This document shows positions 1 through 64,000 of a DNA stretch of 64,000 nucleotides, one piece after another. The first letter of the stretch is position 1. Each line of letters begins with the position of its first letter. A program made the translations under genes and the position numbers. The stretch is from Noviherbaspirillum massiliense JC206 (lineage in GTDB: Bacteria; Pseudomonadota; Gammaproteobacteria; Burkholderiales; Burkholderiaceae_D), in assembly GCF_000312045.1 (NCBI RefSeq), contig NZ_HE978635.1, positions 436,674 through 500,673 of the forward strand. Direction: 5' to 3'. The notes beneath the pieces are model-generated. The model was given only the letters and a program-made list of their open reading frames with translations, was not told where the DNA came from and made no database searches.

Positions 1-243
1 ATGGTTTACGGCCTGCAGGCCGTTGCGTGCAGCAGCAAGGAATTCCAGCAGGTCATTCGGGGGAGGAAGCGCGTTCAGGGTATCGACAATCATGCGGCTT
101 GCGAGATCGCCGGACGCATGCCCGCCCATGCCGTCGGCCACAGCCCATATGCCACGGTCCGGCTGGTCGAGGCACGCATCCTCGTTGCGCTGGCGGACCC
201 GGCCTGTGTGGGAAAGGGAAGCTGATGTCCAGCGAAATTGCAT
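1..243 (-). CDS. PP2C-family Ser/Thr protein phosphatase, N-terminal part (truncated by window edge)
   Basis: Only the first 81 residues are present; the gene continues beyond base 1. The translation has the opening signature of PP2C phosphatases: TGRVRQRNEDA at about residues 12-22, then AVADGMGGHASGDLAS at about 34-49, whose Asp and Gly residues bind the two Mn/Mg ions. The ATG at 243-241 is the only start codon after an in-frame stop ten codons upstream, but there is no clear Shine-Dalgarno. It lies downstream of, and in the same direction as, the peptide gene at 617-820. It would be the natural antagonist of the Ser/Thr kinase at 4914-6962, as in PppA/PpkA pairs. Family call is firm; the pairing is inference. 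Confidence 0.85.
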   Translation of the reverse strand, partial: MQFRWTSASLSHTGRVRQRNEDACLDQPDRGIWAVADGMGGHASGDLASRMIVDTLNALPPPNDLLEFLAAARNGLQAVNH

Positions 244-616
244 TCGTTGAAGGCGCTGCTTGGAGTTCGTTCAATAACAGGGGACCACCTCAGTCGGCGC
301 AAGGCCAATGCATGGCGACGTGAACATGGTTGACGGATACCAGGAGCTGCATGGGCAGCCTGTCGTATTGTAGGAAATTCCAGCCTCTGCGGAGAGGGGA
401 TCGTGTGCGGAGTGTGACCTGGCTCACGCCTTGCAGCGTCTCAAGATGGAATGCTGACAATGCGCGATTGTTGAGCGGCATGGCAGCGTTCATTGAGCTG
501 TTGAGACAGGGAGAAGCAGGTGGTGCCGACATCGTCACGGCCGGTACGCAAAAGCCGCGCCGCAGCGGGGAATGTTTCTCCCGCTGCGGCACGCTTGCAG
601 GCTTATGAGGGCCTGA
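244..616. other. Intergenic region between PP2C gene and GG-leader peptide 1
   Basis: This stretch has only short overlapping reading frames with no recognisable protein character. Its one clear element is the hairpin at 559-590. The part nearest the phosphatase gene (about 244-550) may hold its promoter, but I could not pick out convincing -35/-10 boxes. Confidence 0.5.
551..590 (-). terminator. Hairpin terminator downstream of GG-leader peptide 1
   Basis: A perfect 11-base-pair stem (559-569 with 580-590, arm gccgcagcggg) closes a 10-base loop. Read on the minus strand it is followed within five bases by TTTT (551-554 region), as in a modest rho-independent terminator. It begins 26 bases after the stop of the peptide gene. 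Confidence 0.6.
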
Positions 617-820
617 TCAGAACGCCCACATCGGAACCTTGGGGAAGTAGCCGTTGTTGACGGTAACCACGCTGGACAGATCGACCTGGGTCACGGAAGC
701 GACATTGCCGATGCCGTTCTGGCCGATGACGGACACGTTGGTGCCGCCACGTACGGCGCGCATGGCTTTGCGGTCGAGGTCCTGGCTGAGGGGCAGGTCT
801 TTGATCATGAGTGCGGACAT
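617..820 (-). CDS. GG-leader small peptide 1 (putative exported peptide/bacteriocin-like precursor)
   Basis: This 67-residue precursor starts at the ATG at 820, preceded on the minus strand by AAGGAG about 8 bases upstream. Residues 1-26 form a leader with IKDL near the start, LDRKAMRAVRGG at the end, and Gly25-Gly26 at the expected cleavage point of a double-glycine (C39 peptidase) leader. The remaining 41 residues are rich in Asn, Val and Ser, contain QNGIGNVASVTQ, which resembles one curlin repeat, and lack Cys. It is almost identical to peptide 3 and related to peptides 4 and 2. A conserved upstream region (to about 968) probably carries its promoter. Function is unknown; export by the HlyD/NodT pair in this window is inference. 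Confidence 0.8.
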   Translation of the reverse strand: MSALMIKDLPLSQDLDRKAMRAVRGGTNVSVIGQNGIGNVASVTQVDLSSVVTVNNGYFPKVPMWAF

Positions 821-1213
821 GGTGATTCTCCTTGAGTAAGTTGGGTTGAGAGTTGTGAGCATTTGATTGCACACGCCAGACATACAGCAGGGACTGTGCC
901 AGTCGCGGCCCTGCCTTCGCTGGCATGACCCAAGTCTTTGAATAAAAAGGGAAATAGAAGAACGTCAAGCGCGCGAAGTGGCGTCGTTGCTTGGCGAGGC
1001 GCCATGGAGATGATGGGCGGTGGCCAACAGCTTGCAGCGCACTGTCTGGCACAGTGCGACATCTCGGTGCCTGTGGCGCTGCGGGCCACGGTAACGTGCA
1101 TTCATGCTTAAGTGAAGCAGGAAATTTGCTAAATCGTTCCGGATGGAGGTGACTGTCCTCATTCTTTTCATTACCCTTAGTGCGTTCGATAACAATCCCG
1201 CAAGTGATACCTG
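821..1213. other. Peptide 1 leader/promoter region and upstream region of chrA
   Basis: The half next to peptide 1 (to about 968) is homologous to the region upstream of peptide 4, including the identical 30-base block at 884-913. The other half (969-1213) shows no recognisable element; it must contain the start signals for the divergent chromate transporter gene. Confidence 0.6.
940..968 (-). promoter_or_regulatory. Putative promoter of GG-leader peptide 1
   Basis: On the minus strand TTGACG (968-963) is followed after 17-18 bases by TTATTC/TATTCA. The same GCGCTTGACG block and spacing recur upstream of peptide 4 (4518-4513). Conservation between the two copies is the main support; the -10 box is weak, so this could instead be a regulator site. 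Confidence 0.4.
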
Positions 1214-2467
1214 ATGAGCCAATTGAAGCAGACCGAACAACACCGCGACACGGGACCCGCCGTTAACGATATCCGGTCAGAGGCCGGAAGCGGTTCGGTC
1301 GGCGAAGTCTTTCTCGCCTTCCTGAAACTGGGCCTGACTTCGTTTGGCGGGCCGGTCGCCCATCTGGGTTACTTTCGGGCCGAATTCGTGCAGCGCCGCA
1401 AATGGCTCGACGACAAAAGCTTCTCCGATCTGATTGCGCTCTGCCAGTTTCTGCCGGGCCCGGCAAGCAGCCAGGTCAGCATCGCGCTCGGCCTCGGACG
1501 GGCGGGATGGCTCGGCGCATTCGCAGCCTGGGTGGCATTCACCTTGCCATCCGCCATCGCCCTCATCTTGTTTGCCTCCGGCGTGACACATTGGGCAGGC
1601 CTTTCGCAGTCGGGCGCTGTTCATGGGCTCAAGGTGGTCGCGGTGGCGGTGGTGGCGCAGGCGGTATGGGGCATGGCGAAATCGCTTTGCCCCGACCGCC
1701 CCCGGGCGGGAGTCGCCATCGGCGCTGCCTTGCTGGTGCTGGCCGTGCCTTCCGCGGCAGGGCAAATCGCCGCTATTGCAGCGGGCGGCGTGATCGGCCG
1801 CTGGGTATCGAAGGTTAATCATCTGCCTGCCGCCACGCACCGTGACTACGGCGTCAGCAAGATCACCGGAGCTGTTTTGCTGCTGGTCTTCGTAGCATTG
1901 CTGGGCATCCTGCCAGTCGTTGCCGCAACCTCGCACTCAACTGTGCTTTCCGCCATCTCCGTGTTCTACAAAGCCGGTGGGCTGGTATTCGGCGGCGGGC
2001 ATGTCGTGCTTCCCTTGTTGCAGGCCGGAGTCGTTCCGACCGGCTGGGTCGGCAATGACGCTTTCCTTGCCGGATACGGGGCGGCACAGGCGGTGCCCGG
2101 TCCTTTGTTCACGTTCGCAGCGTATCTTGGGGCCGTCATGCCCAGCCCCCTGGGTGGATGGGGCGGCGGATTGATCTTGCTGGCCGCCATCTTCCTTCCG
2201 GCATTCCTGCTCGTCGTCGGCGCATTGCCATTCTGGGAACTACTGCGGCAGCGTGATGCCGTGCAACGGGCAACGGCAGGCGTCAATGCCGCCGTTGTCG
2301 GAGTGCTGGCCGCAGCGCTCTACGACCCGGTCTGGACCAGTGCCATCCACATGCGCAGCGACTTCGGCCTGGCCCTGGCAGCGTTTGGCTTGCTTGTATA
2401 CGGGCGGGTTTCGCCGGTCATTGTCGTCATCCTCTCTGCGCTCGCGGGCTGGGCAATGGCGATCTGA
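1214..2467 (+). CDS. chrA: Chromate efflux transporter ChrA
   Basis: This 417-residue membrane protein belongs to the CHR family, which expels chromate across the inner membrane using the proton motive force. It has the two-domain long-chain layout. The first CHR domain starts near residue 35 with FLKLGLTSFGGPVAHLGY and FLPGPASSQ. The second starts near residue 250 with AGGLVFGGGHVVLPLL and AVPGPLFTFAAYLG. About ten hydrophobic segments are visible and the length matches the family. The next gene on the same strand (hemerythrin-like) follows after 118 bases. Both sit between two near-identical copies of a peptide gene on the other strand. Family assignment is firm; chromate specificity is not proven by sequence. 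Confidence 0.9.
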   Translation: MSQLKQTEQHRDTGPAVNDIRSEAGSGSVGEVFLAFLKLGLTSFGGPVAHLGYFRAEFVQRRKWLDDKSFSDLIALCQFLPGPASSQVSIALGLGRAGWLGAFAAWVAFTLPSAIALILFASGVTHWAGLSQSGAVHGLKVVAVAVVAQAVWGMAKSLCPDRPRAGVAIGAALLVLAVPSAAGQIAAIAAGGVIGRWVSKVNHLPAATHRDYGVSKITGAVLLLVFVALLGILPVVAATSHSTVLSAISVFYKAGGLVFGGGHVVLPLLQAGVVPTGWVGNDAFLAGYGAAQAVPGPLFTFAAYLGAVMPSPLGGWGGGLILLAAIFLPAFLLVVGALPFWELLRQRDAVQRATAGVNAAVVGVLAAALYDPVWTSAIHMRSDFGLALAAFGLLVYGRVSPVIVVILSALAGWAMAI

Positions 2468-2585
2468 CCGGGCGAACCGGAACCAGGCCCATACCGCAGT
2501 CGTCGAATTCCTGGTCGTGCAAGCATTGCTCGCCGTGGACTCCCGCGGCGCAAGGCTCGCCGCTATGCACCCGGGAGGCATGACG

Positions 2586-3284
2586 ATGTTCAAGCGCAGG
2601 GATTTTTTGGTCACGACGATCGCGAGCAGCGGTCTCGCAGTCGCTGAATTGCCGGGCACCCCGAGCTTCGCTGCAGAGCAGGAGAAGAAGGTGACGGCCA
2701 ACGAAGACTTGATGCGTGAGCACGGCGTGCTGCGCCGCGCTTTGCTGGTCTACGCTGCTGCAGCCGAGCTGCTGCAGCAGAAGCCCGGATCTGTTCCCGC
2801 GGCGGCGCTGACGAAAACCGCCAGGCTGTTCCGCAACTTTGGCGAGGATTATCATGAACGCCGCCTCGAAGAAAAAATCATCTTCCCCGCCGTAAGAAAG
2901 CTCAAGGGACCCGCGGCCCGCTATCCTGATGTACTGGAACAACAGCATGACCGCGGCCGCGAGCTGACCGACTATGTGATGCAGGTTTCCAAGAGTGGAA
3001 CGATCGGCAGCGCTACCGCTCCGGTGCTGGCCAAGGCATTACAGCAATTCAATCTGATGTACGACCACCATACGGCACGAGAAGACACGATTGTCTTCAC
3101 TGCATGGAAGGATTCGCTGTCCGGGAATGCCTATGACGAAATAGCCGAGCAGTTCGAGAGCATCGAAAAGCAGGTCTTTGGCCATGACGGCTTTGAGGAG
3201 GCGGTCAAGCAAATCACGAGCATCGAAGAAGAGCTTGGCTTGTCCGATATCGCAAAATTCACCATGCCCACGCCGCCGAGATAA
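2586..3284 (+). CDS. Exported hemerythrin-like HHE-domain protein
   Basis: This protein of about 232 residues has a Tat-like signal (MFKRRDFLVTT, then a short hydrophobic stretch ending near Ala-Ala-Glu) and an HHE cation-binding domain. Likely iron ligands lie in REHGVLRR, YHERRLEEKIIFP, QQHDRGRE and YDHHTAREDTIVF. Such domains bind a di-iron centre and act in oxygen, NO or redox handling. I chose the ATG at 2586 because GGGAGG lies seven bases upstream; the in-frame ATG at 2580 is too close to it. It may be cotranscribed with chrA, where a role in metal or oxidative stress would fit, but this is inference. Confidence 0.85.
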   Translation: MFKRRDFLVTTIASSGLAVAELPGTPSFAAEQEKKVTANEDLMREHGVLRRALLVYAAAAELLQQKPGSVPAAALTKTARLFRNFGEDYHERRLEEKIIFPAVRKLKGPAARYPDVLEQQHDRGRELTDYVMQVSKSGTIGSATAPVLAKALQQFNLMYDHHTAREDTIVFTAWKDSLSGNAYDEIAEQFESIEKQVFGHDGFEEAVKQITSIEEELGLSDIAKFTMPTPPR

Positions 3285-3510
3285 CGCGGAAATTTGTTTC
3301 CGGTAGCACTTACCCGGACCGATAGTCGTTAAGTTCCACTGCCGCTGCCAGGTTCCGGCTCAACCGCTTGTATCGGAACAAGAGTCGCGAGCCGGCCGTA
3401 CGCTGTCGGCGCGCAAGCCGGCATTGCCCGGGAGAGAGCGGTACCGGACAACGCCGGTGCTTTGCGCTTTCCTGACGCGCTGTCCCTCTTTGAGAAAGGC
3501 GTCTGCGGAT

Positions 3511-3729
3511 TTACTTCAGCAGCTTGCTTCTCGTCGTCAGCCTGTCGGCATTCGACAATGTGCTGGACGCAAAGCCGGTGGGATAGGAGACGATTCGCGA
3601 TCCTCGGGATAAGGTGCTGCGGGGGGCAACGGAGTGACCACGGGTACGGGCACCACCCGTAATCGCACGCATCGCTTCGCGATCCAGTTCGATGCTGTCC
3701 GGCAGGTCCTTGATGACGATATTGGCCAT
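3511..3729 (-). CDS. GG-leader small peptide 2 (divergent paralogue)
   Basis: The 72-residue precursor starts at the ATG at 3729, with AAAGGA upstream. Its 26-residue leader (IKDLPDSIELDREAMRAITGG at the end) aligns with those of peptides 1, 3 and 4 and stops at the same Gly25-Gly26. The following 46 residues are quite different: basic and Ser/Arg/Thr-rich, with no curlin-like motif and no Cys. Conservation of the leader with a divergent core is typical of peptides sharing one exporter. It follows peptides 4 and 3 on the same strand, after a strong hairpin at 3840-3874. Confidence 0.7.
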   Translation of the reverse strand: MANIVIKDLPDSIELDREAMRAITGGARTRGHSVAPRSTLSRGSRIVSYPTGFASSTLSNADRLTTRSKLLK

Positions 3730-3839
3730 GACATGGTCCTTTGGAGAAGGATGGTCTGATGCGACCATCGGGGAGGAAAGGGAAGATGGGATCGGCATGA
3801 ATCCGCATCCAGTATAGGTCAGTCAGCAATCAACGCATC

Positions 3840-3874
3840 GCATCCCGGGGAGGAATACTTCCTCCCCGGGATGC
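3840..3874 (-). terminator. Very strong hairpin between peptides 3 and 2
   Basis: A perfect 16-base-pair inverted repeat (3840-3855 with 3859-3874, core catcccggggagga) closes a three-base loop. There is no T-run on either strand. It may be a rho-independent-like attenuator or an RNA processing/stabilising hairpin reducing expression of peptide 2 relative to peptides 3 and 4. Confidence 0.55.
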
Positions 3875-3899
3875 GGAACGCAGGCTTATGCTGGCCTGA

Positions 3900-4106
3900 T
3901 CAGAGCGGCCACAGAGGTCCCTTGGGGAAGTAGCCGTTGTTGTTGACGGTGAGTACGCTGGACAGGTCGACTTGAGTCACGGAAGCGACATTGCCGATGC
4001 CGTTCTGGCCGATGACGGACACGTTGGTGCCGCCACGTACGGCGCGCATGGCTTTGCGGTCGAGGTCCTGGCTGAGGGGCAGGTCTTTGATCATGAGTGC
4101 GGACAT
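3900..4106 (-). CDS. GG-leader small peptide 3
   Basis: The 68-residue precursor is nearly identical to peptide 1: the same 26-residue Gly-Gly leader and the same NVSVIGQNGIGNVASVTQ segment. It differs only towards the C-terminus (VLTVNNNGYFPKGPLWPL against VVTVNNGYFPKVPMWAF). DNA identity runs from the ribosome-binding site through about 150 bases, pointing to a recent duplication. AAGGAG precedes the ATG at 4106. It lies 63 bases downstream of peptide 4 with no hairpin between, so the two are probably one transcript. Confidence 0.8.
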   Translation of the reverse strand: MSALMIKDLPLSQDLDRKAMRAVRGGTNVSVIGQNGIGNVASVTQVDLSSVLTVNNNGYFPKGPLWPL

Positions 4107-4169
4107 GGTGATTCTCCTTGAGTAAGTTTGGGTGAGAGTGATGAGTATTGGACTCGATTGCTATTTCAT

Positions 4170-4370
4170 TTAGCAGGGCAGATGCGGCCGCTTGAAGAAG
4201 TCGTTGTTGATGGTAACCAGGTGCGACAGGTCGACCTGGGTCACGACAGCCACGTTGCCGATGCCGTTCTGGTCGATCACGGATACGTTGGTGCCGCCGC
4301 GCACAGCCAGCATGGCTTTGCTATCGAGGTCTTTGCTGACAGACAGGTCTTTGATCATGAGGGTGGACAT
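4170..4370 (-). CDS. GG-leader small peptide 4
   Basis: The 66-residue precursor starts at the ATG at 4370, with AAGGAG upstream. The leader (MIKDLSVSKDLDSKAM, then LAVRGG) ends at Gly25-Gly26. The core repeats NVSVIDQNGIGNVAVVTQ with changes and ends in FFKRPHLPC, the only copy with a Cys. It is the first gene of the 4-3-2 peptide cluster and shares about 125 bases of upstream sequence with peptide 1, so both probably answer to the same regulator. Confidence 0.8.
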   Translation of the reverse strand: MSTLMIKDLSVSKDLDSKAMLAVRGGTNVSVIDQNGIGNVAVVTQVDLSHLVTINNDFFKRPHLPC

Positions 4371-4913
4371 GGTGATTCTCCTTAAGTAAGTCGGGTTGAG
4401 AAGATTGAGCATTTTGTTGGGCTCGCCAGACATACAGCAGGGACTGTGCCAGTCACGCCTTCGGCTGCAGAGTCAACGCTTAAGCCTTTGAATGCAAAAG
4501 GAAATAGAAAAACGTCAAGCGCCGGCGACAATCAGAGCACTCATGCCGGGCCCATGCGGATGACGGGCGCGGACCAACACAATGCAGTCCTCTGTTCGGC
4601 GCGTCACGACAGGCCTCGCCCGCCGGGATTGCGCATGAATACGTGCACGTTACACAGTGCAAATTGACGCTCTGCATCGATGCATGCCGGCGCGTATCCA
4701 CACTGAAAAGCGACCGCGACACGACCGGATATTCGCCCGCCGGCATGCCGGCCATCATGCTTGACAAAGCCATCAATGAGGCAGTGAATTTACAAGTACC
4801 GCCTGTGTCTGAACCAGTGTGGTCTTGCATGAAGAAGCATGGGAGCGGGGCGGTCGCGACACATAACAACTGAAGCAAGGAAAGAGCGACCGGGAAACTC
4901 GGTGTGAACAACA
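4371..4913. other. Divergent regulatory region between peptide 4 and the Ser/Thr kinase gene
   Basis: The half next to peptide 4 (to 4518) matches the upstream region of peptide 1 and includes the identical block at 4428-4457. The rest (4519-4913) has reading frames without protein character and no recognised element. It should hold the kinase promoter. Confidence 0.5.
4487..4518 (-). promoter_or_regulatory. Putative promoter of the peptide 4-3-2 cluster
   Basis: The minus strand carries GCGCTTGACG (TTGACG at 4518-4513) followed after 17-18 bases by GCATTC/CATTCA, matching the arrangement upstream of peptide 1. The downstream TTTCTATTTCC tract is also shared. The -10 match is poor; conservation between duplicates is the evidence. 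Confidence 0.4.
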
Positions 4914-6962
4914 ATGGCTAATCTGGCGCACGCGATTCGCAGCTTCCAGAGCGGCGGCCTGTCGCCCCGGGAGTTTTTCGCGCAGGTTGATCGTGCATTG
5001 GCGGCAGAACAACCCAATCCCGCGCGCCTGCTGGAAATCCTGAGCGACGAACACACGCGGACCCAGCTGCCGCCCGACGTATATACGGAGTTGCAGAGGC
5101 GGATCGAGCACGCAGTCAAGGCCAAGCAGGACGCGAGCGACGACGCGACCCGGGTGCAGCCCCAGCCCGCCTATCGCGCTGACCCGCAGCCGGCTTCGCC
5201 GGTACATGCTGAAGCCAGGCAACCGGAGCCGGACCGGATGAAGGGCATCGGCGATACCCTGAACGGCCGCTTCGTGCTGGAAGAATGCATCGGCTTCGGC
5301 GGCATGGGGACGGTGTACAAGGCGCTCGACCTGCGCCGGCTGGAGGCTTCCGACCGCAAGCCGTATATCGCCATCAAGGTGCTGAATGTCCAGTTCCGCG
5401 GCCATCCGAAATCGCTGATCACCCTGCAGCGGGAAGCCAAGAAGGCGCAGACGCTCGCGCATCCGAACATCGTGACGGTGTACGACTTCGACCGCGACGG
5501 GTCGACGGTCTATCTGACGATGGAATATCTCGCCGGCAAACCACTGAGCCAGACGCTCAGGATGCCAGGATTCGAAGGCATGCCTTATGCGCAAGCCATT
5601 CATATCGTCAGCGGCGTTGCCAAGGCTCTGTCCTATGCGCATGAGCGCGGGTTCGTGCATTGCGACCTCAAGCCGGCCAATGTCTTTCTTACGGATACGG
5701 GGGACGTCAAGGTCATCGATTTCGGTATATCCCGCGTATTCCAGAAGCCGGCGGAGGATGCGGAAGCCACGGTGTTCGACCCGGGCAGCCTCGGCGGACT
5801 GACGCCGGCCTATGCCAGCCCGGAAATGCTGGAACACCGCGCGCCGGATCCGCGCGACGATATCTATGCCCTGGCTTGCATCACTTATGAGCTGCTGACC
5901 GGGAAGCATCCCTTCGACCGCCGTTCCGCCATCGATGCCCGCGCCGCAGGCATGAAGCCGCAGCGGCCGAAGAATCTCGACCAAAGGCAATGGCGCGCCC
6001 TGAAAGCGGCCCTGTCCTTCGATCGCGACAGCCGCACGCCCACGGTGACGCGCTTTCTGCAGGAAATCAGCGGGGAGCGACGGTCAAGCAAGTATTTGGC
6101 GCTGGCGGGCTCGACGCTGGCGCTTGCGGTGCTGCTTGCCTTGGGCGCCGGCTATTACTGGACATCGCGCCATCCGGAAGGCGGGGAGCAGGCCACCGAA
6201 ACTCCGACCGCCGAAGGCGCGGCACAGAACAATGCGGCGACCAATACAGCGAACAATGCCACGCGGGCCCCGGCACCCGCACCTCCACTCTCGCTCGCTG
6301 CCGTGCAGCCCGTCCTTGAGCGCGTACCCTGTTCGGCGCTCGCGCCTTCGGTAGACGGCGACGCCTTGCAAGTCCGGGGGTATATTCCGGCGAGTTTTGG
6401 CGCGGCGCGCCTGAAGGGCATGCTGGAGGCGGTGCCCGGTGTGCAGACGCTGAACCTCGACGTGCAGCAGGTGAGCGATGAGAAATGCAGGGTGATCAAT
6501 GCCTTTGCGCCGTACTGGAAGAGCAACCGGCAAGCCGGGGGCGCTGCATCCATCCATACCAAAGCACCCAATGCAGAATTGAAGGAAGGGGATGCTCTGG
6601 TCGTTGACATCACGACACCCGGTTACGATTCCTTTGTCTATGTCGATTACTATGCGCTGGATGGCAGCGTGGCCCACCTGGTGCCGAGCCGGCGCGCCAG
6701 GGCCAACCAGGCGCCGCCCGATTACAAGGCGACGGTGGGAGGGCTCGGGAACTGGGTGATTGCCGGGCCGTTCGGCACCGAACTCATCGTGCTGCTTGCC
6801 GTACCCGCGCCACTGTTCGAAAGCTTGCGCCCGGACTCTGAAGCGGGGGGCGATTACTTGCAGGCAGTGGAAAAACAGCTGAAGCAGATCGCGGCCAAAT
6901 ACGGAACGGACAAGATTGCCGCCGACTTCGTGCAGATCAGTACCCGCCCGCGCAAGCCCTGA
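4914..6962 (+). CDS. Membrane Ser/Thr protein kinase with C-terminal DUF4384-like domain
   Basis: This 682-residue protein has an N-terminal helical part (1-75) and a Pro/Gln/Ala linker. A complete Hanks-type kinase domain follows at about 118-385: glycine loop GFGGMGTV at 127-134, Lys155 in AIKVL, catalytic HCDLKPAN at 249-256, DFG at 269-271 and YASPE of the activation segment. One membrane helix lies at about 394-416, then an Ala/Thr/Asn linker. The extracytoplasmic domain is DUF4384-like (GDALVVDITTPGYDSFVYVDYY). All catalytic residues are present, so it should be active. FHA proteins nearby are natural readers of its phospho-Thr marks. It ends five bases from the convergent caspase-like gene. 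Confidence 0.92.
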   Translation: MANLAHAIRSFQSGGLSPREFFAQVDRALAAEQPNPARLLEILSDEHTRTQLPPDVYTELQRRIEHAVKAKQDASDDATRVQPQPAYRADPQPASPVHAEARQPEPDRMKGIGDTLNGRFVLEECIGFGGMGTVYKALDLRRLEASDRKPYIAIKVLNVQFRGHPKSLITLQREAKKAQTLAHPNIVTVYDFDRDGSTVYLTMEYLAGKPLSQTLRMPGFEGMPYAQAIHIVSGVAKALSYAHERGFVHCDLKPANVFLTDTGDVKVIDFGISRVFQKPAEDAEATVFDPGSLGGLTPAYASPEMLEHRAPDPRDDIYALACITYELLTGKHPFDRRSAIDARAAGMKPQRPKNLDQRQWRALKAALSFDRDSRTPTVTRFLQEISGERRSSKYLALAGSTLALAVLLALGAGYYWTSRHPEGGEQATETPTAEGAAQNNAATNTANNATRAPAPAPPLSLAAVQPVLERVPCSALAPSVDGDALQVRGYIPASFGAARLKGMLEAVPGVQTLNLDVQQVSDEKCRVINAFAPYWKSNRQAGGAASIHTKAPNAELKEGDALVVDITTPGYDSFVYVDYYALDGSVAHLVPSRRARANQAPPDYKATVGGLGNWVIAGPFGTELIVLLAVPAPLFESLRPDSEAGGDYLQAVEKQLKQIAAKYGTDKIAADFVQISTRPRKP

Positions 6963-6967
6963 GTTTC

Positions 6968-8971
6968 TTATTTGAGGTCCCGCGCCACCCGAAAGCCATT
7001 CTGCGCCTGGCGGACGCTGGCGTCGTACTTGAAGCGCGTCGTCACGGGCATGTAGCTTGCCCCTTCGCGCCAGGAGCCGCCGCGGATCACCCGCACCCGG
7101 CAATTCGGATCATTCCACGCGCGGCCATCGCCGGGCGCGCCCTTGAAGGAATTGTGCCAGCAGTCGCTGACCCATTCCCATACGCTGCCGTTCATGTCGT
7201 AAAGACCATAGGGATTGGGTGCGAAGGAGCCGACGTTCTCCGGCCCTTCCGGGTGCCACGGCCCGCCGCATTCCTTGCAATTGGCCTTGCCCTTGCTCAT
7301 CTGCTCGCCCCACCAGTAGCGCGTGGAAGTGCCGCCCCGTGCCGCGAATTCCCATTCGGCTTCGGTCGGCAGGCGGTAGGGCTTGCCGCTGACTTTGCCC
7401 AGCCATTTCATGTACTGCTGGGTATCGTCCCAGCTCACGTTCCGCATCGGCATGTTGGCGCCCTGGCTCGTATCGCCTGCTATCTTCGGGCAGCCACCGG
7501 CGTCCGCGCAGGCATTCCATTGCGCGACCGTGACTTCATATTTTCCGATCGCAAACGGTGTCCTGATCGTTACCTGGTGGGCCGGCTTTTCACTCGGATC
7601 GCTGGCATTGCTTCCCATGGTGAATGTCCCATGCGGCAAGCCGATCAGTGCCGGGCATTCGGGACAGTCCTTGAGTTCGCTGACGCGCCCCGCTGTCGAC
7701 GGCGGGGCTTCCGCCTGAGACGGTGCGGCGGGAGCCGGGCTGGCGCGCTCAGGAGCAGCCTTCCTTGCAGGCGCGGAGCGGGCGCGTTCAGCCGGCTTGG
7801 GCGCGGGCTGGGTGGGAGGGGCGGCTTTGGTGGCAGGCTGCGCTTCTTCCTGCGGCGTCTCGGCTTTCGGGGCAGCCGCGCGCAGGCGGGCGATGCGGGC
7901 CTTGGCCAGGGCGGCAAAGCGGCCGTTCGGATAGGCTTGCAGATAGGCTTCGTAATCGCTCGCGTGGGTGCTGTCCTTGATCGAGTCCCAGAAGGTGAGC
8001 TCGTACTGCTCGGCACTGTCCTTCGGGATGACGCCGCGGCTGCGCAGCGCGGATGCGGCTTCCTGCCCCGTCAATGCGAGTGTCTGCACCTGCTTGCCTT
8101 GTGCGGCCCCGGTGAACGCGAAGCGGCTCGACAGCGATGATGCCATCCAAGGCAGCTGCCGCTGTTTGCTCCTCTGCAGCACTGTCCCTGCAGCCAGATG
8201 CAACATGGCTTCAATATCCAGATCGGGATCGGCGATGGCTTGCAGCAGAGCCGCCGTATAGAGCCCGTGGCGCGCATCTTCGGCAGCCGGCGCACCGGGA
8301 CGGGTGGCATAGGCGACGATCGTCTGTTGCGCCGTTTCCGGCAGGCTTGCTGCCGGTGTTGCGGAGGGTGTGCCAAAGGGATTGCCAAAGGGATTGTCCA
8401 GGCAGGCGTCGAGTATGACGATATTCAGCTTGTCCGGCCGGGGCCTCGACATGGCTTCCAGGATGGCATGCAGGTCCATGCCATGCGTCAGCAGGCGGGC
8501 GGGGAAGCGCTCATCCGCATCCACAGGCACCAGCAGCGTCCTGTCGCGGACCTGCAGGCCATGGCCCGCGAAATAGAACAGGCCGATGCCGCCGGCATCG
8601 AGGCGCCGGCTGAATTCACGCAGTGTTGTCTGCATACCCTGCGCATCCAGGTTTTCCTGGCGCATGACTTCAAAGCCCCTCGATTCCAGCGCGGCACTGA
8701 TCGCACGCGCATCGTTGACCGGACTGGCGAGCGGATCATCGCGGTAATCCTCGTTTCCGATTACGAGTGCGACGCGCCTGGGTTCGATTCCGGTTTCGGC
8801 ATGCCCGGTACCCGACGCAACAGGCTCAACCGGAACACGGTCCGGCTGCGCGTTCGCGTCGAGACCAAGGGCCGGGACCAGGGGCATGGCCCCGAGCATC
8901 CAAACGATCAAAAGTTTCCGCCACACAGCCTGGCCTTTAGAAGTCCGCCGATGCGCCATGGCCCGATTCAT
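6968..8971 (-). CDS. Caspase-like (C14) peptidase fused to SUMF1/formylglycine-generating-enzyme-like domain
   Basis: The 667-residue protein has a hydrophobic segment at 18-38 (signal or anchor). A caspase-type p20 domain covers about 65-260, with catalytic His137 in FAGHGLQ and Cys190 in ILDACLDN. A helical part and a Pro/Ala-rich linker (about 370-425) follow. A full SUMF1/EgtB-type domain covers about 435-665, with IGKYEVTVAQWNACA, RLPTEAEWEFAARGG, NGSVWEWVSDCW and RVIRGGSW. Bacterial C14 peptidases cleave after basic residues; SUMF1 domains often serve as binding or regulatory modules. ATG 8959 is an alternative start. It converges on the kinase gene with a five-base gap. Confidence 0.9.
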   Translation of the reverse strand: MNRAMAHRRTSKGQAVWRKLLIVWMLGAMPLVPALGLDANAQPDRVPVEPVASGTGHAETGIEPRRVALVIGNEDYRDDPLASPVNDARAISAALESRGFEVMRQENLDAQGMQTTLREFSRRLDAGGIGLFYFAGHGLQVRDRTLLVPVDADERFPARLLTHGMDLHAILEAMSRPRPDKLNIVILDACLDNPFGNPFGTPSATPAASLPETAQQTIVAYATRPGAPAAEDARHGLYTAALLQAIADPDLDIEAMLHLAAGTVLQRSKQRQLPWMASSLSSRFAFTGAAQGKQVQTLALTGQEAASALRSRGVIPKDSAEQYELTFWDSIKDSTHASDYEAYLQAYPNGRFAALAKARIARLRAAAPKAETPQEEAQPATKAAPPTQPAPKPAERARSAPARKAAPERASPAPAAPSQAEAPPSTAGRVSELKDCPECPALIGLPHGTFTMGSNASDPSEKPAHQVTIRTPFAIGKYEVTVAQWNACADAGGCPKIAGDTSQGANMPMRNVSWDDTQQYMKWLGKVSGKPYRLPTEAEWEFAARGGTSTRYWWGEQMSKGKANCKECGGPWHPEGPENVGSFAPNPYGLYDMNGSVWEWVSDCWHNSFKGAPGDGRAWNDPNCRVRVIRGGSWREGASYMPVTTRFKYDASVRQAQNGFRVARDLK

Positions 8972-9288
8972 CCCGGCGTGATGGCGTTGATGTCGATTGG
9001 CTCATGAAAACGCCTGCGCATAAGGACAAGCTGGGCTGGAACGCAGGCATATGCATCCCAATGTATCTTTGATCCCGCTCACACAATTCTGTTTATATCA
9101 AAGTATCTACGCGTCGCTTTGATAAATTCATACAGTGTCTCGCACAGAGTTCTAGCGCGAGCAGCGAGCAATCGCGCGCGCTGCCCCCTTTGCTCCCTCT
9201 ACTGCCTGCCCGCATGTCCGCCCCGGCGGACACTGGCACCAATTCCATGCACGCATTCGAGGCGGGTCATCTTCAGGAGGTGCATGGC
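8972..9288. other. Divergent intergenic region
   Basis: It separates the caspase-like gene (minus) from the first DUF4399 gene (plus) and should hold both promoters. I see a strong AGGAGG at 9275-9280 for the DUF4399 gene and no other recognisable element. Confidence 0.4.
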
Positions 9289-9714
9289 ATGATGATGCAA
9301 AGAACTGTAGTGCTCGCTGCCATACTCGCGGCGGCTTCGGGATTCGCCTCCGCTGCCGGGACGCCCGCTCCGAAGAATGCGGAAGTCTATGTCATCTGGC
9401 CGCCGAACGGCGCCGTGATTCAAGGCGGCAAATTCTGGGTACGCATGGGCTTGCGCAACATGGGCGTGTGCCCGAAAGGCATCAATCTTCCCAACGTGGG
9501 CCATCATCATTTGCTGATCGACACCGAGCTGCCGGCAATAAACGAGCCCATTCCGTCGGACCGCAATCACTTGCACTTCGGTGCGGGAGAAACCGAGGCG
9601 CGCATCGAACTTCCTCCGGGGAAGCACACCTTGCAATTGCTGCTGGGAGACCACGATCACGTGCCTCACGATCCTCCCGTGTATTCGAAAAAGATCTCGA
9701 TCACGGTGCGATGA
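9289..9714 (+). CDS. Secreted DUF4399 protein, copy 1
   Basis: The 141-residue protein has a Sec signal peptide (to about Ala22-Ala24) and a DUF4399 domain. Conserved motifs are WPPNGA, FWVRMGLRNMGV, VGHHHLLIDTELP, SDRNHLHFGAGETEA and PGKHTLQLLLGDHDH. The many His residues suggest metal binding, but the family has no established function. Three ATG codons run in a row; the first (9289) lies 8 bases after AGGAGG and is chosen. A close paralogue follows after 20 bases, so the two form an operon. Confidence 0.88.
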   Translation: MMMQRTVVLAAILAAASGFASAAGTPAPKNAEVYVIWPPNGAVIQGGKFWVRMGLRNMGVCPKGINLPNVGHHHLLIDTELPAINEPIPSDRNHLHFGAGETEARIELPPGKHTLQLLLGDHDHVPHDPPVYSKKISITVR

Positions 9715-9734
9715 GGGACAGCTCCGGAGGAACC

Positions 9735-10154
9735 ATGACCAAGGCTTATGCGACTGCCGCCTTTCTTCTTTTTTCCGGAATGGCCTATGCCGGTCCCACT
9801 CCGGCGCCGGCCAATGCCCACCTCTACATCGGCTGGCCCAACGACGGGCAGGTGATTGCAGCCGGCAAGCCTTTCCGGGTATGGTTCGGCTTGCGCGACA
9901 TGGGCGTGGCACCGAAAGACGTGAAGTTCCCAAATACCGGCCACCATCATCTCCTGATCGATACCGAGCTGCCCCCCTTCGACCAGGAAATTCCATCCGA
10001 CCGGAACCACCTGCATTACGGCATGGGCGAGACCGAAACCCAGCTGGAACTGCCGCCGGGAAAACATACCCTGCAACTGCTGATGGGGGACGACAAGCAT
10101 ATTCCCCACAACCCGCCGGTCTATTCAAAAAAGATCACGATCACCATCAAGTAA
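9735..10154 (+). CDS. Secreted DUF4399 protein, copy 2
   Basis: The 139-residue protein has a signal peptide ending near AYAGPTP. Its DUF4399 domain shares WPNDGQ, FGLRDMGVAPK, TGHHHLLIDTELP, SDRNHLHYGMGETE and PGKHTLQLLMGDDKH with copy 1. GGAGG four bases before ATG 9735 sets the start. The tandem arrangement and high similarity indicate a local duplication. Role unknown; periplasmic location is predicted from the signal peptide. Confidence 0.88.
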   Translation: MTKAYATAAFLLFSGMAYAGPTPAPANAHLYIGWPNDGQVIAAGKPFRVWFGLRDMGVAPKDVKFPNTGHHHLLIDTELPPFDQEIPSDRNHLHYGMGETETQLELPPGKHTLQLLMGDDKHIPHNPPVYSKKITITIK

Positions 10155-10378
10155 ATCCGTCTGGCATCCTGATAGGGGGCATTAATGATCCCGCCCTGCC
10201 TTCCTCGTTTGGTTTGATCCCGATTAAGTAACCGATAGTTGATGCGCTGACAGGGATGCATGGCAGGCCTAGGCTGAACGAAAGGCGTCCGGTCCCGGCC
10301 CTTGTCTTCGATCCGTCCCTGACAGCTCGCGGTGCAACCTGGCTGCCCTTCATTTCCTGATTGCGCAAGAGGTTCGCG

Positions 10379-12698
10379 ATGTCTTTCCACGTCTTTTGCA
10401 ACAGATATGGCCTTGCCAGCCTGCTCGCTGTCATTCTCGCCGCCTGCGGCGGTGACGGAAGCAATGGTCCGGCAAATGCATTATCGGGCGGCACGCAATT
10501 GGCCACCACGACGATCGTGCCGGGTACGGCCGATCCGGAAACCAGTCCGTCGCCCTCGAGCGGAGCGACAAACGGCACAACACCTGCAGCCACGGATACC
10601 GTACCGACAGGCACTGCGCCGGGCGACACCACAGGTACGACGCCAACAGGAACCGCTTCCACGCCTGCTGGCACAAGCACGACGCCGGCCGGTACCGGCA
10701 CAACACCCGCCGCGACCGGAACGACGCCGGCAGGCGGCACCACACCCACCGGCGGTACCGGCACGGCAGGAACAGGCACGGCACCCGGAAGTGCCGGCAC
10801 GACACCTGCGACTACCGGCACTCCCTCAACCGGCACCACGCCCATAACGACCGGCACGACGCCGACCATTCCCGGAACGACAGTGACGCCGCCCCCGACG
10901 GGGACAGCACCGCCGACAAGTCCGAAAGCACCGGTCGATTTCGTGCTGCGCACCACTCTGCCGGTCAATATTGCCGGCCAGCCGGTTACCTTTCTGGCGA
11001 TAGTGACATTCAACTCCGGCTCCGGCTTTTCGCCGCGGCCGACCTCCCCGCCGACAGGCACGGTGAAAATCCAGCTCGATGACCAGCAATGCGATGCAGT
11101 GCTGCAGCCGTCGCCCACCGGCCTCGCTGCCACAGGACAATGCACCATCCAGAAATCGCCGGCTCCCGGAATCGCGCAAGTGGCGCTCTCGTACTCCGGC
11201 GATGCCGTCTATGCACCGGCAAGCACCAGGCAACCGGTCAATTTCGTTGCGCCGGATTCGGGTACGGCGCCGGTGGATTTCAATCTCAGCACCATGAAGC
11301 AGGTGAATGTCGCTGGCGATCCGGTGACTTTCATCCTGTCGCTCGGCTTCGACGCCCGATCGAATTTCTCCCCGAAGCCGACGGTGGCGCCGACCGGCAC
11401 GGTGAAATTCCAGTTCGAGGGGCATCAGTGCGAGGGAATGCTGAGCCCGGTGCAGCAAACGCCCTTGACGTCGACCGCCCAATGCACGTTTCAGAAATCA
11501 CCGGTGCCCGGCGTGGCGGAAGTGGCGCTGGCTTACTCGGGCGACACGGTGTATGCGCCCGCGAGTGACCGGAAGGGCGTGAACTTCATCGCGCCCGAAC
11601 AGAAAGCGCCGCCGGAACCGGTGGTCGTGCAGCCGCCGCCGTCGAGCACGATCATCGTCACCGTCGTCAATACCGTCAATGTCACGGTGAGCGGCAACAA
11701 TAACGGCGGCAATGCCGGCGGAAACACCAACACCGGTGCACAGCCGACCAGCCAGGCCGGGCAGCCTGCCCAAGCGCCATTGCTGGACGCCACCGCCGCG
11801 CGGTTCAACGGGCCGTTCGGCATTGCGCGCGACAGGCAGGGCAACCTGTATGTATCCGACCAAAATAATTTCACGGTCCGCAAGATCGCGTCCAATGGCG
11901 CGGTCACCACGCTGGCCGGCAAGGCGGGCGAAAAAAGGAAACGTCAACGGCATCGGTTCCCAGGCCAGGTTCATGGCGCCCGGGCCGATTGCCGTGGATG
12001 ACAAGGGGAATGTCTATGTGATCGACAACCGGGATTTGCGCAAGATCACCGCGCAGGGTGTGGTCACGACCCTGGTCGCCACGCCGACGACAATCCTGTT
12101 TGACCCGAACATGTTCAACCTGCCGAATGGTCTCGTGGTGGATACCACGGGCAACATCTTCGTGACGGACTATCTTGCCGCCGTGATCTGGAAAGTCACG
12201 CCAAATGGCCAGATGTCCCGGTTTGCCGCAATCGGCACCGGCCCGTCCGATCCGACCGGCTCCGGACCGAGCGGCATTGCCATCGATGCCTTGAACAACC
12301 TGTATGTCACCGACTTGCCTTATATCCAGAGCGCCGGAGGCTTCAGCCTGGTGCGCAAGGTCACGCCGGACGGCAAGGTGAGCACCCTGGTGGATGCGTC
12401 GACCGGCCTCGTCAATGCGCGCGGCATCGCGATCGACAACGCCGGCAACCTCTTCATCAACGAAAGCCTGCTGATCGTGAGAGTCAATGTTGCCGGCGCG
12501 CTGGTCACCTACCAGCTCCCGGCGAGCCCGGCGGGCGGCACGATCACGGCCACGGGCATTGCACTGGATACGGTCGCGGACAGGCTCTATTTCACGGATG
12601 CAGCGCGGCACACGGTGGATCGGCTCGATCCGGGCGGTGCCATCAGCGTCATTGCCGGCCGGGCCGGGGAAGTGGGCAATGCCGACGTCACGCAATAA
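10379..12698 (+). pseudogene. Ig-like/NHL-repeat surface lipoprotein, interrupted by a +1 frameshift in a run of six A
   Basis: The gene starts at ATG 10379 (AAGAGG upstream). A lipoprotein signal with LAAC lipobox leads into a long Thr/Gly/Pro-rich linker (about residues 50-185). Two bacterial Ig-like domains follow, both with SPxPTxxPTGTVK and YSGDxVYAPAS, then an Asn/Gly stretch and NHL-type propeller repeats (FNGPFGIARDRQGNLYVSD and similar). Frame 1 stops at 12001. The continuation in the next frame (DDKGNVYVID onward) runs to 12698 with NHL repeats throughout. Removing one A from 11931-11936 restores a protein of about 773 residues. A sequencing error, phase variation or a real lesion are all possible. 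Confidence 0.8.
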
Positions 12699-12793
12699 GG
12701 CAATGCAAGATTGTACAGAAAGGAAGGAAGACAGATCGCTGCGACTGATCCCATGCGGGTCTTGGTCCATATCAAACTTGCTGGAATAAATGC

Positions 12794-12828
12794 AGCCGGA
12801 AACACCAGCATTGCTGGCGTTTCCGGCT
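12794..12828. terminator. Long hairpin after the lipoprotein gene
   Basis: A 15-17 base-pair stem with one G-T mismatch (12794-12810 with 12812-12828, arm agccggaaac) surrounds CATTG. There is no T-run, so it may not act as a classical terminator. It separates the lipoprotein gene from the FHA-HD-GYP gene and argues against translation of the latter starting as early as 12790. Confidence 0.5.
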
Positions 12829-12888
12829 AACGTCAAACATACTGAGATGACTAATCCGCATCCCGGCTCCGGGATGAACGGAGGCGCG

Positions 12889-14826
12889 ATGGAAACCCCA
12901 GCAAGTATTGCCGGTTCAGCCGGCGCAGAGATGGCCTATCTGGAAGTCATCGGGGATGGCACGGGCAAGCCGATCGTCTTTCCTCTCCATGATGAAGTCG
13001 TCATCGGGCGTGACCCGCAGGATTCGCTGGCCTCCGACAAATTCCTCTGCATCCCCGAGCACACGGTGAGCCGGCGCCATGCGCGCATTTCGCGCCGGGG
13101 CGATATCTATTTCGTGGAAGACTTGCATTCATTCAATGGCACATACGTGCTCGGCAAGCGGCTCGCGCCCGGTGCATGGCATCCGCTGCGGGATGGGGAC
13201 GAACTCAGCGTCTCGTCCGCCCAGATCGTGTTCCATTCGCTGATCGAACCCGACCGCGACAGCATGCCGACCATCATCACCAAGGCCGTCGACGCGACGG
13301 AGTACACGCGGGTTTCCGAAGCGCCGGCCGAGGCGGCCCAGGGCGACATGCAGCGCACGGTGCAAAAGCTGCATGCCATGGCACAGGTGAGCATCGCGCT
13401 GGGCGTGGTCACCGACCGCGCGACCCTGATCGAAAAGATCATGAACTTCATCTTCGACCTGTTTCCGCTGGCCGAGCGTGCCTTCATCCTGCTGCCGAAA
13501 AGCGAGGGCGAAGCACCGGCGCCGGTGGCGGCCCGGCGGCGCGACGGCACAGTCGAAGACCCGGACAAAGCCAGGATGTCGCGCACCATCATCGAGGAAG
13601 TGCTTAACCGGAAGCAGGCGATCCTCTCGGTCGATACCTTGTCCGACCGTCATTTCGGTTCGCGGGATTCCATCATTTCCCAGGCAATCCGCAGCGTGAT
13701 GTGCGTGCCTCTGCTGCTGGAAGACGAGTGCCTCGGCCTGATCCAGGTCGATACTTCTTCCGATCCCTATGCCTTCAAGGAACAGGACCTGGAGATGCTT
13801 ACCGGCGTGTGCGCGGAAGCTGCGGTGGCGCTGAAGAATTTCCAGCTGTATTCCGACATCGAACGCCTGCTCGATGGCTTCGTGCGCGCATCGGTGCAGG
13901 CGATCGAGGAACGCGATCCGGTGACGGCGGGCCACTCCTTCCGCGTCGCCGGCTATGCTGAACACCTGGCGCAGGCGGTGGACCGGGCCGATGCGCCCGG
14001 CCTGCGCCAGATCGTCTTCAGCAAGGACCAGCTGCGCGAGATCCGCTATGCCGCGCTGCTGCACGACTTCGGCAAGGTGGGCGTGCGCGAGCATGTGCTG
14101 CGCAAGGAAAAGAAGCTGCACCATGCCGACATGCGCCTGCTGGAACAGCGCTTCAAGTATGCCCAGGCTTGCCTGGAGCGCCAGGCGTACCGGCGGCTGG
14201 TCGAACTGCATGCCCGGCATGAGCTCAGCATGGCGGCATTCCGCGAAGCCAAGCGCGGAATCGAAGAAGGCTTGCGCGAAGAAGTCGACCGCCTGGAGCG
14301 CTTTCTCGATGCCATCCGGCGCGCGAACGAGCCCGCGGTTTCCGCGAGCGCGGGTCTGCCGGACTTGAAGGAAGTCATGGATTATGCCTACGGCGAATCG
14401 GATGACGCCATGCTGCCCTTGCTGGTGCAAGCGGAGTTCTCGGCACTGAGCCTGCCCAAGGGATGCCTCACGCTGGAGGAGCGGCGCCAGATCGAATCGC
14501 ATGTGGCCGATTCCTACTCCTTCCTGATCCTGATTCCGTGGACACGCGATCTTGCCAGCGTGCCCGCGATCGCCCATGGCCATCACGAGAAGCTGGATGG
14601 TTCCGGTTATCCGATGGGCTTGCGCGGCGACCAGATCAGCGTCCAGACGCGGATCCTGACCATTTGCGACATCTTCGATGCGCTCACCGCCGGGGACCGG
14701 CCCTACAAGAAAGCGGTGCCGGTGGAACAGGCACTGGACCTGATCGGCCTGGAATGCCAGGCCGGCCATCTCGATGCGCGCCTGTTCGAAGTGTTCGTTG
14801 AATCCAGGGTGTGGACGCCGGCGTAA
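12889..14826 (+). CDS. FHA-GAF-HD-GYP protein (putative c-di-GMP phosphodiesterase reading phospho-Thr)
   Basis: The protein has about 645 residues. An FHA domain lies at about 25-118 (VVIGRDP, VSRRHARI at 60-67, SFNGTYV) and a GAF domain at about 165-320. An HD-GYP domain begins near 333, with LLHDFGKVG (His392-Asp393) and HHEKLDGSGYP, followed by DALTAGDRPYKKA. HD-GYP enzymes hydrolyse c-di-GMP; the FHA domain should bind phospho-Thr. A helical insertion of about 150 residues lies between the HD and GYP parts. I chose ATG 12889 (GGAGG four bases upstream); ATGs at 12847 and 12874 are in frame. It links the kinase locus to c-di-GMP signalling by inference. Confidence 0.88.
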   Translation: METPASIAGSAGAEMAYLEVIGDGTGKPIVFPLHDEVVIGRDPQDSLASDKFLCIPEHTVSRRHARISRRGDIYFVEDLHSFNGTYVLGKRLAPGAWHPLRDGDELSVSSAQIVFHSLIEPDRDSMPTIITKAVDATEYTRVSEAPAEAAQGDMQRTVQKLHAMAQVSIALGVVTDRATLIEKIMNFIFDLFPLAERAFILLPKSEGEAPAPVAARRRDGTVEDPDKARMSRTIIEEVLNRKQAILSVDTLSDRHFGSRDSIISQAIRSVMCVPLLLEDECLGLIQVDTSSDPYAFKEQDLEMLTGVCAEAAVALKNFQLYSDIERLLDGFVRASVQAIEERDPVTAGHSFRVAGYAEHLAQAVDRADAPGLRQIVFSKDQLREIRYAALLHDFGKVGVREHVLRKEKKLHHADMRLLEQRFKYAQACLERQAYRRLVELHARHELSMAAFREAKRGIEEGLREEVDRLERFLDAIRRANEPAVSASAGLPDLKEVMDYAYGESDDAMLPLLVQAEFSALSLPKGCLTLEERRQIESHVADSYSFLILIPWTRDLASVPAIAHGHHEKLDGSGYPMGLRGDQISVQTRILTICDIFDALTAGDRPYKKAVPVEQALDLIGLECQAGHLDARLFEVFVESRVWTPA

Positions 14827-14869
14827 GCGGCAAGCATTGCCGCATTATCGACATTCAGATCGTCACGAC

Positions 14870-16321
14870 ATGCATACCTCAACTTTTTCCGCAGCTTCCG
14901 GCGAACGCAGGCACGATTGCCGCATACCGCCTGCACGCCTGGCGACGGCTGCCGTGTGCGCCTCCCTGCTGTGCGCCTGCGCCGATGTCCGCATGCCGAA
15001 CTATCGGCAACCCGACACCCCGGTCAAGGCTTCGTGGTCCGGGCAGGCGACCCCGGTGTCGGCCTCCGAGGCGATCACGCCGGAGTGGTGGAAGGAATTC
15101 CGCGACCCTTACCTCGACAGCCTGGTGACGAAGGCGATCCAGGGCAACTTCGATGTCAAGGTGCTGGCCGCGCGCATCCGGGTGGCCGAAGCCGCGATCG
15201 GCGAAGCCCGGGCCGGCGCGCTGCCGACGCTGAATGCCGGTGCTGGCGCCAGCTTCGAAAAAAGCACCGGGCAGAATTTCGCGCGGCAATTCAACCTGAA
15301 TACCCAGGTCAACTGGGATATCGATATCTGGGGCAAGGTCGAGAAGGGCGTGCAGGCGCAGACGGCGGAATACCGCGCGAGCGAGGCGGATTGGCGCGCT
15401 GCATACCTGACACTGGTATCGGATGTCTCCACCACCTATTTCCAGATCCTCCAGCTCGACGAGCAGATCGACAGCCAGCAGCAAGCCCTGGACAAGGCGA
15501 AGCAGATACTGGCGATTTATGAAGCGCAGTACAGGAATGGCCTGTTGCCCAATACCCGGGTGCTGCAGCAGCGCGCGGAGATCAACCGCCTGACCACCGA
15601 TCTGCTGGAACTGCGCCGCGCGCGCAGCCTGTCCGACAATGCGCTGGCGACGCTGATGGGCGTGCCGGCCGGTGAATTCAAGGTGCCTTCCGGTCATTTG
15701 CAGGAAAAAATCGAACTGCCGGACGTGCCGTCCGGCTTGCCGTCGGAACTGCTCAAGCGCAGGCCGGATATCGTCGCGGCGGAATACCGGGTGCTGGAAG
15801 CCTACGATCTGGTGGGGCAGGCCAAGCTGGCGCAACTGCCTTCGGTCAGCCTGACTGCGAGCGGAGGAACGTCCAGCCTGGCTCTGTCCGGCTTGCTGAA
15901 GTCGTTCACCTTCGGCCTGGCGCCCGCGATCAACATTCCGGTGCTGGACCCGGGCGTCAGAGCGCGCGTCAAGACCAGCGAGGCGCAATCCGAGGTGATC
16001 GAACAGCAGTACCGGAAAACCGTGATGGCCGCGTTCGAAGAAGTCGAAAACACACTCGTGAATCTGGATGCGCACAAGAAGCAGAGAGCCGAACTGGAAC
16101 AGCAGATCGAACATCTGCGGGTGGTCGCGGCCCAGGTGGAAGGGCAGCTGAAGGAAGGCATGGTGTCGCAGCTGGATGTGTTCGAGGCGGAGCGCTCGCT
16201 GCTCGGCACGCAGCTCGCGCTGCTGGCCAATCATCAGCAAATCCTGTCGGACACGGTCACGCTGTACAAGGCGCTGGGCGGAGGCTGGCCGCCGGTCGAG
16301 GTCAGCAATGCGCGCAGGTAA
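14870..16321 (+). CDS. NodT/TolC-like outer-membrane efflux lipoprotein
   Basis: The protein of about 483 residues begins with a lipoprotein signal whose LCAC lipobox places the lipidated Cys at about 37. It continues with the two repeated outer-membrane efflux domains (WWKEFRDPYLDSLV, LLKRRPDIVAAEYRVLEAYDLVGQAKLAQLPSVSL). Such trimeric channels connect inner-membrane exporters to the cell surface. The downstream FHA gene starts six bases after its stop and HlyD follows it, so this is probably the outer-membrane part of a type I secretion route. It could also serve the RND pump at 40533-45015, which lacks its own channel. A small 7-bp hairpin at 14827-14843 precedes it. Confidence 0.9.
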   Translation: MHTSTFSAASGERRHDCRIPPARLATAAVCASLLCACADVRMPNYRQPDTPVKASWSGQATPVSASEAITPEWWKEFRDPYLDSLVTKAIQGNFDVKVLAARIRVAEAAIGEARAGALPTLNAGAGASFEKSTGQNFARQFNLNTQVNWDIDIWGKVEKGVQAQTAEYRASEADWRAAYLTLVSDVSTTYFQILQLDEQIDSQQQALDKAKQILAIYEAQYRNGLLPNTRVLQQRAEINRLTTDLLELRRARSLSDNALATLMGVPAGEFKVPSGHLQEKIELPDVPSGLPSELLKRRPDIVAAEYRVLEAYDLVGQAKLAQLPSVSLTASGGTSSLALSGLLKSFTFGLAPAINIPVLDPGVRARVKTSEAQSEVIEQQYRKTVMAAFEEVENTLVNLDAHKKQRAELEQQIEHLRVVAAQVEGQLKEGMVSQLDVFEAERSLLGTQLALLANHQQILSDTVTLYKALGGGWPPVEVSNARR

Positions 16322-16327
16322 GCAGCA

Positions 16328-18862
16328 ATGAATGTCGCGTCACCCCCTGTTCCCGATCCAGCCCTGAACGGCAAGGGGCGTGCGCCAGGCGGGCAGGAAT
16401 CCGAAATCCTGCTGGAGCCCCTGTCCCATCCGGAACTGGGCGAGATCCGGATCGAGGAAAGCCTGTTCGCCGTCGGGCGAACCGAGCATCCTTTTGCGTC
16501 CTGGCAGCCGGACCTGGTGGCTGACTTGTCGCGCCGCCATGCACGAATCTTTTCCCAGTACGGCACCGTCTATCTCGCCGATCTCGGCAGCAAGAACGGC
16601 ACGACCGTGAACGGCGTCGAGGTGCGCCAGAAAACCGTGCAGCTGCATGACGGCGACGAAGTCTGCTTCGGCGGGCGACTGCTGTACCGGGTACGGCTTG
16701 GCGTGCGCACCCGCTCGCCCAAGCCCGCCGCAAAACTCCTCGGCCTGACGCTGCAGCCGGAACGCGGCGATCACGGGCTGCAAGCCATCGTGGTTACCCA
16801 GTTTCCCTTCCTGGTCGGCAAGGCCGATGCCGCATTTTCACGCTACAAGGAAAAATACCCGCAACAGGTGAATTACCTTTCGCGGCGCCACGCCCATGTC
16901 TTCCTCAAGGGTGGTGCGCCCTACATCGAAGACCTCGGCAGCACCAATGGCACTTTCCTCAATGGCAAGCGGCTGGACGAACATGCGCTGCCCTTGCAGG
17001 AAGGCGATGTGCTCGGATTCGGCGGTCACCATTTCGTCTACCGGCTGAGCTTGCAGCAGGAGGATGCGCCGGCCGACCCCACCCTGACCCGGCTGGGCGT
17101 GCCCCAGCGTCCTGCCGCGGTCGGGACCGCCGATGCCGACAAGACCACCTTCGTTGCGGCTGCCGATTCTTTCCTCGATATCTTTTGCGTCGATCCGGCT
17201 CCGCAACAGGAAGACGAGGTAAACGAGGAAGCAGCGCGGCAGGCAGGGGGTGTTGCGGAAGCAGGCCAGCGTCGGCCGCGCGGCAAGTTCGCAGCCTTCC
17301 TGTCCGAACTGCGCGCAGTGCTTGGGGAAGGCGAGCGCAGGAGCAGGCGGCGCGCATGGTGGGCTGGTGGGGGATTTGTAGTCATCCTCGGCGCACTGGC
17401 ATTCGCGTTCTACCTCAAGGCCGCGCCGGAGCGCGAGTTGCAGGACATGCTGGACCGCGGCGAAGCCGCGCAGGCGGCGGCGAGCGCCGACCATTACCTG
17501 GAACAGGCGCCCGACGATGCGCAACTGCAGGCACTGGGCACCGAGGCGCTGCTCAAGGCAAAGCTGCCGCAGTGGCTGGCCCATCTGAAGGCACGCGAGT
17601 TCGATGCGGCGAATGCCGACCTCGCCCACCTGCAGCGCCTCGGCAGCCACAATGCCGATGCCCGGCCCTTGCTGGGCGAGCTGGCGTGGATGACGGAACT
17701 GGAACGATTCATGGCTGGCAGGGAGGGAACGGATGCGCCGATCCGGATCTTTGCGGACGAGGACAGGATCAGCGCCTTCCTCAAGCGCTGGAATGAAGAC
17801 ACCCGGGAACATCAAAGGATGTTCTCCCGCATCGCTTCCTATGTGCCGGAATTCAGGGACAGCTACGCCGGAACGCTCAGCCACCTGCGCCGGCTGCAGA
17901 GCGACGACGCGGTTTATGTGGCCGCCATCGACCGCCTGAAGACCACGATCCGGAGCGAACTCGATCGCGACCGGCCGGAAGCTTTGGAAGACGTGCTGAA
18001 GGACTATGCCGAGAAATATCCGCGGCTCGCCGGGCTGGACAGCCTGCGCCAGGACCTGCGCCAGTATCTGGAAATCGATCGTGCCATGCGCGCACGCACG
18101 CTGGTCCCGCTCATCCGGCTGCTGGCCGCGACTCGGCTTGCCACTCCGCCGTTCCAGGCGAAGCTGCAAAGCCTGATTGCGAGCCGCCAGCTTCCTTCCG
18201 CCGACATGGTGGCGCAGTACCAGACGGTATCACGGGACTGGCGCGCGGGCAGGGGAGAGCAGGCGCTTGCCGGCCTGGAACGAATGGATGCCGGCACTTG
18301 GCGGGATGCGGTGGCGCAGCAGCTGGAGCACAAGCGAGCGGTGCTGCAGCAGTTCGCGCAATTGCAGAAGGCGCGCGGCACCAAAGGCTACGACGACCGG
18401 CTTCTCGCATTCTATGCCTCGCTCGATCCGCAAGAAGATGCCTATTTCGTGCGCGCGACCGAGGCCGATGTGAATGCCTACCGGGGCAAGGCGCTCAAGC
18501 GGGCGCAGGATTTGCTGGCGCGGGCTCAGACGCTGTGGAGCCGCTACCGGGAGAATGGCGCCATCGGCGGCGGGCAACGGCTCGAAGCCGGCATCTCCGG
18601 CCAGTTCCGTACCCAGGCCCGGCTGCTGTCGGAAGCGCAGGATAATGCGCAGCAGGGCATGCGCATCTATACCCAGCTGAAAGCCGATTATCCCGTGCAG
18701 TCGGGCAAGCTGCGCGATGACATCAATGCGGAAACCGAGCTGCAGCGCCGCTCGCTGCTGGAATTGCGCCGGGTGCTGGAACCCGGGCTGTTGAAGGCCA
18801 AGCTGGATTTGCTGGGAGGTCCAAGCGATGAAGAGCGGAGATCGTCTAAAACCCCTAACTGA
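16328..18862 (+). CDS. Double-FHA-domain membrane protein with large extracytoplasmic helical region
   Basis: The protein has 844 residues. FHA domain 1 covers about 28-123 (FAVGRTEHP, SRRHARI at 68-74, GSKNGTTVNG). FHA domain 2 covers about 138-242 (SRRHAHV at 185-191, GSTNGTFLNG). A Thr-containing linker leads to a single membrane helix at about 344-363. The remaining 480 residues look all-helical and Arg/Gln/Leu-rich, like tetratricopeptide or coiled-coil scaffolds. The FHA domains lie on the cytoplasmic side, where the kinase acts. Its end overlaps the start of the HlyD gene by 35 bases, implying coupled translation and a role controlling or assembling the secretion apparatus. No enzyme domain was recognised. 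Confidence 0.85.
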   Translation: MNVASPPVPDPALNGKGRAPGGQESEILLEPLSHPELGEIRIEESLFAVGRTEHPFASWQPDLVADLSRRHARIFSQYGTVYLADLGSKNGTTVNGVEVRQKTVQLHDGDEVCFGGRLLYRVRLGVRTRSPKPAAKLLGLTLQPERGDHGLQAIVVTQFPFLVGKADAAFSRYKEKYPQQVNYLSRRHAHVFLKGGAPYIEDLGSTNGTFLNGKRLDEHALPLQEGDVLGFGGHHFVYRLSLQQEDAPADPTLTRLGVPQRPAAVGTADADKTTFVAAADSFLDIFCVDPAPQQEDEVNEEAARQAGGVAEAGQRRPRGKFAAFLSELRAVLGEGERRSRRRAWWAGGGFVVILGALAFAFYLKAAPERELQDMLDRGEAAQAAASADHYLEQAPDDAQLQALGTEALLKAKLPQWLAHLKAREFDAANADLAHLQRLGSHNADARPLLGELAWMTELERFMAGREGTDAPIRIFADEDRISAFLKRWNEDTREHQRMFSRIASYVPEFRDSYAGTLSHLRRLQSDDAVYVAAIDRLKTTIRSELDRDRPEALEDVLKDYAEKYPRLAGLDSLRQDLRQYLEIDRAMRARTLVPLIRLLAATRLATPPFQAKLQSLIASRQLPSADMVAQYQTVSRDWRAGRGEQALAGLERMDAGTWRDAVAQQLEHKRAVLQQFAQLQKARGTKGYDDRLLAFYASLDPQEDAYFVRATEADVNAYRGKALKRAQDLLARAQTLWSRYRENGAIGGGQRLEAGISGQFRTQARLLSEAQDNAQQGMRIYTQLKADYPVQSGKLRDDINAETELQRRSLLELRRVLEPGLLKAKLDLLGGPSDEERRSSKTPN

Positions 18863-20201
18863 GGCGCTCGAAGACCACAGCGCCGAAGGCATTGCACTCC
18901 TGACCGCCGAGCCGTCGCGCTTCACGGGTGCCGCGGTGATCGCGATGGTGGCGCTGGTGCTGGCTGGACTGGCCTGGTCGTTTTTCGGCCATGCGGACGT
19001 GATCGTGACGGCACCGGGCACGCTGCAGCCGGAATCGGATGTACGGCGCGTCTATGTGCCGGTGGATGGCGAGCTGGCCAATCTCTATATCGCCGAAGGC
19101 CAGCCGGTATCGAAGGGCGATGTGCTGGGCCGGCTGAATGCGCGTGGCGCGATCGAGGCCGCCACCAATGCGCTCGAAGCCCAGCTGAAACTCGAGGATG
19201 CGGAGCGGGAGTGGCGCCAGTTCCCGGAACGGAAGGCGCTGATGGAACGCAAGGCGCAGGCCCTGCAACAGCAGATCGAGGCGGAAGAGCGCCTGCATGA
19301 AAAGCGCATGTCGGAAGGGACGAGCAAGCTGGCGGAAGGGCAGAAGGCGCAGCTGCAGGAAGCACGCAGCAATCTCGACAATGCGCGCCGCGCGCGCGAC
19401 CTTGCCAAGGAAGAGGCAGACAAGTTCGCGCGCCTGTTCGCCATGCCCGGCGGCGGTGGCGTGTCGCAGTCGCAGGTCGAAGCCAAGAAGAATGCCTTGC
19501 AGGCTGCGGAAAACGCGCTGCGGGTGGCGCAGTCGAAGCTCGGCGAATTGAATTTCCGGCTGAGCCAGGAATACCGGGAAGCCACCGAGAAGGTCGAGGG
19601 CAGCGGCCAGCAGCTTGCCAAGCTGCGCCTGGATTATGACGCGGCTTTGAAGGAGATCGCGATCGCGGAAGACAAGACGCGCCTGCAGGTGCAAACCGCC
19701 CGCCTGGTCGCCGACGCTGCCGCGCGAATCCGCTTCGAGAACATCGACAAGGATAATTTTCTCCTGATCGTCGCACCGGTGGACGGCGTCGTCACAGACG
19801 TGACATCCACCCAGCCCGGCGACAAGATACAGGCCAACGCGCCGCTGGGTGGCATCGCACCGAAAAATGCCCGGCCCGTGCTCAAGATCGCGATTGCCGA
19901 ACAGGACCGCGCTTTCCTGCGTGAAGGCCTTCCGGTAAAGATGAAGTTCAATGCCTTCCCCTACCAGCGGTACGGCCTCATCGATGGCACGCTCGAATAC
20001 ATTTCACCGGCCACCAAGCCCGCGGGGCAGAACAAGCAGCCGGTGTACGAGGGACGCGTCACGCTGCAGCGGGATTATTACCAGGTGGCAGACAAAAGAT
20101 ATCCCTTGCGTTACGGGATGACGGCAAGCGCGGAAGTCGTGGTACGCGAGCGCCGGCTGATCGATCTTGCGCTCGATCCTTTCCGCGATATCGGCGGATG
20201 A
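18828..20201 (+). CDS. HlyD-family type I secretion membrane-fusion protein
   Basis: The 457-residue protein has a short cytoplasmic N-terminus, one membrane helix at about 34-53, and a biotinyl-lipoyl half-motif (GTLQPESDVRRVYVPVDGELANLYIAEGQ split across the hairpin). A long coiled coil covers about 90-270. A second lipoyl half (IVAPVDGVVTDV) and a beta-barrel C-terminus (LPVKMKFNAFPYQRYGLIDGTLEYISPA) follow. This layout matches adaptors of peptidase-containing ABC exporters of GG-leader peptides rather than RND adaptors. GGGAGG eight bases before ATG 18828 fixes the start inside the preceding gene. No ABC transporter gene lies next to it; the following operon runs convergently. Confidence 0.9.
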   Translation: MKSGDRLKPLTEALEDHSAEGIALLTAEPSRFTGAAVIAMVALVLAGLAWSFFGHADVIVTAPGTLQPESDVRRVYVPVDGELANLYIAEGQPVSKGDVLGRLNARGAIEAATNALEAQLKLEDAEREWRQFPERKALMERKAQALQQQIEAEERLHEKRMSEGTSKLAEGQKAQLQEARSNLDNARRARDLAKEEADKFARLFAMPGGGGVSQSQVEAKKNALQAAENALRVAQSKLGELNFRLSQEYREATEKVEGSGQQLAKLRLDYDAALKEIAIAEDKTRLQVQTARLVADAAARIRFENIDKDNFLLIVAPVDGVVTDVTSTQPGDKIQANAPLGGIAPKNARPVLKIAIAEQDRAFLREGLPVKMKFNAFPYQRYGLIDGTLEYISPATKPAGQNKQPVYEGRVTLQRDYYQVADKRYPLRYGMTASAEVVVRERRLIDLALDPFRDIGG

Positions 20202-20240
20202 GGGTTTCCCGGTATGGCATAAGAATTTCGATCACCCGGC

Positions 20241-21656
20241 TCAGCCTCCGGATTGCAGCGATGCCGTGAATGCCTTGAGATCCTTGGGATTAATGAACGG
20301 AATGCGCCAGGAGTTGAGCATGGCTAGGCATACCGGGCAGGCGTTATTCGAAGGCATGACCAGCAGCACCGCGTCGCCATTGCTCCAGATGCCAGTGATT
20401 CCATTGACTTCGGCGTGATGGAGATTGTTCTTGTCCAGGCCTTTGATCTTGTCTATGCCGCGCAGGTGCTCATCGCTTTCCAGCCAATCGCGGAATTTTT
20501 TCGGTACCAGCGATTTGTTCGCGGAAATCGGGATGTACGCCTTCTTGGTCCGGGGATCGTAGGCGACAAAGACGGCCACGGTATTGAATTTCTTGCTGGC
20601 CCCATCCAGGTAGGCATTGAGCTGCGCGCTTCGCTTCGCGGCTTCCTTCAAGACCTTTTTCGGAACTTCGACCTTCTTCGGTCCGTCCGGGAAATGCGCA
20701 TCCATCTTTACATTCTTGCCTTTCCTCGAAGTGAGCTTCTTGATCAGCAAGGAAGCGGCGACGGAACCCGCCGTGGTGAGGACTGTCTTTGCATCGCCCT
20801 TGTTGGCGGCATCGACCATGGTTCCGGCCGCGTCGACCAGGTCGGAAGCGGTCAATACGGCTGAAATGACTTTTACCGCTTTTCCCTGTGGCAGGACATT
20901 GACCACCCGGCCCAGGTCTTCCTTCACGCCTTCCCAGGAGCCTTTCTTGACGCCTTCGCCCAGGTTCCGGACATCCAGGATGCCTGTTGCCGTCGACCCG
21001 GCGAATCCCATCGCAAGGTTCAACGCGTCCAGGCCGGTTGCACCGAGCGCCGCAAGCATGGGGTTGCCGCCTTCATTCACATACTCTTCCAGTTGGCCCT
21101 TCAATGTCGCTGCGGCTTGCTGGCCCTGACCAAAAAATTGCGACACGGCTTCCTCGGCCTGATCGCCGACCGATTTGCTTTTATCATCTTCGGTGGCAGG
21201 CGTGGTGTTTTGTGCGCGCTGGTTGTGATCATCATTGCCAGAAATGCCGCTGATGTTCTCCTGCAGTTTTTCAGGACGGTTGTTGTCGGATTTCGCCACA
21301 TTGGACCTGTCCTCGTTTTTGATATTCGGTTCCGTCGGTCTGGCATTGTTGAGCTGGGTATTGCTTTTCTCGGCCGTTACGGAGATGACATCTTGAGGAT
21401 CGATGGATTCGATATGGAAGGCGTAGTCGCTATAGATCGGGTGCGTCTCGATGTAATTCTTCAACACTTCCAGAGCTTTCACGCCCGATGGGTAATCACC
21501 CCAGCGCGCATCGAAAGTCGGTCTTTGTTCGACGATATGAAAGCGTCCGGCGGCGTCCTTTTCAATGTCAAGGAGCACCCAGTTGCGCGGATTGGTGCTT
21601 GACCTTCCTTCCAGCCATGCTTCGTCTTGCAGGACATCGGTTGGCAGGTTATCCAT
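20241..21656 (-). CDS. Putative polymorphic toxin with C-terminal DddA/SCP1.201-like cytidine deaminase domain
   Basis: The protein has 471 residues. The N-terminal 100 are of unknown type. A polar Asn/Asp/Lys-rich stretch follows at about 100-170, then a hydrophobic Ala/Gly-rich helical region at about 185-300 that resembles pre-toxin segments. The C-terminal domain, about 335-471, contains HAE (His414, Glu416) and CPVC (Cys440, Cys443), the zinc and proton-shuttle motif of the deaminase superfamily. Spacing and flanking residues resemble DddA-type double-stranded DNA deaminase toxins (there GTCGFC). It is the last gene of a three-gene operon. No small immunity gene follows; HlyD ends convergently 39 bases away. 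Start is uncertain (see findings). Substrate (DNA, RNA or nucleotide) cannot be told from sequence. Confidence 0.75.
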   Translation of the reverse strand: MDNLPTDVLQDEAWLEGRSSTNPRNWVLLDIEKDAAGRFHIVEQRPTFDARWGDYPSGVKALEVLKNYIETHPIYSDYAFHIESIDPQDVISVTAEKSNTQLNNARPTEPNIKNEDRSNVAKSDNNRPEKLQENISGISGNDDHNQRAQNTTPATEDDKSKSVGDQAEEAVSQFFGQGQQAAATLKGQLEEYVNEGGNPMLAALGATGLDALNLAMGFAGSTATGILDVRNLGEGVKKGSWEGVKEDLGRVVNVLPQGKAVKVISAVLTASDLVDAAGTMVDAANKGDAKTVLTTAGSVAASLLIKKLTSRKGKNVKMDAHFPDGPKKVEVPKKVLKEAAKRSAQLNAYLDGASKKFNTVAVFVAYDPRTKKAYIPISANKSLVPKKFRDWLESDEHLRGIDKIKGLDKNNLHHAEVNGITGIWSNGDAVLLVMPSNNACPVCLAMLNSWRIPFINPKDLKAFTASLQSGG

Positions 21657-21699
21657 GGGATTTCGGCGATACTTTCCTTGGCGGCGACGTGGCCCATGC

Positions 21700-22737
21700 T
21701 CATCCGAACTGCGGCCGGATCATCACTTCCGCGACCAGTCTCGCTTCCAAGTTCGTGAACTTGTTGGTCATGACGTCGATCTCGATGAATTCATACAGGC
21801 TGCCGGCGTCGTCCGGATCGTTATTCACGATCCGCTCATAGTCGCTGTGCACCAGAGTGGCCGACAATTCCAGTGTGACCAGCATTTTCCGCAAGGGCGT
21901 TCCCTGCGGCTCGAACAAGTGGTATGCCGATGCCAGGCTCAGGAGTTCATGCAGCGAATGAATATCATGGGCCGGCTCGACCGGTTCCAGCAGATTGACT
22001 GCCCGCAGCAGCGGCGTGCCTATGGATTCGCTGAGCAGAGTGCTGTGCTTTTCGTAAAGTGCGGCATCCTTTCTCACATCGGCCGTGAATTCCACTTGAT
22101 AGAAGGCGACATCTTTCAAGCCCAGATTTTCTGCCTTGCGCGGGGCGGTGGGATCGAGGTTGCCGGCTTGGCCCATGTTCTGCGGGTTGGCAAGAAACAC
22201 CGTCCGGAGCAAATTCCGGTTGCCGTCGAAGGTATCGAGTTTCAGGCTGTATTCGAAATTTCCCTTGGCCGTCTTCCTGGAAGCTGCCAGTTCCCAGGCG
22301 GCGTGGACCAATGCCATTGGCTCCGGCATGGGGTAGAGGGGAGAGGTCCATTTGCACAGGCCGGTGCCGATCGAGACAATGGTCGGGATGCCGTCGACAT
22401 CCAGCGCCCGCGCATTTTTGAATTTGCCGCGCTTGAAATCCTCGAAGCCCGCGATGTTGTGGACGCGATGCCGGAATGGGTCGGCAAACAGGGAGGGAAA
22501 CATTTCCTTCATCACGGTGATCGAAAGGAGCGGCTGCGCCTGCCGCCTGAACAGGTCGAGCAAGTCGACCGTGTCGGATTCGATCAGCAATTCGATGGAA
22601 GACACGTCCAGCTGCTTTCCCTTGCCGAGTGGTTCTGTCCGCGATCGAACCTGGTTCGCGAGGTTGATTTGCCCCGCATTACCCGGGTCCTGGAAGTAGG
22701 CGGCGAGACCTGCAAGGCGGGTTTTGTCAATAATCAT
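21700..22737 (-). CDS. Unrecognised 345-residue protein of the deaminase-toxin operon
   Basis: I do not recognise this family. The protein is soluble-looking, with mixed alpha/beta content and no signal peptide or membrane helix. It contains patterns such as LDVDGIPTIVSIGTG and ALVHAAWELAASRKTAKG. Its start overlaps the end of the preceding 963-residue gene by 11 bases and its stop is 43 bases before the chosen start of the deaminase gene, so the three are translated as one operon. It could be a structural or adaptor protein for delivery, or an unusual immunity protein; neither is shown by the sequence. Confidence 0.7.
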   Translation of the reverse strand: MIIDKTRLAGLAAYFQDPGNAGQINLANQVRSRTEPLGKGKQLDVSSIELLIESDTVDLLDLFRRQAQPLLSITVMKEMFPSLFADPFRHRVHNIAGFEDFKRGKFKNARALDVDGIPTIVSIGTGLCKWTSPLYPMPEPMALVHAAWELAASRKTAKGNFEYSLKLDTFDGNRNLLRTVFLANPQNMGQAGNLDPTAPRKAENLGLKDVAFYQVEFTADVRKDAALYEKHSTLLSESIGTPLLRAVNLLEPVEPAHDIHSLHELLSLASAYHLFEPQGTPLRKMLVTLELSATLVHSDYERIVNNDPDDAGSLYEFIEIDVMTNKFTNLEARLVAEVMIRPQFG

Positions 22738-25618
22738 CTCTCACCCTCTCTTCGGTCAGATCGAACCAGAAATCCACCGACACGGATTTGCCCACGCCGC
22801 TGCCGAGGCGGACCCGCAGTGAGTCGTCGGCTGTGCGGAAATGCGTCCGGGTGGAAGTGGCAGGCAAGGTGAAATTCAACGGAATACTGCCGGTGATGAT
22901 GTCGGCCAGTTCTCCCTGCCACATCACTTCCGCGCCATTGATGCGTTGCCGGTCGGTGCCCGGGACCGCCTTGCGCATCACCACGCGGTTCTGGTTGCCC
23001 TCGTCGCCATAGCTCACGGTGCGCGCATCGTCGAAGGACTTGTTCAGGGATTGGGCATAGGAATATCCCTCTTCCGATGCAAGGGTGCTGCGGTTGCCGA
23101 CTGATCCCACCGAATAGGAATAATTGACCGTGGGCGTCGGCTGAATTCCAAGTGACACGCCTACGCCGCCCGGACTGACGGAGAGCGAGGAGTTACCACC
23201 GCCGCTCAGGAGCAACGGAACAGTGCCGGTTGCCAGAAATCCCAGGTTGATTGCGTTGAATGGCCGGTTGTTGATTACGTCATCGATCATGTTAGTCACA
23301 TCGACGATCGGTGCCAGAGGGTTGACGCTGACGTTCATCGTCCCGCTGACAATCGGCACGGATGAGCGGCCCAACCAGGCGCGCGTATTCCAGCCGCCTA
23401 CCCCCAGACCGGCAGCCGGGGGCGCCGGTACCAGCACACCCGGTTGCCCGATGTTCTGGATTTCCCCCAGCAGGTTGAGATAGCTGCGGATGGCATTCCA
23501 TTCATTGGAATTGCCCTGAGTATCGGTCAGGCGAGGATACTGGTTGGCGCTGTGGGTGCGGATTTCCCGGTTGCCGAGGGTGCTGAATCCGAAAGCGCTG
23601 CCCTGTTCGCTCGGTGCATCCGGCGCCTGCTGGCCTGACCAGTGCGGCAGTGGGCCGTACCAGCGCTCCGGGCCGCTGATGAAGTCCTGATGGCCAGCGG
23701 TCGTTCCGGTTTCCGTGCGCCGCCAGGAATCGGAATAGGCTTCCATACGGCGGATGTCGTAATTCCTGCGGCCTGCGCCCAATGCCTTATCGGCGCTGAT
23801 GGCGTCGTTGTAGCTGCTTTGTTCGAATTCGACCGCCCGGCGCCTGACGTTGCTGTAGATTTTCGCGACGCCTACCTGCAACAGGTCAACGAGGCTGTTG
23901 GCGCGGAACAGCACGCTCTTGCGTTCGCCGGCAATGAAGCGCTCGATGCTGAAATTGAAACCATTGTCTCCCAGCAGACTGTAATCCTCGGCGAGGTTCG
24001 ACCCGACAAGCCGGAAATTGAGGCTCTTGACTTGCTGGGTAACGGCCGCCCGCGGATGAACCGAGACGTGGGCCGACTGGATGCATTTGCACGCCTTGAC
24101 GGCAAACTGGCCAGCCTTGTCGTCGCGGTTGGAAAGCTCGATGGCAAAGTAGCGCGAATTCGACGGCCTGAGGAATTTGACGCCATCCAGAGTGAGGCTG
24201 AGGAGCAGTTCCGACAGGTCGTCGATCTGGACGTCCGCCAGCAGCGTCGCATGCTTGCCGTCGAGCGGAACGCTGACCGGAGACACGCCTTCCAGCGGAT
24301 CGAGTTCGAAAATCCGGATGCCTATCTTTTCGCAGAAATCGACGTCGAGCGGTACGCTCAGGAACAGGCGCAATGCCTTCTCCAGCTCTTCGCGCGGAGC
24401 GTTTTCGTCGAAGGAAAAACCGGGGAAGAAGGTGGCCAGGTTTTCGAGGACGCGCACAATGTCTTCGGCGGAAATGGATTCCGGCACGAACGGCAGGAAG
24501 ATCTTGATGCCGGCCACGCTGCGCTCGTATTCCTCCGCCTGCTCGGTACACAGCAGTACTGATTCGCCGGATGCGATCATGGAAGAAACGAAACATTCCG
24601 TAAGCCTAGTCTGTGGATGTTCCCGGTCGAGGAATTCTCTTTTGGGAAGATAGTCCCTCTGCTGCCCGAACATGCTGGCGGCGGTGAAGTCAAAGTATTC
24701 ACCGTTGCTGCCGCTGCTGTCGGTCAGGATGTACTTGTCTTCGATGTCGGTGGAAAAGGCATTCTCGACGCTCGGATGGCGCGACGGCTTCAGGCGTCCC
24801 GTCCTGCCGGCTCCTAGCAGACCCGCACATACCGGCGGCCGGTAACGGGTTTTCTCTCTGTACTGGAACACATAGAAATAAGGAATGATGAAGCCGTATC
24901 TTTCCTCGATGGCAATGTTGTCGCCGGAGGACTTCATGCGCCTCAGTATCCGCGGGTAATCGGAAAGATGCACCGTCACCACATTGGTCAGGGTAGGGTC
25001 GATGCATAGATAGTGGAAGCTGGAGTGCGAAATGATGTCCTGCTTCGTGGCCGAGATTTCCGCGTCGAGAAATTCAAAGGCCGCGCTTGAATCCTTTTCA
25101 TCGCCCGTCAGCCCAAGGCAGGTCAGGCGCACTTCACGCGGTAGGCCGAAGTTGGCGGAATTCTCGCCTTCGTCCTGCATGCGCGAGCGGGAAAACGGCA
25201 GATAGGGATAGCCGCCGAAACAGATGCCGCCAACCAGGAATTTGTCAGGCAAGAGGATGGAAAACTTTGCTGACAGCTTTCTGGAGACATCAGTCGTTGC
25301 CGTCGTCTTGCTGAGCGCGAACAGGGACAGGACTTGCGCATCCGGGCCAAATGGCAGCGGCGCCGGCGGTACTGGCAAGGTATCCATGCCTGCGCCCGGT
25401 ACGAGGCTGGTGCCACCGATGTCATAAACCGGCAGGTAGTTCCGGTAATGCGGATCCGTTATCGTTGCCGTGATGCCTGGCTTCGCCACGACCTCGTATT
25501 CGATTTGAAGCTGCTTCGACTCCTGCGATTCGAAAGTCTGGCTGATCTTGGGCGTCTTTCCAAGTGGAATAGCGTCGCCAAGTATGGTACGCAAGGGAAA
25601 AAGCGAAGTCTGAAGCAT
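22727..25618 (-). CDS. Unrecognised 963-residue protein, first gene of the deaminase-toxin operon
   Basis: No known domain was recognised. The N-terminal two thirds look like a folded beta-rich protein. About 650-900 is Gly/Ser/Asn/Pro-rich with low-complexity blocks (VPAPPAAGLGVGGW, LLLSGGGNSSLSVSPGG). The C-terminal 100 residues look beta-rich again (MWQGELADIITGSIPLNF). There is no signal peptide or membrane helix. GGAAGGTGA precedes ATG 25618. Position suggests a carrier or structural partner of the downstream deaminase protein. Base composition is slightly more AT-rich than the neighbouring HlyD operon, which may indicate transfer. Confidence 0.75.
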   Translation of the reverse strand: MLQTSLFPLRTILGDAIPLGKTPKISQTFESQESKQLQIEYEVVAKPGITATITDPHYRNYLPVYDIGGTSLVPGAGMDTLPVPPAPLPFGPDAQVLSLFALSKTTATTDVSRKLSAKFSILLPDKFLVGGICFGGYPYLPFSRSRMQDEGENSANFGLPREVRLTCLGLTGDEKDSSAAFEFLDAEISATKQDIISHSSFHYLCIDPTLTNVVTVHLSDYPRILRRMKSSGDNIAIEERYGFIIPYFYVFQYREKTRYRPPVCAGLLGAGRTGRLKPSRHPSVENAFSTDIEDKYILTDSSGSNGEYFDFTAASMFGQQRDYLPKREFLDREHPQTRLTECFVSSMIASGESVLLCTEQAEEYERSVAGIKIFLPFVPESISAEDIVRVLENLATFFPGFSFDENAPREELEKALRLFLSVPLDVDFCEKIGIRIFELDPLEGVSPVSVPLDGKHATLLADVQIDDLSELLLSLTLDGVKFLRPSNSRYFAIELSNRDDKAGQFAVKACKCIQSAHVSVHPRAAVTQQVKSLNFRLVGSNLAEDYSLLGDNGFNFSIERFIAGERKSVLFRANSLVDLLQVGVAKIYSNVRRRAVEFEQSSYNDAISADKALGAGRRNYDIRRMEAYSDSWRRTETGTTAGHQDFISGPERWYGPLPHWSGQQAPDAPSEQGSAFGFSTLGNREIRTHSANQYPRLTDTQGNSNEWNAIRSYLNLLGEIQNIGQPGVLVPAPPAAGLGVGGWNTRAWLGRSSVPIVSGTMNVSVNPLAPIVDVTNMIDDVINNRPFNAINLGFLATGTVPLLLSGGGNSSLSVSPGGVGVSLGIQPTPTVNYSYSVGSVGNRSTLASEEGYSYAQSLNKSFDDARTVSYGDEGNQNRVVMRKAVPGTDRQRINGAEVMWQGELADIITGSIPLNFTLPATSTRTHFRTADDSLRVRLGSGVGKSVSVDFWFDLTEERVRDDY

Positions 25619-25843
25619 GGTTCACCTTCCGGCCTAGTCGTTCAATTTGGCGCAATGGTCTGCTCCCTGAATCGGCCGGAAAGATGGCGAACTCTTATGG
25701 CTCTAATAGTGTTTGCTCAAGCGCGGCATTCCTTGAATATTGGTCGATCTCGCTGTGTAACCATTGATGCAGCTCAAGGCAGCTATGCCTGGAATCGCGG
25801 CGATGAGCAGGTACGGTGCAACGTTGCGTACTTGTGACCTGCT

Positions 25844-26191
25844 TTATCTGTGCCTGTGCCCGCCGTCACCAATGTAGCGCGGGTCGGGCGTGAGGTAGAC
25901 GCGCACCCGGTGGTTCAGCATGCCGGGCGGCGCCACTTCGTTGAGATCGAAGGCGTGGATGGTGCGCGCGACAAAGAAATTCCAGGCGAAGGACTGGTCG
26001 CCGACGTTAAACCTGACGATCTGCCCGCCTTCGATGTTCACGTACTTCGTCTCGGGCGTGATGACGATCGTGCGCTGGGCTGCGTCAAGCGGCGCCGGCT
26101 GGCCCAGGAGGTCGGTGTACTTTGTCGCGCAAGCGGCCATGGCCCCGACAGACAGCACGAGCGGGGCAAGGATGGAAACTCTCCGCTTCAT
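25844..26191 (-). CDS. CzcE-like heavy-metal-related lipoprotein
   Basis: The protein of about 115 residues has a lipoprotein signal (VGAMAAC) followed by a short domain. Its motifs RTIVITPETKYVNIEGGQIVRF, FAWNF, LNEVAPPGMLNHRVRVYL and PDPRYIG match the CzcE family, periplasmic copper-binding proteins known from heavy-metal resistance loci. The ATG at 26191 directly precedes the signal; ATG 26215 is also in frame. It is not adjacent to Czc efflux genes, though SodC lies nearby on the other strand. Family call from motif recall; metal binding is not verified. Confidence 0.75.
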   Translation of the reverse strand: MKRRVSILAPLVLSVGAMAACATKYTDLLGQPAPLDAAQRTIVITPETKYVNIEGGQIVRFNVGDQSFAWNFFVARTIHAFDLNEVAPPGMLNHRVRVYLTPDPRYIGDGGHRHR

Positions 26192-26446
26192 TGTCGGCAG
26201 GCGCCTGGTAAGCATGGGAGGCTCGCGTGTGCTCGTGTAGATGCAGTAATGACCGGAGAACGGCCTCTGCGGTTCCGCATGCATGACATCCTGCGCTGCT
26301 GCCGGCACGCAATATGGGAGTCGTCCTTGTGCGCGAGCTTCGCTTGATCAGCAAAGGGACTGATGGTCCCTGATAATTCTCAACTCCACGTCGTGCCCTC
26401 ATGCTGTAATGGGACATCACTTTGCGCACAGAAGAGGTGGACCGCC

Positions 26447-26545
26447 ATGGTCGTAATCATCGTGCTGGGAACCGTATTAATCAGCGGCCTCGTTACAGGT
26501 GGCTTGATCGCCGTATTGACCCGGCTTACCGACGCCAACCGGTAA
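26447..26545 (+). CDS. Possible 32-residue single-span membrane peptide
   Basis: The reading frame begins at ATG 26447 after AGAGGTGG and encodes one strongly hydrophobic helix (VVIIVLGTVLISGLVTGGLIAVL) with a short charged tail ending TDANR. The composition is that of a genuine small membrane protein rather than a shadow frame. It stops 64 bases before sodC on the same strand. Function unknown. Confidence 0.4.
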   Translation: MVVIIVLGTVLISGLVTGGLIAVLTRLTDANR

Positions 26546-26609
26546 ACAGCGAGGCAAGCCGGGCATCGGGAGACGGCATCTCGAATCAATGACAAGAAAG
26601 GATGAAACC

Positions 26610-27134
26610 ATGAAACTGCTGATCGCACTGGCGTTGGGGACGGCTGTCCTTTCCGCTTGCGCCAACATGTCGAAGTCCAACCCGGTTGCCGTGGCGCAGC
26701 TCAAGCCGACCCAAGGCAGCGAGGTCAGCGGCACCACGAGCTTTACGCAGCAAGGCGACAAGCTGATCGTGAAAACCGAGGTCCGGGGTTTGAAGCCCGG
26801 TGCGCATGGATTCCATGTGCATGAGAGAGGCGATTGCAGCGCACCGGATGCCAGCAGCGCCGGCGGGCACTTCAATCCGACGAAGGAAGCGCATGGCAGT
26901 CCGACTTCCGTGCCGCATCATGGCGGCGACCTCGGCAACCTGGAGGCCGATGCCAGCGGCAAGGCGGTCGCGGAAGTCGCCATTCCCGTGGGCAGCGTGA
27001 ACATGAAAAAAGGCGATCCGAACAGTGTGATTGGACGTGCGCTCGTCGTGCACGCCGATCCGGACGATTATGTCAGCCAGCCGGCCGGCAATTCCGGCAA
27101 GCGCGTCGCCTGCGGGGTCATTGCCTTGCAGTAA
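26610..27134 (+). CDS. sodC: Cu/Zn superoxide dismutase, lipoprotein form
   Basis: The 174-residue protein converts superoxide to hydrogen peroxide in the periplasm. A lipoprotein signal (LSAC lipobox) precedes the SOD fold with copper ligands in GFHVHERGDC, zinc-loop ligands in GGHFNPTKEAHG and HHGGDLGN, and the final GKRVACGVI with the disulphide Cys. ATG 26610 follows AAAGGATG; the upstream ATG at 26589 lacks a good ribosome-binding site. Length and residues are normal for SodC. Confidence 0.93.
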   Translation: MKLLIALALGTAVLSACANMSKSNPVAVAQLKPTQGSEVSGTTSFTQQGDKLIVKTEVRGLKPGAHGFHVHERGDCSAPDASSAGGHFNPTKEAHGSPTSVPHHGGDLGNLEADASGKAVAEVAIPVGSVNMKKGDPNSVIGRALVVHADPDDYVSQPAGNSGKRVACGVIALQ

Positions 27135-27385
27135 TTTGGAGCAAGGCATGCCCGGCCCATGCGAGGGTGGCATGGGTGAATCCCTTCCTTGCAGGGCGGG
27201 CACTTTTGCCGCGTAGCCGATTGCGTACCGTGTTCCCTATAGCCGGACAGTGGGCGCGCCTTCTCTTCCATGAAAGAAAGCTTGAGTTAAGAGCTGGCGT
27301 CGACCAAGATGAATGAATAGGAAATTCATCCTGATATGTCCGATGAGGAACGCTCCGGACCCTGCCGGTTGGTGCAGAAGTGAAC
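27135..27385. other. Intergenic region between sodC and the ATP-grasp gene
   Basis: About 250 bases with no recognisable gene, hairpin terminator or promoter that I can support. Confidence 0.4.
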
Positions 27386-28336
27386 ATGGCGCCGAAAATC
27401 TATGTCATCCATGAGAATGAACTCTGGATGGAGCCGCTGCGCGCGGCATTCGCGGAACTGGGCCTGCCTTATGAGGAATGGTACCTCGACCAGGGAGTGC
27501 TCGATTTTTCTTCGACTCCGCCGCCGGGCCTGTTTTATAACCGGATGAGCGCTTCCTCCCATACGCGCGGCCACCGCTATGGGCCGGAATACGCAGCGGC
27601 GGTTCTTGCCTGGCTGGAATGCCACGGACGGCGGGTCGTCAACAACGGACGTGCGCTCCAGCTGGAAGTCAGCAAGATCGCGCAGTATGCGGCCCTCACA
27701 CAGCATGGCATCCGCGTGCCGCGCACCGTAGCGGCAGTCGGACGGCACCAGGTGATCGATGCGGCGCGCTCCTTCGATGGCTCATTCATCACCAAGCACA
27801 ATCGGGCAGGCAAGGGGTTGGGCGTGCGTCTCTTTCGCAGCCACGATGCGCTCAGGCGGTATGTCGGGAGCGATGTCTTCGAAGAGCCGATCGATGGCAT
27901 CACCCTGGTGCAGGAATACATCGGTGCACCTGAGCCTTTCATTACGCGTGTCGAGTTTGTCGGTGGCCGATTCCTGTATGCGGTACGTGTCGATACTTCA
28001 CTCGGCTTCGAGTTGTGCCCGGCGGACGTGTGCCAGGTCGACGACGCGTTTTGTCCGGCAGGCGAGGCGCCGCCCGCAGCTTCCGCGCCGCGCTTTCGCA
28101 TCCTGAAGGATTTTCGGGAACCGATTGTCGAAAAGTACGCCCGCTTCATCGCGGACAATGGCATCGGCATCGCCGGCATCGAATTCATCATCGATGCTGC
28201 GGGCACCATCTATACCTACGACGTCAATACCAATACCAATTACAACAGCGAAGCAGAAGCCGAAGCGGGCATGTACGGCATGCGCGCTATCGCTGCATAT
28301 CTGGGTGAAGAACTGGAGATGTCGGTCAGACCGTGA
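27386..28336 (+). CDS. ATP-grasp ligase of the RimK/glutathione synthase type
   Basis: The protein of about 316 residues has an N-terminal Rossmann-like domain (PKIYVIHENELWMEPLRAAF) and an ATP-grasp fold: FITKHNRAGKGLGVRLF for the phosphate-binding loop, LVQEYI for the adenine hinge, and GIEFIID plus YTYDVNTNTNYN for the Mg ligands. Such enzymes join a carboxylate to an amine through an acyl phosphate. The substrate is unknown, and no peptide substrate or partner gene is next to it. ATG 27386 is preferred over the in-frame GTG at 27380; neither has a strong ribosome-binding site. Confidence 0.82.
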   Translation: MAPKIYVIHENELWMEPLRAAFAELGLPYEEWYLDQGVLDFSSTPPPGLFYNRMSASSHTRGHRYGPEYAAAVLAWLECHGRRVVNNGRALQLEVSKIAQYAALTQHGIRVPRTVAAVGRHQVIDAARSFDGSFITKHNRAGKGLGVRLFRSHDALRRYVGSDVFEEPIDGITLVQEYIGAPEPFITRVEFVGGRFLYAVRVDTSLGFELCPADVCQVDDAFCPAGEAPPAASAPRFRILKDFREPIVEKYARFIADNGIGIAGIEFIIDAAGTIYTYDVNTNTNYNSEAEAEAGMYGMRAIAAYLGEELEMSVRP

Positions 28337-28383
28337 CGCCGGCGGCCGTGTAGTCACGCGCATCGTCGCGGGCTTGAGGCGAA

Positions 28384-28412
28384 ATTAAGAGCCAGCCCGA
28401 AGAGGCTGGCTC
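28384..28412 (-). terminator. Rho-independent terminator of the DUF6502-DUF5666 operon
   Basis: A nine-base-pair stem (28389-28397 with 28404-28412, arm gagccagcc) is followed on the minus strand by TTAATTT. It lies 32 bases after the stop of the DUF5666 gene. Confidence 0.75.
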
Positions 28413-28443
28413 CTGCAGTTCCGGCATCTGCAGACTTGCGTGC

Positions 28444-29652
28444 CTAGCGGTTGTTCAGGCTGATCTCGGAGGCGAGCAAGACATTCCCCTGCATATTGCC
28501 TTTGACGTAGACTGCCGCTCCGGGGATGAGATCGCCGGAGCTGATAGGTGCAATAAACGATGTAAAGCCATCCCACTTTACCGTGACGTTGCCGTTGCGC
28601 ATGGTGAATGTCCGGTTTCCTGAATCAACATTGAAAATCTTGCCATGCACCTCGTTGAGATTGGCTTGCGGCTGGGTCTTGTCCAGAACCAGGATGCGTG
28701 AAGCCAGCAGGACGCCATTGCTGAAGCTGCCTTCGACTTCGACGCGCGCGCCCTGAGTCAGGGTGCCGATGAGCTGGCCATCGGCGGCGAGGCTGACTTT
28801 CAGTTTGTTGATTTCGAAATCAGCAGCCGATGCAAACTTCGTCACCACGCCTTCCAGCTCGGCATACTGGCTTTCCTGAAGGGCCGGGACCAGGCCAATT
28901 TGCCGCACTTCGCTGGCGAGGATCATTCCTCCTGCCGATATCGAACCTTTGATCCTTACTGTGAGGCCTTCCAGGACGCCATATGGCAAGCCAACGAGTT
29001 GGGCGCTGGAATACTTCACCGTGGTGTCGCCGATCTTGAAGGTGAGGGCGTTGCTGTTTGCTTCGGCGGCAGTGCCGGTCAGGCGTACCTCCGTGGTGGC
29101 GACAGGCTTTCGTTCGATGCGGGTCGCTTCCAAGGTACCCGCTGCATCAGGGAGTCCGTAGACTTCCACGATGTCGCCTGACTGCAGCCCGCTCACATCG
29201 GAGAGGCTGCGATTGTCGCTGTCGTCATATACGGTGTTCGGCGTGACGTTTACCGATACGCCGAGGACCTTGATTTGCTGGCCAACGAATTCGACCGGCC
29301 CTTGCACGTAACTGCGTCCGGCGATGCGTGAAGCGGTCCCGGAAGTCGCACCCGCAGCCACAGTGCCTTCGATATCGACCGTCATGCCGAGTCGCAGATC
29401 GCCATCCGTTGCTGGCGCATCGTCCAGCATGATGGTCGCAGAATCGTCGTCCATACGGATGCCGTTCACGATGACGCTCCCGAAGCCGGTCACCGTGCCG
29501 CTGACCGCGGCGCCCGTGCCGCCGCTGCCGACGCCGGCAACATCGACTCCGCCGCCGCCACAGGCGATCAGGATGGCTGCAAGGCCGGCTGTGGCCGCGA
29601 GCCAGAGCCGGCGGGGCGTGAACAGCGTGAGATGGGAACGAATATTTTTCAC
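28444..29652 (-). CDS. DUF5666 lipoprotein
   Basis: The 402-residue protein has a lipoprotein signal (LAAILIAC) and tandem DUF5666 units, small beta-barrel OB-like repeats. Each contains patterns such as GTVTGFGSVIVNGIRM, LGMTVDIEGTV and SGDIVEVYGL. It starts with GTG at 29652, overlapping the TGA stop of the upstream DUF6502 gene (GTGA), so the two are translationally coupled. Function unknown; predicted outer-membrane or periplasmic. Confidence 0.88.
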   Translation of the reverse strand: MKNIRSHLTLFTPRRLWLAATAGLAAILIACGGGGVDVAGVGSGGTGAAVSGTVTGFGSVIVNGIRMDDDSATIMLDDAPATDGDLRLGMTVDIEGTVAAGATSGTASRIAGRSYVQGPVEFVGQQIKVLGVSVNVTPNTVYDDSDNRSLSDVSGLQSGDIVEVYGLPDAAGTLEATRIERKPVATTEVRLTGTAAEANSNALTFKIGDTTVKYSSAQLVGLPYGVLEGLTVRIKGSISAGGMILASEVRQIGLVPALQESQYAELEGVVTKFASAADFEINKLKVSLAADGQLIGTLTQGARVEVEGSFSNGVLLASRILVLDKTQPQANLNEVHGKIFNVDSGNRTFTMRNGNVTVKWDGFTSFIAPISSGDLIPGAAVYVKGNMQGNVLLASEISLNNR

Positions 29653-30578
29653 TTTGCTTTCCTGTCTAGATCGTTTTGCAGGTCCTGAGCGGGCTCGCGC
29701 TCGTCTTCTGCATAGAAATACATGCCCAGCCTGATACGGGCATATCGCGGCGGGTTGGCGCCGGCTGCAGGTTGGGCATCCTGTGTGTCTGGTTCATGGC
29801 GCGCGACTTCCGGCACGAAGCTTTTCAGGATGTGGGTCCATTCCTGGCGGGCCAGTCCTGCCAGTTCGGCAACCGCGTTCGCATGCACGGCATCGCTGTA
29901 AATGCTTTGTTCCAGGAATGCCGGCTTGATCCCAAGCGTGTTGCGCACTGCAGTGGCCGCATGGTCGTGCAGGTTGGCGCCCAGGTAGGCCAGCATTTGA
30001 GCGAAATCGGAGTTCGGCACGAAGGCATTGAGCCTGGGATGAACGCTCTCACCGTCGACGTCCACCAATCCCAGCCGGCTCAATTCGTTAAGCACGGTAC
30101 GCGGGTGCACATCGGTGGAGATGCATTTGACGAGCGATGCGAAATCGTGCGGGGCGTCGCCGCGCCGCAGCAGTGTTCTCGGCTTGCCGTCCTTCTCGCA
30201 AAAGGCCGGATCGCTCAGCCAGCGGGTGAATACGGCAGAAGGCAGGCTGACGGACATCTTGCGCGGCCCGTCTGGTGTGGCGCGTGCCCGCGCACCGCTC
30301 AGGCGCTTGGCATCCTTGCGGTGAATGCCGGTTTTCACGGCCAGCCGGCTGTCGGTCATGCGCCGTCCATTGTCACGCACTTCCTCCCGCGCCACTTCAA
30401 TGAACACGCCCTTCAGCATTTCGGTCAGTTGCGGATATGTCACTCCGTGACTGAGCAACAGTCGCACCAAAGGACGAAACGCAAGGGCGGCCTGCTGCAG
30501 CACCGCGACGCCTCCGGGCGTGCTGTGGACCGCATCGATGCCAGACTCATCGTCGCCTTGGCGAGCCTTGTTGTCCAT
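29649..30578 (-). CDS. DUF6502 family protein (putative cytoplasmic regulator)
   Basis: The protein of about 309 residues has an N-terminal helical region recalling a winged-helix fold (LLSHGVTYPQLTEMLKGVFIEVA, SRLAVKTGIHRKDAKRL) and a C-terminal part typical of DUF6502 (LGANLHDHAATAVRNTL). It is always reported as a conserved hypothetical and often adjoins DUF5666, as here. ATG 30578 is chosen; the frame is open upstream to 30683 across an inverted repeat. No DNA-binding has been established; the helix-turn-helix reading is mine. Confidence 0.8.
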   Translation of the reverse strand: MDNKARQGDDESGIDAVHSTPGGVAVLQQAALAFRPLVRLLLSHGVTYPQLTEMLKGVFIEVAREEVRDNGRRMTDSRLAVKTGIHRKDAKRLSGARARATPDGPRKMSVSLPSAVFTRWLSDPAFCEKDGKPRTLLRRGDAPHDFASLVKCISTDVHPRTVLNELSRLGLVDVDGESVHPRLNAFVPNSDFAQMLAYLGANLHDHAATAVRNTLGIKPAFLEQSIYSDAVHANAVAELAGLARQEWTHILKSFVPEVARHEPDTQDAQPAAGANPPRYARIRLGMYFYAEDEREPAQDLQNDLDRKAK

Positions 30579-30660
30579 ATTGAAAGTTTCTTTCGCGGAA
30601 AGAACCCTCGCATTCTGCCATCTGGCAACTCTTGCCACCAGCGATGTTGCGCCTGAGCAG

Positions 30661-30689
30661 CAATAAATGGGAAAAAATCCCATTTATTG
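30661..30689. promoter_or_regulatory. Perfect 12-bp inverted repeat between DUF6502 and pilE
   Basis: Arms caataaatggga (30661-30672) and tcccatttattg (30678-30689) surround five A. It is AT-rich, lies 83 bases upstream of the DUF6502 start and 105 bases upstream of the pilE start, and could be an operator for either divergent gene. A terminator is less likely because no gene ends here. Confidence 0.45.
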
Positions 30690-30794
30690 CCGTAACTCAA
30701 TTATAGTTTTGGAACCGTATAAAGGCGGGGAAATCCGCCCGGAGTTGTCAAGGTGGCATCAATTCTTCAGGTTCTTCATACAAGGAAGCAGCGA

Positions 30795-31205
30795 ATGGAC
30801 AGCAACATTGCTCGCAGGCGGACAGATAGCCGTGGCTTTACCTTGATCGAGTTGATGATTGTCGTCGCCATCATCGGGATCTTGGCTGCGGTGGCTTATC
30901 CGTCGTATCAGCAGCATCTCGTCAAGTCGAACCGGGCGGCGGCGCAATCCTTTTTGATGGACATTGCGCAGCGTGAGCAACAGTATTTGCTCGATAGTCG
31001 CAATTACGCATACTCCGTCAGTGATCTCAATTTATCCACCCCTGAAAAGGTGGGCAGTTTATATACGGTTACGATTGATCCGGTTCCCGGCTCGGCGGTA
31101 AGTTTCATCGCGAAGGCAACCCCGATAGCAGGTAAAGCTCAGGCGAATGACGTTGTCCTGAGCATCGATAACGCCGGGGCGAAGACCCCCGCTGGCAAGT
31201 GGTAG
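30795..31205 (+). CDS. pilE: Type IV pilin-like protein PilE
   Basis: The 136-residue prepilin has a class III signal: a short basic leader, cleavage at Gly-Phe in [24 protein letters not shown] with Glu5 of the mature protein, then the hydrophobic helix. The C-terminal part ([26 protein letters not shown]) is typical of PilE-family minor pilins in betaproteobacteria. AAGGAAG precedes ATG 30795. It heads the six-gene minor-pilin operon and is processed by PilD, which is not in this window. Confidence 0.92.
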
Positions 31206-31212
31206 GCGAACC

Positions 31213-31722
31213 ATGAAATCCGCTGCTTGCGTCCCGATTCGCTTAAGTCTGTCGAGCATGGAACGCCTGCTTCGGCAGCAGGCGTTTACGCTCGTGGAAC
31301 TGGTGACCGTGGTTGCCATCGTTGCAATCCTGGCAGCCATGGCGGCTCCGTCCTTTTCCACCATGATCGCCAACCAGCGCGCTCGGGCAGCCGCGACGGA
31401 TCTGCATACTGCCCTGATCAAGGCGCGCAGCGAGGCGATCAAGCGGAATACGAGCGTAAGCCTCGTCCCGAATGTTGCGAACGACTGGCAGTCGGGCTGG
31501 AAAATCCCCAATCCTTCGAACCCCGCACTCGATATCGAAGACAAGGCCGCCGTTTCCGGTGTCACGATCACCGGGCCGGTCAGCGTCATCTTTCAAAGTT
31601 CAGGCCGGATCAAGGGCAGCACCACGCCAAGTTTCGAGGTCTCGGCTCCCCGTGCTACCAAGCGCTGGTGCGGTTCCGTCGACTTGAGCGGCCGTCCCTA
31701 CCTGAAGGCGTCATCATGCTGA
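31213..31722 (+). CDS. fimT: Minor pseudopilin FimT/GspH-like
   Basis: The 169-residue protein has the prepilin motif AFTLVELVTVVAIVAILAAMAAP and a GspH/FimT-type globular domain (ARAAATDLHTALIKARSEAIKRN). Residue -1 of the cleavage site is Ala instead of the usual Gly (QQAFTL), which PilD-type peptidases can accept. The start may be ATG 31213 or ATG 31258; the latter gives a leader of more usual length. Its last codons overlap the start of pilV. Confidence 0.88.
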   Translation: MKSAACVPIRLSLSSMERLLRQQAFTLVELVTVVAIVAILAAMAAPSFSTMIANQRARAAATDLHTALIKARSEAIKRNTSVSLVPNVANDWQSGWKIPNPSNPALDIEDKAAVSGVTITGPVSVIFQSSGRIKGSTTPSFEVSAPRATKRWCGSVDLSGRPYLKASSC

Positions 31723-32297
31723 GAATCCGTTCAACTCGCCATCGGCAAGGTGGCCTGACGATGATCGAAGTGCTGATCACCATCGTTATCCTTGCGTTCG
31801 GCCTGCTCGGCTTGGCTGGCTTGCAGAGCAAGATTCACGTTGCGTTGGTGGAGTCCTATCAGCGGGCCCAGGCGGTTTTGCTCCTGACGGATATGACCGA
31901 ACGGATCAAGGCCAACCGCAATCAGGCCGCAAGCTACGTTACCGCGGATGTGCTTGGCACCGATGACAGCCAGCCGGATGACTGTAATACCACAGCGATC
32001 GGTGTTGCACGCGACCACTGCGAATGGAGCAAGGCCTTGAAGGGTGCAGCGGAGGTCAAGGACACGGCGAATGTGGGTGCGATGGCAGGTGCGCGGGGGT
32101 GCATTACCGAGGTACAAGCACCCAACCCGGCGTCCGGAGTATGCACGCCTGGGATTTACCAGGTAACCGTGGCGTGGCAGGGAATGTATGAGACGAAAGC
32201 ACCGGATGCTGCCTGCGGCAAGGATTTGTACGGAGCCGATACTCAGCGTCGCGCAATTTCCGCGCGGGTCTCGGTTGGCTTACCTTCCTGTTCCTGA
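31716..32297 (+). CDS. pilV: Minor pilin PilV
   Basis: The 193-residue protein has GGLTMIEVLITIVILAFGLLGLAGLQ after a basic leader, the signature of PilV. The QSKIHVALVESYQRAQAVLLLTDM segment and a Cys-containing C-terminal domain follow. Its ATG overlaps the fimT stop region, showing translational coupling. PilV helps prime pilus assembly with PilW, PilX and PilY1. Confidence 0.92.
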   Translation: MLRIRSTRHRQGGLTMIEVLITIVILAFGLLGLAGLQSKIHVALVESYQRAQAVLLLTDMTERIKANRNQAASYVTADVLGTDDSQPDDCNTTAIGVARDHCEWSKALKGAAEVKDTANVGAMAGARGCITEVQAPNPASGVCTPGIYQVTVAWQGMYETKAPDAACGKDLYGADTQRRAISARVSVGLPSCS

Positions 32298-32309
32298 GGC
32301 GAGGTCCTA

Positions 32310-33350
32310 ATGCATCACTATTCCAGCCAACAGAAGCGGCGCGTACAGGAAGGCTTTTCCCTGATCGAACTGATGATCGCGATCGCGATCGGCCTGTTCC
32401 TCGCAGCCGGACTGACCGCAATCTTCGTCAACAACAGCCAGTCGCGCGCAGAAACAGAACGCAATAACCGCCAACTGGAAAATGGCCGTTATGCGATGTC
32501 TCTACTCACGGAAGATCTGCGGCTTGCGGGATTCTTTGGTGAATTCGATCCGACTGTCTTGACAGGTCCGACTGCAGTTCCCGACCCTTGTGCAACTTCG
32601 GTGGCCGACCTCAAGGGAGCGATGCCGCTTCATATACAGGGCTACGACGATGAAGCCGGATTTGCCGTGCCAAGCTGCCTCAGTGATGTCCGCAGCGGGA
32701 CTGATATCGTCGTAATCCGCCGCGCCAGCACTTGCGTGGCGGGCAGCGCCGACTGTGAAGCTGTCATAGAAGGTACCCCTTATTTTCAGGCTTCCCGTTG
32801 CAGCGACACGAACGAGCTGGCCTCCGGCGACGTGACAAAGTTCTATGCGCTCGATACAGCAACAAGCAACCTGAACAGGAAAAAGCGCGACTGCACGACC
32901 AAGGCAGATTTGCGCCGCTATCGGACGCACATCTACTACATTGCGAACAACACCGATGGCTCGGATGGTGTTCCCGCCCTCAAGCGCGCGGAGCTTGGTC
33001 CGGATGGTTTCAACATCGTTCCCCTGGTGGAGGGAATCGAGAATTTTCAGCTGGAATACGGACTTGATACCGACGGCAACGGGGCGCCGGATCTTTACAC
33101 CACGCAGCCGGAAAGCGGCTGTACAGGTGCGGACTGCGTAACCAATTGGAAAAACGTAGTGACGGTCAGGTTCAGCTTGTTGGCCAGAAATACCGAAGGA
33201 TCGCCCGGCTACAGCGACGAAAAAACTTATGTCCTTGGCGTCAAGCAGGACGGTACAGCCAAGTCCGTCGGCCCGTTCCGCGACAATTTCAAGCGCCATG
33301 CCTATCAAGGTTTGGTAAAGCTTGCCAATCCGGCAGGACGGAGAGAGTGA
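32310..33350 (+). CDS. pilW: Minor pilin PilW
   Basis: The 346-residue protein has EGFSLIELMIAIAIGLFLAAGL after a basic leader and a PilW domain (NGRYAMSLLTEDLRLAGFFG). Several Cys pairs lie in the globular part. GAGGCGAGG precedes ATG 32310. The TGA stop overlaps the ATG of pilX. Confidence 0.92.
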   Translation: MHHYSSQQKRRVQEGFSLIELMIAIAIGLFLAAGLTAIFVNNSQSRAETERNNRQLENGRYAMSLLTEDLRLAGFFGEFDPTVLTGPTAVPDPCATSVADLKGAMPLHIQGYDDEAGFAVPSCLSDVRSGTDIVVIRRASTCVAGSADCEAVIEGTPYFQASRCSDTNELASGDVTKFYALDTATSNLNRKKRDCTTKADLRRYRTHIYYIANNTDGSDGVPALKRAELGPDGFNIVPLVEGIENFQLEYGLDTDGNGAPDLYTTQPESGCTGADCVTNWKNVVTVRFSLLARNTEGSPGYSDEKTYVLGVKQDGTAKSVGPFRDNFKRHAYQGLVKLANPAGRRE

Positions 33351-33940
33351 TGCACAGATTTTCAAACCATCCATCCCTGAGCCGCCAGAAGGGGATTACC
33401 CTTTTGATTGCCCTGATCATGCTGGTCCTTCTTACCCTGCTCGTCGTCACAAGCCTGAATCTCGGGAAGGGCAGTCTTCAGGCAACAGGGAACATGCAAC
33501 ATCGAAACGACACGATCAATGCCGCGCAGGAGGTGCTGGAGAGGACCATCAGTACCACGCGCTTTGTCGAGACTCCGACAGCGGTTTTCCTTAATCCTTG
33601 CGATGGGGTCCCCAACAGAAGGTGTGTCGACATCAATGGCGATGGCAAGAATGACGTCAAAGTCACGCTTACCCCTGCGCCGACCTGCCTGAAGGCGCAA
33701 ACCATCAAAACCACATCGCTGGACTTGTCGAATCCGGAGGACGCCGGTTGCAGCCTTGGCACGCCACAGAACTTCGGAATAGGCATGCCGGGAACATCCT
33801 CCGGCGACTCATTGTGCTCCAACAGCTTGTGGGAGCTGCGCGCAGAGGCAGTTGACGACGTAACAGAAACCAAGGTGGTCGCCACGCAAGGCGTATCCGT
33901 GCGGGTGTCGAACGACAGTATTGCTGCCTCCTGTCCTTGA
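33350..33940 (+). CDS. pilX: Minor pilin PilX
   Basis: The 196-residue protein has a PilX-type N-terminus (QKGITLLIALIMLVLLTLL) with Gly before the hydrophobic helix. It lacks the usual Glu5, as is common in PilX. A Cys-rich C-terminal part follows. The ATG at 33350 shares bases with the pilW stop (GTGATG), so expression is coupled. It probably forms the pilus-tip complex with PilV, PilW and PilY1. Confidence 0.9.
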   Translation: MHRFSNHPSLSRQKGITLLIALIMLVLLTLLVVTSLNLGKGSLQATGNMQHRNDTINAAQEVLERTISTTRFVETPTAVFLNPCDGVPNRRCVDINGDGKNDVKVTLTPAPTCLKAQTIKTTSLDLSNPEDAGCSLGTPQNFGIGMPGTSSGDSLCSNSLWELRAEAVDDVTETKVVATQGVSVRVSNDSIAASCP

Positions 33941-33957
33941 ATGTAAGGGGAACCGTG

Positions 33958-36900
33958 ATGAATAAATCCTTCATATCGAAGTTGCTCACGCTGGCGCTAT
34001 GCCTTGGCCTGCTCGCTGCGCCACTGCAATCTGGCGCGGAAGATATCGATATCTTTACCGGCGCGTCCGGTGGCACATCCATCAATGCCAACGTCCTGAT
34101 CATTCTCGACAATACATCGAACTGGTCGGCAGCCAAGCAGCATTGGCCCGAGGACGGCGGCAAGCAAGGGTTATCGGAGCTGAAGGCGCTTCAGACAGTC
34201 GTGGCAGGCCTCGGCAGCAATGTCAATCTCGGCCTCATGATGTTCACGCCGAACGGCTCAGGCAACGCGGGCGGTTATGTTCGATCCGCGGTTGTGCCAA
34301 TGACCGACGATAACAAGACCATCATGAACGCCAGGATCCAGACCATCATCGACAACTTCCAGAGTTCGAGCGAGAAGGCGGCGTCCAATGCGAATTACGG
34401 CAACGCGCTATTCGACGCGTTCAAGTATTTCGGCGGATATACCAAGCCTGCCAATTCGAAGACGGATACAGCAGGAAGCCCGCTGGACAAGACCCACTTC
34501 GGACCGGCGGTGTTTAACGACCTGACACCTGTTTCCATGGCCGACCAGCGCGCCTATACCGACAGCACGTTCAGGACTTATCTGCCGCCGGGAACGGTCG
34601 CCAACATTTGCGCACGAAATTACATCATCTTCATTGGCAATGGCTTTCCCAACGCGGATGAAAAGACTTGGCTGTCAAATGTCGGTGGGGACACTACCGA
34701 GCTTCGCCTGACGAATTACGTTACGAAAACCACGGTTGTTGGAGATCCTGTCAATCTGGGTCAGTCAAGCGCCTGCTACGTTGATGCGGCGTCATGCGGA
34801 AGTTCCGGCTTCCCGGATTATCCGGCCTGCACGGACGGTACCTACAGCACATGTTCATGCCTGAGTTCGAGTGCCAATGGCGCTGGTTGTTCGAAAGTCA
34901 AAGGCAGCAACACTTTTAAATTCACGGTTCAGGGCATCAATACCGTAACGACCCTGGAGCCCTCCGGAACTTACCTGCCCTCCGGGTCGACAGCACGTAC
35001 CGCCGACGAGTGGGCTAATTTTCTGGCCGACACTGATATGAACTCGGCGACCGGTCAGCAAAACGCGACGATGTTCACCATCGACGTCTACAAGGATGCA
35101 CAGGATGCCAACCAGACTGCGCTTTTGCGCAGCATGGCCGATTACGGCGGTGGCAAATACTACGCAGCGACCAGCAAGGACCTGATCATCAAGGCGATGA
35201 AGGAAATTCTCGCCGAAATCCAGGCAGTCAACACCACCTTCGCTTCCACCAGCCTGCCGGTCAATGCGACCAACCGCACGCAGAATGAAAACCAGGTCTT
35301 CATTGGCATGTTCCGTCCGGACGCCGATGCCAAACCGCGCTGGTTCGGCAATCTGAAGCGATATCAGTTGATTAACTCTGCGGGGAGCATCGAACTCGGC
35401 GACGTTGATGGTGTGCTGGCGACCAATACCCTGACTGGCTTCGTCACCAACTGCGCAACCAGCTACTGGACCAAGGATTCAGGTACTTACTGGCAAAACG
35501 TGACCATGAATCCCAGTCCGGCCGGCGGCTGTACGACGACGGCTTACAGCCCATATTCTGATGCGCCCGATGGTCCGCAGGTTGAGAAGGGCGGAACCGC
35601 GGAAGTGATCCGCCAGGGGAATAATCCGCCAGGTACTGCAACGAATCCAAGCTGGCAAGTCAACCGGACCATCTATACCGAAAATGACAGCGCGCTGACT
35701 GCCTTCGACACGAGTTCTTCCGGCCTGTCTTCCGATCTGGTGGATTTCCTGAAGGGCTATGACTTGCTGGACGAGAACCGGAACAATGTGCGAACGGATA
35801 CACGGGTGTCGGTGCATGGCGACGTCGTTCACTCGCGGCCACTGCCGGTGAACTATGGCGGGACCAAAGGGGTGACCGTGTACTACGGTGCGAATGACGG
35901 CACGCTGAGAGCCGTGGATGCGGCAACCGGCAAGGAGCGTTGGGCATTCGTTGCGCGCGAATTCTTCCCGCGGTTGTCGCGCCTGAAGGACAACAGTCCG
36001 CTGGTCAATTATCCGAGTTTGCTGCCGGGCGTTACGCCGACTCCGACGCCGAAGGATTATTTCTTTGACGGCACGACCGGGATTTATCAGAACGCCGACA
36101 ATACGACAGTCTGGATCTATCCCACTACCCGGCGCGGCGGGCGGATGATCTATGCGCTCGATGTGAGCGATCCGGCCTCCCCTGTATTCAAATGGAAAGT
36201 GGGCTGTCCTAATCTAACCGATGACACGGGTTGCACCACCGGGATGTCGGCCATCGGGCAAACCTGGTCGGCACCGAATCTTGCGTTCATCAAGGGATTC
36301 TCCGACAACACGCCCCTGATCCTGGTTGGTGGGGGATATGACAACTGCGAAGATGTCAACAGCTCCAGTCCGTCATGCGAAAGTGCGAAGGGCCGCGTGA
36401 TCTATGCGCTCAACGGCAATACGGGCGAATTGATCCGGGCATTCACTACCGAGCGCAGCGTCGTAGGTGATGTTTCCTATGCGGATATCGACGGTGACGG
36501 CCATCCGGATTATGCCTATGCCGCAGATACCGGTGGCAATCTGTACCGGATCAGTTTCATCGACATGTCGAATACTTCGGGATCGACAGCACTGGCAAGC
36601 AATGAATGGACTATCACCAAGATCGCTTACACGAGCGGCGCTGGCAGAAAGTTCCTGTTCAGGCCGGAAGTCCTCAGCAACAGCAAAAAGGTGTATATAG
36701 CGATCGGTTCCGGCGATCGCGAGCATCCGCTCCAGAGCCATTACCCGTATGCGTCATCCGTGGTTAACCGCTTCTATGTATATGTGGACGATCCGGCTTC
36801 CAACACGGTCGTTAACCTTGATGACACCAGCAAGATGTATGACTACACGAGCGACACGACGTGCAACACCACGCCGGTCCTGCCGGGCTCACGCATGAAA

Positions 36901-37317
36901 GGCTGGTTCATGAGCCTGGATCAGTATGGCAGAGGTGAGCAGGTAGTGACCTCGGCATTGATCGCAAGTGGCATGGTCACGTTCAGCACCAATCGTCCGA
37001 TTGTCAACTCCAACCAGTGCTCCACGATTCTGGGTGAAGCAGGAGGCTACTGGGTCAACTTGCTGAACGGGTCCGGGGCCATTGGCGTGACCGGAAATTG
37101 CGGCGGTACCCGGCGAACCACCTTCGTCGGCGGTGGCCTCCCACCATCTCCAGTATTGGCTACAGGGGTACCGATCGATGGCCGTCCTACCACGGTCGTG
37201 CTTGGTGCGGCAAGAAGGGGTGGTGGTGCAAGCGTCACCATTAATCCGCAGGAAGTAAAACCGACGATCTCGTCCAGGCGGAAACGCACCTATTCTGCTA
37301 CATCAACGGATAATTGA
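33958..37317 (+). CDS. pilY1: Pilus tip adhesin/assembly factor PilY1
   Basis: The protein of about 1119 residues has a Sec signal (LLTLALCLGLLAAPLQSGAE) and a von Willebrand A-like N-terminal region. There the metal-site motif is Asp51-Asn-Thr-Ser-Asn rather than DxSxS. A C-terminal beta-propeller follows (AVDAATGKERWAFVAREFFPRL near 650). A calcium site, DIDGDGHPD at about 843-851, lies in that propeller. PilY1 caps the type IV pilus and affects adhesion, twitching and surface sensing. AAGGGG precedes ATG 33958, and a strong terminator follows at 37337. Confidence 0.93.
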   Translation: MNKSFISKLLTLALCLGLLAAPLQSGAEDIDIFTGASGGTSINANVLIILDNTSNWSAAKQHWPEDGGKQGLSELKALQTVVAGLGSNVNLGLMMFTPNGSGNAGGYVRSAVVPMTDDNKTIMNARIQTIIDNFQSSSEKAASNANYGNALFDAFKYFGGYTKPANSKTDTAGSPLDKTHFGPAVFNDLTPVSMADQRAYTDSTFRTYLPPGTVANICARNYIIFIGNGFPNADEKTWLSNVGGDTTELRLTNYVTKTTVVGDPVNLGQSSACYVDAASCGSSGFPDYPACTDGTYSTCSCLSSSANGAGCSKVKGSNTFKFTVQGINTVTTLEPSGTYLPSGSTARTADEWANFLADTDMNSATGQQNATMFTIDVYKDAQDANQTALLRSMADYGGGKYYAATSKDLIIKAMKEILAEIQAVNTTFASTSLPVNATNRTQNENQVFIGMFRPDADAKPRWFGNLKRYQLINSAGSIELGDVDGVLATNTLTGFVTNCATSYWTKDSGTYWQNVTMNPSPAGGCTTTAYSPYSDAPDGPQVEKGGTAEVIRQGNNPPGTATNPSWQVNRTIYTENDSALTAFDTSSSGLSSDLVDFLKGYDLLDENRNNVRTDTRVSVHGDVVHSRPLPVNYGGTKGVTVYYGANDGTLRAVDAATGKERWAFVAREFFPRLSRLKDNSPLVNYPSLLPGVTPTPTPKDYFFDGTTGIYQNADNTTVWIYPTTRRGGRMIYALDVSDPASPVFKWKVGCPNLTDDTGCTTGMSAIGQTWSAPNLAFIKGFSDNTPLILVGGGYDNCEDVNSSSPSCESAKGRVIYALNGNTGELIRAFTTERSVVGDVSYADIDGDGHPDYAYAADTGGNLYRISFIDMSNTSGSTALASNEWTITKIAYTSGAGRKFLFRPEVLSNSKKVYIAIGSGDREHPLQSHYPYASSVVNRFYVYVDDPASNTVVNLDDTSKMYDYTSDTTCNTTPVLPGSRMKGWFMSLDQYGRGEQVVTSALIASGMVTFSTNRPIVNSNQCSTILGEAGGYWVNLLNGSGAIGVTGNCGGTRRTTFVGGGLPPSPVLATGVPIDGRPTTVVLGAARRGGGASVTINPQEVKPTISSRRKRTYSATSTDN

Positions 37318-37336
37318 AATAGACGCGTAATAGCAA

Positions 37337-37366
37337 AATGCCCGCTCATGAGCGGGCATTTTTTTT
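37337..37366 (+). terminator. Rho-independent terminator of the pilE-pilY1 operon
   Basis: The stem aatgcccgct/agcgggcatt around loop CATG is followed by eight T. It overlaps the last codons of the convergent TetR gene, so its reverse reading (T-rich on neither side but A-rich upstream) may also stop that transcript. Confidence 0.9.
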
Positions 37367-37987
37367 CTCTGCATTCCCTGCGGGACTTGCACCATAAGCC
37401 CGCATGAATACCTCGACAGCGGCCGCGACAATGCGCTCGATCTCCTTGCGGGTCACCTTGCTGATGACCCCAAGCAGCTGGAGTTCAACCACTTCAGCTT
37501 CGTACAGGCTCTTGAGATGCATGGTCATGATGCGTGCGTCGGCAGGGCGCAGAACGCGGTTGTCGATGGCGGATTGGAGCAGGTCTGTCACCTGTGCCCA
37601 TGCGCTCTTCGGGCCGCGTTCATAAAATAGCCGGCCGAGATCCGAGCGCCCGCTTTGGGAAATCACGATACGTCGCATGGCAACGATTTCCGGGGCCATG
37701 ATGATCTTCAAAAAACTCTGCCCCAAATTTTGCAGAATGGCTTGCAAGTCGCCTGACCTTTGCAACGCAGCGAAGAACATGTCGCGGCCTTGCTTCTGGG
37801 CAGACGAAAGCATCACCTCGACAAACAATTCTTCTTTCGAAGAAAAATAATTGTAGAGCGTTGCCTTCGAACCTCCGGTTCGCACGGCGATTTCCGCCAT
37901 CGATGCTGCATCAAATCCGACTTCCTGAAATACGTCCGCCGCCGTGGCAAGAATCGCCTGGCGCCGCGCTTCGGTTTTTACTCTCAC
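37346..37987 (-). CDS. TetR/AcrR-family transcriptional regulator
   Basis: The 213-residue protein has an N-terminal TetR helix-turn-helix (RRQAILATAADVFQEVGFDAASMAEIAVRTGGSKATLYNYFSSKEELF) and an AefR-like C-terminal ligand domain (FLKIIMAPEIVAMRRIVI). Such regulators usually repress an efflux operon or themselves. The RND operon lies 2.5 kb away with two genes between, so a link is possible but unproven. The candidate operator is the inverted repeat at 38026-38078 upstream of its own start. The stop lies inside the pilY1 terminator. Confidence 0.88.
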   Translation of the reverse strand: MRVKTEARRQAILATAADVFQEVGFDAASMAEIAVRTGGSKATLYNYFSSKEELFVEVMLSSAQKQGRDMFFAALQRSGDLQAILQNLGQSFLKIIMAPEIVAMRRIVISQSGRSDLGRLFYERGPKSAWAQVTDLLQSAIDNRVLRPADARIMTMHLKSLYEAEVVELQLLGVISKVTRKEIERIVAAAVEVFMRAYGASPAGNAEKKNARS

Positions 37988-38530
37988 GGCATCTCCTCGT
38001 TCTTCTTTCTTTTATGAACCAGGGAGTACAGTTTTGCTTGACAGAAACAGCAATTGCAAACTACGATCATAACTGTACTGCGCTGTGCAGTTTATGCTGG
38101 CCTACAGGGCCAGGCAAGACGTTGCGGGCAATGCGCAACGATGAAGCAGCAAACCCGCCCGCCCAAGCAACCGAGCAACTTGATCAACCAAGCAATTGGA
38201 CTGGAATGTCGCCGATCAAGTGCCGGAAAAGGGTCTCAATCTGTGGCCGACCAATTCCGCGGACGTTCAGGTACAAGCACGTTTCCGCCCATTCGGCCGC
38301 ATGGCAGCGGTCCCGGTGCCCCTGATTCACTGCGACGCTGCCGGAAGTGAATTTGACACTTACGGGCGCCGCATGTCGTCTGGACGCGTGTCAAAAGCGA
38401 CGTCTCGCGGAAATCTCCATCGCGAGGGTGGCTATAACAATTTCAATGCTGAGAGGGATACGTCTGCCGAACCGCGGCCCTTGTGCCCATACGTATCGCG
38501 CTCTGGCTTACTTCTGGAACAAGGGAATTG
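37988..38530. other. Intergenic region between tetR-type gene and HTH regulator gene
   Basis: The region holds an eight-base inverted repeat (38026-38033 gtacagtt; 38071-38078 aactgtac), probably regulatory. Several short frames are present, but none has recognisable protein character. Confidence 0.5.
38026..38078. promoter_or_regulatory. Candidate operator half-sites upstream of the TetR-family gene
   Basis: gtacagtt (38026-38033) and its exact reverse complement aactgtac (38071-38078) lie 38-91 bases upstream of the regulator's start, 37 bases apart. Two distant half-sites of this kind could bind TetR dimers at each end, or this could be chance. Confidence 0.35.
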
Positions 38531-38971
38531 ATGTCTTTTGAAACACTTCTAGCCTCTAGCGAAGCCGGCATGCCGGATGGACCGAATTCCGTGGAGCGGC
38601 ATAGTTTCAGCAAGCGCCTGCAGCAGGCTTTGCAGCAGGCGAATTATCCAGCGGATAGCCCGACCCGGCTGGCTCGTGAATTCAATGTGCGATTTACCGG
38701 AAGTCCGATCTCGGTGCATGCGGCACGAAAATGGATCGTGGGCGAGGCCATGCCCACCCAAGAAAAGTTGCGCACCCTTGCCGCCTGGCTCGGTGTATCT
38801 GCGGAATGGCTACGCTTTGGTACGGGCGGGAGTGAAACGGATACAAGCATCCTCAGCACCCGGCTGCAATCGGAAGATTTGGCCCTCCTTTCTGATTTGC
38901 AGCAGCTCGAAGACAAGCATCGCCAGATCGTGCGGACCATGATCCGCATGCTGCTGCATGCGCAGAAATAG
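38531..38971 (+). CDS. Small helix-turn-helix transcriptional regulator
   Basis: The 146-residue protein has a lambda-repressor-like helix-turn-helix at about 25-95 (FSKRLQQALQQANYP, SPTRLAREFNVRF, ISVHAARKWIVGEAMPTQEKLRTLAAWLGVSAEWL). A helical tail follows (ALLSDLQQLEDKHRQIVRTMIRML). This resembles stand-alone XRE/CI-type regulators common in Burkholderiales. AAGGGA precedes ATG 38531. Its targets are unknown. Confidence 0.8.
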   Translation: MSFETLLASSEAGMPDGPNSVERHSFSKRLQQALQQANYPADSPTRLAREFNVRFTGSPISVHAARKWIVGEAMPTQEKLRTLAAWLGVSAEWLRFGTGGSETDTSILSTRLQSEDLALLSDLQQLEDKHRQIVRTMIRMLLHAQK

Positions 38972-39087
38972 GCAGAGGCGACCCAAGAGATTTACTGTGC
39001 ACGAGCGGCCCTCCGGGCGCTGCTAGATAACGCCGGCCGACATGAGCTCTGGTTGCGAAGAGGTGCTTCCGCCTGCATGTGAATGCG

Positions 39088-40251
39088 CTAAAACAGCTCG
39101 AATTGCCCTGTCGCATTCCCAGGCTTTCTCATGGCTTGCACTGTCTCGATCGCGGGGCGGCGAAAGCGTGAGGCATCCAGCGTCTTGAATCCGCGCGACC
39201 TGTCACCGAGACCGAGACGCGCAGCTGCCTTTGCAAAACGCTGCCTGATCAAGTCGGCCCATACGCCTTCGCCACGCATGCGCGCGCCAAAGCGCGCATC
39301 ATATTCCTTGCCCTTGTGCATGTCGCATATCCGGTTCATGACCCGTTCGGCACGATCGGGAAAGTGTGCCTGCAACCATTGCTGAAACAGCGGATTTACT
39401 TCCCAAGGCAGCCTCATGACGATATAGCTGGCATTGATGGCGCCGGCCTCTACCGCGGCTTCGAGTACGCGTTCCAAGTCCGGTTCGGTAATGAAAGGGA
39501 TGACCGGCGCGATGCTGACGCCAACCGGAATGCCGGCGTCGGCCAGGGTGCGGATGGAGCGCAGGCGCCGCGCAGGCGCTGCTGCGCGCGGCTCCAGGAT
39601 ACGTGCGAGGGTGTGATCGAGCGTCGTGATGGTGATCGCTACCACTGCCTGCTGCTTTGCGGCCATGGGCGCCAGCAAGTCGATATCGCGTTCGATCAGG
39701 GAAGACTTGGTGATCAGACCAACCGGATGTTCGCACTCATGCAGCACCTCGAGCACGCGTCGTGTCAGCTTCAGGCCGCGTTCGCATGGTTGGTAGGCGT
39801 CAGTGTTGACACCAAGCGCGATCGGTTCGGGCTCATACGATGGCTTTGCGAATTCCTTTCTCAGGAGTTCCGGCGCGTTGGCCTTTGCAAAAATCCGGCT
39901 CTCGAAATCCAGGCCCGGCGACAAGCCAAGATAGCTGTGCGTAGGGCGGGCATAGCAATAAATGCAGCCATGCTCGCAACCCCGATATGGATTCAGCGTG
40001 ACGCCGAATGGCAGGTCGGGAGAAGCATTGCGACTCAAAATGCTTTTGGCCTCTTCGAAATGGACTTCAGTTTTCGCGCGCTGCGGGACGGCATTATCGT
40101 CGTCGCTCGGCCAGCCGTCATCGAACTCTTCGCGGACATCCACTTCATGACGGCCCTGCAGGTTGGAAACCGCGCCGCGCCCCTTCTGTGCCTTCAGATC
40201 CCGTTCCCCAGCCGGAGGCAGGCTCACCGGTTTCCAGTTGTTATCTGCCAT
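39088..40251 (-). CDS. PA0069-family radical SAM protein, LexA-box-controlled
   Basis: The 387-residue protein is a radical S-adenosylmethionine enzyme related to spore photoproduct lyase-like SPL proteins. The iron-sulphur motif is RGCEHGCIYCYAR (CxxxCxxC), followed by GVNTDAYQPCE and LITKSSLIERDIDLL. Function in vivo is not established for this family; DNA repair has been suggested because of the SPL resemblance. A LexA operator lies 11 bases upstream of ATG 40251, which supports a DNA-damage role. Confidence 0.88.
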   Translation of the reverse strand: MADNNWKPVSLPPAGERDLKAQKGRGAVSNLQGRHEVDVREEFDDGWPSDDDNAVPQRAKTEVHFEEAKSILSRNASPDLPFGVTLNPYRGCEHGCIYCYARPTHSYLGLSPGLDFESRIFAKANAPELLRKEFAKPSYEPEPIALGVNTDAYQPCERGLKLTRRVLEVLHECEHPVGLITKSSLIERDIDLLAPMAAKQQAVVAITITTLDHTLARILEPRAAAPARRLRSIRTLADAGIPVGVSIAPVIPFITEPDLERVLEAAVEAGAINASYIVMRLPWEVNPLFQQWLQAHFPDRAERVMNRICDMHKGKEYDARFGARMRGEGVWADLIRQRFAKAAARLGLGDRSRGFKTLDASRFRRPAIETVQAMRKPGNATGQFELF

Positions 40252-40532
40252 GGCGTTTCATGTACTGTATAAAGAAACAGTATCTTAGTTGGCAGTTGCT
40301 CCGAGATCAAGGGCTTCTATGCCTGAGTGGAATCGTCAAGGTGAGCTTTCGCACAAAGGTTTGATCTCACTCACCATCCATGCAAATGGCGATGATTTAA
40401 ATCGGGAGAAGACTGTCATTGAACGATGCACGGTGTATCTCTCTGTGACTACGTTTCCGGTCCGAAGGCGGCCCCTGTCGGGCGGCCAATCGTAGCCGCT
40501 ACACATGTGCAGTAGCTCGGCAAGGAGGCACC
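40252..40532. other. Region between the radical SAM gene and the RND efflux operon
   Basis: It contains the LexA box at 40263-40282 and, at its right end, AGGAGG for the adaptor gene. A 69-codon frame at 40289-40495 has no ribosome-binding site or recognisable features. Confidence 0.5.
40263..40282. promoter_or_regulatory. LexA (SOS) box
   Basis: TACTGTATAAAGAAACAGTA matches the LexA consensus TACTG(TA)5CAGTA at all ten outer positions and most of the inner ones. It is centred about 21 bases upstream of the radical SAM start codon on the minus strand, where LexA would cover the transcription start. Confidence 0.8.
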
Positions 40533-41756
40533 GTGAGGCGCAAATACGCAGCCATGTTTGTGCGGCAATTCATGCAGCCATGGAGGCTAGCATTGCTGTT
40601 GCTGGCTGCATTGTTGCAAGTTGCCGGCTGCGGCCAGAAGAACCAAGGCCCGGCACAGGCAGCGCCGCCGCCACCGGAAGTGTCGGTGATCAAGGCTGCT
40701 ACGTCCCCTGTCACCTTGCTGGAAGACTATGCTGCGCAGACGGAAGCGGTGGAGGCGGTCGAGATCCGTTCGCGCGTCGGCGGCATCCTTGAGCGGCAGG
40801 CGTTCAAGGATGGCAGCCCTGTAAAGAAGGGGGAACTGCTTTTCGTGATCGACCAGCAGCCCTTTCTTACCGCGCTGTCGCAATCCAGGGCAAATCTGGC
40901 GCAGGCGCAGGCGTCCCACCTGAACTCCGCCCAGAATCTGGCGCGGCTGAAACCCCTGATGCAAACCCGGGCCATCAGTCAACAAGACCTTGATGCAGCT
41001 GTCGCCAAAGAACGCGCGGACGCGGCCAGTGTCGAGGCAGGCAAGGCCCAGGTACGCCAGGCCCAGCTGAACCTTGACTACACCACCATTCGCGCACCCC
41101 GCGACGGGATGATCAGTCGCGCATTGATCAGGCCGGGAGGGCTGGTCAATGCCTCGTCGACACTCCTGACGACACTGTATTCGGTCGATCCCATGTATGT
41201 CAGCTTCACCATCAGCGAACAAAAGCTGAATGAGCTGCAACGGCATTACAACTTGCGCGATGCCCGCAAGAGGCCTGATTTCAAGGTCAAGCTCATCGAC
41301 GGTTCCGACTACAAGTATGGCGGCAAACTCGATTTCGTCGATGCAGCCGTCGATCCGCGAAACGGAACGCTGCCGGCACGGCTGGTCGTGCCCAATCCGG
41401 AAGGCTACCTGCGGCCCGGGCAGTTCGTGCGCGTCATCATGCCGGGCCAGGAAAATCCGAACGCCATCCTGATACCGCAGAAGGCAGTGCAGGAATTGCA
41501 GGGAAAGCGATCGGTATATGTCATCGGGCCGGACAACAAGGCGCAGTACCGGGACATCGTTGCCAATGCCCGGGTTGGGAATAACTGGGTCGTGGAACAG
41601 GGGATCAAGCCGGGAGAACTGGTCGTGGTCGAAGGCATTGCAAAGGTCAAGCCGGGCGCACCAGTGAAGCCGGTTCCGGAAGGCGCTGCCGGAAATGGCG
41701 ACGCAAAACCCGCGCAGCAGGCAAGCGACCACAAACCGCAGAAAGCAGGAAGCTGA
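40533..41756 (+). CDS. RND efflux periplasmic adaptor (AcrA/MexE-like) lipoprotein
   Basis: The 407-residue protein has a lipoprotein signal (LLQVAGC) and a lipoyl hairpin (SRVGGILERQAFKDGSPVKKGELLFVIDQQPF). A coiled-coil hairpin and the beta-barrel domain (LDYTTIRAPRDGMISRALIRPGGLVN) follow, with a charged Ala/Gln-rich tail. AGGAGG five bases before GTG 40533 sets a GTG start; ATG 40554 is the alternative. It is the first gene of an adaptor-pump operon. Confidence 0.93.
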   Translation: MRRKYAAMFVRQFMQPWRLALLLLAALLQVAGCGQKNQGPAQAAPPPPEVSVIKAATSPVTLLEDYAAQTEAVEAVEIRSRVGGILERQAFKDGSPVKKGELLFVIDQQPFLTALSQSRANLAQAQASHLNSAQNLARLKPLMQTRAISQQDLDAAVAKERADAASVEAGKAQVRQAQLNLDYTTIRAPRDGMISRALIRPGGLVNASSTLLTTLYSVDPMYVSFTISEQKLNELQRHYNLRDARKRPDFKVKLIDGSDYKYGGKLDFVDAAVDPRNGTLPARLVVPNPEGYLRPGQFVRVIMPGQENPNAILIPQKAVQELQGKRSVYVIGPDNKAQYRDIVANARVGNNWVVEQGIKPGELVVVEGIAKVKPGAPVKPVPEGAAGNGDAKPAQQASDHKPQKAGS

Positions 41757-41817
41757 TTTTCACGGGACGCCACAGTCGAATGCCCGGGCCTGAGGCTTGC
41801 CTGACAGCAGGTAACAC

Positions 41818-44800
41818 ATGTTCAATTTCTTCATTGACCGGCCTGTTTTTTCCACGGTGATTTCCCTCATCATCACCCTGGCAGGCGCGCTCGCCGCATT
41901 CACCTTGCCGATCGCGCAGTATCCGCAAATCGTCCCGCCTCAAGTGCAAGTCACCACGAGCTTCCCCGGTGCCAACGCGAACGTGGTTGCCGAATCGGTG
42001 GCCGCGCCGATCGAGCAGCAGGTCAACGGCGCGAAGGGTATGATTTACATGGATTCGAAGAGTGCAAACGACGGCTCCTACAGCCTGACCGTTACCTTCG
42101 ATATCGGGACCGACCCCGACCTCGACGCCGTCGATGTGCAAAACCGGGTGGCGATTGCTCAAAGCACGCTTCCACCCGATGTGGTCCGGCAAGGCATCAC
42201 CATTCGCAAGCAGTCGACCGATTTCCTGGAAGTGCTGGCGCTGACCTCTCCGGACGGTCGTTTTGATACGACCTTCATGAGCAATTACGCCTTGCTCAAC
42301 CTGCAGGATACGCTGTCGCGCATTCCCGGCGTCGGCATCGTGCGCATCTTCGGCGCGCGCGATTACAGCATGCGCATCTGGCTCAACCCGGACAAGATGG
42401 CGCGGCTGGGCGTGACGGCATCGGATGTGCAGCGGGTCATCCAGGAACAGAACATCGTCGCGCCGGCAGGACGGATCGGCATGCCGCCGGTGCCGCCCGG
42501 CCAGCAAATGCAGTATTCGTCGACGATCCAGGGACGACTGTCCGAACCGTCGCAATACGAAGATCTGATCATCCGCGCTGCGCCGGACGGCCAGATCGTC
42601 TATCTGCGGGATATCGCTCGGGTCGAACTCGGCGGCGCCGACTACAGCATCAATGTCCAGGAAAATGGTACTGCCGGCGTGTTCATCGGCATTTTCCTGC
42701 AGCCGGATGCGAACGCGCTCGACGTGGCAAAACAGGTGGGGCTGACGATGGATGATGCGGCCAGGCGCTTTCCTCCCGGCCTCGAATATTCCATTCCCTA
42801 CAGCACTACGCCATTCGTGACGGAATCCCTGAAGGACGTGGTGAAGACCCTGGGCGAGGCATTCCTGCTGGTACTGTTCGTGGTGTTCCTGTTCCTGCAG
42901 ACATGGCGCGCAACGATCATTCCCATGCTTGCCGTCCCGGTATCGCTCGTCGGCACCTTCGCGATCTTCGCTGCGCTCGGCTTTTCCATCAACACGCTCA
43001 CGCTGTTCGGGCTGGTGCTCGCCATCGGCATCGTAGTGGATGATGCGATCGTGGTGGTGGAGGCGGTGCAGCATCGCCTCGACGAAGAACAGATGTCGCC
43101 GGCCGAAGCAACCAAGGCGGCCATCGCCGACGTCGGCGGGCCTGTCGTCGCCATTGCACTCGTGCTTGCGGCAGTGTTCATTCCGGTCGCATTTCTGGGC
43201 GGCTTGACCGGCCAGTTGTACCGGCAATTCGCACTCACGCTCGCCACCTCCGTGATCCTGTCCGCCGTCGTCGCGCTGACACTGACACCCGCCTTGTGTG
43301 CGTTGCTGCTGCGTCCGGCCGCCCATGCGAGACCGCCCGGTTTGCTGGGCAGGTTCTTCCGGAAGTTCAATCACGGATTCAACACATTCGCCGACCGTTA
43401 CAGCGGCTGGGTCGTCTATCTGGCACGGCATGCGGCAATGGTCATGCTGACCTTTGCGGCCTTGCTGGTCGTCCTGTACGGCCTGATCAAGGCACGTCCG
43501 ACCGGGCTGGTGCCGTCGGAAGACCAGGGCTATGTATTTGCAGTGATGCAATTGCCGCCAGCGGCATCGCTGGAACGCACGAACGAGGCGATGGCCCAGC
43601 TGACCCGGATTGCGAATGAAACGCCGGGCGTGGCAGGTGTTGCATCCCTGGCCGGATTCAACCTGCTCACCGGCCTGACGACGTCCTACAATTCCACCTC
43701 CTTTATCCGCTTGAAGCCATGGGATGAACGCAAGGAGCCCGGACTGAACGCCGATGGAGTCGTGCGCGCATTGACTGCGCGCCTGAACAGTGAAATCAGG
43801 GAAGCACAGGTCCTGGTGCTGAACCCGCCGCCGATACGCGGCCTCGGTTCGACCGGCGGCTTCGATTTCATCCTCCAGGACCGGACCGGCGGCGATCCTA
43901 AGCAGTTTTCCCAGGTTCTCCAAAACGTGGTCGCCGCTGCCAGCAAGCGGCCGGAAATCGCCTTTGCCTTTCCCAACTATAACGACCGCATCCCCCAGAT
44001 TGAATACCAGGTGGATCGGGAAAAGGTGAAGACCTTCGGCATCGCCCTGAACGAAGTCTTCTTCACCCTGCAAACCCTGATGGGAAGCTACTACGTCAAC
44101 GACTTCAATCTGTACGGCCGCACTTTCCGGGTGCAGATGCAGGCGGAGGCCAGTGCGCGGGCGCAGCCGAATGACATCAACCGTTACTATGTGCGCAACG
44201 GGAATGGCGACATGGTTCCGCTCAACACGGTACTGACACCGAAATCGATCAACGGGCCGGAGTTTTACGAGCGCTACAACGTCTACCGCGCCGCAACCAT
44301 CACCGGTGCTGCAGCGCCGGGCTACAGCTCGGGCCAGGCTGCGCAAGCCATGCAGGAAATCGCCAGCAATATGCCGCCGGGCTTCGGCTATGAATGGACC
44401 GGGGCCACCTATCAGGAACAGAAAACCAGCGGACAGACCGGATACATCTTCGCGCTGTCGCTCATGTTCGTGTTCCTGGTGCTGGCGGCGCTCTATGAAA
44501 GCTGGGCCATGCCGGTCGCCATTCTTCTCGTGATTCCGTTCGGGGTGCTGGGGGCATTTACCGGCTTGACGCTGCGCACTTCGGTAAACAATGTCTACAC
44601 GCAGATCGGGCTGATCATGCTGATCGGGCTGGCGGCGAAGAATGCCATTCTGATCGTGGAATTCGCCAAGCTCGCGCATGAGCGGGGCGCAAGCATCCTC
44701 GAAGCCGCGCGCCAGGGGGCGCAATTGCGGCTGCGGCCGATTCTGATGACTTCATTCGCCTTCATCTTCGGCACGATCCCGCTGGCAATCGCCACCGGCG

Positions 44801-45015
44801 CCGGTGCTGCTGCGCGCCAATCGATCGGTACGGCAGTGGTATTCGGAATGCTGTTTGCCACCGCGATCGGCATCTTCGTTATCCCGGTTTTCTACGTGAT
44901 CCTCCAGCGTATCAGTGAGCGCAAGATGCCGTTCAGGCATGAGGACGAAAGGCCGCCGGGCGGCAGGCTGCCTCCGAGCACCGCGCCTGCCGCGCCGAGA
45001 AAAGGAGAGCCGTAG
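41818..45015 (+). CDS. RND multidrug efflux pump, HAE1 family (AcrB/MexF-like)
   Basis: The 1065-residue inner-membrane pump has the usual twelve membrane helices and two large periplasmic loops. The proton-relay pair is in [18 protein letters not shown] of helix 4. [20 protein letters not shown] opens the protein and [15 protein letters not shown] lies near the end. It expels drugs or solvents with the adaptor encoded 61 bases upstream. No outer-membrane channel gene follows; the next gene is convergent. It may use the NodT-like channel at 14870-16321 or one elsewhere. Confidence 0.95.
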
Positions 45016-45033
45016 CGCAGCTTGCCGCCGTCG

Positions 45034-46575
45034 TCACGGCCGGCGCGCGGATTTCGTTACCCTTGGCCGGTCTATCATGAGCCATGCAGTACAGGCTGCG
45101 CCAAGAGCAAGCAGTGCCGATGCGAGCATGACCCAGCGGAAGCCGTAGACAAACGAGTCGGAAACTGCCTCCCCGAGTGCCTGCCTGTCATGTTCGGTCG
45201 CTTCATCAGGAATTTCGACCGCCGCCAGCTTGTATTGCTCGGCCAGGACTTGTTCCAGTATCGGAGGCGGCACGCCGGACTGCTCGGCATGCCGGCCCAG
45301 TGCGCTCCCGAAGGCCTGAGTCATTGCAATGCCGAGTACTGCAATTGCCAGCAGGCCTGCAGTCCGTGAAACCGCATTGTTGACTCCGGACGCGATGCCG
45401 GCCATCTTGTTGTCAACCGAGTTCATGACCGTGGTGGTAAGCGGCGCCACGCTGATCGTCATCCCCAGGCCCAGAACCAGCACCGCGGGGAAGAAGGTGA
45501 GCCAGTAACTGCCCCCGACGCCGGGTACGGCAAACAGGGTGAAGCCAAGCGCAGCGATCGCGGGACCGATGACCAGCGGGCGTTTTGCGCCATATCTGTC
45601 CACCAGGCCGCCAGCCCAGCGCGACAGCACGAACATCATCAGGGTCAAGGGTAAGAAGACGGCCCCTGCTGCGGTGGCGGAGTAGCGGTGAATCTGGATC
45701 AGATCGAGCGGTATGAAGAACATGCTGCCGCCGAGGGCCGCATAGAGCAGCAGGGTCAGCAGATTGGCCCCGGAAAAATTCCGGGAGCGAAACAGGTGCA
45801 AGGGCAGCATGGGTGCCGGGTGCCTTGCCTCGGCAAATATGAAACCTGAGAGCGCAAGCACCGCTGCCATAAACGCAGCAATTGTTTCGGCATCGCTCCA
45901 TCCCTGCGTAGGCAATGCAATCAAACCATAGACCAGGCATCCCAGCCCAATGCTGGCAAGCAGCGCTCCCAGCCAGTCGAGGCGCTGCACGCCCTGCGCA
46001 CTGCGGCTTTCGGGCACGTATCTGAAAGCAAGAAACAGGACCAGCAGAGCAAGTGGCAGATTGATGAGGAAAGCGTAGCGCCAGGACCAGTGCTCAATCA
46101 TGAAGCCGCCGAGCACCGGGCCAAGTGCGGTGGTAATGGCGGTATAGCCCGACCAGCTGCCGATCGCCTTGCCGCGGACATTTTCAGGAAACGAGGCACT
46201 GATGAGGGCAAGGCTGCCCGGAACGAGCAAGGCGCCGCCGATGCCTTGCAGGGCTCGCGCGACAACCAAGTGCGCGAGCGTCGGCGCCAGCGCGCACCAG
46301 ACCGAAGCGGCAGCAAACAAGCTGACTCCGAGGGAAAACACCCGGCGCCGCCCGAACCGATCTCCGGCACTTCCCCCGACCAGCAGCAATGCGCTCAGCA
46401 GCAAGGCATAGGATTCGACGATCCACTGGACCTCGGCCATGTTGGCCTTGAATTGCGCCTGCAAGGCGGGCAGGGCAACATTGACGATCGTGCCATCGAT
46501 GAAGGCCATGCTGGAAGCCAGGATCGTGGTCGTCAGGACCCAGGGGCGCGCCTTTTCACTGCATGGGAAGTCCAC
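45034..46575 (-). CDS. MFS drug exporter of the DHA2/EmrB-QacA type
   Basis: The 513-residue protein has about fourteen hydrophobic helices. The MFS motif is GDRFGRRRVF and the DHA2 signature is WSWRYAFLINLPLALLVL. FIDGTIVNVALPAL lies in helix 1. It is a proton-driven exporter of amphipathic compounds. It converges on the RND pump gene with an 18-base gap and has no adjacent EmrA-like adaptor. Confidence 0.92.
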   Translation of the reverse strand: MDFPCSEKARPWVLTTTILASSMAFIDGTIVNVALPALQAQFKANMAEVQWIVESYALLLSALLLVGGSAGDRFGRRRVFSLGVSLFAAASVWCALAPTLAHLVVARALQGIGGALLVPGSLALISASFPENVRGKAIGSWSGYTAITTALGPVLGGFMIEHWSWRYAFLINLPLALLVLFLAFRYVPESRSAQGVQRLDWLGALLASIGLGCLVYGLIALPTQGWSDAETIAAFMAAVLALSGFIFAEARHPAPMLPLHLFRSRNFSGANLLTLLLYAALGGSMFFIPLDLIQIHRYSATAAGAVFLPLTLMMFVLSRWAGGLVDRYGAKRPLVIGPAIAALGFTLFAVPGVGGSYWLTFFPAVLVLGLGMTISVAPLTTTVMNSVDNKMAGIASGVNNAVSRTAGLLAIAVLGIAMTQAFGSALGRHAEQSGVPPPILEQVLAEQYKLAAVEIPDEATEHDRQALGEAVSDSFVYGFRWVMLASALLALGAACTAWLMIDRPRVTKSARRP

Positions 46576-46739
46576 GACACTGGTCCGGATAAAAGGTTCG
46601 TCGCATGGAGGCAGTAGTTATCAGAGAAAAAGTACGGTGATTTGCGCTCGAAGTCCTGCCTCCACTGGTGAGCGGCAGTATCGATAGACAGCAACGAATG
46701 GGAGAAGTGCCGGCCAATGCGGCCTGGAACATTTTCTGC

Positions 46740-48311
46740 CTAGTCCTTCAAATGGAAACGCCGGCGCAGGAATACGCGTTCGACAAGTTCGAACAGGAAT
46801 TGGGTCAGCAGCGCGAGCACGGCGGCAGGGATGGCGCCGGCCAACAGGATGGCATTGTCGTTGAGTGCGAGACCGGTGGCGATCCGCTCGCCATAGCCGC
46901 CGGCACCGATAAAGGCTGCGATGGTCGCGGTGCCCACGTTCATTACCGCAGCGGTTTTGATGCCGGCCAGGATAAAGGGCAGGGACAAGGGCAGGTCAAT
47001 ATGCACCAGGGTATCCCTTGGACGAAGGCCGAGCGCCAGCGCGGCTTGCCGCAATCCGGTCGGCACCTGCTCGATGCCGGTGCAAGTGTTGCGCACGATG
47101 GGGAGCAGGCCATACAGGAACAGCGCGATCAGGGCCGGTACGGCACCAATGGTCCCCAGGACCGGGATCAGGATGGCGAGCAGGGCAAGCGAAGGTACGG
47201 TCTGGAGTACGCCAGCCACTGCCATGATGGCCTGGCGCAGGCGCGGCTTGAAAGCAGCGACGATGCCGAGCGGGATGCCGATGCATGCAGCGAGCGACAC
47301 GGACAGCAGCACGAGCATGACATGCTGCCGGGTCAGGCGCCCGAGATTCCCGTCGAACAGTTGCTCAATCAAGCCGTTGGGTTTGGATGGAAGCGTCCGA
47401 TCCTGCGCTAAAAACGCGCCCGCAACCGCAGAGAAACTCTTGCCCTCCAGTTCGGCTGCCGCATTCATTCGAATCATGTCGTTGGCCGATATCCGGCCTT
47501 CCAGCTTTTGAATCGCTTGCCACGCTTGCGGAAAACGTGCCGGAACGTCGAGGCGGTACAACAGCACGGCATCGTAGCGGGGGAAATAATTCAGATCGTC
47601 CAGCAGGACGTATAAATGCATTCGCTCGATCCTGGCGTCGGTGGTGTAAATGTCGATCGCATCCACCTGCCCGCTGGTTAAGGCTTCATACGCGATGCCA
47701 TGGTCCAGCCCGGTCACCCTGTTGCGCAGCCCGTAACGCCCGGCGAGTCCGGGCCACCCGTCCGCCCGTCCCAGAAATTCATGGGATAGTCCCAGGCGCA
47801 ATTCCGGGTGGCGCGCCAGTTCGCTGAGCGTGCGGATTCCGTAACGCTCGGCATCGGCGACCCGCATGGCGATTGCATAGCCGTTGCTGAAGCCGAGCGG
47901 CACGCCGATTCCGATCCCGAACACAGCCAGCTCGCGCCTTGCCGATTCGAGCGGCATAGGGGATGAATGTTTCAGTATTTCGCGTTCAACAGTCCCGATG
48001 TATTCGGGATAAACATCGATGGCGCCGGTCTTGAGTGCTTCGAACACGATCGCCGTGTTACCCAATCCCTGCTTGTGTGCCGACTTCGCATAAGGTGCAC
48101 TTGCCTGTGCCAGGATCTCTCCAAGAATGTAGGACTCGGTGAATCGCTTCGATCCGATTTTCAGTACTTCCTCGGCGCCAACTGTTCGGGGCACCAGGAT
48201 TGCGGCGAAAACCAGCAGCAGGAAAAGAGTTGCGCGCAAGGCAGGAAGCCGCGTGTGCGGACATCTCGCGGCAAGCGCCGCAAGAGGCGGGAACAGTGAG
48301 TGGTCGGTCAT
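46740..48311 (-). CDS. Osmoprotectant (glycine betaine/choline) ABC transporter, substrate-binding domain fused to permease
   Basis: The protein of about 523 residues has an N-terminal signal followed by an OpuAC-type binding domain (VLKIGSKRFTESYILGEILAQ, GAIDVYPEYIGTVEREIL). A BPD-type permease with about six helices follows (GIPLGIVAAFKPRLRQ, TVPSLALLAILIPVLGTIGAVPALIALFLYGLLPIVRNT). Fusions of this order are known in OpuB/OsmoF-like systems. No ATPase gene is adjacent on this strand, so the energising subunit is elsewhere. ATG 48311 is chosen; GTG 48326 is in frame. Confidence 0.9.
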   Translation of the reverse strand: MTDHSLFPPLAALAARCPHTRLPALRATLFLLLVFAAILVPRTVGAEEVLKIGSKRFTESYILGEILAQASAPYAKSAHKQGLGNTAIVFEALKTGAIDVYPEYIGTVEREILKHSSPMPLESARRELAVFGIGIGVPLGFSNGYAIAMRVADAERYGIRTLSELARHPELRLGLSHEFLGRADGWPGLAGRYGLRNRVTGLDHGIAYEALTSGQVDAIDIYTTDARIERMHLYVLLDDLNYFPRYDAVLLYRLDVPARFPQAWQAIQKLEGRISANDMIRMNAAAELEGKSFSAVAGAFLAQDRTLPSKPNGLIEQLFDGNLGRLTRQHVMLVLLSVSLAACIGIPLGIVAAFKPRLRQAIMAVAGVLQTVPSLALLAILIPVLGTIGAVPALIALFLYGLLPIVRNTCTGIEQVPTGLRQAALALGLRPRDTLVHIDLPLSLPFILAGIKTAAVMNVGTATIAAFIGAGGYGERIATGLALNDNAILLAGAIPAAVLALLTQFLFELVERVFLRRRFHLKD

Positions 48312-48654
48312 TTTGGTCGCGGGCACTCCGGCAGGTGCAGGAATCTGCTTCGTGCTCTGGTCTCGTTTCCGGGCATGGATTCACGAAACATCCTAATTCT
48401 TGAACATTATGCATGTCGCGACCGCGGCGAGGCGGCTGCCATGTCAACCCGGGAGCACCGTACCAGCGCTCCCGGGGCAAGGGCCGGCACGGTTCCGAAA
48501 GAAACTGCGATATGACCGGTGTCAATTCCGCCGGACGGAAGCAGCGCTTGCCATGCCCGCTTTTCGGTACACTTGGAACGCCCGGCGAAACATTCCAGGC
48601 GGCAGGTGAATTGCATCTGCCGTTTTCGCTTCCGATCCCACGACAGGAGGACAC
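48312..48654. other. Divergent promoter region
   Basis: It separates the osmoprotectant transporter gene (minus) from the lipase/esterase gene (plus). Only the GACAGGAGGACAC ribosome-binding site for the latter is clear. Confidence 0.4.
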
Positions 48655-49617
48655 ATGCTGCATCCACAGGCGCGTGCATTGCTCGATCTGATTGAACAGC
48701 GCGGCGTGCCGCCGACCCATACGCTCGCGCCGGAAGAGGCCCGGCGTGTCTATCGGGAGCGCCGGTCCTTTACGCAGCCGGATGCCCCGGCAGTGGCCGA
48801 GGTCCAGGATTTGCAGGCAGAAGGGCCGAATGGTCCGATTCCCGTCCGGCTGTACCGGCCGCGCCTGCCCGAGCAGGCCGCAAACCATACCCGATCGCTA
48901 CCGGTGCTAGTCTATTTTCACGGCGGAGGCTGGGTGATCGGCGACCTCGAGACCCATGATACCTTGTGCAGGGAACTGGCCAATGGCGCGCGCTGCGCAG
49001 TCATGTCCGTGGATTACCGCATGGGACCGGAGCACCGTTTTCCGGCTGCCGTGGAGGACTGCATTGCCGCGACCTACTGGGCAAGGCGCAATGCTGCCAA
49101 ACTTGGGCTCGACGCAGAGCGGCTTGCAGTAGGCGGGGACAGCGCCGGCGGCAACCTGGCCGCAGTCGTCGCCATCGCGGCCCGCGATGCAGGCAACTTG
49201 CCCATCGCATTCCAGCTGCTGATCTATCCCGCTACCGACATGCGGCGCAGCGCGCCGTCGCATGCGACCAATGGCCAGGGCTATCTGCTCACGCGCGACA
49301 CCATTGACTATTTCCACGACCACTACATCATCGATCCTGCGCAAGACCTGGACTGGCGTGCATCGCCGTTGCTGCGGGAAGACCTGGGTGGTTTGCCGCC
49401 CGCCTTCGTGCTGACTGCAGGATACGATCCCTTGCGCGACGAAGGTCTCATGTACGCGCAGCGCCTTACCGAAGCCGGCAACCGGGCCGCACATATCTGC
49501 TTCGAACGGCAGATCCACGGCTTCATCCTGATGGGCAGGGTGATCGATGAAGCCAATGATGCCGTTGCCATTTGCGCGTCGCAGCTTGCGCGGGCGCTCG
49601 GGACAAGCAGTGGATGA
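48655..49617 (+). CDS. Alpha/beta hydrolase, hormone-sensitive-lipase/Aes-type esterase
   Basis: The 320-residue protein has the HSL oxyanion motif YFHGGGW, the nucleophile motif GDSAGGN, acid DPLRDEG and His in QIHGF. The catalytic triad is complete. It should hydrolyse short-chain carboxylic esters in the cytoplasm; the substrate is unknown. AGGAGG precedes ATG 48655. A small secreted protein gene follows after 11 bases. Confidence 0.92.
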   Translation: MLHPQARALLDLIEQRGVPPTHTLAPEEARRVYRERRSFTQPDAPAVAEVQDLQAEGPNGPIPVRLYRPRLPEQAANHTRSLPVLVYFHGGGWVIGDLETHDTLCRELANGARCAVMSVDYRMGPEHRFPAAVEDCIAATYWARRNAAKLGLDAERLAVGGDSAGGNLAAVVAIAARDAGNLPIAFQLLIYPATDMRRSAPSHATNGQGYLLTRDTIDYFHDHYIIDPAQDLDWRASPLLREDLGGLPPAFVLTAGYDPLRDEGLMYAQRLTEAGNRAAHICFERQIHGFILMGRVIDEANDAVAICASQLARALGTSSG

Positions 49618-49628
49618 AAGGATTCGAC

Positions 49629-49979
49629 ATGAACAAGACGATTTTGATGGCTGCGCTGTTGTGTTGCGCGAATGTTTCGCAGGCGGCAGGCACGTCCAAG
49701 CCGATCAGCAACGAGGATATCCAGCAGCAGATTTCCCTGGCCCAGGAAATGGTCGTCGGCTGGCTGCAGCGTGCCGGCGTTCAGGGTGAAGTGGAGATGC
49801 GGCGCGATTCCCTGGAGAAGAATCCGAACCCCAAGAATGTCTGCGCAATCAAGCTGGAAACACAGAGCTTTCAGGCTGGTGATAATGACTTCGTGCAGGC
49901 TTGTGCAAAAGCGCTCGACAAGCTCAAGGCCGCGCGGCCCGATCTGGCTTCCAAGGCCGAAGCCAATGCGCCGAAGTAA
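49629..49979 (+). CDS. Small exported hypothetical protein
   Basis: The 116-residue protein has a Sec signal peptide (KTILMAALLCCANVSQAAG) and a helical mature part with two Cys (NVCAIKLETQ and VQACAKALDKLKAA), possibly a disulphide. I do not recognise a family. It starts 11 bases after the esterase stop with GAAAGGA upstream, and so is probably cotranscribed. It ends in an Ala/Lys-rich tail. Confidence 0.65.
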   Translation: MNKTILMAALLCCANVSQAAGTSKPISNEDIQQQISLAQEMVVGWLQRAGVQGEVEMRRDSLEKNPNPKNVCAIKLETQSFQAGDNDFVQACAKALDKLKAARPDLASKAEANAPK

Positions 49980-49982
49980 AGC

Positions 49983-50528
49983 TCACTGGAAAAATGCCGG
50001 CTGGGTCAGCCAGAGCCAGTATCCGCCTCCGATGATGAGCAGGTAAGGCCAGGAAGCAATCGAGAGCACCCAATCCTGGCGCGAAGGCCAGAAGGAGAGG
50101 AATTGCGGCGCGAGAAGAAAGGCGATGCCGAGGTCGACCCAGGTGAACGACCAGGGCTGCCTGACTCGCCAGGCGGCGACGATGAAGGGAATCGCAAGTA
50201 TCGCAAAGGGCGCGAGTGCGGTTGGCGCGGCGTTGTACCAGCGCAGGTTGGCAAACTCGACCGATCCCAGCATCCATTCCCGGGCGCTGCGGCGCGGGAT
50301 GACTGAAAACGAAACCGGCTCCGCCCGGGTAATGAGGCCTGCGCAAAAATGTGCCAGTTCATGGCAGATGGTGCCGGCAAGATAAAACACAATCACGAAG
50401 TCATGCCTGCGCCCGACCAGTGCAATCACCACGGCCAGCGCGATCGAGGGCGACAGATAGATGAGGATGTCCAGGTGGCTGCACAGGTAGAGCGGCGCAA
50501 TCGCTTGGCAGGCTTGGGCTGGGGACAT
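49983..50528 (-). CDS. Integral membrane protein with HExxH motif (putative M50-like metallopeptidase)
   Basis: The 181-residue protein has about five hydrophobic helices and GTICHELAHFCAGL, in which HELAH is a zinc-peptidase HExxH motif inside a helix, as in site-2 (M50) proteases. It lacks a recognisable NPDG motif, so peptidase activity is unsure. It overlaps nothing and converges on the gene before it with a four-base gap. Confidence 0.65.
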   Translation of the reverse strand: MSPAQACQAIAPLYLCSHLDILIYLSPSIALAVVIALVGRRHDFVIVFYLAGTICHELAHFCAGLITRAEPVSFSVIPRRSAREWMLGSVEFANLRWYNAAPTALAPFAILAIPFIVAAWRVRQPWSFTWVDLGIAFLLAPQFLSFWPSRQDWVLSIASWPYLLIIGGGYWLWLTQPAFFQ

Positions 50529-50705
50529 CTGGTCGGTCTTGGTGGTGATTCCGGAAGAAGCATAAAGATAGGATCAAATCGCTGCGCAGTCCAGTTGTAC
50601 TGATGTTCTGATGAGACGGTGCATGTCTGCACGAGGCAGGCTGAACGCAGCGGGATCCGAGCGGCGCTAGAATGGTGGCTCTCTCCCGCACATTCCCCGC
50701 TTGCC

Positions 50706-51677
50706 ATGAGTACCGCTCCCGCCAATCCATCGCTTTTCCCTCCCATCGAACCTTACCGCAGCGGACGGCTCGCCGTCGATGAATTGCATACCTTGTACTG
50801 GGAAGAGTGCGGCAACCCGGACGGCCAACCAGTGCTGTTCCTCCATGGCGGCCCGGGCGGCGGGCTGTCGCCGAAGCACCGGTGCTACTTCGATCCGGCC
50901 CATTACCGGATTGTTTTGTTCGACCAGCGCGGCGCCGGCCGGTCGACTCCGCTTGGAGAATACCGCAACAACACCACGCAGTTGCTGATTGCAGACATAG
51001 AGCGCATCCGGCACATGCTCGGCATCGACCGATGGCTGGTGTTCGGTGGTTCATGGGGATCGACGCTGGCCCTGGCTTACGGCGAAACCCATCCGGAGCG
51101 TTGCTTCGGTTTTGTGCTGCGCGGGATTTTCCTGTGCACGCAGGACGAGATCGACTGGTTCCTGCATGGCATGCGCTGGTTCTATCCCGAAGTGCATGCG
51201 GAATTCGTCGCCCCGATTCCTGAAGCCGAGCGAGGCAATCTCCTGCAAGCCTATGCCAAGCGCCTGTTCAGCGACGATCCGGCGGTGTATGTGCCGGCGG
51301 CCCGCGCCTGGAGCCGCTATGAAGGAAGCTGTGCCTTCCTGCTTTCCAACCCGCAGGCGATCGAGGACTTCAGTTCGGATGCGGTGGCCCTTGGTCTCGG
51401 ACGCCTGGAGGCGCATTACTTCCTGCACCGGGGCTTTCTGGAAGAAGAGCAGCTGATCCGCAACATTGACCGTATCCGGCATCTGCCGGCAGTTATCGTG
51501 CAAGGGCGCTACGACATGGTTTGTCCGCCGCGTACGGCGTACCGGCTGCACGCCGCCTGGCCGGAAGCCAGAATGCGCGTGATCGCCGCTGGCGGCCATT
51601 CCGCCAGCGAACCGGGGATTGCTGCGGCCCTGGTCGGCGCAACCGAACAGTTCAAGCTGCGCCAGGCCTTCGCCTAG
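50706..51677 (+). CDS. pip: Prolyl aminopeptidase (proline iminopeptidase)
   Basis: The protein of about 323 residues removes N-terminal Pro from peptides (S33 family). The motifs are FLHGGPGGGLS, nucleophile GGSWGSTLALAY, acid in QGRYDMVCP and His in AAGGHSASEP; DQRGAGRSTP is typical of Pip. The start at ATG 50706 fits the usual N-terminus (LFPPIEPYRSGRLAV), giving the length expected of the family. Confidence 0.93.
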   Translation: MSTAPANPSLFPPIEPYRSGRLAVDELHTLYWEECGNPDGQPVLFLHGGPGGGLSPKHRCYFDPAHYRIVLFDQRGAGRSTPLGEYRNNTTQLLIADIERIRHMLGIDRWLVFGGSWGSTLALAYGETHPERCFGFVLRGIFLCTQDEIDWFLHGMRWFYPEVHAEFVAPIPEAERGNLLQAYAKRLFSDDPAVYVPAARAWSRYEGSCAFLLSNPQAIEDFSSDAVALGLGRLEAHYFLHRGFLEEEQLIRNIDRIRHLPAVIVQGRYDMVCPPRTAYRLHAAWPEARMRVIAAGGHSASEPGIAAALVGATEQFKLRQAFA

Positions 51678-51764
51678 CGTCGACCTTTGTAGCGGAAAAG
51701 CCGCCTGCATTCCAAAGCGGCAGGGAATCGGTTAACATTCCTGGCCACCGAATCCTTGCGCATC

Positions 51765-52034
51765 ATGATCGACCAAGCAGATACCGTTACCCGGCCTCTC
51801 CCCATTCCCATCACTGCTGCCTTGCGCGTGAATCTTGCGACTTCCAAGCGCTTGTATTGCATCGAACTGAGCCAGGATCTGCTCGGCGACTGGATGCTCA
51901 CCCGTTCCTGGAAGGACAAGACTGACGGTCGGGTAGGGCGCAAGCAGACGATGGTGGAAAGCCAGACCGTCGGCCTCGCCTTGCTCGATACGATCACGAA
52001 AAAACAGATGAAGCTCGGCTACATGCCCTGCTGA
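51765..52034 (+). CDS. WGR-domain small protein
   Basis: The 89-residue protein consists mainly of one WGR-like domain (LYCIELSQDLLGDWMLTRSWKDKTDGRVGRKQT, MKLGYMPC). WGR domains bind nucleic acids in PARP and MolR proteins; stand-alone versions are common in proteobacteria without known function. ATG 51765 is preferred over an in-frame TTG at 51756. It converges on a small lipoprotein gene. Confidence 0.75.
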   Translation: MIDQADTVTRPLPIPITAALRVNLATSKRLYCIELSQDLLGDWMLTRSWKDKTDGRVGRKQTMVESQTVGLALLDTITKKQMKLGYMPC

Positions 52035-52061
52035 GGCTGCTTTCCCGGACAGTCCGCCTTC

Positions 52062-52253
52062 TTAATACTGCCCGGTTCCCCGAAGCAGACTTGCCTTCGC
52101 AGCCTGCAGTTCAACGGGCGCGGAGCTGCCGTCGGATTGTGGGCTGCTCCGTGCGGCCTTTCTTGCGTGCGAAATTCCATAGGGTTCCGAAGGATCATCG
52201 GCGCATCCTGCAAGCATGGCGAGGACAAGCAGCGGGAAGATGAAGCGTTTCAT
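52062..52253 (-). CDS. Small lipoprotein
   Basis: The 63-residue protein has a clear lipoprotein signal (KRFIFPLLVLAMLAGC) and a short polar mature part. GGAGAACAG precedes ATG 52253. No family recognised. Confidence 0.65.
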   Translation of the reverse strand: MKRFIFPLLVLAMLAGCADDPSEPYGISHARKAARSSPQSDGSSAPVELQAAKASLLRGTGQY

Positions 52254-52591
52254 GATCTGTTCTCCACAAAATAATCCGCAAATTTACGCATGAGCGTGCG
52301 ATGAGCAAGAGGTGGTGAAACATTGGTTGCGGCGCATCAAGCGCACGGCCGGTGCCGCCACGCTCCTTGTGGAAAATCAAGGGGCCTGCACTCGCTTCGC
52401 TCCTCCGCAACGGGATGCCGTTGCCCAGCCTTAACAAATATTTACAATAAAGCGATACTGGCCTGTCGATTTCGCTATTCCTCATTCGTCGTGCAAATGG
52501 AGAGTGAAAACAGTCTCCGCATCCGGGAAGCCGGTCGGAACCAGCGGGCCACCCGGCTTCCCACCCGTTACTCAGCAAAGGAGAAAGGACG
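52254..52591. other. Intergenic region upstream of the YCII-VOC-ECF operon
   Basis: The region is relatively AT-rich near 52430-52460 (ttaacaaatatttacaataaag) and has a seven-base-pair inverted repeat, gcaacgg/ccgttgc, at 52407-52424. Either may be regulatory. AAAGGAGAAAGG before 52592 is the ribosome-binding site of the YCII gene. No gene seen. Confidence 0.4.
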
Positions 52592-53035
52592 ATGAGATTC
52601 ATGATCATACGGAAGGCCGACAAGGACACCGAGGCCGGCGTGATGCCGAGCGAGCAGCTCCTGGCCGACATGATGAAGTACAACGAAGAACTGGTAAAAG
52701 CCGGCGTGATGCTTGCAGGCGAAGGCTTGCAGCCGAGTTCGAAAGGGGCACGGATCAAGTTTTCCAAGGGAAAACCGACCGTGATCGACGGTCCATTCAC
52801 CGAAGCGAAGGAATTGATTGCGGGCTTCACCATGATTCAGGCGAGATCGAAGGAAGAAGCGCTCGAATGGGTCAAGCGCTGGCCGGCTTCCGACGCCGAT
52901 GGCGAGGTTGAACTGGAACTGCGCCAGGTATTTGAAGCCGAGGATTTTGGCGATGAGTTCACGCCCGAGCTCAGGCAGCAGGAAGAGCGGCTACGGGCGC
53001 AATCGGCCGAAGTCGCTAAAACCGGGCAGCGTTGA
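52592..53035 (+). CDS. YCII/DGPF-domain protein
   Basis: The 147-residue protein has the YCII-related dimeric alpha-beta fold with the DGPF signature (VIDGPFTEAKELIAGF). Proteins of this type are encoded next to group ECF42 sigma factors, as here. Its end overlaps the region before the VOC gene. Function unknown; no catalytic residues can be named with confidence. Confidence 0.88.
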   Translation: MRFMIIRKADKDTEAGVMPSEQLLADMMKYNEELVKAGVMLAGEGLQPSSKGARIKFSKGKPTVIDGPFTEAKELIAGFTMIQARSKEEALEWVKRWPASDADGEVELELRQVFEAEDFGDEFTPELRQQEERLRAQSAEVAKTGQR

Positions 53036-53064
53036 AACCGAAATCAAACTCTAGAGGAGATATC

Positions 53065-53478
53065 ATGCAAGTCCAACCCTATCTGGTCTTTGACGGCCGT
53101 TGCGAAGAAGCAGTCACGTTCTATCGCGAAGCGCTTGGCGCGGAAGTGGAGATGCTCATGCGCGTCAAGGATAGCCCGGAGCCGCCACCGCCCGGCACGC
53201 TTGCGGCCGGTTCCGAAAACAAGGTGATGCATGCGAGCCTGCGCATCGGCGAGACAACTGTGATGGCATCCGATGGCTATTGCCACGGGCGGCCGAGCTT
53301 CCAGGGTTTTTCGCTGTCGATCCAGGTGACTGACGAGGCCCAGGCCGAGCGCCTGTTCACCGCTCTGGCTGACGGAGGGCAGGTGCAGATGCCTCTGTCG
53401 AAGACCTTCTTTTCCCCGCGCTTCGGCATGGTTGCCGACCGCTTTGGCGTGTCCTGGATGATCAACGTGGTGCAGTAA
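53065..53478 (+). CDS. VOC-family (glyoxalase/PhnB-like) protein
   Basis: The 137-residue protein has the PhnB-like vicinal-oxygen-chelate fold (YLVFDGRCEEAVTFYREALGAEV, MHASLRIGETTVMASD, FGMVADRFGVSWMI). GAGGAGA precedes ATG 53065. It lies between the DGPF gene and the ECF sigma factor in one operon. Such proteins bind metals or small molecules; substrate unknown. Confidence 0.88.
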   Translation: MQVQPYLVFDGRCEEAVTFYREALGAEVEMLMRVKDSPEPPPPGTLAAGSENKVMHASLRIGETTVMASDGYCHGRPSFQGFSLSIQVTDEAQAERLFTALADGGQVQMPLSKTFFSPRFGMVADRFGVSWMINVVQ

Positions 53479-53490
53479 GGTCCAGGCGGC

Positions 53491-54789
53491 ATGGCAGCGT
53501 CTCCTGCGCATCGAGTGGTCGAGGCGGTCTGGCGGATCGAATCCGCCAAGATCATCGCCGGCCTTGCGCGCATCCTGCGTGATGTCGGTCTCGCGGAGGA
53601 ACTGGCGCAGGATGCGCTCGTCACGGCGCTCGAGCAATGGCCGCAGTCGGGCATCCCGGACAATCCTGGCGCCTGGCTCATGGCCGCGGCCAAACATCGC
53701 GCGATCGACTATCTGCGCCGGAAGAAGCTGCTGGAACGCAAGCATGAAGAACTGGGCCGGGAACTCGAAGTGCAGCATGAGTTGGCGGAAGCGGATCTTG
53801 CCGAAGCCATCGAGCGGTCGATCGGCAAGGACATCGGCGACGATCTCTTGCGGCTGATGTTCGTCGCCTGCCACCCCGTGCTGTCCAGTGAGGCGCAAGT
53901 GGCACTCACCCTGCGCCTGCTCGGCGGGTTGACGACGCAAGAGATTGCCCGTGCCTTCCTCGTGTCGGAACCTACCGTGGCCCAGCGCATTGTCCGGGCC
54001 AAGAAGACGCTCGCCGATGCGCGCGTGCCCTTCGAGATACCGCGGGCGGGCGAACTGGCTGCCCGCCTGTCGTCGGTGCTCGGCGTGATTTACCTGATCT
54101 TCAATGAAGGCTATGCGGCAACCGCGGGGAATGCGTGGACGCGGCCGGCGCTCTGCGAGGAAGCACTGCGGCTCGGCCGCATTCTGGCCGAACTCATGCC
54201 GCAGGAACCGGAAGTTCATGGCCTGATTGCGCTCATGGAAATCCAGGCATCGCGGCTTGGCGCACGCACCGGGCCGGATGGTGAGCCCATTCTCTTGCTG
54301 GACCAGAACCGTGCGCGCTGGGATCATCTCCTCATACGCCGCGGGTTGGCGGCGCTGAAACGCGCCCAGACGCTCGATGCGAACCCCGGTAGCTACGTCT
54401 TGCAAGCGGCCATTGCTGCCTGCCACGCGAGAGCGCGCACTGCAGAGGAAACCGACTGGAAGCGCATTGCGGACTTGTATGACGCGCTAGCCGGGATTGC
54501 GCCGTCGCCTGTGGTAGAACTCAATCGTGCGGTTGCAGTGGGGATGGCGCACGGTCCGGCAGCCGGACTGGAAATTCTCGAGGGACTCGCCGCAGACCGG
54601 CAACTGCGTCACTACCACCTCTTGCCGAGTGTACGGGGAGACTTTCTGGCAAGACTCGGCCGCCATGACGAAGCTCGCGCAGAGTTCGAGCGTGCAGCAG
54701 CGCTCACGCACAATGCACGCGAACGTGAACTGTTGCTAAAGCGCGCGCAGGCATGCATATCCAGCCCGCCCACGCCCGATCCGAAATGA
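53491..54789 (+). CDS. ECF42-like RNA polymerase sigma factor with C-terminal TPR-like extension
   Basis: The 432-residue protein has sigma region 2 (AEELAQDALVTALEQWP, NPGAWLMAAAKHRAIDYLRR) and region 4 (LTLRLLGGLTTQEIARAFLVSEPTVAQRIVRAKKTL). A long C-terminal helical extension of about 250 residues follows (AEETDWKRIADLYDALAGIAPSPVVELNRAVAV). ECF42 factors are defined by this extension and by DGPF-protein neighbours; there is no anti-sigma gene. It probably directs transcription of its own operon, as reported for the group. Confidence 0.9.
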   Translation: MAASPAHRVVEAVWRIESAKIIAGLARILRDVGLAEELAQDALVTALEQWPQSGIPDNPGAWLMAAAKHRAIDYLRRKKLLERKHEELGRELEVQHELAEADLAEAIERSIGKDIGDDLLRLMFVACHPVLSSEAQVALTLRLLGGLTTQEIARAFLVSEPTVAQRIVRAKKTLADARVPFEIPRAGELAARLSSVLGVIYLIFNEGYAATAGNAWTRPALCEEALRLGRILAELMPQEPEVHGLIALMEIQASRLGARTGPDGEPILLLDQNRARWDHLLIRRGLAALKRAQTLDANPGSYVLQAAIAACHARARTAEETDWKRIADLYDALAGIAPSPVVELNRAVAVGMAHGPAAGLEILEGLAADRQLRHYHLLPSVRGDFLARLGRHDEARAEFERAAALTHNARERELLLKRAQACISSPPTPDPK

Positions 54790-54906
54790 CGCTTCGGGTA
54801 AGGCTGCATCGGCGTGCATACCGATAAACTTGTAGTATTTCTCCTGCAGACGCGATCCTGAAGAGTCGGTCTTTCTGGAAAACATCCCTTGGGCAAGAAA
54901 ACTGAT

Positions 54907-55239
54907 ATGGCGATGAACACCACCTATGCATCGATTGAGCCGACGCGCGCAGAAATCGATACGCTCGACAGTCCGACGGTACTCGAATTCGGCGCGCCCT
55001 GGTGCGGCTATTGTCAGGCGGCTCAGCCACTGCTGGCTTCCGCCTTCGCCCACCATCCCGGGGTACGCCACATCAAGATTGAGGATGGCAAGGGCCGGCC
55101 GCTGGGTCGTTCATTCAGGGTCAAGCTTTGGCCCACACTGATATTCCTGGACCGGGGCAGGGAAGTCGAGCGGCTGGTTCGCCCGACGGATGCAGAGATG
55201 ATTCGCGAAGCGCTGGCACGGATCGACGCCGCCAGCTAA
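54907..55239 (+). CDS. Thioredoxin-like protein
   Basis: The protein of about 110 residues has a thioredoxin fold with active site APWCGYCQAAQPLL and cis-Pro in LWPTLIFLDRG. CxxC is CGYC, a variant seen in thioredoxin-like oxidoreductases. There is no signal peptide, so it acts in the cytoplasm. ATG 54907 is chosen; ATG 54913 and TTG 54889 are possible. Confidence 0.88.
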   Translation: MAMNTTYASIEPTRAEIDTLDSPTVLEFGAPWCGYCQAAQPLLASAFAHHPGVRHIKIEDGKGRPLGRSFRVKLWPTLIFLDRGREVERLVRPTDAEMIREALARIDAAS

Positions 55240-55599
55240 ACCCTCAGCACTCATCTTTTCTACTGATTCTCGGTACTTCCGCCCTAGCCAGCTCATCCAC
55301 ATCTTTTCAGCCAAGCAACGCCCTTCAGTTCTGTGCGGCCTTTAAAGTCCCATTCCGCGTAACAGTTATTGCCATAAAGGCAATGACGTTGCTTTCCAGG
55401 CAGCCCCCTAAACGTGCCATTGCGTAACATCGGGTTACAAGTTATTTTATATTGCTTAGAAGAAATTACAGAGTGTTAACCGTATAAAAAGAATTACAAG
55501 CAAGCATAAATAAATCATCGGTGTGCCAAGTTAAGAAGCTGCACTTAAAAAAATTTTTCGCTTCTACACCGTCGAATTCCACGAAAGCAGGAGACAAAA
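55240..55599. other. AT-rich intergenic region upstream of the GGDEF-EAL gene
   Basis: A stretch of about 150 bases (55430-55580) is far more AT-rich than the surrounding genes and likely holds the promoter, but I cannot place -35/-10 boxes reliably. AGGAG precedes ATG 55600. No gene seen. Confidence 0.5.
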
Positions 55600-58590
55600 A
55601 TGTTTAAGGGCATCGCTGTCGCTCCGGCCTTGAAGAAGTACGTTTCGGTTTTACACTGGTTCGTTCCCGAGCGCTTACAGCACAAGCCGCTCGAACTGTC
55701 ACGTTCCCAGAACATTGTCAGCGCCACTATCATCGCTGCCATATCCGGCCCGTTCTACGCGTTCGTCTACCATCTGCTCGGCTTCACACCAGCGAGCTAC
55801 GTAATTTTGCTTTGTTGCGCCGTGATGATGAGTGCACCTTTCATACTTAAGGCGACAGGCAGCATCAGAGTGGCTGAAGCGGTCTTTGTCAGTGCCGTCT
55901 TCTTCAATTTTTCCTGGTTGAGCTACCACCTCGGCGGCGTCATGGCTCCTACCGCCGCGTGGCTGATCGTCTGCCCCCTTGTGGCAATGCTATTGGGCGG
56001 AGTCGCGACTGGTATCTTCTGGCTGCTGATGAGTTCCTGCTCGCTCATCACCATTTATCTGCTCGAGGTGAACGGTTTTGCCGCGGACCCAGCGCCGATT
56101 GCCAATACCTTGTTGCTGCAAACGCTATGCACTCTGGGCCTGTTCATGGTGGTTGCGATTTTCGCTTTGCTTTTCGAGCAAGCCAAGACCCAAGGCTTCA
56201 TCAAGCTCGAGCGTGCGTTGAACACCATTCAGGAACTGGCCATCCGCGACGAACTGACCGGCACCAATAACCGCCGCCACCTCATCAAACTGATCGAGGA
56301 CGAGAAGACCCTGGCGAACCGGACTGGCAACTCGTTTTGCATATGCCTGCTGGATATCGACCACTTCAAGCGGATCAACGACACCTACGGTCACTCGGTT
56401 GGCGACCGGGTTCTAAAGGTCTTTGCGGATACCGTTCAGAGCAAAATCCGGGCAATAGATTGCTTCGGTCGGTATGGAGGGGAAGAATTCCTGTTGATGC
56501 TGCCGCAGACAATGCTTGATGAAGCACAGGCGCTAGCTGAAAGGGTTCGGATCAGTACGGAACAGATTGATTTTTCAGAAATAGCCAGGAATCTGACGGT
56601 CACGGTTTCCATTGGGATCTCGGAATTCCGTCCCGGTGACACTGTCTCCCAACTGATTGCCTGGGCCGATCAGGCTCTGTACCAAGCCAAGTCCAGCGGA
56701 CGGAACCGCGTCGTTCTCTTCAGTGACAGCGACACAGCCAATTGCCATTACGTTGTAGAGCGACACCACGAAGATCCTGATGCAAGCACGTCCATTCCGG
56801 CCGACCTGGATGCAGAAGGGCGAAAGCTTGGACATGCACATCCGCTTCATCCTCATGACCTGCAGTCGGTTCTGGATTGCATACCGGACAGCGTTGTGCT
56901 TGTAGACAAAGATGGAGAGTGCCTGTTTGCCAATGCTGCAGCGCGAACCTTTATTCCATTTGTCACTCGGCAGTCCTTGAACCAGAACCAGGATTCATAT
57001 GGATTGTTCCTGCCTGATCAAGTAACGCCGTACCCGGTCGACATGATTCCGCTCAATCAGGCCTTACGAGGGCAGAGCGTCGACAATGCCGAAATTTACG
57101 TGCGGGCGCCATTTAGTGCTGCGCCTGTCTGGCTGAGCTTCAGTGCAAAGCCTCTCCGGGACAACCAAGGGAACGTGTGGGGCGCCGTAGGAAATTTCCG
57201 TGAAATCACGGGCCAGATGGAAAATAAATCCAGGCGTATATCCCCTGCTCAGTACGATGCATTGACCGGCCTTCCCAACCGCCACATTTTCCGCGACCGC
57301 CTGAGCCATGCAATGCATCGCTCGATACGGAGCCATCACATGATTGCTCTGATGAGCCTGGACATCAACAAGTTCAAGGAACTTAATGACGCGTTGGGAT
57401 ATGAAAATGGGGATCTTGCCCTCGTGCAGGTTGCCGGGCGCATCAAGGACTGCTTGCGCGACTGCGATACCGTTTCACGTTGGGATGGCGATGCATTCAG
57501 CATCATCCTTGAGGACGTGATAGATGAGAGAGACGCCTGTGTGGTCGCACAGAAGATCATCGATGCGTTATCTGAACCGCTGGTTCTAAATGAAACCGAA
57601 TGCTTTTTGAGCGTCGGTATCGGGATCATCCTGTTCCCGGTTCAGGACATTCATATCGACAGCTTGCTGAAGAAGGCCGATCTTGCAATGCTCCGGGCGA
57701 AGAGTTCGGGGCAGAATAATTATGAAGTTTATTCACAAGACATGACCGGGATGGCGATTGAGCGTCTAACGCTGAAGAACCAGTTAAGGCGCGCACTTTA
57801 TCGCGACGAGCTGTTTCTGCAATACCAGCCTCAGGTCGACATCAAGACGAATAGGATAATCGGCGTCGAAGCTCTCATAAGATGGCAGCATCCGGAGTTG
57901 GGATTCATAGCGCCTGCCCAGTTCATTCCACTTGCCGAGGAAACAGGGCTCATCATTCCTATTGGCGAATGGGTACTGAAGACAGCATGTGCGCAAATGG
58001 TGGCATGGCGGAGTGAAGGATTCTCCCCCATAAAGATCGCCGTCAATCTCTCGGCACGGCAGTTGAAGCATCCCCGGCTAGTTGCAAGCATCCGCGAAAT
58101 CATTTCGGAAACTGGCATCGATCCCACTTATGTGGATTTGGAAATTACAGAAGGACTTCTCATGGAAGACCTGCTCTTTAGCAGGAAAGTCATTTCCGAG
58201 CTAAGGGCAATCGGGATCAAGATATCAATCGATGATTTTGGAACCGGCTATTCAAGCCTGAGCTATTTAAGTGAGCTTCCCTTGGATATCCTCAAGATGG
58301 ATGGCTCATTTGTGAAGCGACTGGAAGACACCTCGCACGAAGAAAACTCCTATTCAATTGCAGAAGCCATCATTGCGATGGCGCATAGCATGAACCTGAC
58401 AGTCATCGCCGAAGCTGTCGAGACTGAGCAACAACTGGCAAGCCTGCGGAAGATGAAGTGCGATCAGATGCAGGGGTTTTTGTTTAGCCGACCCCTGGCT
58501 TCCTACGGAGTTGCTGCAATGTTGAAGAGACAAAAATTGAGTTTGACGAACGAAACGAATCTACTGCACGTCAAGGAGAGCATGGCCTAA
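55600..58590 (+). CDS. GGDEF-PAS-GGDEF-EAL c-di-GMP turnover protein with membrane sensor
   Basis: The 996-residue protein has about five to six membrane helices (45-190). A GGDEF domain with an intact GGEEF motif lies at about 292-296, followed by a PAS-like domain (430-545). A second GGDEF domain is degenerate (WDGDAF near 628). A complete EAL domain starts near 755 (GVEALIRWQHPELGFIAP, NLSARQLKHP, EITEGLL, DDFGTGYSSLSYL, KMDGSFVKRL). It can thus make and break c-di-GMP; net activity cannot be told. The next gene is only about 70 bases downstream, suggesting cotranscription with the lipid-biosynthetic genes. Confidence 0.92.
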   Translation: MFKGIAVAPALKKYVSVLHWFVPERLQHKPLELSRSQNIVSATIIAAISGPFYAFVYHLLGFTPASYVILLCCAVMMSAPFILKATGSIRVAEAVFVSAVFFNFSWLSYHLGGVMAPTAAWLIVCPLVAMLLGGVATGIFWLLMSSCSLITIYLLEVNGFAADPAPIANTLLLQTLCTLGLFMVVAIFALLFEQAKTQGFIKLERALNTIQELAIRDELTGTNNRRHLIKLIEDEKTLANRTGNSFCICLLDIDHFKRINDTYGHSVGDRVLKVFADTVQSKIRAIDCFGRYGGEEFLLMLPQTMLDEAQALAERVRISTEQIDFSEIARNLTVTVSIGISEFRPGDTVSQLIAWADQALYQAKSSGRNRVVLFSDSDTANCHYVVERHHEDPDASTSIPADLDAEGRKLGHAHPLHPHDLQSVLDCIPDSVVLVDKDGECLFANAAARTFIPFVTRQSLNQNQDSYGLFLPDQVTPYPVDMIPLNQALRGQSVDNAEIYVRAPFSAAPVWLSFSAKPLRDNQGNVWGAVGNFREITGQMENKSRRISPAQYDALTGLPNRHIFRDRLSHAMHRSIRSHHMIALMSLDINKFKELNDALGYENGDLALVQVAGRIKDCLRDCDTVSRWDGDAFSIILEDVIDERDACVVAQKIIDALSEPLVLNETECFLSVGIGIILFPVQDIHIDSLLKKADLAMLRAKSSGQNNYEVYSQDMTGMAIERLTLKNQLRRALYRDELFLQYQPQVDIKTNRIIGVEALIRWQHPELGFIAPAQFIPLAEETGLIIPIGEWVLKTACAQMVAWRSEGFSPIKIAVNLSARQLKHPRLVASIREIISETGIDPTYVDLEITEGLLMEDLLFSRKVISELRAIGIKISIDDFGTGYSSLSYLSELPLDILKMDGSFVKRLEDTSHEENSYSIAEAIIAMAHSMNLTVIAEAVETEQQLASLRKMKCDQMQGFLFSRPLASYGVAAMLKRQKLSLTNETNLLHVKESMA

Positions 58591-58661
58591 GGGCTATGTG
58601 CCGTAATTGTTGGCAGAAGAAGACCCGACCGGCTTATACCGGAATGGAAGGTGAGAAGAAG

Positions 58662-60068
58662 ATGGGCGATCCACATTTTGCAGTGACTTATCCGAACACC
58701 GATACCGGCCCGGAAAATGAAAACATTTTCTTATCTGCATTTTCAGAATTTGATTACGAGGGCTTGGCCCGGAGCGGTGCGCTGTCCGGCTCCACTGCCC
58801 AGTTTTCCCTCCTGGCCGGCCCACATTTGCTGAAGAGGACAGAGCCACTCAACCAATGGCGCGAAACACGTGGTAAGCACGGCGTCTGGCAGTATTCCCG
58901 CTCGCTTGAAGGTCCGCCGCATGCGATCGCTACAATCCATGATGAAAAGGGTGCCAAGGCGCGCGGCATCAATTTCGCATCACAGGATTACCTATCGCTC
59001 GCTTCCCATCCCGCAATTGTGGAGGCGGCGACGAGGGCCCTGCGGGATTACGGCCCTCATAGTGCAGGATCGGCCGTGTTGCTCGGCAATACCAGGCTTT
59101 CGCTGGCTCTGGAAGAAGCCTTGGCCGATCTCCTGCAAATGGAACATATCGTTCTGTTTCCGACTGGATGGGGCGCAGGCTTCGGGGCCATCAGTGCCTT
59201 GGTTCGTCCAGATGACCATGTCGTGATCGACCAGTTGGCGCATGCGTCATTAAAGCAGGGTGCAGCTGCGGCCACCCAGAATATATGTACTACCCGGCAT
59301 CTGGATATCGAGCATGTTCGGCAGGTTTTGAAGGACATACGCGTTCGGGATGCTCAACATGGCATTCTCGTTATCACCGAAGGGCTATTCAGCATGGATT
59401 CTGACATGCCGGACATCCCCAAACTGCAGTCGATTTGTCGTGAACATGACGCCATTTTGTTGGTAGACGTTGCGCATGACCTGGGGGCCATGGGTCCTGG
59501 CGGCACTGGCTGCATCGGAATGCAGAAGATGCTCGGTGAAGTCGACCTGGTAATGGGGGCATTCTCGAAATCTTTTGCATCGAATGGCGGTTTCCTCGCG
59601 ACTCATTCGGAAGCGGTCAAGCAATATATAAAATTATTTGGCGGTCCTCACATGTTCTCGAATGCTCTTTCACCTTTGCAGGCGGCAGTGGTTTTGGAGT
59701 GCGTGAACATTATCCGCTCCGCTGAGGGGGAGGAACTGCGCGCAGACCTGACGAGAAACGTACGAGCCTTGCGCAACGAGCTTGCATCAGCCGGCATTTC
59801 ATGTCTGGGTGAACCATCCCCGATAGTGCCGGTTCTTATCGGCAGCGAAAAGATTTCGAGGCTCGTAGGGCGGCTGATCTTCGAGCAATCGGTATTTGCC
59901 AACCAGGTTGAATTTCCAGGCGTGCCAATTGGCGCTTCGCGCCTTCGCATGCAGGTAATGGCGAACCACAATGTGCAGCAAGCCAAGCGGGCGGCTGCCG
60001 TAATAAGGGAAGCAATAGGCCAAGCCCGGAATATGTTGAAAATCATGGACGCAGCCTCTCCGAAATGA
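58662..60068 (+). CDS. Alpha-oxoamine synthase (BioF/serine-palmitoyltransferase-like, PLP-dependent)
   Basis: The protein of about 468 residues joins an acyl thioester to an amino acid with decarboxylation. PLP Lys303 lies in MGAFSKSFASNGGF, a form closer to serine palmitoyltransferase and CqsA-type enzymes than to BioF or KBL. DQLAHASLKQG and VDVAHDLGAMGPGG are the other cofactor motifs. The N-terminus is about 100 residues longer than BioF. ATG 58662 follows GGAAGGTGAGAAG; ATG 58644 is possible. The next gene, 34 bases on, supplies an activated acyl-ACP, so the substrate is probably an ACP-bound fatty acid. Confidence 0.85.
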   Translation: MGDPHFAVTYPNTDTGPENENIFLSAFSEFDYEGLARSGALSGSTAQFSLLAGPHLLKRTEPLNQWRETRGKHGVWQYSRSLEGPPHAIATIHDEKGAKARGINFASQDYLSLASHPAIVEAATRALRDYGPHSAGSAVLLGNTRLSLALEEALADLLQMEHIVLFPTGWGAGFGAISALVRPDDHVVIDQLAHASLKQGAAAATQNICTTRHLDIEHVRQVLKDIRVRDAQHGILVITEGLFSMDSDMPDIPKLQSICREHDAILLVDVAHDLGAMGPGGTGCIGMQKMLGEVDLVMGAFSKSFASNGGFLATHSEAVKQYIKLFGGPHMFSNALSPLQAAVVLECVNIIRSAEGEELRADLTRNVRALRNELASAGISCLGEPSPIVPVLIGSEKISRLVGRLIFEQSVFANQVEFPGVPIGASRLRMQVMANHNVQQAKRAAAVIREAIGQARNMLKIMDAASPK

Positions 60069-60102
60069 CTGGGTGGGCTGCAATAATAAAACAGGACGCC
60101 TG

Positions 60103-63100
60103 ATGAGCCATCTTCCGACCATTACCGAACAGCTTCGAATTCATGCAGAGTCATCGCCGGACAAGGTCATTTATACATTTCTTCGCGATGACGGCAAGAT
60201 AGACGAGATCAGTTTCAAGGAGCTTTACGATCAGGCGCGGGAACTTGCTGGAAGACTGCTCTATTGTGCTGAAAAAGGTAGCAGAGCCTTGCTGCTGTAT
60301 CCGTCCGGCCTGGAATTCATCAAGGCATACCTCGGCTGCCTCTATGCCGGCATTGTCGCTGTCCCGGCGACATTGCCCCGCAAGGCCCGCTCTTCTCAGC
60401 GCTTGACCGCGATCTTGAAGGATGCGGATCCACTGCTTATTCTGACCACGCAGGATTGCATCCAGTCCGTCAGGTTAAGCTATTCATCGGAAGATCTGGC
60501 GCATCGTGTATGCATGGCTACTGATGCGGTCGGCGTCCCACGAGAAAGTAAAGAGCTTCCGCCTGCGGCGAACGAGGGGATCGCTTTTCTTCAATATACA
60601 TCTGGCTCCATAGGAACTCCGAAAGGAGTGGTGGTTACGCACCAAAATATCGTCAGCAATGTGCGGGCAATCCAGGAAGCGTTTCGATTTTCCAACAACA
60701 GCGTGATGGTTGGCTGGCTGCCTCTCTTTCACGACATGGGACTTGTCGGTGGTGTTCTGTCTCCGCTTTATGTGGGGTTTCACAGTGTCTTTATGTCGCC
60801 GAACACCTTCTTGAAAAATCCGTTCCAGTGGCTGGAAGCGATATCGAAATACAGGGGAACGTGCGCTGGGGCTCCGAACTTCGGCTGGGACTACTGCATT
60901 GATCGGGTGTCCGATGATCAGAAGAAGGGGTTGGACCTTAGTTGTCTCACCGTGGCCTATAACGGATCTGAGCCAGTCAGAGCAGATACGCTTCGCCGTT
61001 TTTATGATGCGTTCGCTGTCTGTGGCTTGAGGCAGGATGCGCTGTTTCCCTGTTACGGCATGGCAGAAGCGACGCTGTTTGTTTCCGGTGGCCCGGCCCA
61101 AAGGCCGCCCGTCGTACTGGCTGCCAGCAAATCGGCTCTGGAAGGAAATCAGATCAGCCCGGTTTCATCGGACGGCAACGACGCCCGCCATATTGTAAGT
61201 TGTGGCCAAATTCCGGCGGACATGTCCGTTGTTGTCGTAGATCCCGAGACTTGCCTGCCCTGTTCCCGTCGCCGGGTTGGTGAAATATGGATTGCAGGCA
61301 GCAGCGTTGCCCAAGGTTACTGGAACCGGCCCGAAGAAACGGAGAAGGTGTTCCGGGCTCGCTTGTCGGAGAGCGGAAGCGGACCGTATCTCAGGACGGG
61401 AGATCTTGGATTTGTCAAAGACGGGGAACTGTTCATTACGGGACGCCTGAAAGATCTCATCATCGTCAATGGGAGGAATATATATCCGCAGGACATCGAA
61501 CAGGTCATCGAGCAGTCGATTGACTTCATAGAGCCCAACATGGCCGCGGCTTTTTCGGTCGAAATTGATAACCGGGAAGGATTGGCAATCGTGGCAGAAG
61601 CGAATCGAAGCTTGATGCGTGCCGCGCACCTTGAACAAAAACAGGCGGCGGACAAGGAAGGCCAAGCCCGTATCAAAAACGAATACCTGGCAAAAATCGA
61701 TCTGCTTGCCAGCAATATTTGCAAGGTTGTCGCCGAACAGTTCGATGTTTCTGTGTCAACGATTGTTTTCGTGAAGCCGGGCACTTTTCCCAGAACATCC
61801 AGCGGCAAAGTACAAAGGCTCAGATGCAGGCAAATGGCATTGAACGGGGAACTGGATATCGTTTATGTCACCTCTGGAAGTATTTTAGATCGCAGGGAGT
61901 CCTTTTCGTCTGCTCCCCATGATGTTCCGGTGCCGGCCAAAGAGATGCCGGTGGCGAGTGCCTGCGCGGAAAAGGGTATGGACGATCGTACTCTTGCTAT
62001 TGCCGCCTCTTCAAAACCTGACAGCCAACGGAGCAGGGCAAGCGCAGACTCGATGATCATGTGGTTTCGCGATTATGCCGAGCGGCGCCTCAACTCTCGG
62101 ATGATGGACGAGCGCCGGACCGTTCCACCTTATGTAGTCCTGGATCTCGGCAATCATGGATTCTTCGGGCTTCAAGTGCCAAGACGATTTGGCGGGTGCG
62201 AGCTGACAACCACTGATTTGTTGCGCGTCCTGGAGCAGTTGGCAGGCGTGGATCTTACTCTCGCTCTGCTCGTCGGCATCCACAACGGTCTTGGCATACG
62301 CCCGATACTAAAGTCTGCTAGCGAGACGATGAAGGAGCAAATCCTGCCAGGTCTTGCCGCGGGTCGGGAGCTTGCAGCTTTCGCGCTGACAGAGCCCGCT
62401 GCCGGGTCAAATCCGCTTGCCATGAAAGCGAGCGCAGTCAGGGTGGCCGGCGGATGGCTGGTAAGCGCGGAAAAGCAATGGATTGGGCTCGGAGCATGGG
62501 CAGGCATGCTGACGGTATTTGCGAAAGCCCAGGATTCGGAGGGAATGCCGCTGGGTACCGTTGCCTTGGCCGTCCCGGAGAATACGCCGGGGCTGTCGCA
62601 AGGAACAGAGTCTCTTACCATGGGCGTGCGCGGAATTGTGCAGAACACGATTCATCTCAACAATGCCTTCGTCCCGGATAGTGCTTTGCTTGCCGAAGTG
62701 GGTGAAGGAATGGCAGTCGCACAGGATGCCATGATGTTCAGCCGCCTTGGCATTGGCGCTGTCAGCGTTGGAGCAATGAAGCGATGTGCCCAGTTGATGA
62801 TGCGCTATGCGATGAACCGTACGGTTTCTACCGGACTGCTGGCCAATAATCCAGTGACTCTGACGAGGCTGGACGAATTGGCTTCTGCGATTTATGCAAT
62901 GGAGTCCCTCGTTCATGAGATCGCCGCACTAATAGACCGTGGAGAAGATGTTCCAGCCGAAGCGTACATCGCATGCAAGACTTCAGGCCCGGAGCTGCTG
63001 GGTGAAGCGGCTGACCGGCTCATTCAACTACTGGGCGGGCGTGGATATGTTGAATCAAATTTGGCCCCACAACTGCTGCGCGATGCCAGAGTGTTGAGAA

Positions 63101-64000
63101 TTTTTGAAGGACCTACTGAAACTCTTTGCATGCATCTTGGTGCCAGCGTGATGCGACAGAGCCACGCGGTAGTAGATTTTATGGCTACGACACTCAATTC
63201 GCTGGAGGCTGCGGATGCGCTTCGGCAGGCGATCGACGAGATTCGGACCAATGCGAACAAAGCGTCATTGCTGTTTCAGAGCGAAGCCGCTGCAGAGCAA
63301 TGGATCCAGTTCCAGGTTGGACAACTGGCCACTGCGGCGATCGTATTTGCTGCGACTAGAAAGCGGCATCAGGACGAGCACGGAGTACATGGCTCTTTGC
63401 AAGCGGTCTTGTGGGCGAAAAGACGTTTTTCGGATCTTCTGCAGAGTGCTGTCCGCTGGTACGCAGATGATCGGCCAATCCTTGCTTCGACTGGGCTGCT
63501 ACGCGTTGTTAAGCAATATCAGGCAGCGATCGGCGATGTGGAACAAAAAATGGCCGGGGAGGAGCACGGGGTGGACAGCTTGTTGCGCCGCGAGCCGGAT
63601 GCCTCGGCTGAGGATCCATTCAGATGGCACGCGGGCATTGCGAATGCTTCTTCCATTCAACCGGGAAATTCCATTGTTCAGGCATCAGACAGTCCGGAGA
63701 ACAAGTCGGCCGTGTTCGGCGGCGGCATGCATTCTGATACGGTGCAGGAACAATCAACAAAGCACATCATTCATGATTGCGTTCTCAAGTGGCTGTACGC
63801 CGAGAAAAGACGAAAGCTCGACAAGCTTGATTACGACATGCCATTCAGCCAGATGGGAATGGATTCCTTGGGGGCGGTAGCCCTGACCGTGGAAATAGAG
63901 CGACGAATTGGGCTAAGCCTCAATCCGGAAATTGTGTATGAGTATCAGACTATCAACGACTTGGCACCGTATATTGATGCCAGTAGATCAAGCGCAGCAA
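60103..64000 (+). CDS. Fatty acyl-AMP ligase/acyl-CoA dehydrogenase/acyl carrier protein fusion (runs off window)
   Basis: At least 1299 residues are open to the right edge. A fatty acyl-AMP ligase domain covers 1-570: YTSGSIGTPKG at 165-175, GWLPLFHDMGL, YGMAEATLF, YLRTGDLGF and GRLKDLIIVNGRN. After a linker, an acyl-CoA dehydrogenase domain covers about 645-1025 (FALTEPAAGSNP, QLLGGRGYVESN). An acyl carrier protein follows, with phosphopantetheine Ser1255 in MGMDSLGA. This architecture activates a fatty acid, loads it on its own ACP and desaturates it at C2-C3. The product would feed the alpha-oxoamine synthase upstream. ATG 60103 follows ACAGGA. No stop or further domains can be seen. Confidence 0.88.
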   Translation, partial: MSHLPTITEQLRIHAESSPDKVIYTFLRDDGKIDEISFKELYDQARELAGRLLYCAEKGSRALLLYPSGLEFIKAYLGCLYAGIVAVPATLPRKARSSQRLTAILKDADPLLILTTQDCIQSVRLSYSSEDLAHRVCMATDAVGVPRESKELPPAANEGIAFLQYTSGSIGTPKGVVVTHQNIVSNVRAIQEAFRFSNNSVMVGWLPLFHDMGLVGGVLSPLYVGFHSVFMSPNTFLKNPFQWLEAISKYRGTCAGAPNFGWDYCIDRVSDDQKKGLDLSCLTVAYNGSEPVRADTLRRFYDAFAVCGLRQDALFPCYGMAEATLFVSGGPAQRPPVVLAASKSALEGNQISPVSSDGNDARHIVSCGQIPADMSVVVVDPETCLPCSRRRVGEIWIAGSSVAQGYWNRPEETEKVFRARLSESGSGPYLRTGDLGFVKDGELFITGRLKDLIIVNGRNIYPQDIEQVIEQSIDFIEPNMAAAFSVEIDNREGLAIVAEANRSLMRAAHLEQKQAADKEGQARIKNEYLAKIDLLASNICKVVAEQFDVSVSTIVFVKPGTFPRTSSGKVQRLRCRQMALNGELDIVYVTSGSILDRRESFSSAPHDVPVPAKEMPVASACAEKGMDDRTLAIAASSKPDSQRSRASADSMIMWFRDYAERRLNSRMMDERRTVPPYVVLDLGNHGFFGLQVPRRFGGCELTTTDLLRVLEQLAGVDLTLALLVGIHNGLGIRPILKSASETMKEQILPGLAAGRELAAFALTEPAAGSNPLAMKASAVRVAGGWLVSAEKQWIGLGAWAGMLTVFAKAQDSEGMPLGTVALAVPENTPGLSQGTESLTMGVRGIVQNTIHLNNAFVPDSALLAEVGEGMAVAQDAMMFSRLGIGAVSVGAMKRCAQLMMRYAMNRTVSTGLLANNPVTLTRLDELASAIYAMESLVHEIAALIDRGEDVPAEAYIACKTSGPELLGEAADRLIQLLGGRGYVESNLAPQLLRDARVLRIFEGPTETLCMHLGASVMRQSHAVVDFMATTLNSLEAADALRQAIDEIRTNANKASLLFQSEAAAEQWIQFQVGQLATAAIVFAATRKRHQDEHGVHGSLQAVLWAKRRFSDLLQSAVRWYADDRPILASTGLLRVVKQYQAAIGDVEQKMAGEEHGVDSLLRREPDASAEDPFRWHAGIANASSIQPGNSIVQASDSPENKSAVFGGGMHSDTVQEQSTKHIIHDCVLKWLYAEKRRKLDKLDYDMPFSQMGMDSLGAVALTVEIERRIGLSLNPEIVYEYQTINDLAPYIDASRSSAA

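Follow-up and report, generated by a model that had tools for sequence, protein, structure and literature searches.

The four short precursor genes described here, from a soil bacterium, belong to a leader-peptide family whose members a single conserved machine probably cleaves and secretes, and the sequences strongly support a single exporter common to all four. The family is apparently turned on jointly by a special sigma-54 promoter. The window (the whole stretch of 64,000 nucleotides that we analysed) carries the four genes P1–P4, and four further leader genes are dispersed over the genome, making eight precursors in all. We did not meet this peptide-export regulon in the literature searched, and its cargo fits no Pfam or NCBIfam model: no precursor model in either collection matched P1–P4 above cut-off. 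Several of the peptides resemble parts of the sticky fibres that hold biofilms together.

The first-pass annotation had proposed four minus-strand genes for precursors of 66–72 residues. All four ORFs were confirmed, each with an ATG start:

617..820, minus strand: P1, GG-leader precursor of 67 aa with a curlin-like core (leader-profile E 2.0e-14)
3511..3729, minus strand: P4, GG-leader precursor of 72 aa with a basic core of the conserved type T4
3900..4106, minus strand: P2, GG-leader precursor of 68 aa with a curlin-like core
4170..4370, minus strand: P3, GG-leader precursor of 66 aa with a curlin-like core (leader-profile E 5.3e-14)

A Shine-Dalgarno-like AAGGAGAATCACC precedes the ATG of P1–P3. 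P2 starts 63 bp downstream of P3, and the two probably have a transcript in common; P1 and P2 differ by four synonymous and one non-synonymous codons over the 53 compared. The leaders all have 26 residues ending in GG, as proposed, but the AVxGG ending ascribed to them fails in P4, which reads AITGG. QNGIGNVAxVTQ is indeed present in three cores (P1–P3), and the P4 core is unrelated and basic. That core had been called entirely different; different it is, but not odd: 28 loci each hold one core of this conserved class. A leader regular expression derived from these very sequences found 123 ORFs in the loci of this genome and its relatives, versus none after mononucleotide shuffling of those 500,638 bases. 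A 26-column leader profile, built with the P1–P4 leaders among its sequences, recovered P1–P4 from the 4.19-Mb genome at E 2e-14 to 6e-13.

The leader fits the recognition positions published for C39 peptidases. In 94 leaders of 26 residues, gathered by a regular expression that itself constrains positions −1, −2, −4, −7 and −12, residue −4 is always V or I, −7 M or L, and −12 L (94/94 each); LahT requires hydrophobic residues at these same three positions (PMC6363468, in excerpt). Position −2 is G in 94/94. Homologues lacking the Gly-Gly, which the annotation had named as a point against shared processing, were looked for: six of the 94 leaders end in GA and the other 88 in GG. The linked C39-peptidase ABC transporter that it had suggested seeking was found, and this domain-fused exporter tracks the leader across genomes. 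It joins two cyclic-nucleotide domains, a C39 peptidase (PF03412, E 5e-40, with ABC domains alongside) and an ABC transporter in one protein, and phmmer matched it to ComA and to chains named "ABC-type bacteriocin transporter". Residues C317, H390, D406 and Q311 are invariant across seven exporters and, by analogy, would be catalytic. In these respects (a C39 domain with Cys/His/Asp and an oxyanion Gln, an ABC transporter, a GG leader hydrophobic at −4/−7/−12) the system is like ComA, LahT and other PCAT systems. It is unlike them in its two N-terminal cyclic-nucleotide domains, its N/Q-rich cores and its linked kinase, phosphatase, FHA, HD-GYP and sigma-54 activator genes.

The exporter gene lies about 10 kb beyond the window, and the genes for HlyD, the outer-membrane channel, the FHA proteins, the kinase and the sulfatase-like protein lie within it. 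The neighbourhood, scored at 80 exporter loci, reads as follows:

1..243, minus strand: start of a PP2C-type phosphatase gene, the remainder outside the window (C2:436158-436916); PP2C at 73/80 loci
1214-2467, plus strand: chromate transporter, outside the peptide system, probable insertion
2559-3284, plus strand: hemerythrin-domain protein, outside the peptide system, probable insertion
4914..6962, plus strand: Ser/Thr protein kinase (Pfam) with a sub-threshold DUF4384 match, conserved neighbour
6968..8971, minus strand: caspase-like and FGE-sulfatase-like protein (Pfam), conserved neighbour; FGE-domain protein at 61/80 loci
9292..9714, plus strand: DUF4399 protein (start chosen), paired in many relatives
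12790..14826, plus strand: FHA-GAF-HD-GYP protein (Pfam FHA, GAF, HD, HD_5), candidate c-di-GMP phosphodiesterase
14870..16321, plus strand: NodT/TolC-type outer-membrane channel (start chosen; longest ORF from 14774), 67/80 loci
16328..18862, plus strand: double-FHA protein, 68/80 loci
18828..20201, plus strand: HlyD-family periplasmic adaptor, 68/80 loci and 1/20 peptide-centred stretches

A sigma-54 activator occurs at all 80 exporter loci and a PPIase at 79, versus 0–2 of the 80 for each of seven control genes. The chromate transporter and hemerythrin genes recur in 0/100 other stretches and are thus a probable insertion. At least one leader ORF lies in the flanking sequence covered, up to 10 kb either side, at 75/80 exporter loci (0/80 after shuffling), with up to 13 per locus. 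Counted as raw genome tallies that ignore kinship, the leader is present in 33/245 family genomes, the exporter in 28 of these 33 versus 0/212 leader-negative genomes, and both in the same 3/399 genomes of an order-wide draw. Homologues without an exporter, which would tell against the annotation, occur in five leader-positive genomes (G021, G062, G071, G222 and G230); three of these are less than 90% complete, but G062 is 99% complete. The system is patchy and betaproteobacterial (Noviherbaspirillum, Paraburkholderia, Caballeronia, Cupriavidus, Aromatoleum, Massilia and others), and in Caballeronia most of its genes sit, largely contiguous, in one 18-kb block. Matches in annotated plasmid records carried no gene names. 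Taken together, co-occurrence, synteny, shared promoters and the fit of the leader to published C39 positions strongly support the proposal of a single processing exporter for one leader family with varied cores.

What the peptides do is a separate matter. We tentatively favour surface or matrix subunits over bacteriocins or signals, at a confidence somewhat short of even. Against this preference, bacteriocins or pheromones are the more usual cargo of C39/ABC/GG systems. Competitor-killing bacteriocins (class II microcin-like or NHLP-like), whose tandem variants would broaden the spectrum, seem unlikely here. A GG leader with a C39 ABC exporter, HlyD and a channel is their classical layout, and weak Pfam matches to Bacteriocin_IIc (9/118 precursors) and ComC (7/118) point the same way. 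However, no recurrent peptide-paired (immunity-type) gene appeared among conserved neighbours of at least 90 aa, and near-identical tandem copies occur inside single genomes. The cores are also under purifying selection, with pN/pS of 0.16–0.34 in similar ungapped pairs, a ratio lowered by choosing pairs of at least 70% identity. Over all pairs the values are 0.91, 0.68 and 0.53; we thought these spoiled by divergence and therefore redid the estimate. Cyanobacterial clusters with C39 ABC, HlyD, a SurA-like protein and arrays of 1–16 GG precursors have been described as bacteriocin clusters (PMC3140520, in excerpt). Unlike in those, no NHLP or N11P model is among the matches listed here, and the excerpted account makes no mention of a kinase/FHA/sigma-54 circuit such as the present one.

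Signalling genes adjoin the peptide genes in most loci, so the peptides might instead be extracellular signals read by the kinase/phosphatase/FHA circuit, as with ComC or HetC's proposed peptide, a reading that we rate slightly below that of bacteriocins. HetC of Nostoc, like the exporter here, fuses cNMP binding to C39-ABC; it binds ppGpp in vitro and is required for heterocyst development (PMC10986499, in excerpt). The same excerpt describes one cNMP-binding domain, unlike the two found here, and a signalling peptide merely proposed as cargo, whereas candidate cargo adjoins the present exporter. Against signals stand the 13 leader ORFs that a locus may hold, cores of about 57–84 aa in most T1–T3 members, a strong N/Q bias and the lack of an identified receptor. 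Many leader ORFs per locus, long cores and a strong N/Q bias are unusual for pheromones.

The cores speak for the surface or matrix reading by their N/Q content, their purifying selection and, in the window, the curlin motif. Orthologous clusters carry other cores, mostly N/Q-rich. Set A2 omits exact duplicates as well as L043:9108-9230, a truncated precursor. We sorted 270 distinct cores into types T1–T4 by regular expressions composed, like Qx3Qx[QEDM], after inspection of the sequences; 55 stayed unclassified, including the three curlin-like window cores. N and Q make up 19–23% of T1–T3 cores versus 7.7% of window proteins. The T1, T2 and T3 profiles are related (pairwise E 3e-6 to 3e-4), with a probability of only 41% for the T3–T1 link; the window cores, compared with the T1 profile only, gave no detectable link to it. 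An AlphaFold monomer of P1 (118-row alignment) was uninformative, with mean pLDDT 57.5 and no strands. Cysteine occurs in only 27 of the 270 cores (T1 0/34, T2 18/92, T3 2/64, T4 0/25, others 7/55). This scarcity tells against RiPPs whose core the FGE-sulfatase-like protein would modify in the periplasm, an improbable reading. In its favour, the FGE-domain protein recurs beside the exporter and scores 172 bits with the PvdO model (cut-off 500), and 9/118 precursors weakly match an ATP-grasp-target RiPP model. The NCBIfam matches are weak, however: the best of the 118 precursors reached E 0.00012, with a RiPP-precursor model, among the 25 of 27 families listed, all without cut-offs. No leader-guided RiPP enzyme was recognised among the neighbours scanned.

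The curlin-like label of the annotation holds for one minimal repeat in each of the P1–P3 cores, but the match is below the Pfam cut-off, and of the 267 other cores a single one, from L138, shares the bare motif. The likeness of the window cores is real but narrow. The curli minimal repeat X6QXGX2NX10 (PMC3521004, in excerpt) occurs once in each of P1–P3 and in one L138 core (4/270), and QxGx2NxAx3Q arises in at most 1 in 20,000 shuffles of each window core. PF07012 (Curlin_rpt) gives the three window precursors 17.9, 17.3 and 16.5 bits against a cut-off of 20.7; C1:1582551, elsewhere in this genome and unrelated, reaches 17.8. Bare QxGx2N is enriched in T2 cores (20/92 versus 3.9 in shuffles), and none of those 20 has the ten residues that follow it in the published repeat. 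Homology of the whole family to curlins was rejected: at E 0.1, PF07012 matched 3/118 precursors, all from the window. It is very improbable, too, that the peptides are true curlins that have exchanged CsgG for a C39 ABC exporter. The motif in P1–P3 and the lack of a CsgG match in this genome at E 0.001 would suit such a swap. Yet P1–P3 differ from CsgA/CsgB in their GG leader and single sub-cut-off repeat; L043 and L152, nearest relatives of the window cores, lack QxGx2NxAx3Q; and 6/9 relatives examined hold CsgG and curlin repeats at loci apart from the peptide genes, where their above-cut-off PF07012 matches lie. Pseudomonas Fap likewise combines amyloid subunits of N/Q/G-rich repeats with a C39 peptidase, but keeps its C39 (FapD) as a periplasmic protein of its own, with FapF as channel (PMC5557850, in excerpt), whereas the present C39 forms one protein with the ABC exporter.

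Our best explanation joins one dedicated type I exporter for eight precursors, sigma-54 control, gating and an amyloid-like matrix; as a whole we hold it evenly balanced between right and wrong. P1–P4 and the four dispersed precursors would share the exporter. Gene families and synteny suggest cleavage after Gly-Gly by the C39 domain of the cNMP-cNMP-C39-ABC protein, followed by exit of mature peptides of 32–47 residues through the ABC transporter, HlyD and the NodT/TolC channel, aided by the parvulin-type PPIase. Export or expression is probably under the control of phosphorylation and second messengers, exerted through the kinase, PP2C, FHA and HD-GYP proteins and the pair of cyclic-nucleotide domains; the regulon links genes of both kinds to peptide export. 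The weakest step is the last: the N/Q-rich, mostly cysteine-free cores would most likely be structural subunits of an amyloid-like matrix or surface layer. Against it, neither P4 nor any of the four dispersed peptides has an amyloid-like appearance; the dispersed cores are unrelated, which suggests that the exporter carries other cargo too. It is possible, though doubtful, that this is an undescribed surface-amyloid route, in which a C39 ABC type I system, gated by second messengers and controlled by a dedicated sigma-54 enhancer and a Ser/Thr-kinase/FHA circuit, cuts and exports many short N/Q-rich subunits one at a time, the window lineage having evolved curlin-like single-repeat subunits. 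If true, it would be an alternative to Sec/CsgG, used for curli, and to Sec/FapF, used for Fap. With this regulon one can test directly whether an amyloid-like matrix can be built by a C39 type I system.

Promoter anatomy further suggests that the exporter-linked sigma-54 activator probably binds TGTTGG and drives the peptide genes:

886..901, minus strand: sigma-54 (−24/−12) promoter-like site of P1, TGGCACAGTCCCTGCT, 10/12 consensus positions, 81 bp upstream of the ATG
1024..1029, minus strand: TGTTGG enhancer-like element of P1, 128 bp upstream of the −24 element
4436..4451, minus strand: sigma-54 promoter-like site of P3, 10/12 consensus positions, 81 bp upstream of the ATG
4574..4579, minus strand: TGTTGG enhancer-like element of P3

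Sigma-54 sites lie about 80 bp upstream of 120/277 peptide genes versus 31/1385 random controls, and at all four dispersed leader genes of this genome. The other 157 upstream regions lack a strong site; some, such as P2 and P4, for which no site of their own was found, are internal to arrays. A CACTGT dyad upstream of P1 was rejected as an enhancer, not being enriched, and a k-mer comparison of six promoters from this genome gave no shared element. TGTTGG emerged from larger sets and recurs in 32/41 held-out promoters versus 14/410. Promoter rules from this regulon find new cargo genes: the composite promoter occurs four times in this genome, each time ahead of a leader gene. Two of its 16 matches lie elsewhere than ahead of a leader gene: one has no clear gene after it, and the other precedes a gene taken for that of a nitrate-transport-type binding protein.

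Judged by sequence, the peptides encoded here belong to a leader family with common promoter signals and a conserved machinery. The four small minus-strand genes that the first-pass annotation read as GG-leader precursors are real, and four further genes with matching leaders lie dispersed in the genome.

617-820, minus strand: P1, 67 residues, 26-residue leader ending in GG
3511-3729, minus strand: P4, 72 residues, 26-residue leader ending in GG
3900-4106, minus strand: P2, 68 residues, 26-residue leader ending in GG
4170-4370, minus strand: P3, 66 residues, 26-residue leader ending in GG
C1:371413, C1:802416, C2:677420 and C1:3068999: dispersed leader genes (leader-profile matches)
C2:424202-427261: exporter, 1019 residues, combining a pair of cyclic-nucleotide-binding domains with C39 peptidase and ABC transporter domains

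The pattern claimed for the leader held for its 26 residues and terminal GG, but not for AVxGG in P4, which reads AITGG. Of 53 codons compared between P1 and P2, 5 differ, 4 of the 5 synonymously. These eight genes are the matches at E 1 or better of a 26-column, 47-row leader profile in a 4.19-Mb, three-contig genome whose C2:436674-500673 is the window; by eye, the dispersed cores resemble neither one another nor P1-P4. Within the family, 33 of 245 genomes (10 of 44 genera) have a leader match at E 0.001 or better, the best in each reaching 4.5e-8 or lower. Relatives carry tandem arrays, the largest with 13 leader ORFs at one Massilia locus. From 20 relatives' stretches, the genome's own loci and 80 exporter loci, the best among 223 relatives, we gathered 299 leader genes encoding 270 distinct precursors; no Pfam or NCBIfam model among the matches listed fits them. 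All 94 of 94 leaders have V/I at -4, M/L at -7 and L at -12, positions constrained by the collecting regex. The LahT study names these same positions as the ones its C39 domain requires (PMC6363468).

The exporter lies ∼10 kb outside the window, and seven homologues all keep its C317, H390, D406 and Q311. Sought in the 245-genome family set with its first 440 residues as query (E 1e-40), it was found in 28 of the 33 leader-positive and none of the 212 leader-negative genomes (Fisher 5e-32, kinship ignored). It was missing from five leader-positive genomes, G021, G062, G071, G222 and G230, of which three fall short of 90% completeness; G222 stands at 91% and G062 at 99%. When 399 genomes were drawn from across the order (cut-offs 1e-80 and 1e-5), exporter and leader were both found in the same three, one of them this genome. 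Among the described proteins found, HetC comes nearest in domain architecture; it binds ppGpp in vitro and requires its nucleotide-binding domain (PMC10986499).

Conservation extends to the surrounding genes. The 80 exporter loci, the best among 223 relatives and some of them from genomes of the 245-genome set, span Noviherbaspirillum, Herbaspirillum, Paraburkholderia, Caballeronia, Cupriavidus, Aromatoleum, Thauera, Massilia, Dechloromonas and Rhodoferax, among others, and 75 of these 80 stretches contain a leader ORF (0 once shuffled). With this genome's proteins as queries, the same best 80 of 223 yielded the sigma-54 activator in 80, parvulin-type PPIase in 79, PP2C in 73, the double-FHA protein and HlyD in 68 each, the NodT/TolC-type channel in 67, DUF4399 in 63, the FGE protein in 61, FHA-HD-GYP in 8 and the kinase in 4; the low values of the last two are tentatively attributed to the 10-kb flank. 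The 20 peptide-centred family stretches gave kinase 16, PP2C 16, FGE 15, DUF4399 13, FHA-HD-GYP 12, channel 12, activator 11, exporter 10, PPIase 9, double-FHA 8 and HlyD 1. Seven control genes occur in 0-2 of the 80 (best of 223) and 0-1 of the 20, and window genes 10147-11148 and 11712-12698, within the block, in 0 of the 100 stretches (80 being the best of 223). Caballeronia sp. SBC2 has a single block, kinase through PP2C (L155:3519-21107), with no FHA-HD-GYP match; its stretch holds five leader ORFs, by eye of core types T1, T2 (twice), T3 and T4. This genome has the block in pieces. First come PPIase, exporter and activator; methyltransferase-like (from our reading), chemotaxis and glutamyltransferase genes separate them from PP2C and P1, after which a chromate transporter and a hemerythrin gene, found in 0 of 100 stretches (80 the best of 223), precede P4, P2, P3, the kinase and the remainder as far as HlyD. 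The FGE protein (6968-8971, minus strand) fuses a caspase-like to an FGE-sulfatase-like domain; in several relatives, to judge from length and sequence, it seems to be the FGE part alone plus a conserved N-terminal segment. DUF4399 proteins (window 9292-9714; L041-L059) have conserved His-rich stretches and are paired in several family loci. Some relatives' arrays enclose a gene that reads as Cu/Zn superoxide dismutase-like:

L041:9687-10229, inside array
L042:9971-10513, inside array
L059:7974-8516, inside array
L060:9234-9767, inside array

The sigma-54-type consensus has 12 scored positions. Sites matching at least 10 lie upstream of 120 of 277 distinct leader genes; 31 of 1385 segments taken at random have one, as do 13 of 1385 after shuffling. 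A recount gave 122 of 279 distinct upstreams, 98 of the 122 sites lying 70-95 bp before the ATG. P1 and P3 have a site 81 bp upstream. None of their own was found for P2 and P4; P2 lies 63 bp downstream of P3. All four dispersed genes have one at 89-100 bp (scores 10-11), and the scores of six machinery genes do not exceed 8. A 6-mer, CCAACA/TGTTGG, earlier noticed in pooled data, was learned on 80 promoters of one set. In the other set, which shares some genomes with the first, 32 of 41 promoters carry it 85-175 bp upstream of their -24 element; among control segments, 14 of 410 do. Matches to the composite TGTTGG-N104-134-TGGCAY-N6-TGCW number 16, spread over 6 of the 8 genomes searched (G070 and G231 have none; reversed control pattern, 0). 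By coordinate comparison 14 of the 16 precede leader genes, with two exceptions; in this genome 4 of 4 do.

Core types, assigned by regexes written post hoc, divide the 270 distinct cores into T1 (34), T2 (92), T3 (64), basic T4 (25) and others (55). P4 falls in T4; therefore its core, annotated as the odd one, is basic but a conserved member. Across 98 leader-gene loci, some sharing a genome, T3 occurs once per locus in 74 and T4 in 28. N+Q makes up 19-23% of T1-T3 cores versus 7.7% of large window proteins, and Cys is present in 27 of 270 cores. Profile comparison links T2 to T1 and to T3 (each E 3e-6, probability 88%) and T3 to T1 weakly (E 3e-4, 41%), all E values being for a single pair. 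Of the 190 T1-T3 cores, 157 contain the pattern Qx3Qx[QEDM], chosen post hoc; shuffles yield it in 0.8, 2.8 and 1.6 cores on average for T1, T2 and T3. Core pN/pS is 0.16-0.34, indicating purifying selection, with the choice of pairs biasing the value low.

The P1-P3 cores form a separate branch in sequence comparison, with no relationship detected to the T1 profile; their nearest cores among those compared, in L043 and Dechloromonas L152, have VTQVD or VIQVD in common. The curlin resemblance proposed for them stands in part. The minimal curli repeat, X6QXGX2NX10 as given in PMC3521004, is present in 4 of 270 distinct cores, P1-P3 and one of L138, but P1, P2 and P3 score 17.9, 17.3 and 16.5 bits with PF07012, under its 20.7 cut-off. 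Because an unrelated site of this genome, C1:1582551, reaches 17.8 bits, that score alone is weak evidence; among 118 members, PF07012 at E 0.1 matches none beyond P1-P3. A longer curlin-type motif, QxGx2NxAx3Q, occurs in 3 of 270 cores, all from the window, and shuffled P1-P3 cores attain it at most once per 20,000. CsgG was not found in this genome; in 6 of 9 relatives examined, it and curlin repeats above cut-off occur at coordinates apart from leader genes.

We propose that the linked activator and RpoN would turn on the peptide genes, that the exporter would trim the precursors and send the peptides out via HlyD and the channel, and that phosphorylation and cyclic nucleotides may gate the process. 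The weakest step is the last, in which mature peptides might build an amyloid-like matrix. Composition, numerous near-identical copies, purifying selection on the cores and the curli repeat in window cores favor it, and Fap sets a precedent, a C39 peptidase being part of its amyloid secretion system (PMC5557850); the lack of structural support, the scarcity of curlin matches and dispersed cargo that is unrelated count against it. C39 type I exporters with GG precursors are already known as a kind of system. The present combination and cargo appear to be new: the matches listed from the open-access literature, subscription literature being mostly outside our scope, held no recognized account of the cluster.

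Several other features of the window are recorded in their own right. Adjoining HlyD, three tandem minus-strand ORFs of 471, 345 and 963 aa (20241-25618) have no Pfam match at 1e-5 and occur in 0 of 100 other stretches (80 the best of 223). A GGDEF-EAL protein at 55600-58590 is a possible c-di-GMP source or sink. At 30753-37317, type IV pilin-like genes, recognized by eye from N-terminal FTLIELM motifs, are followed by a PilY1-domain protein.
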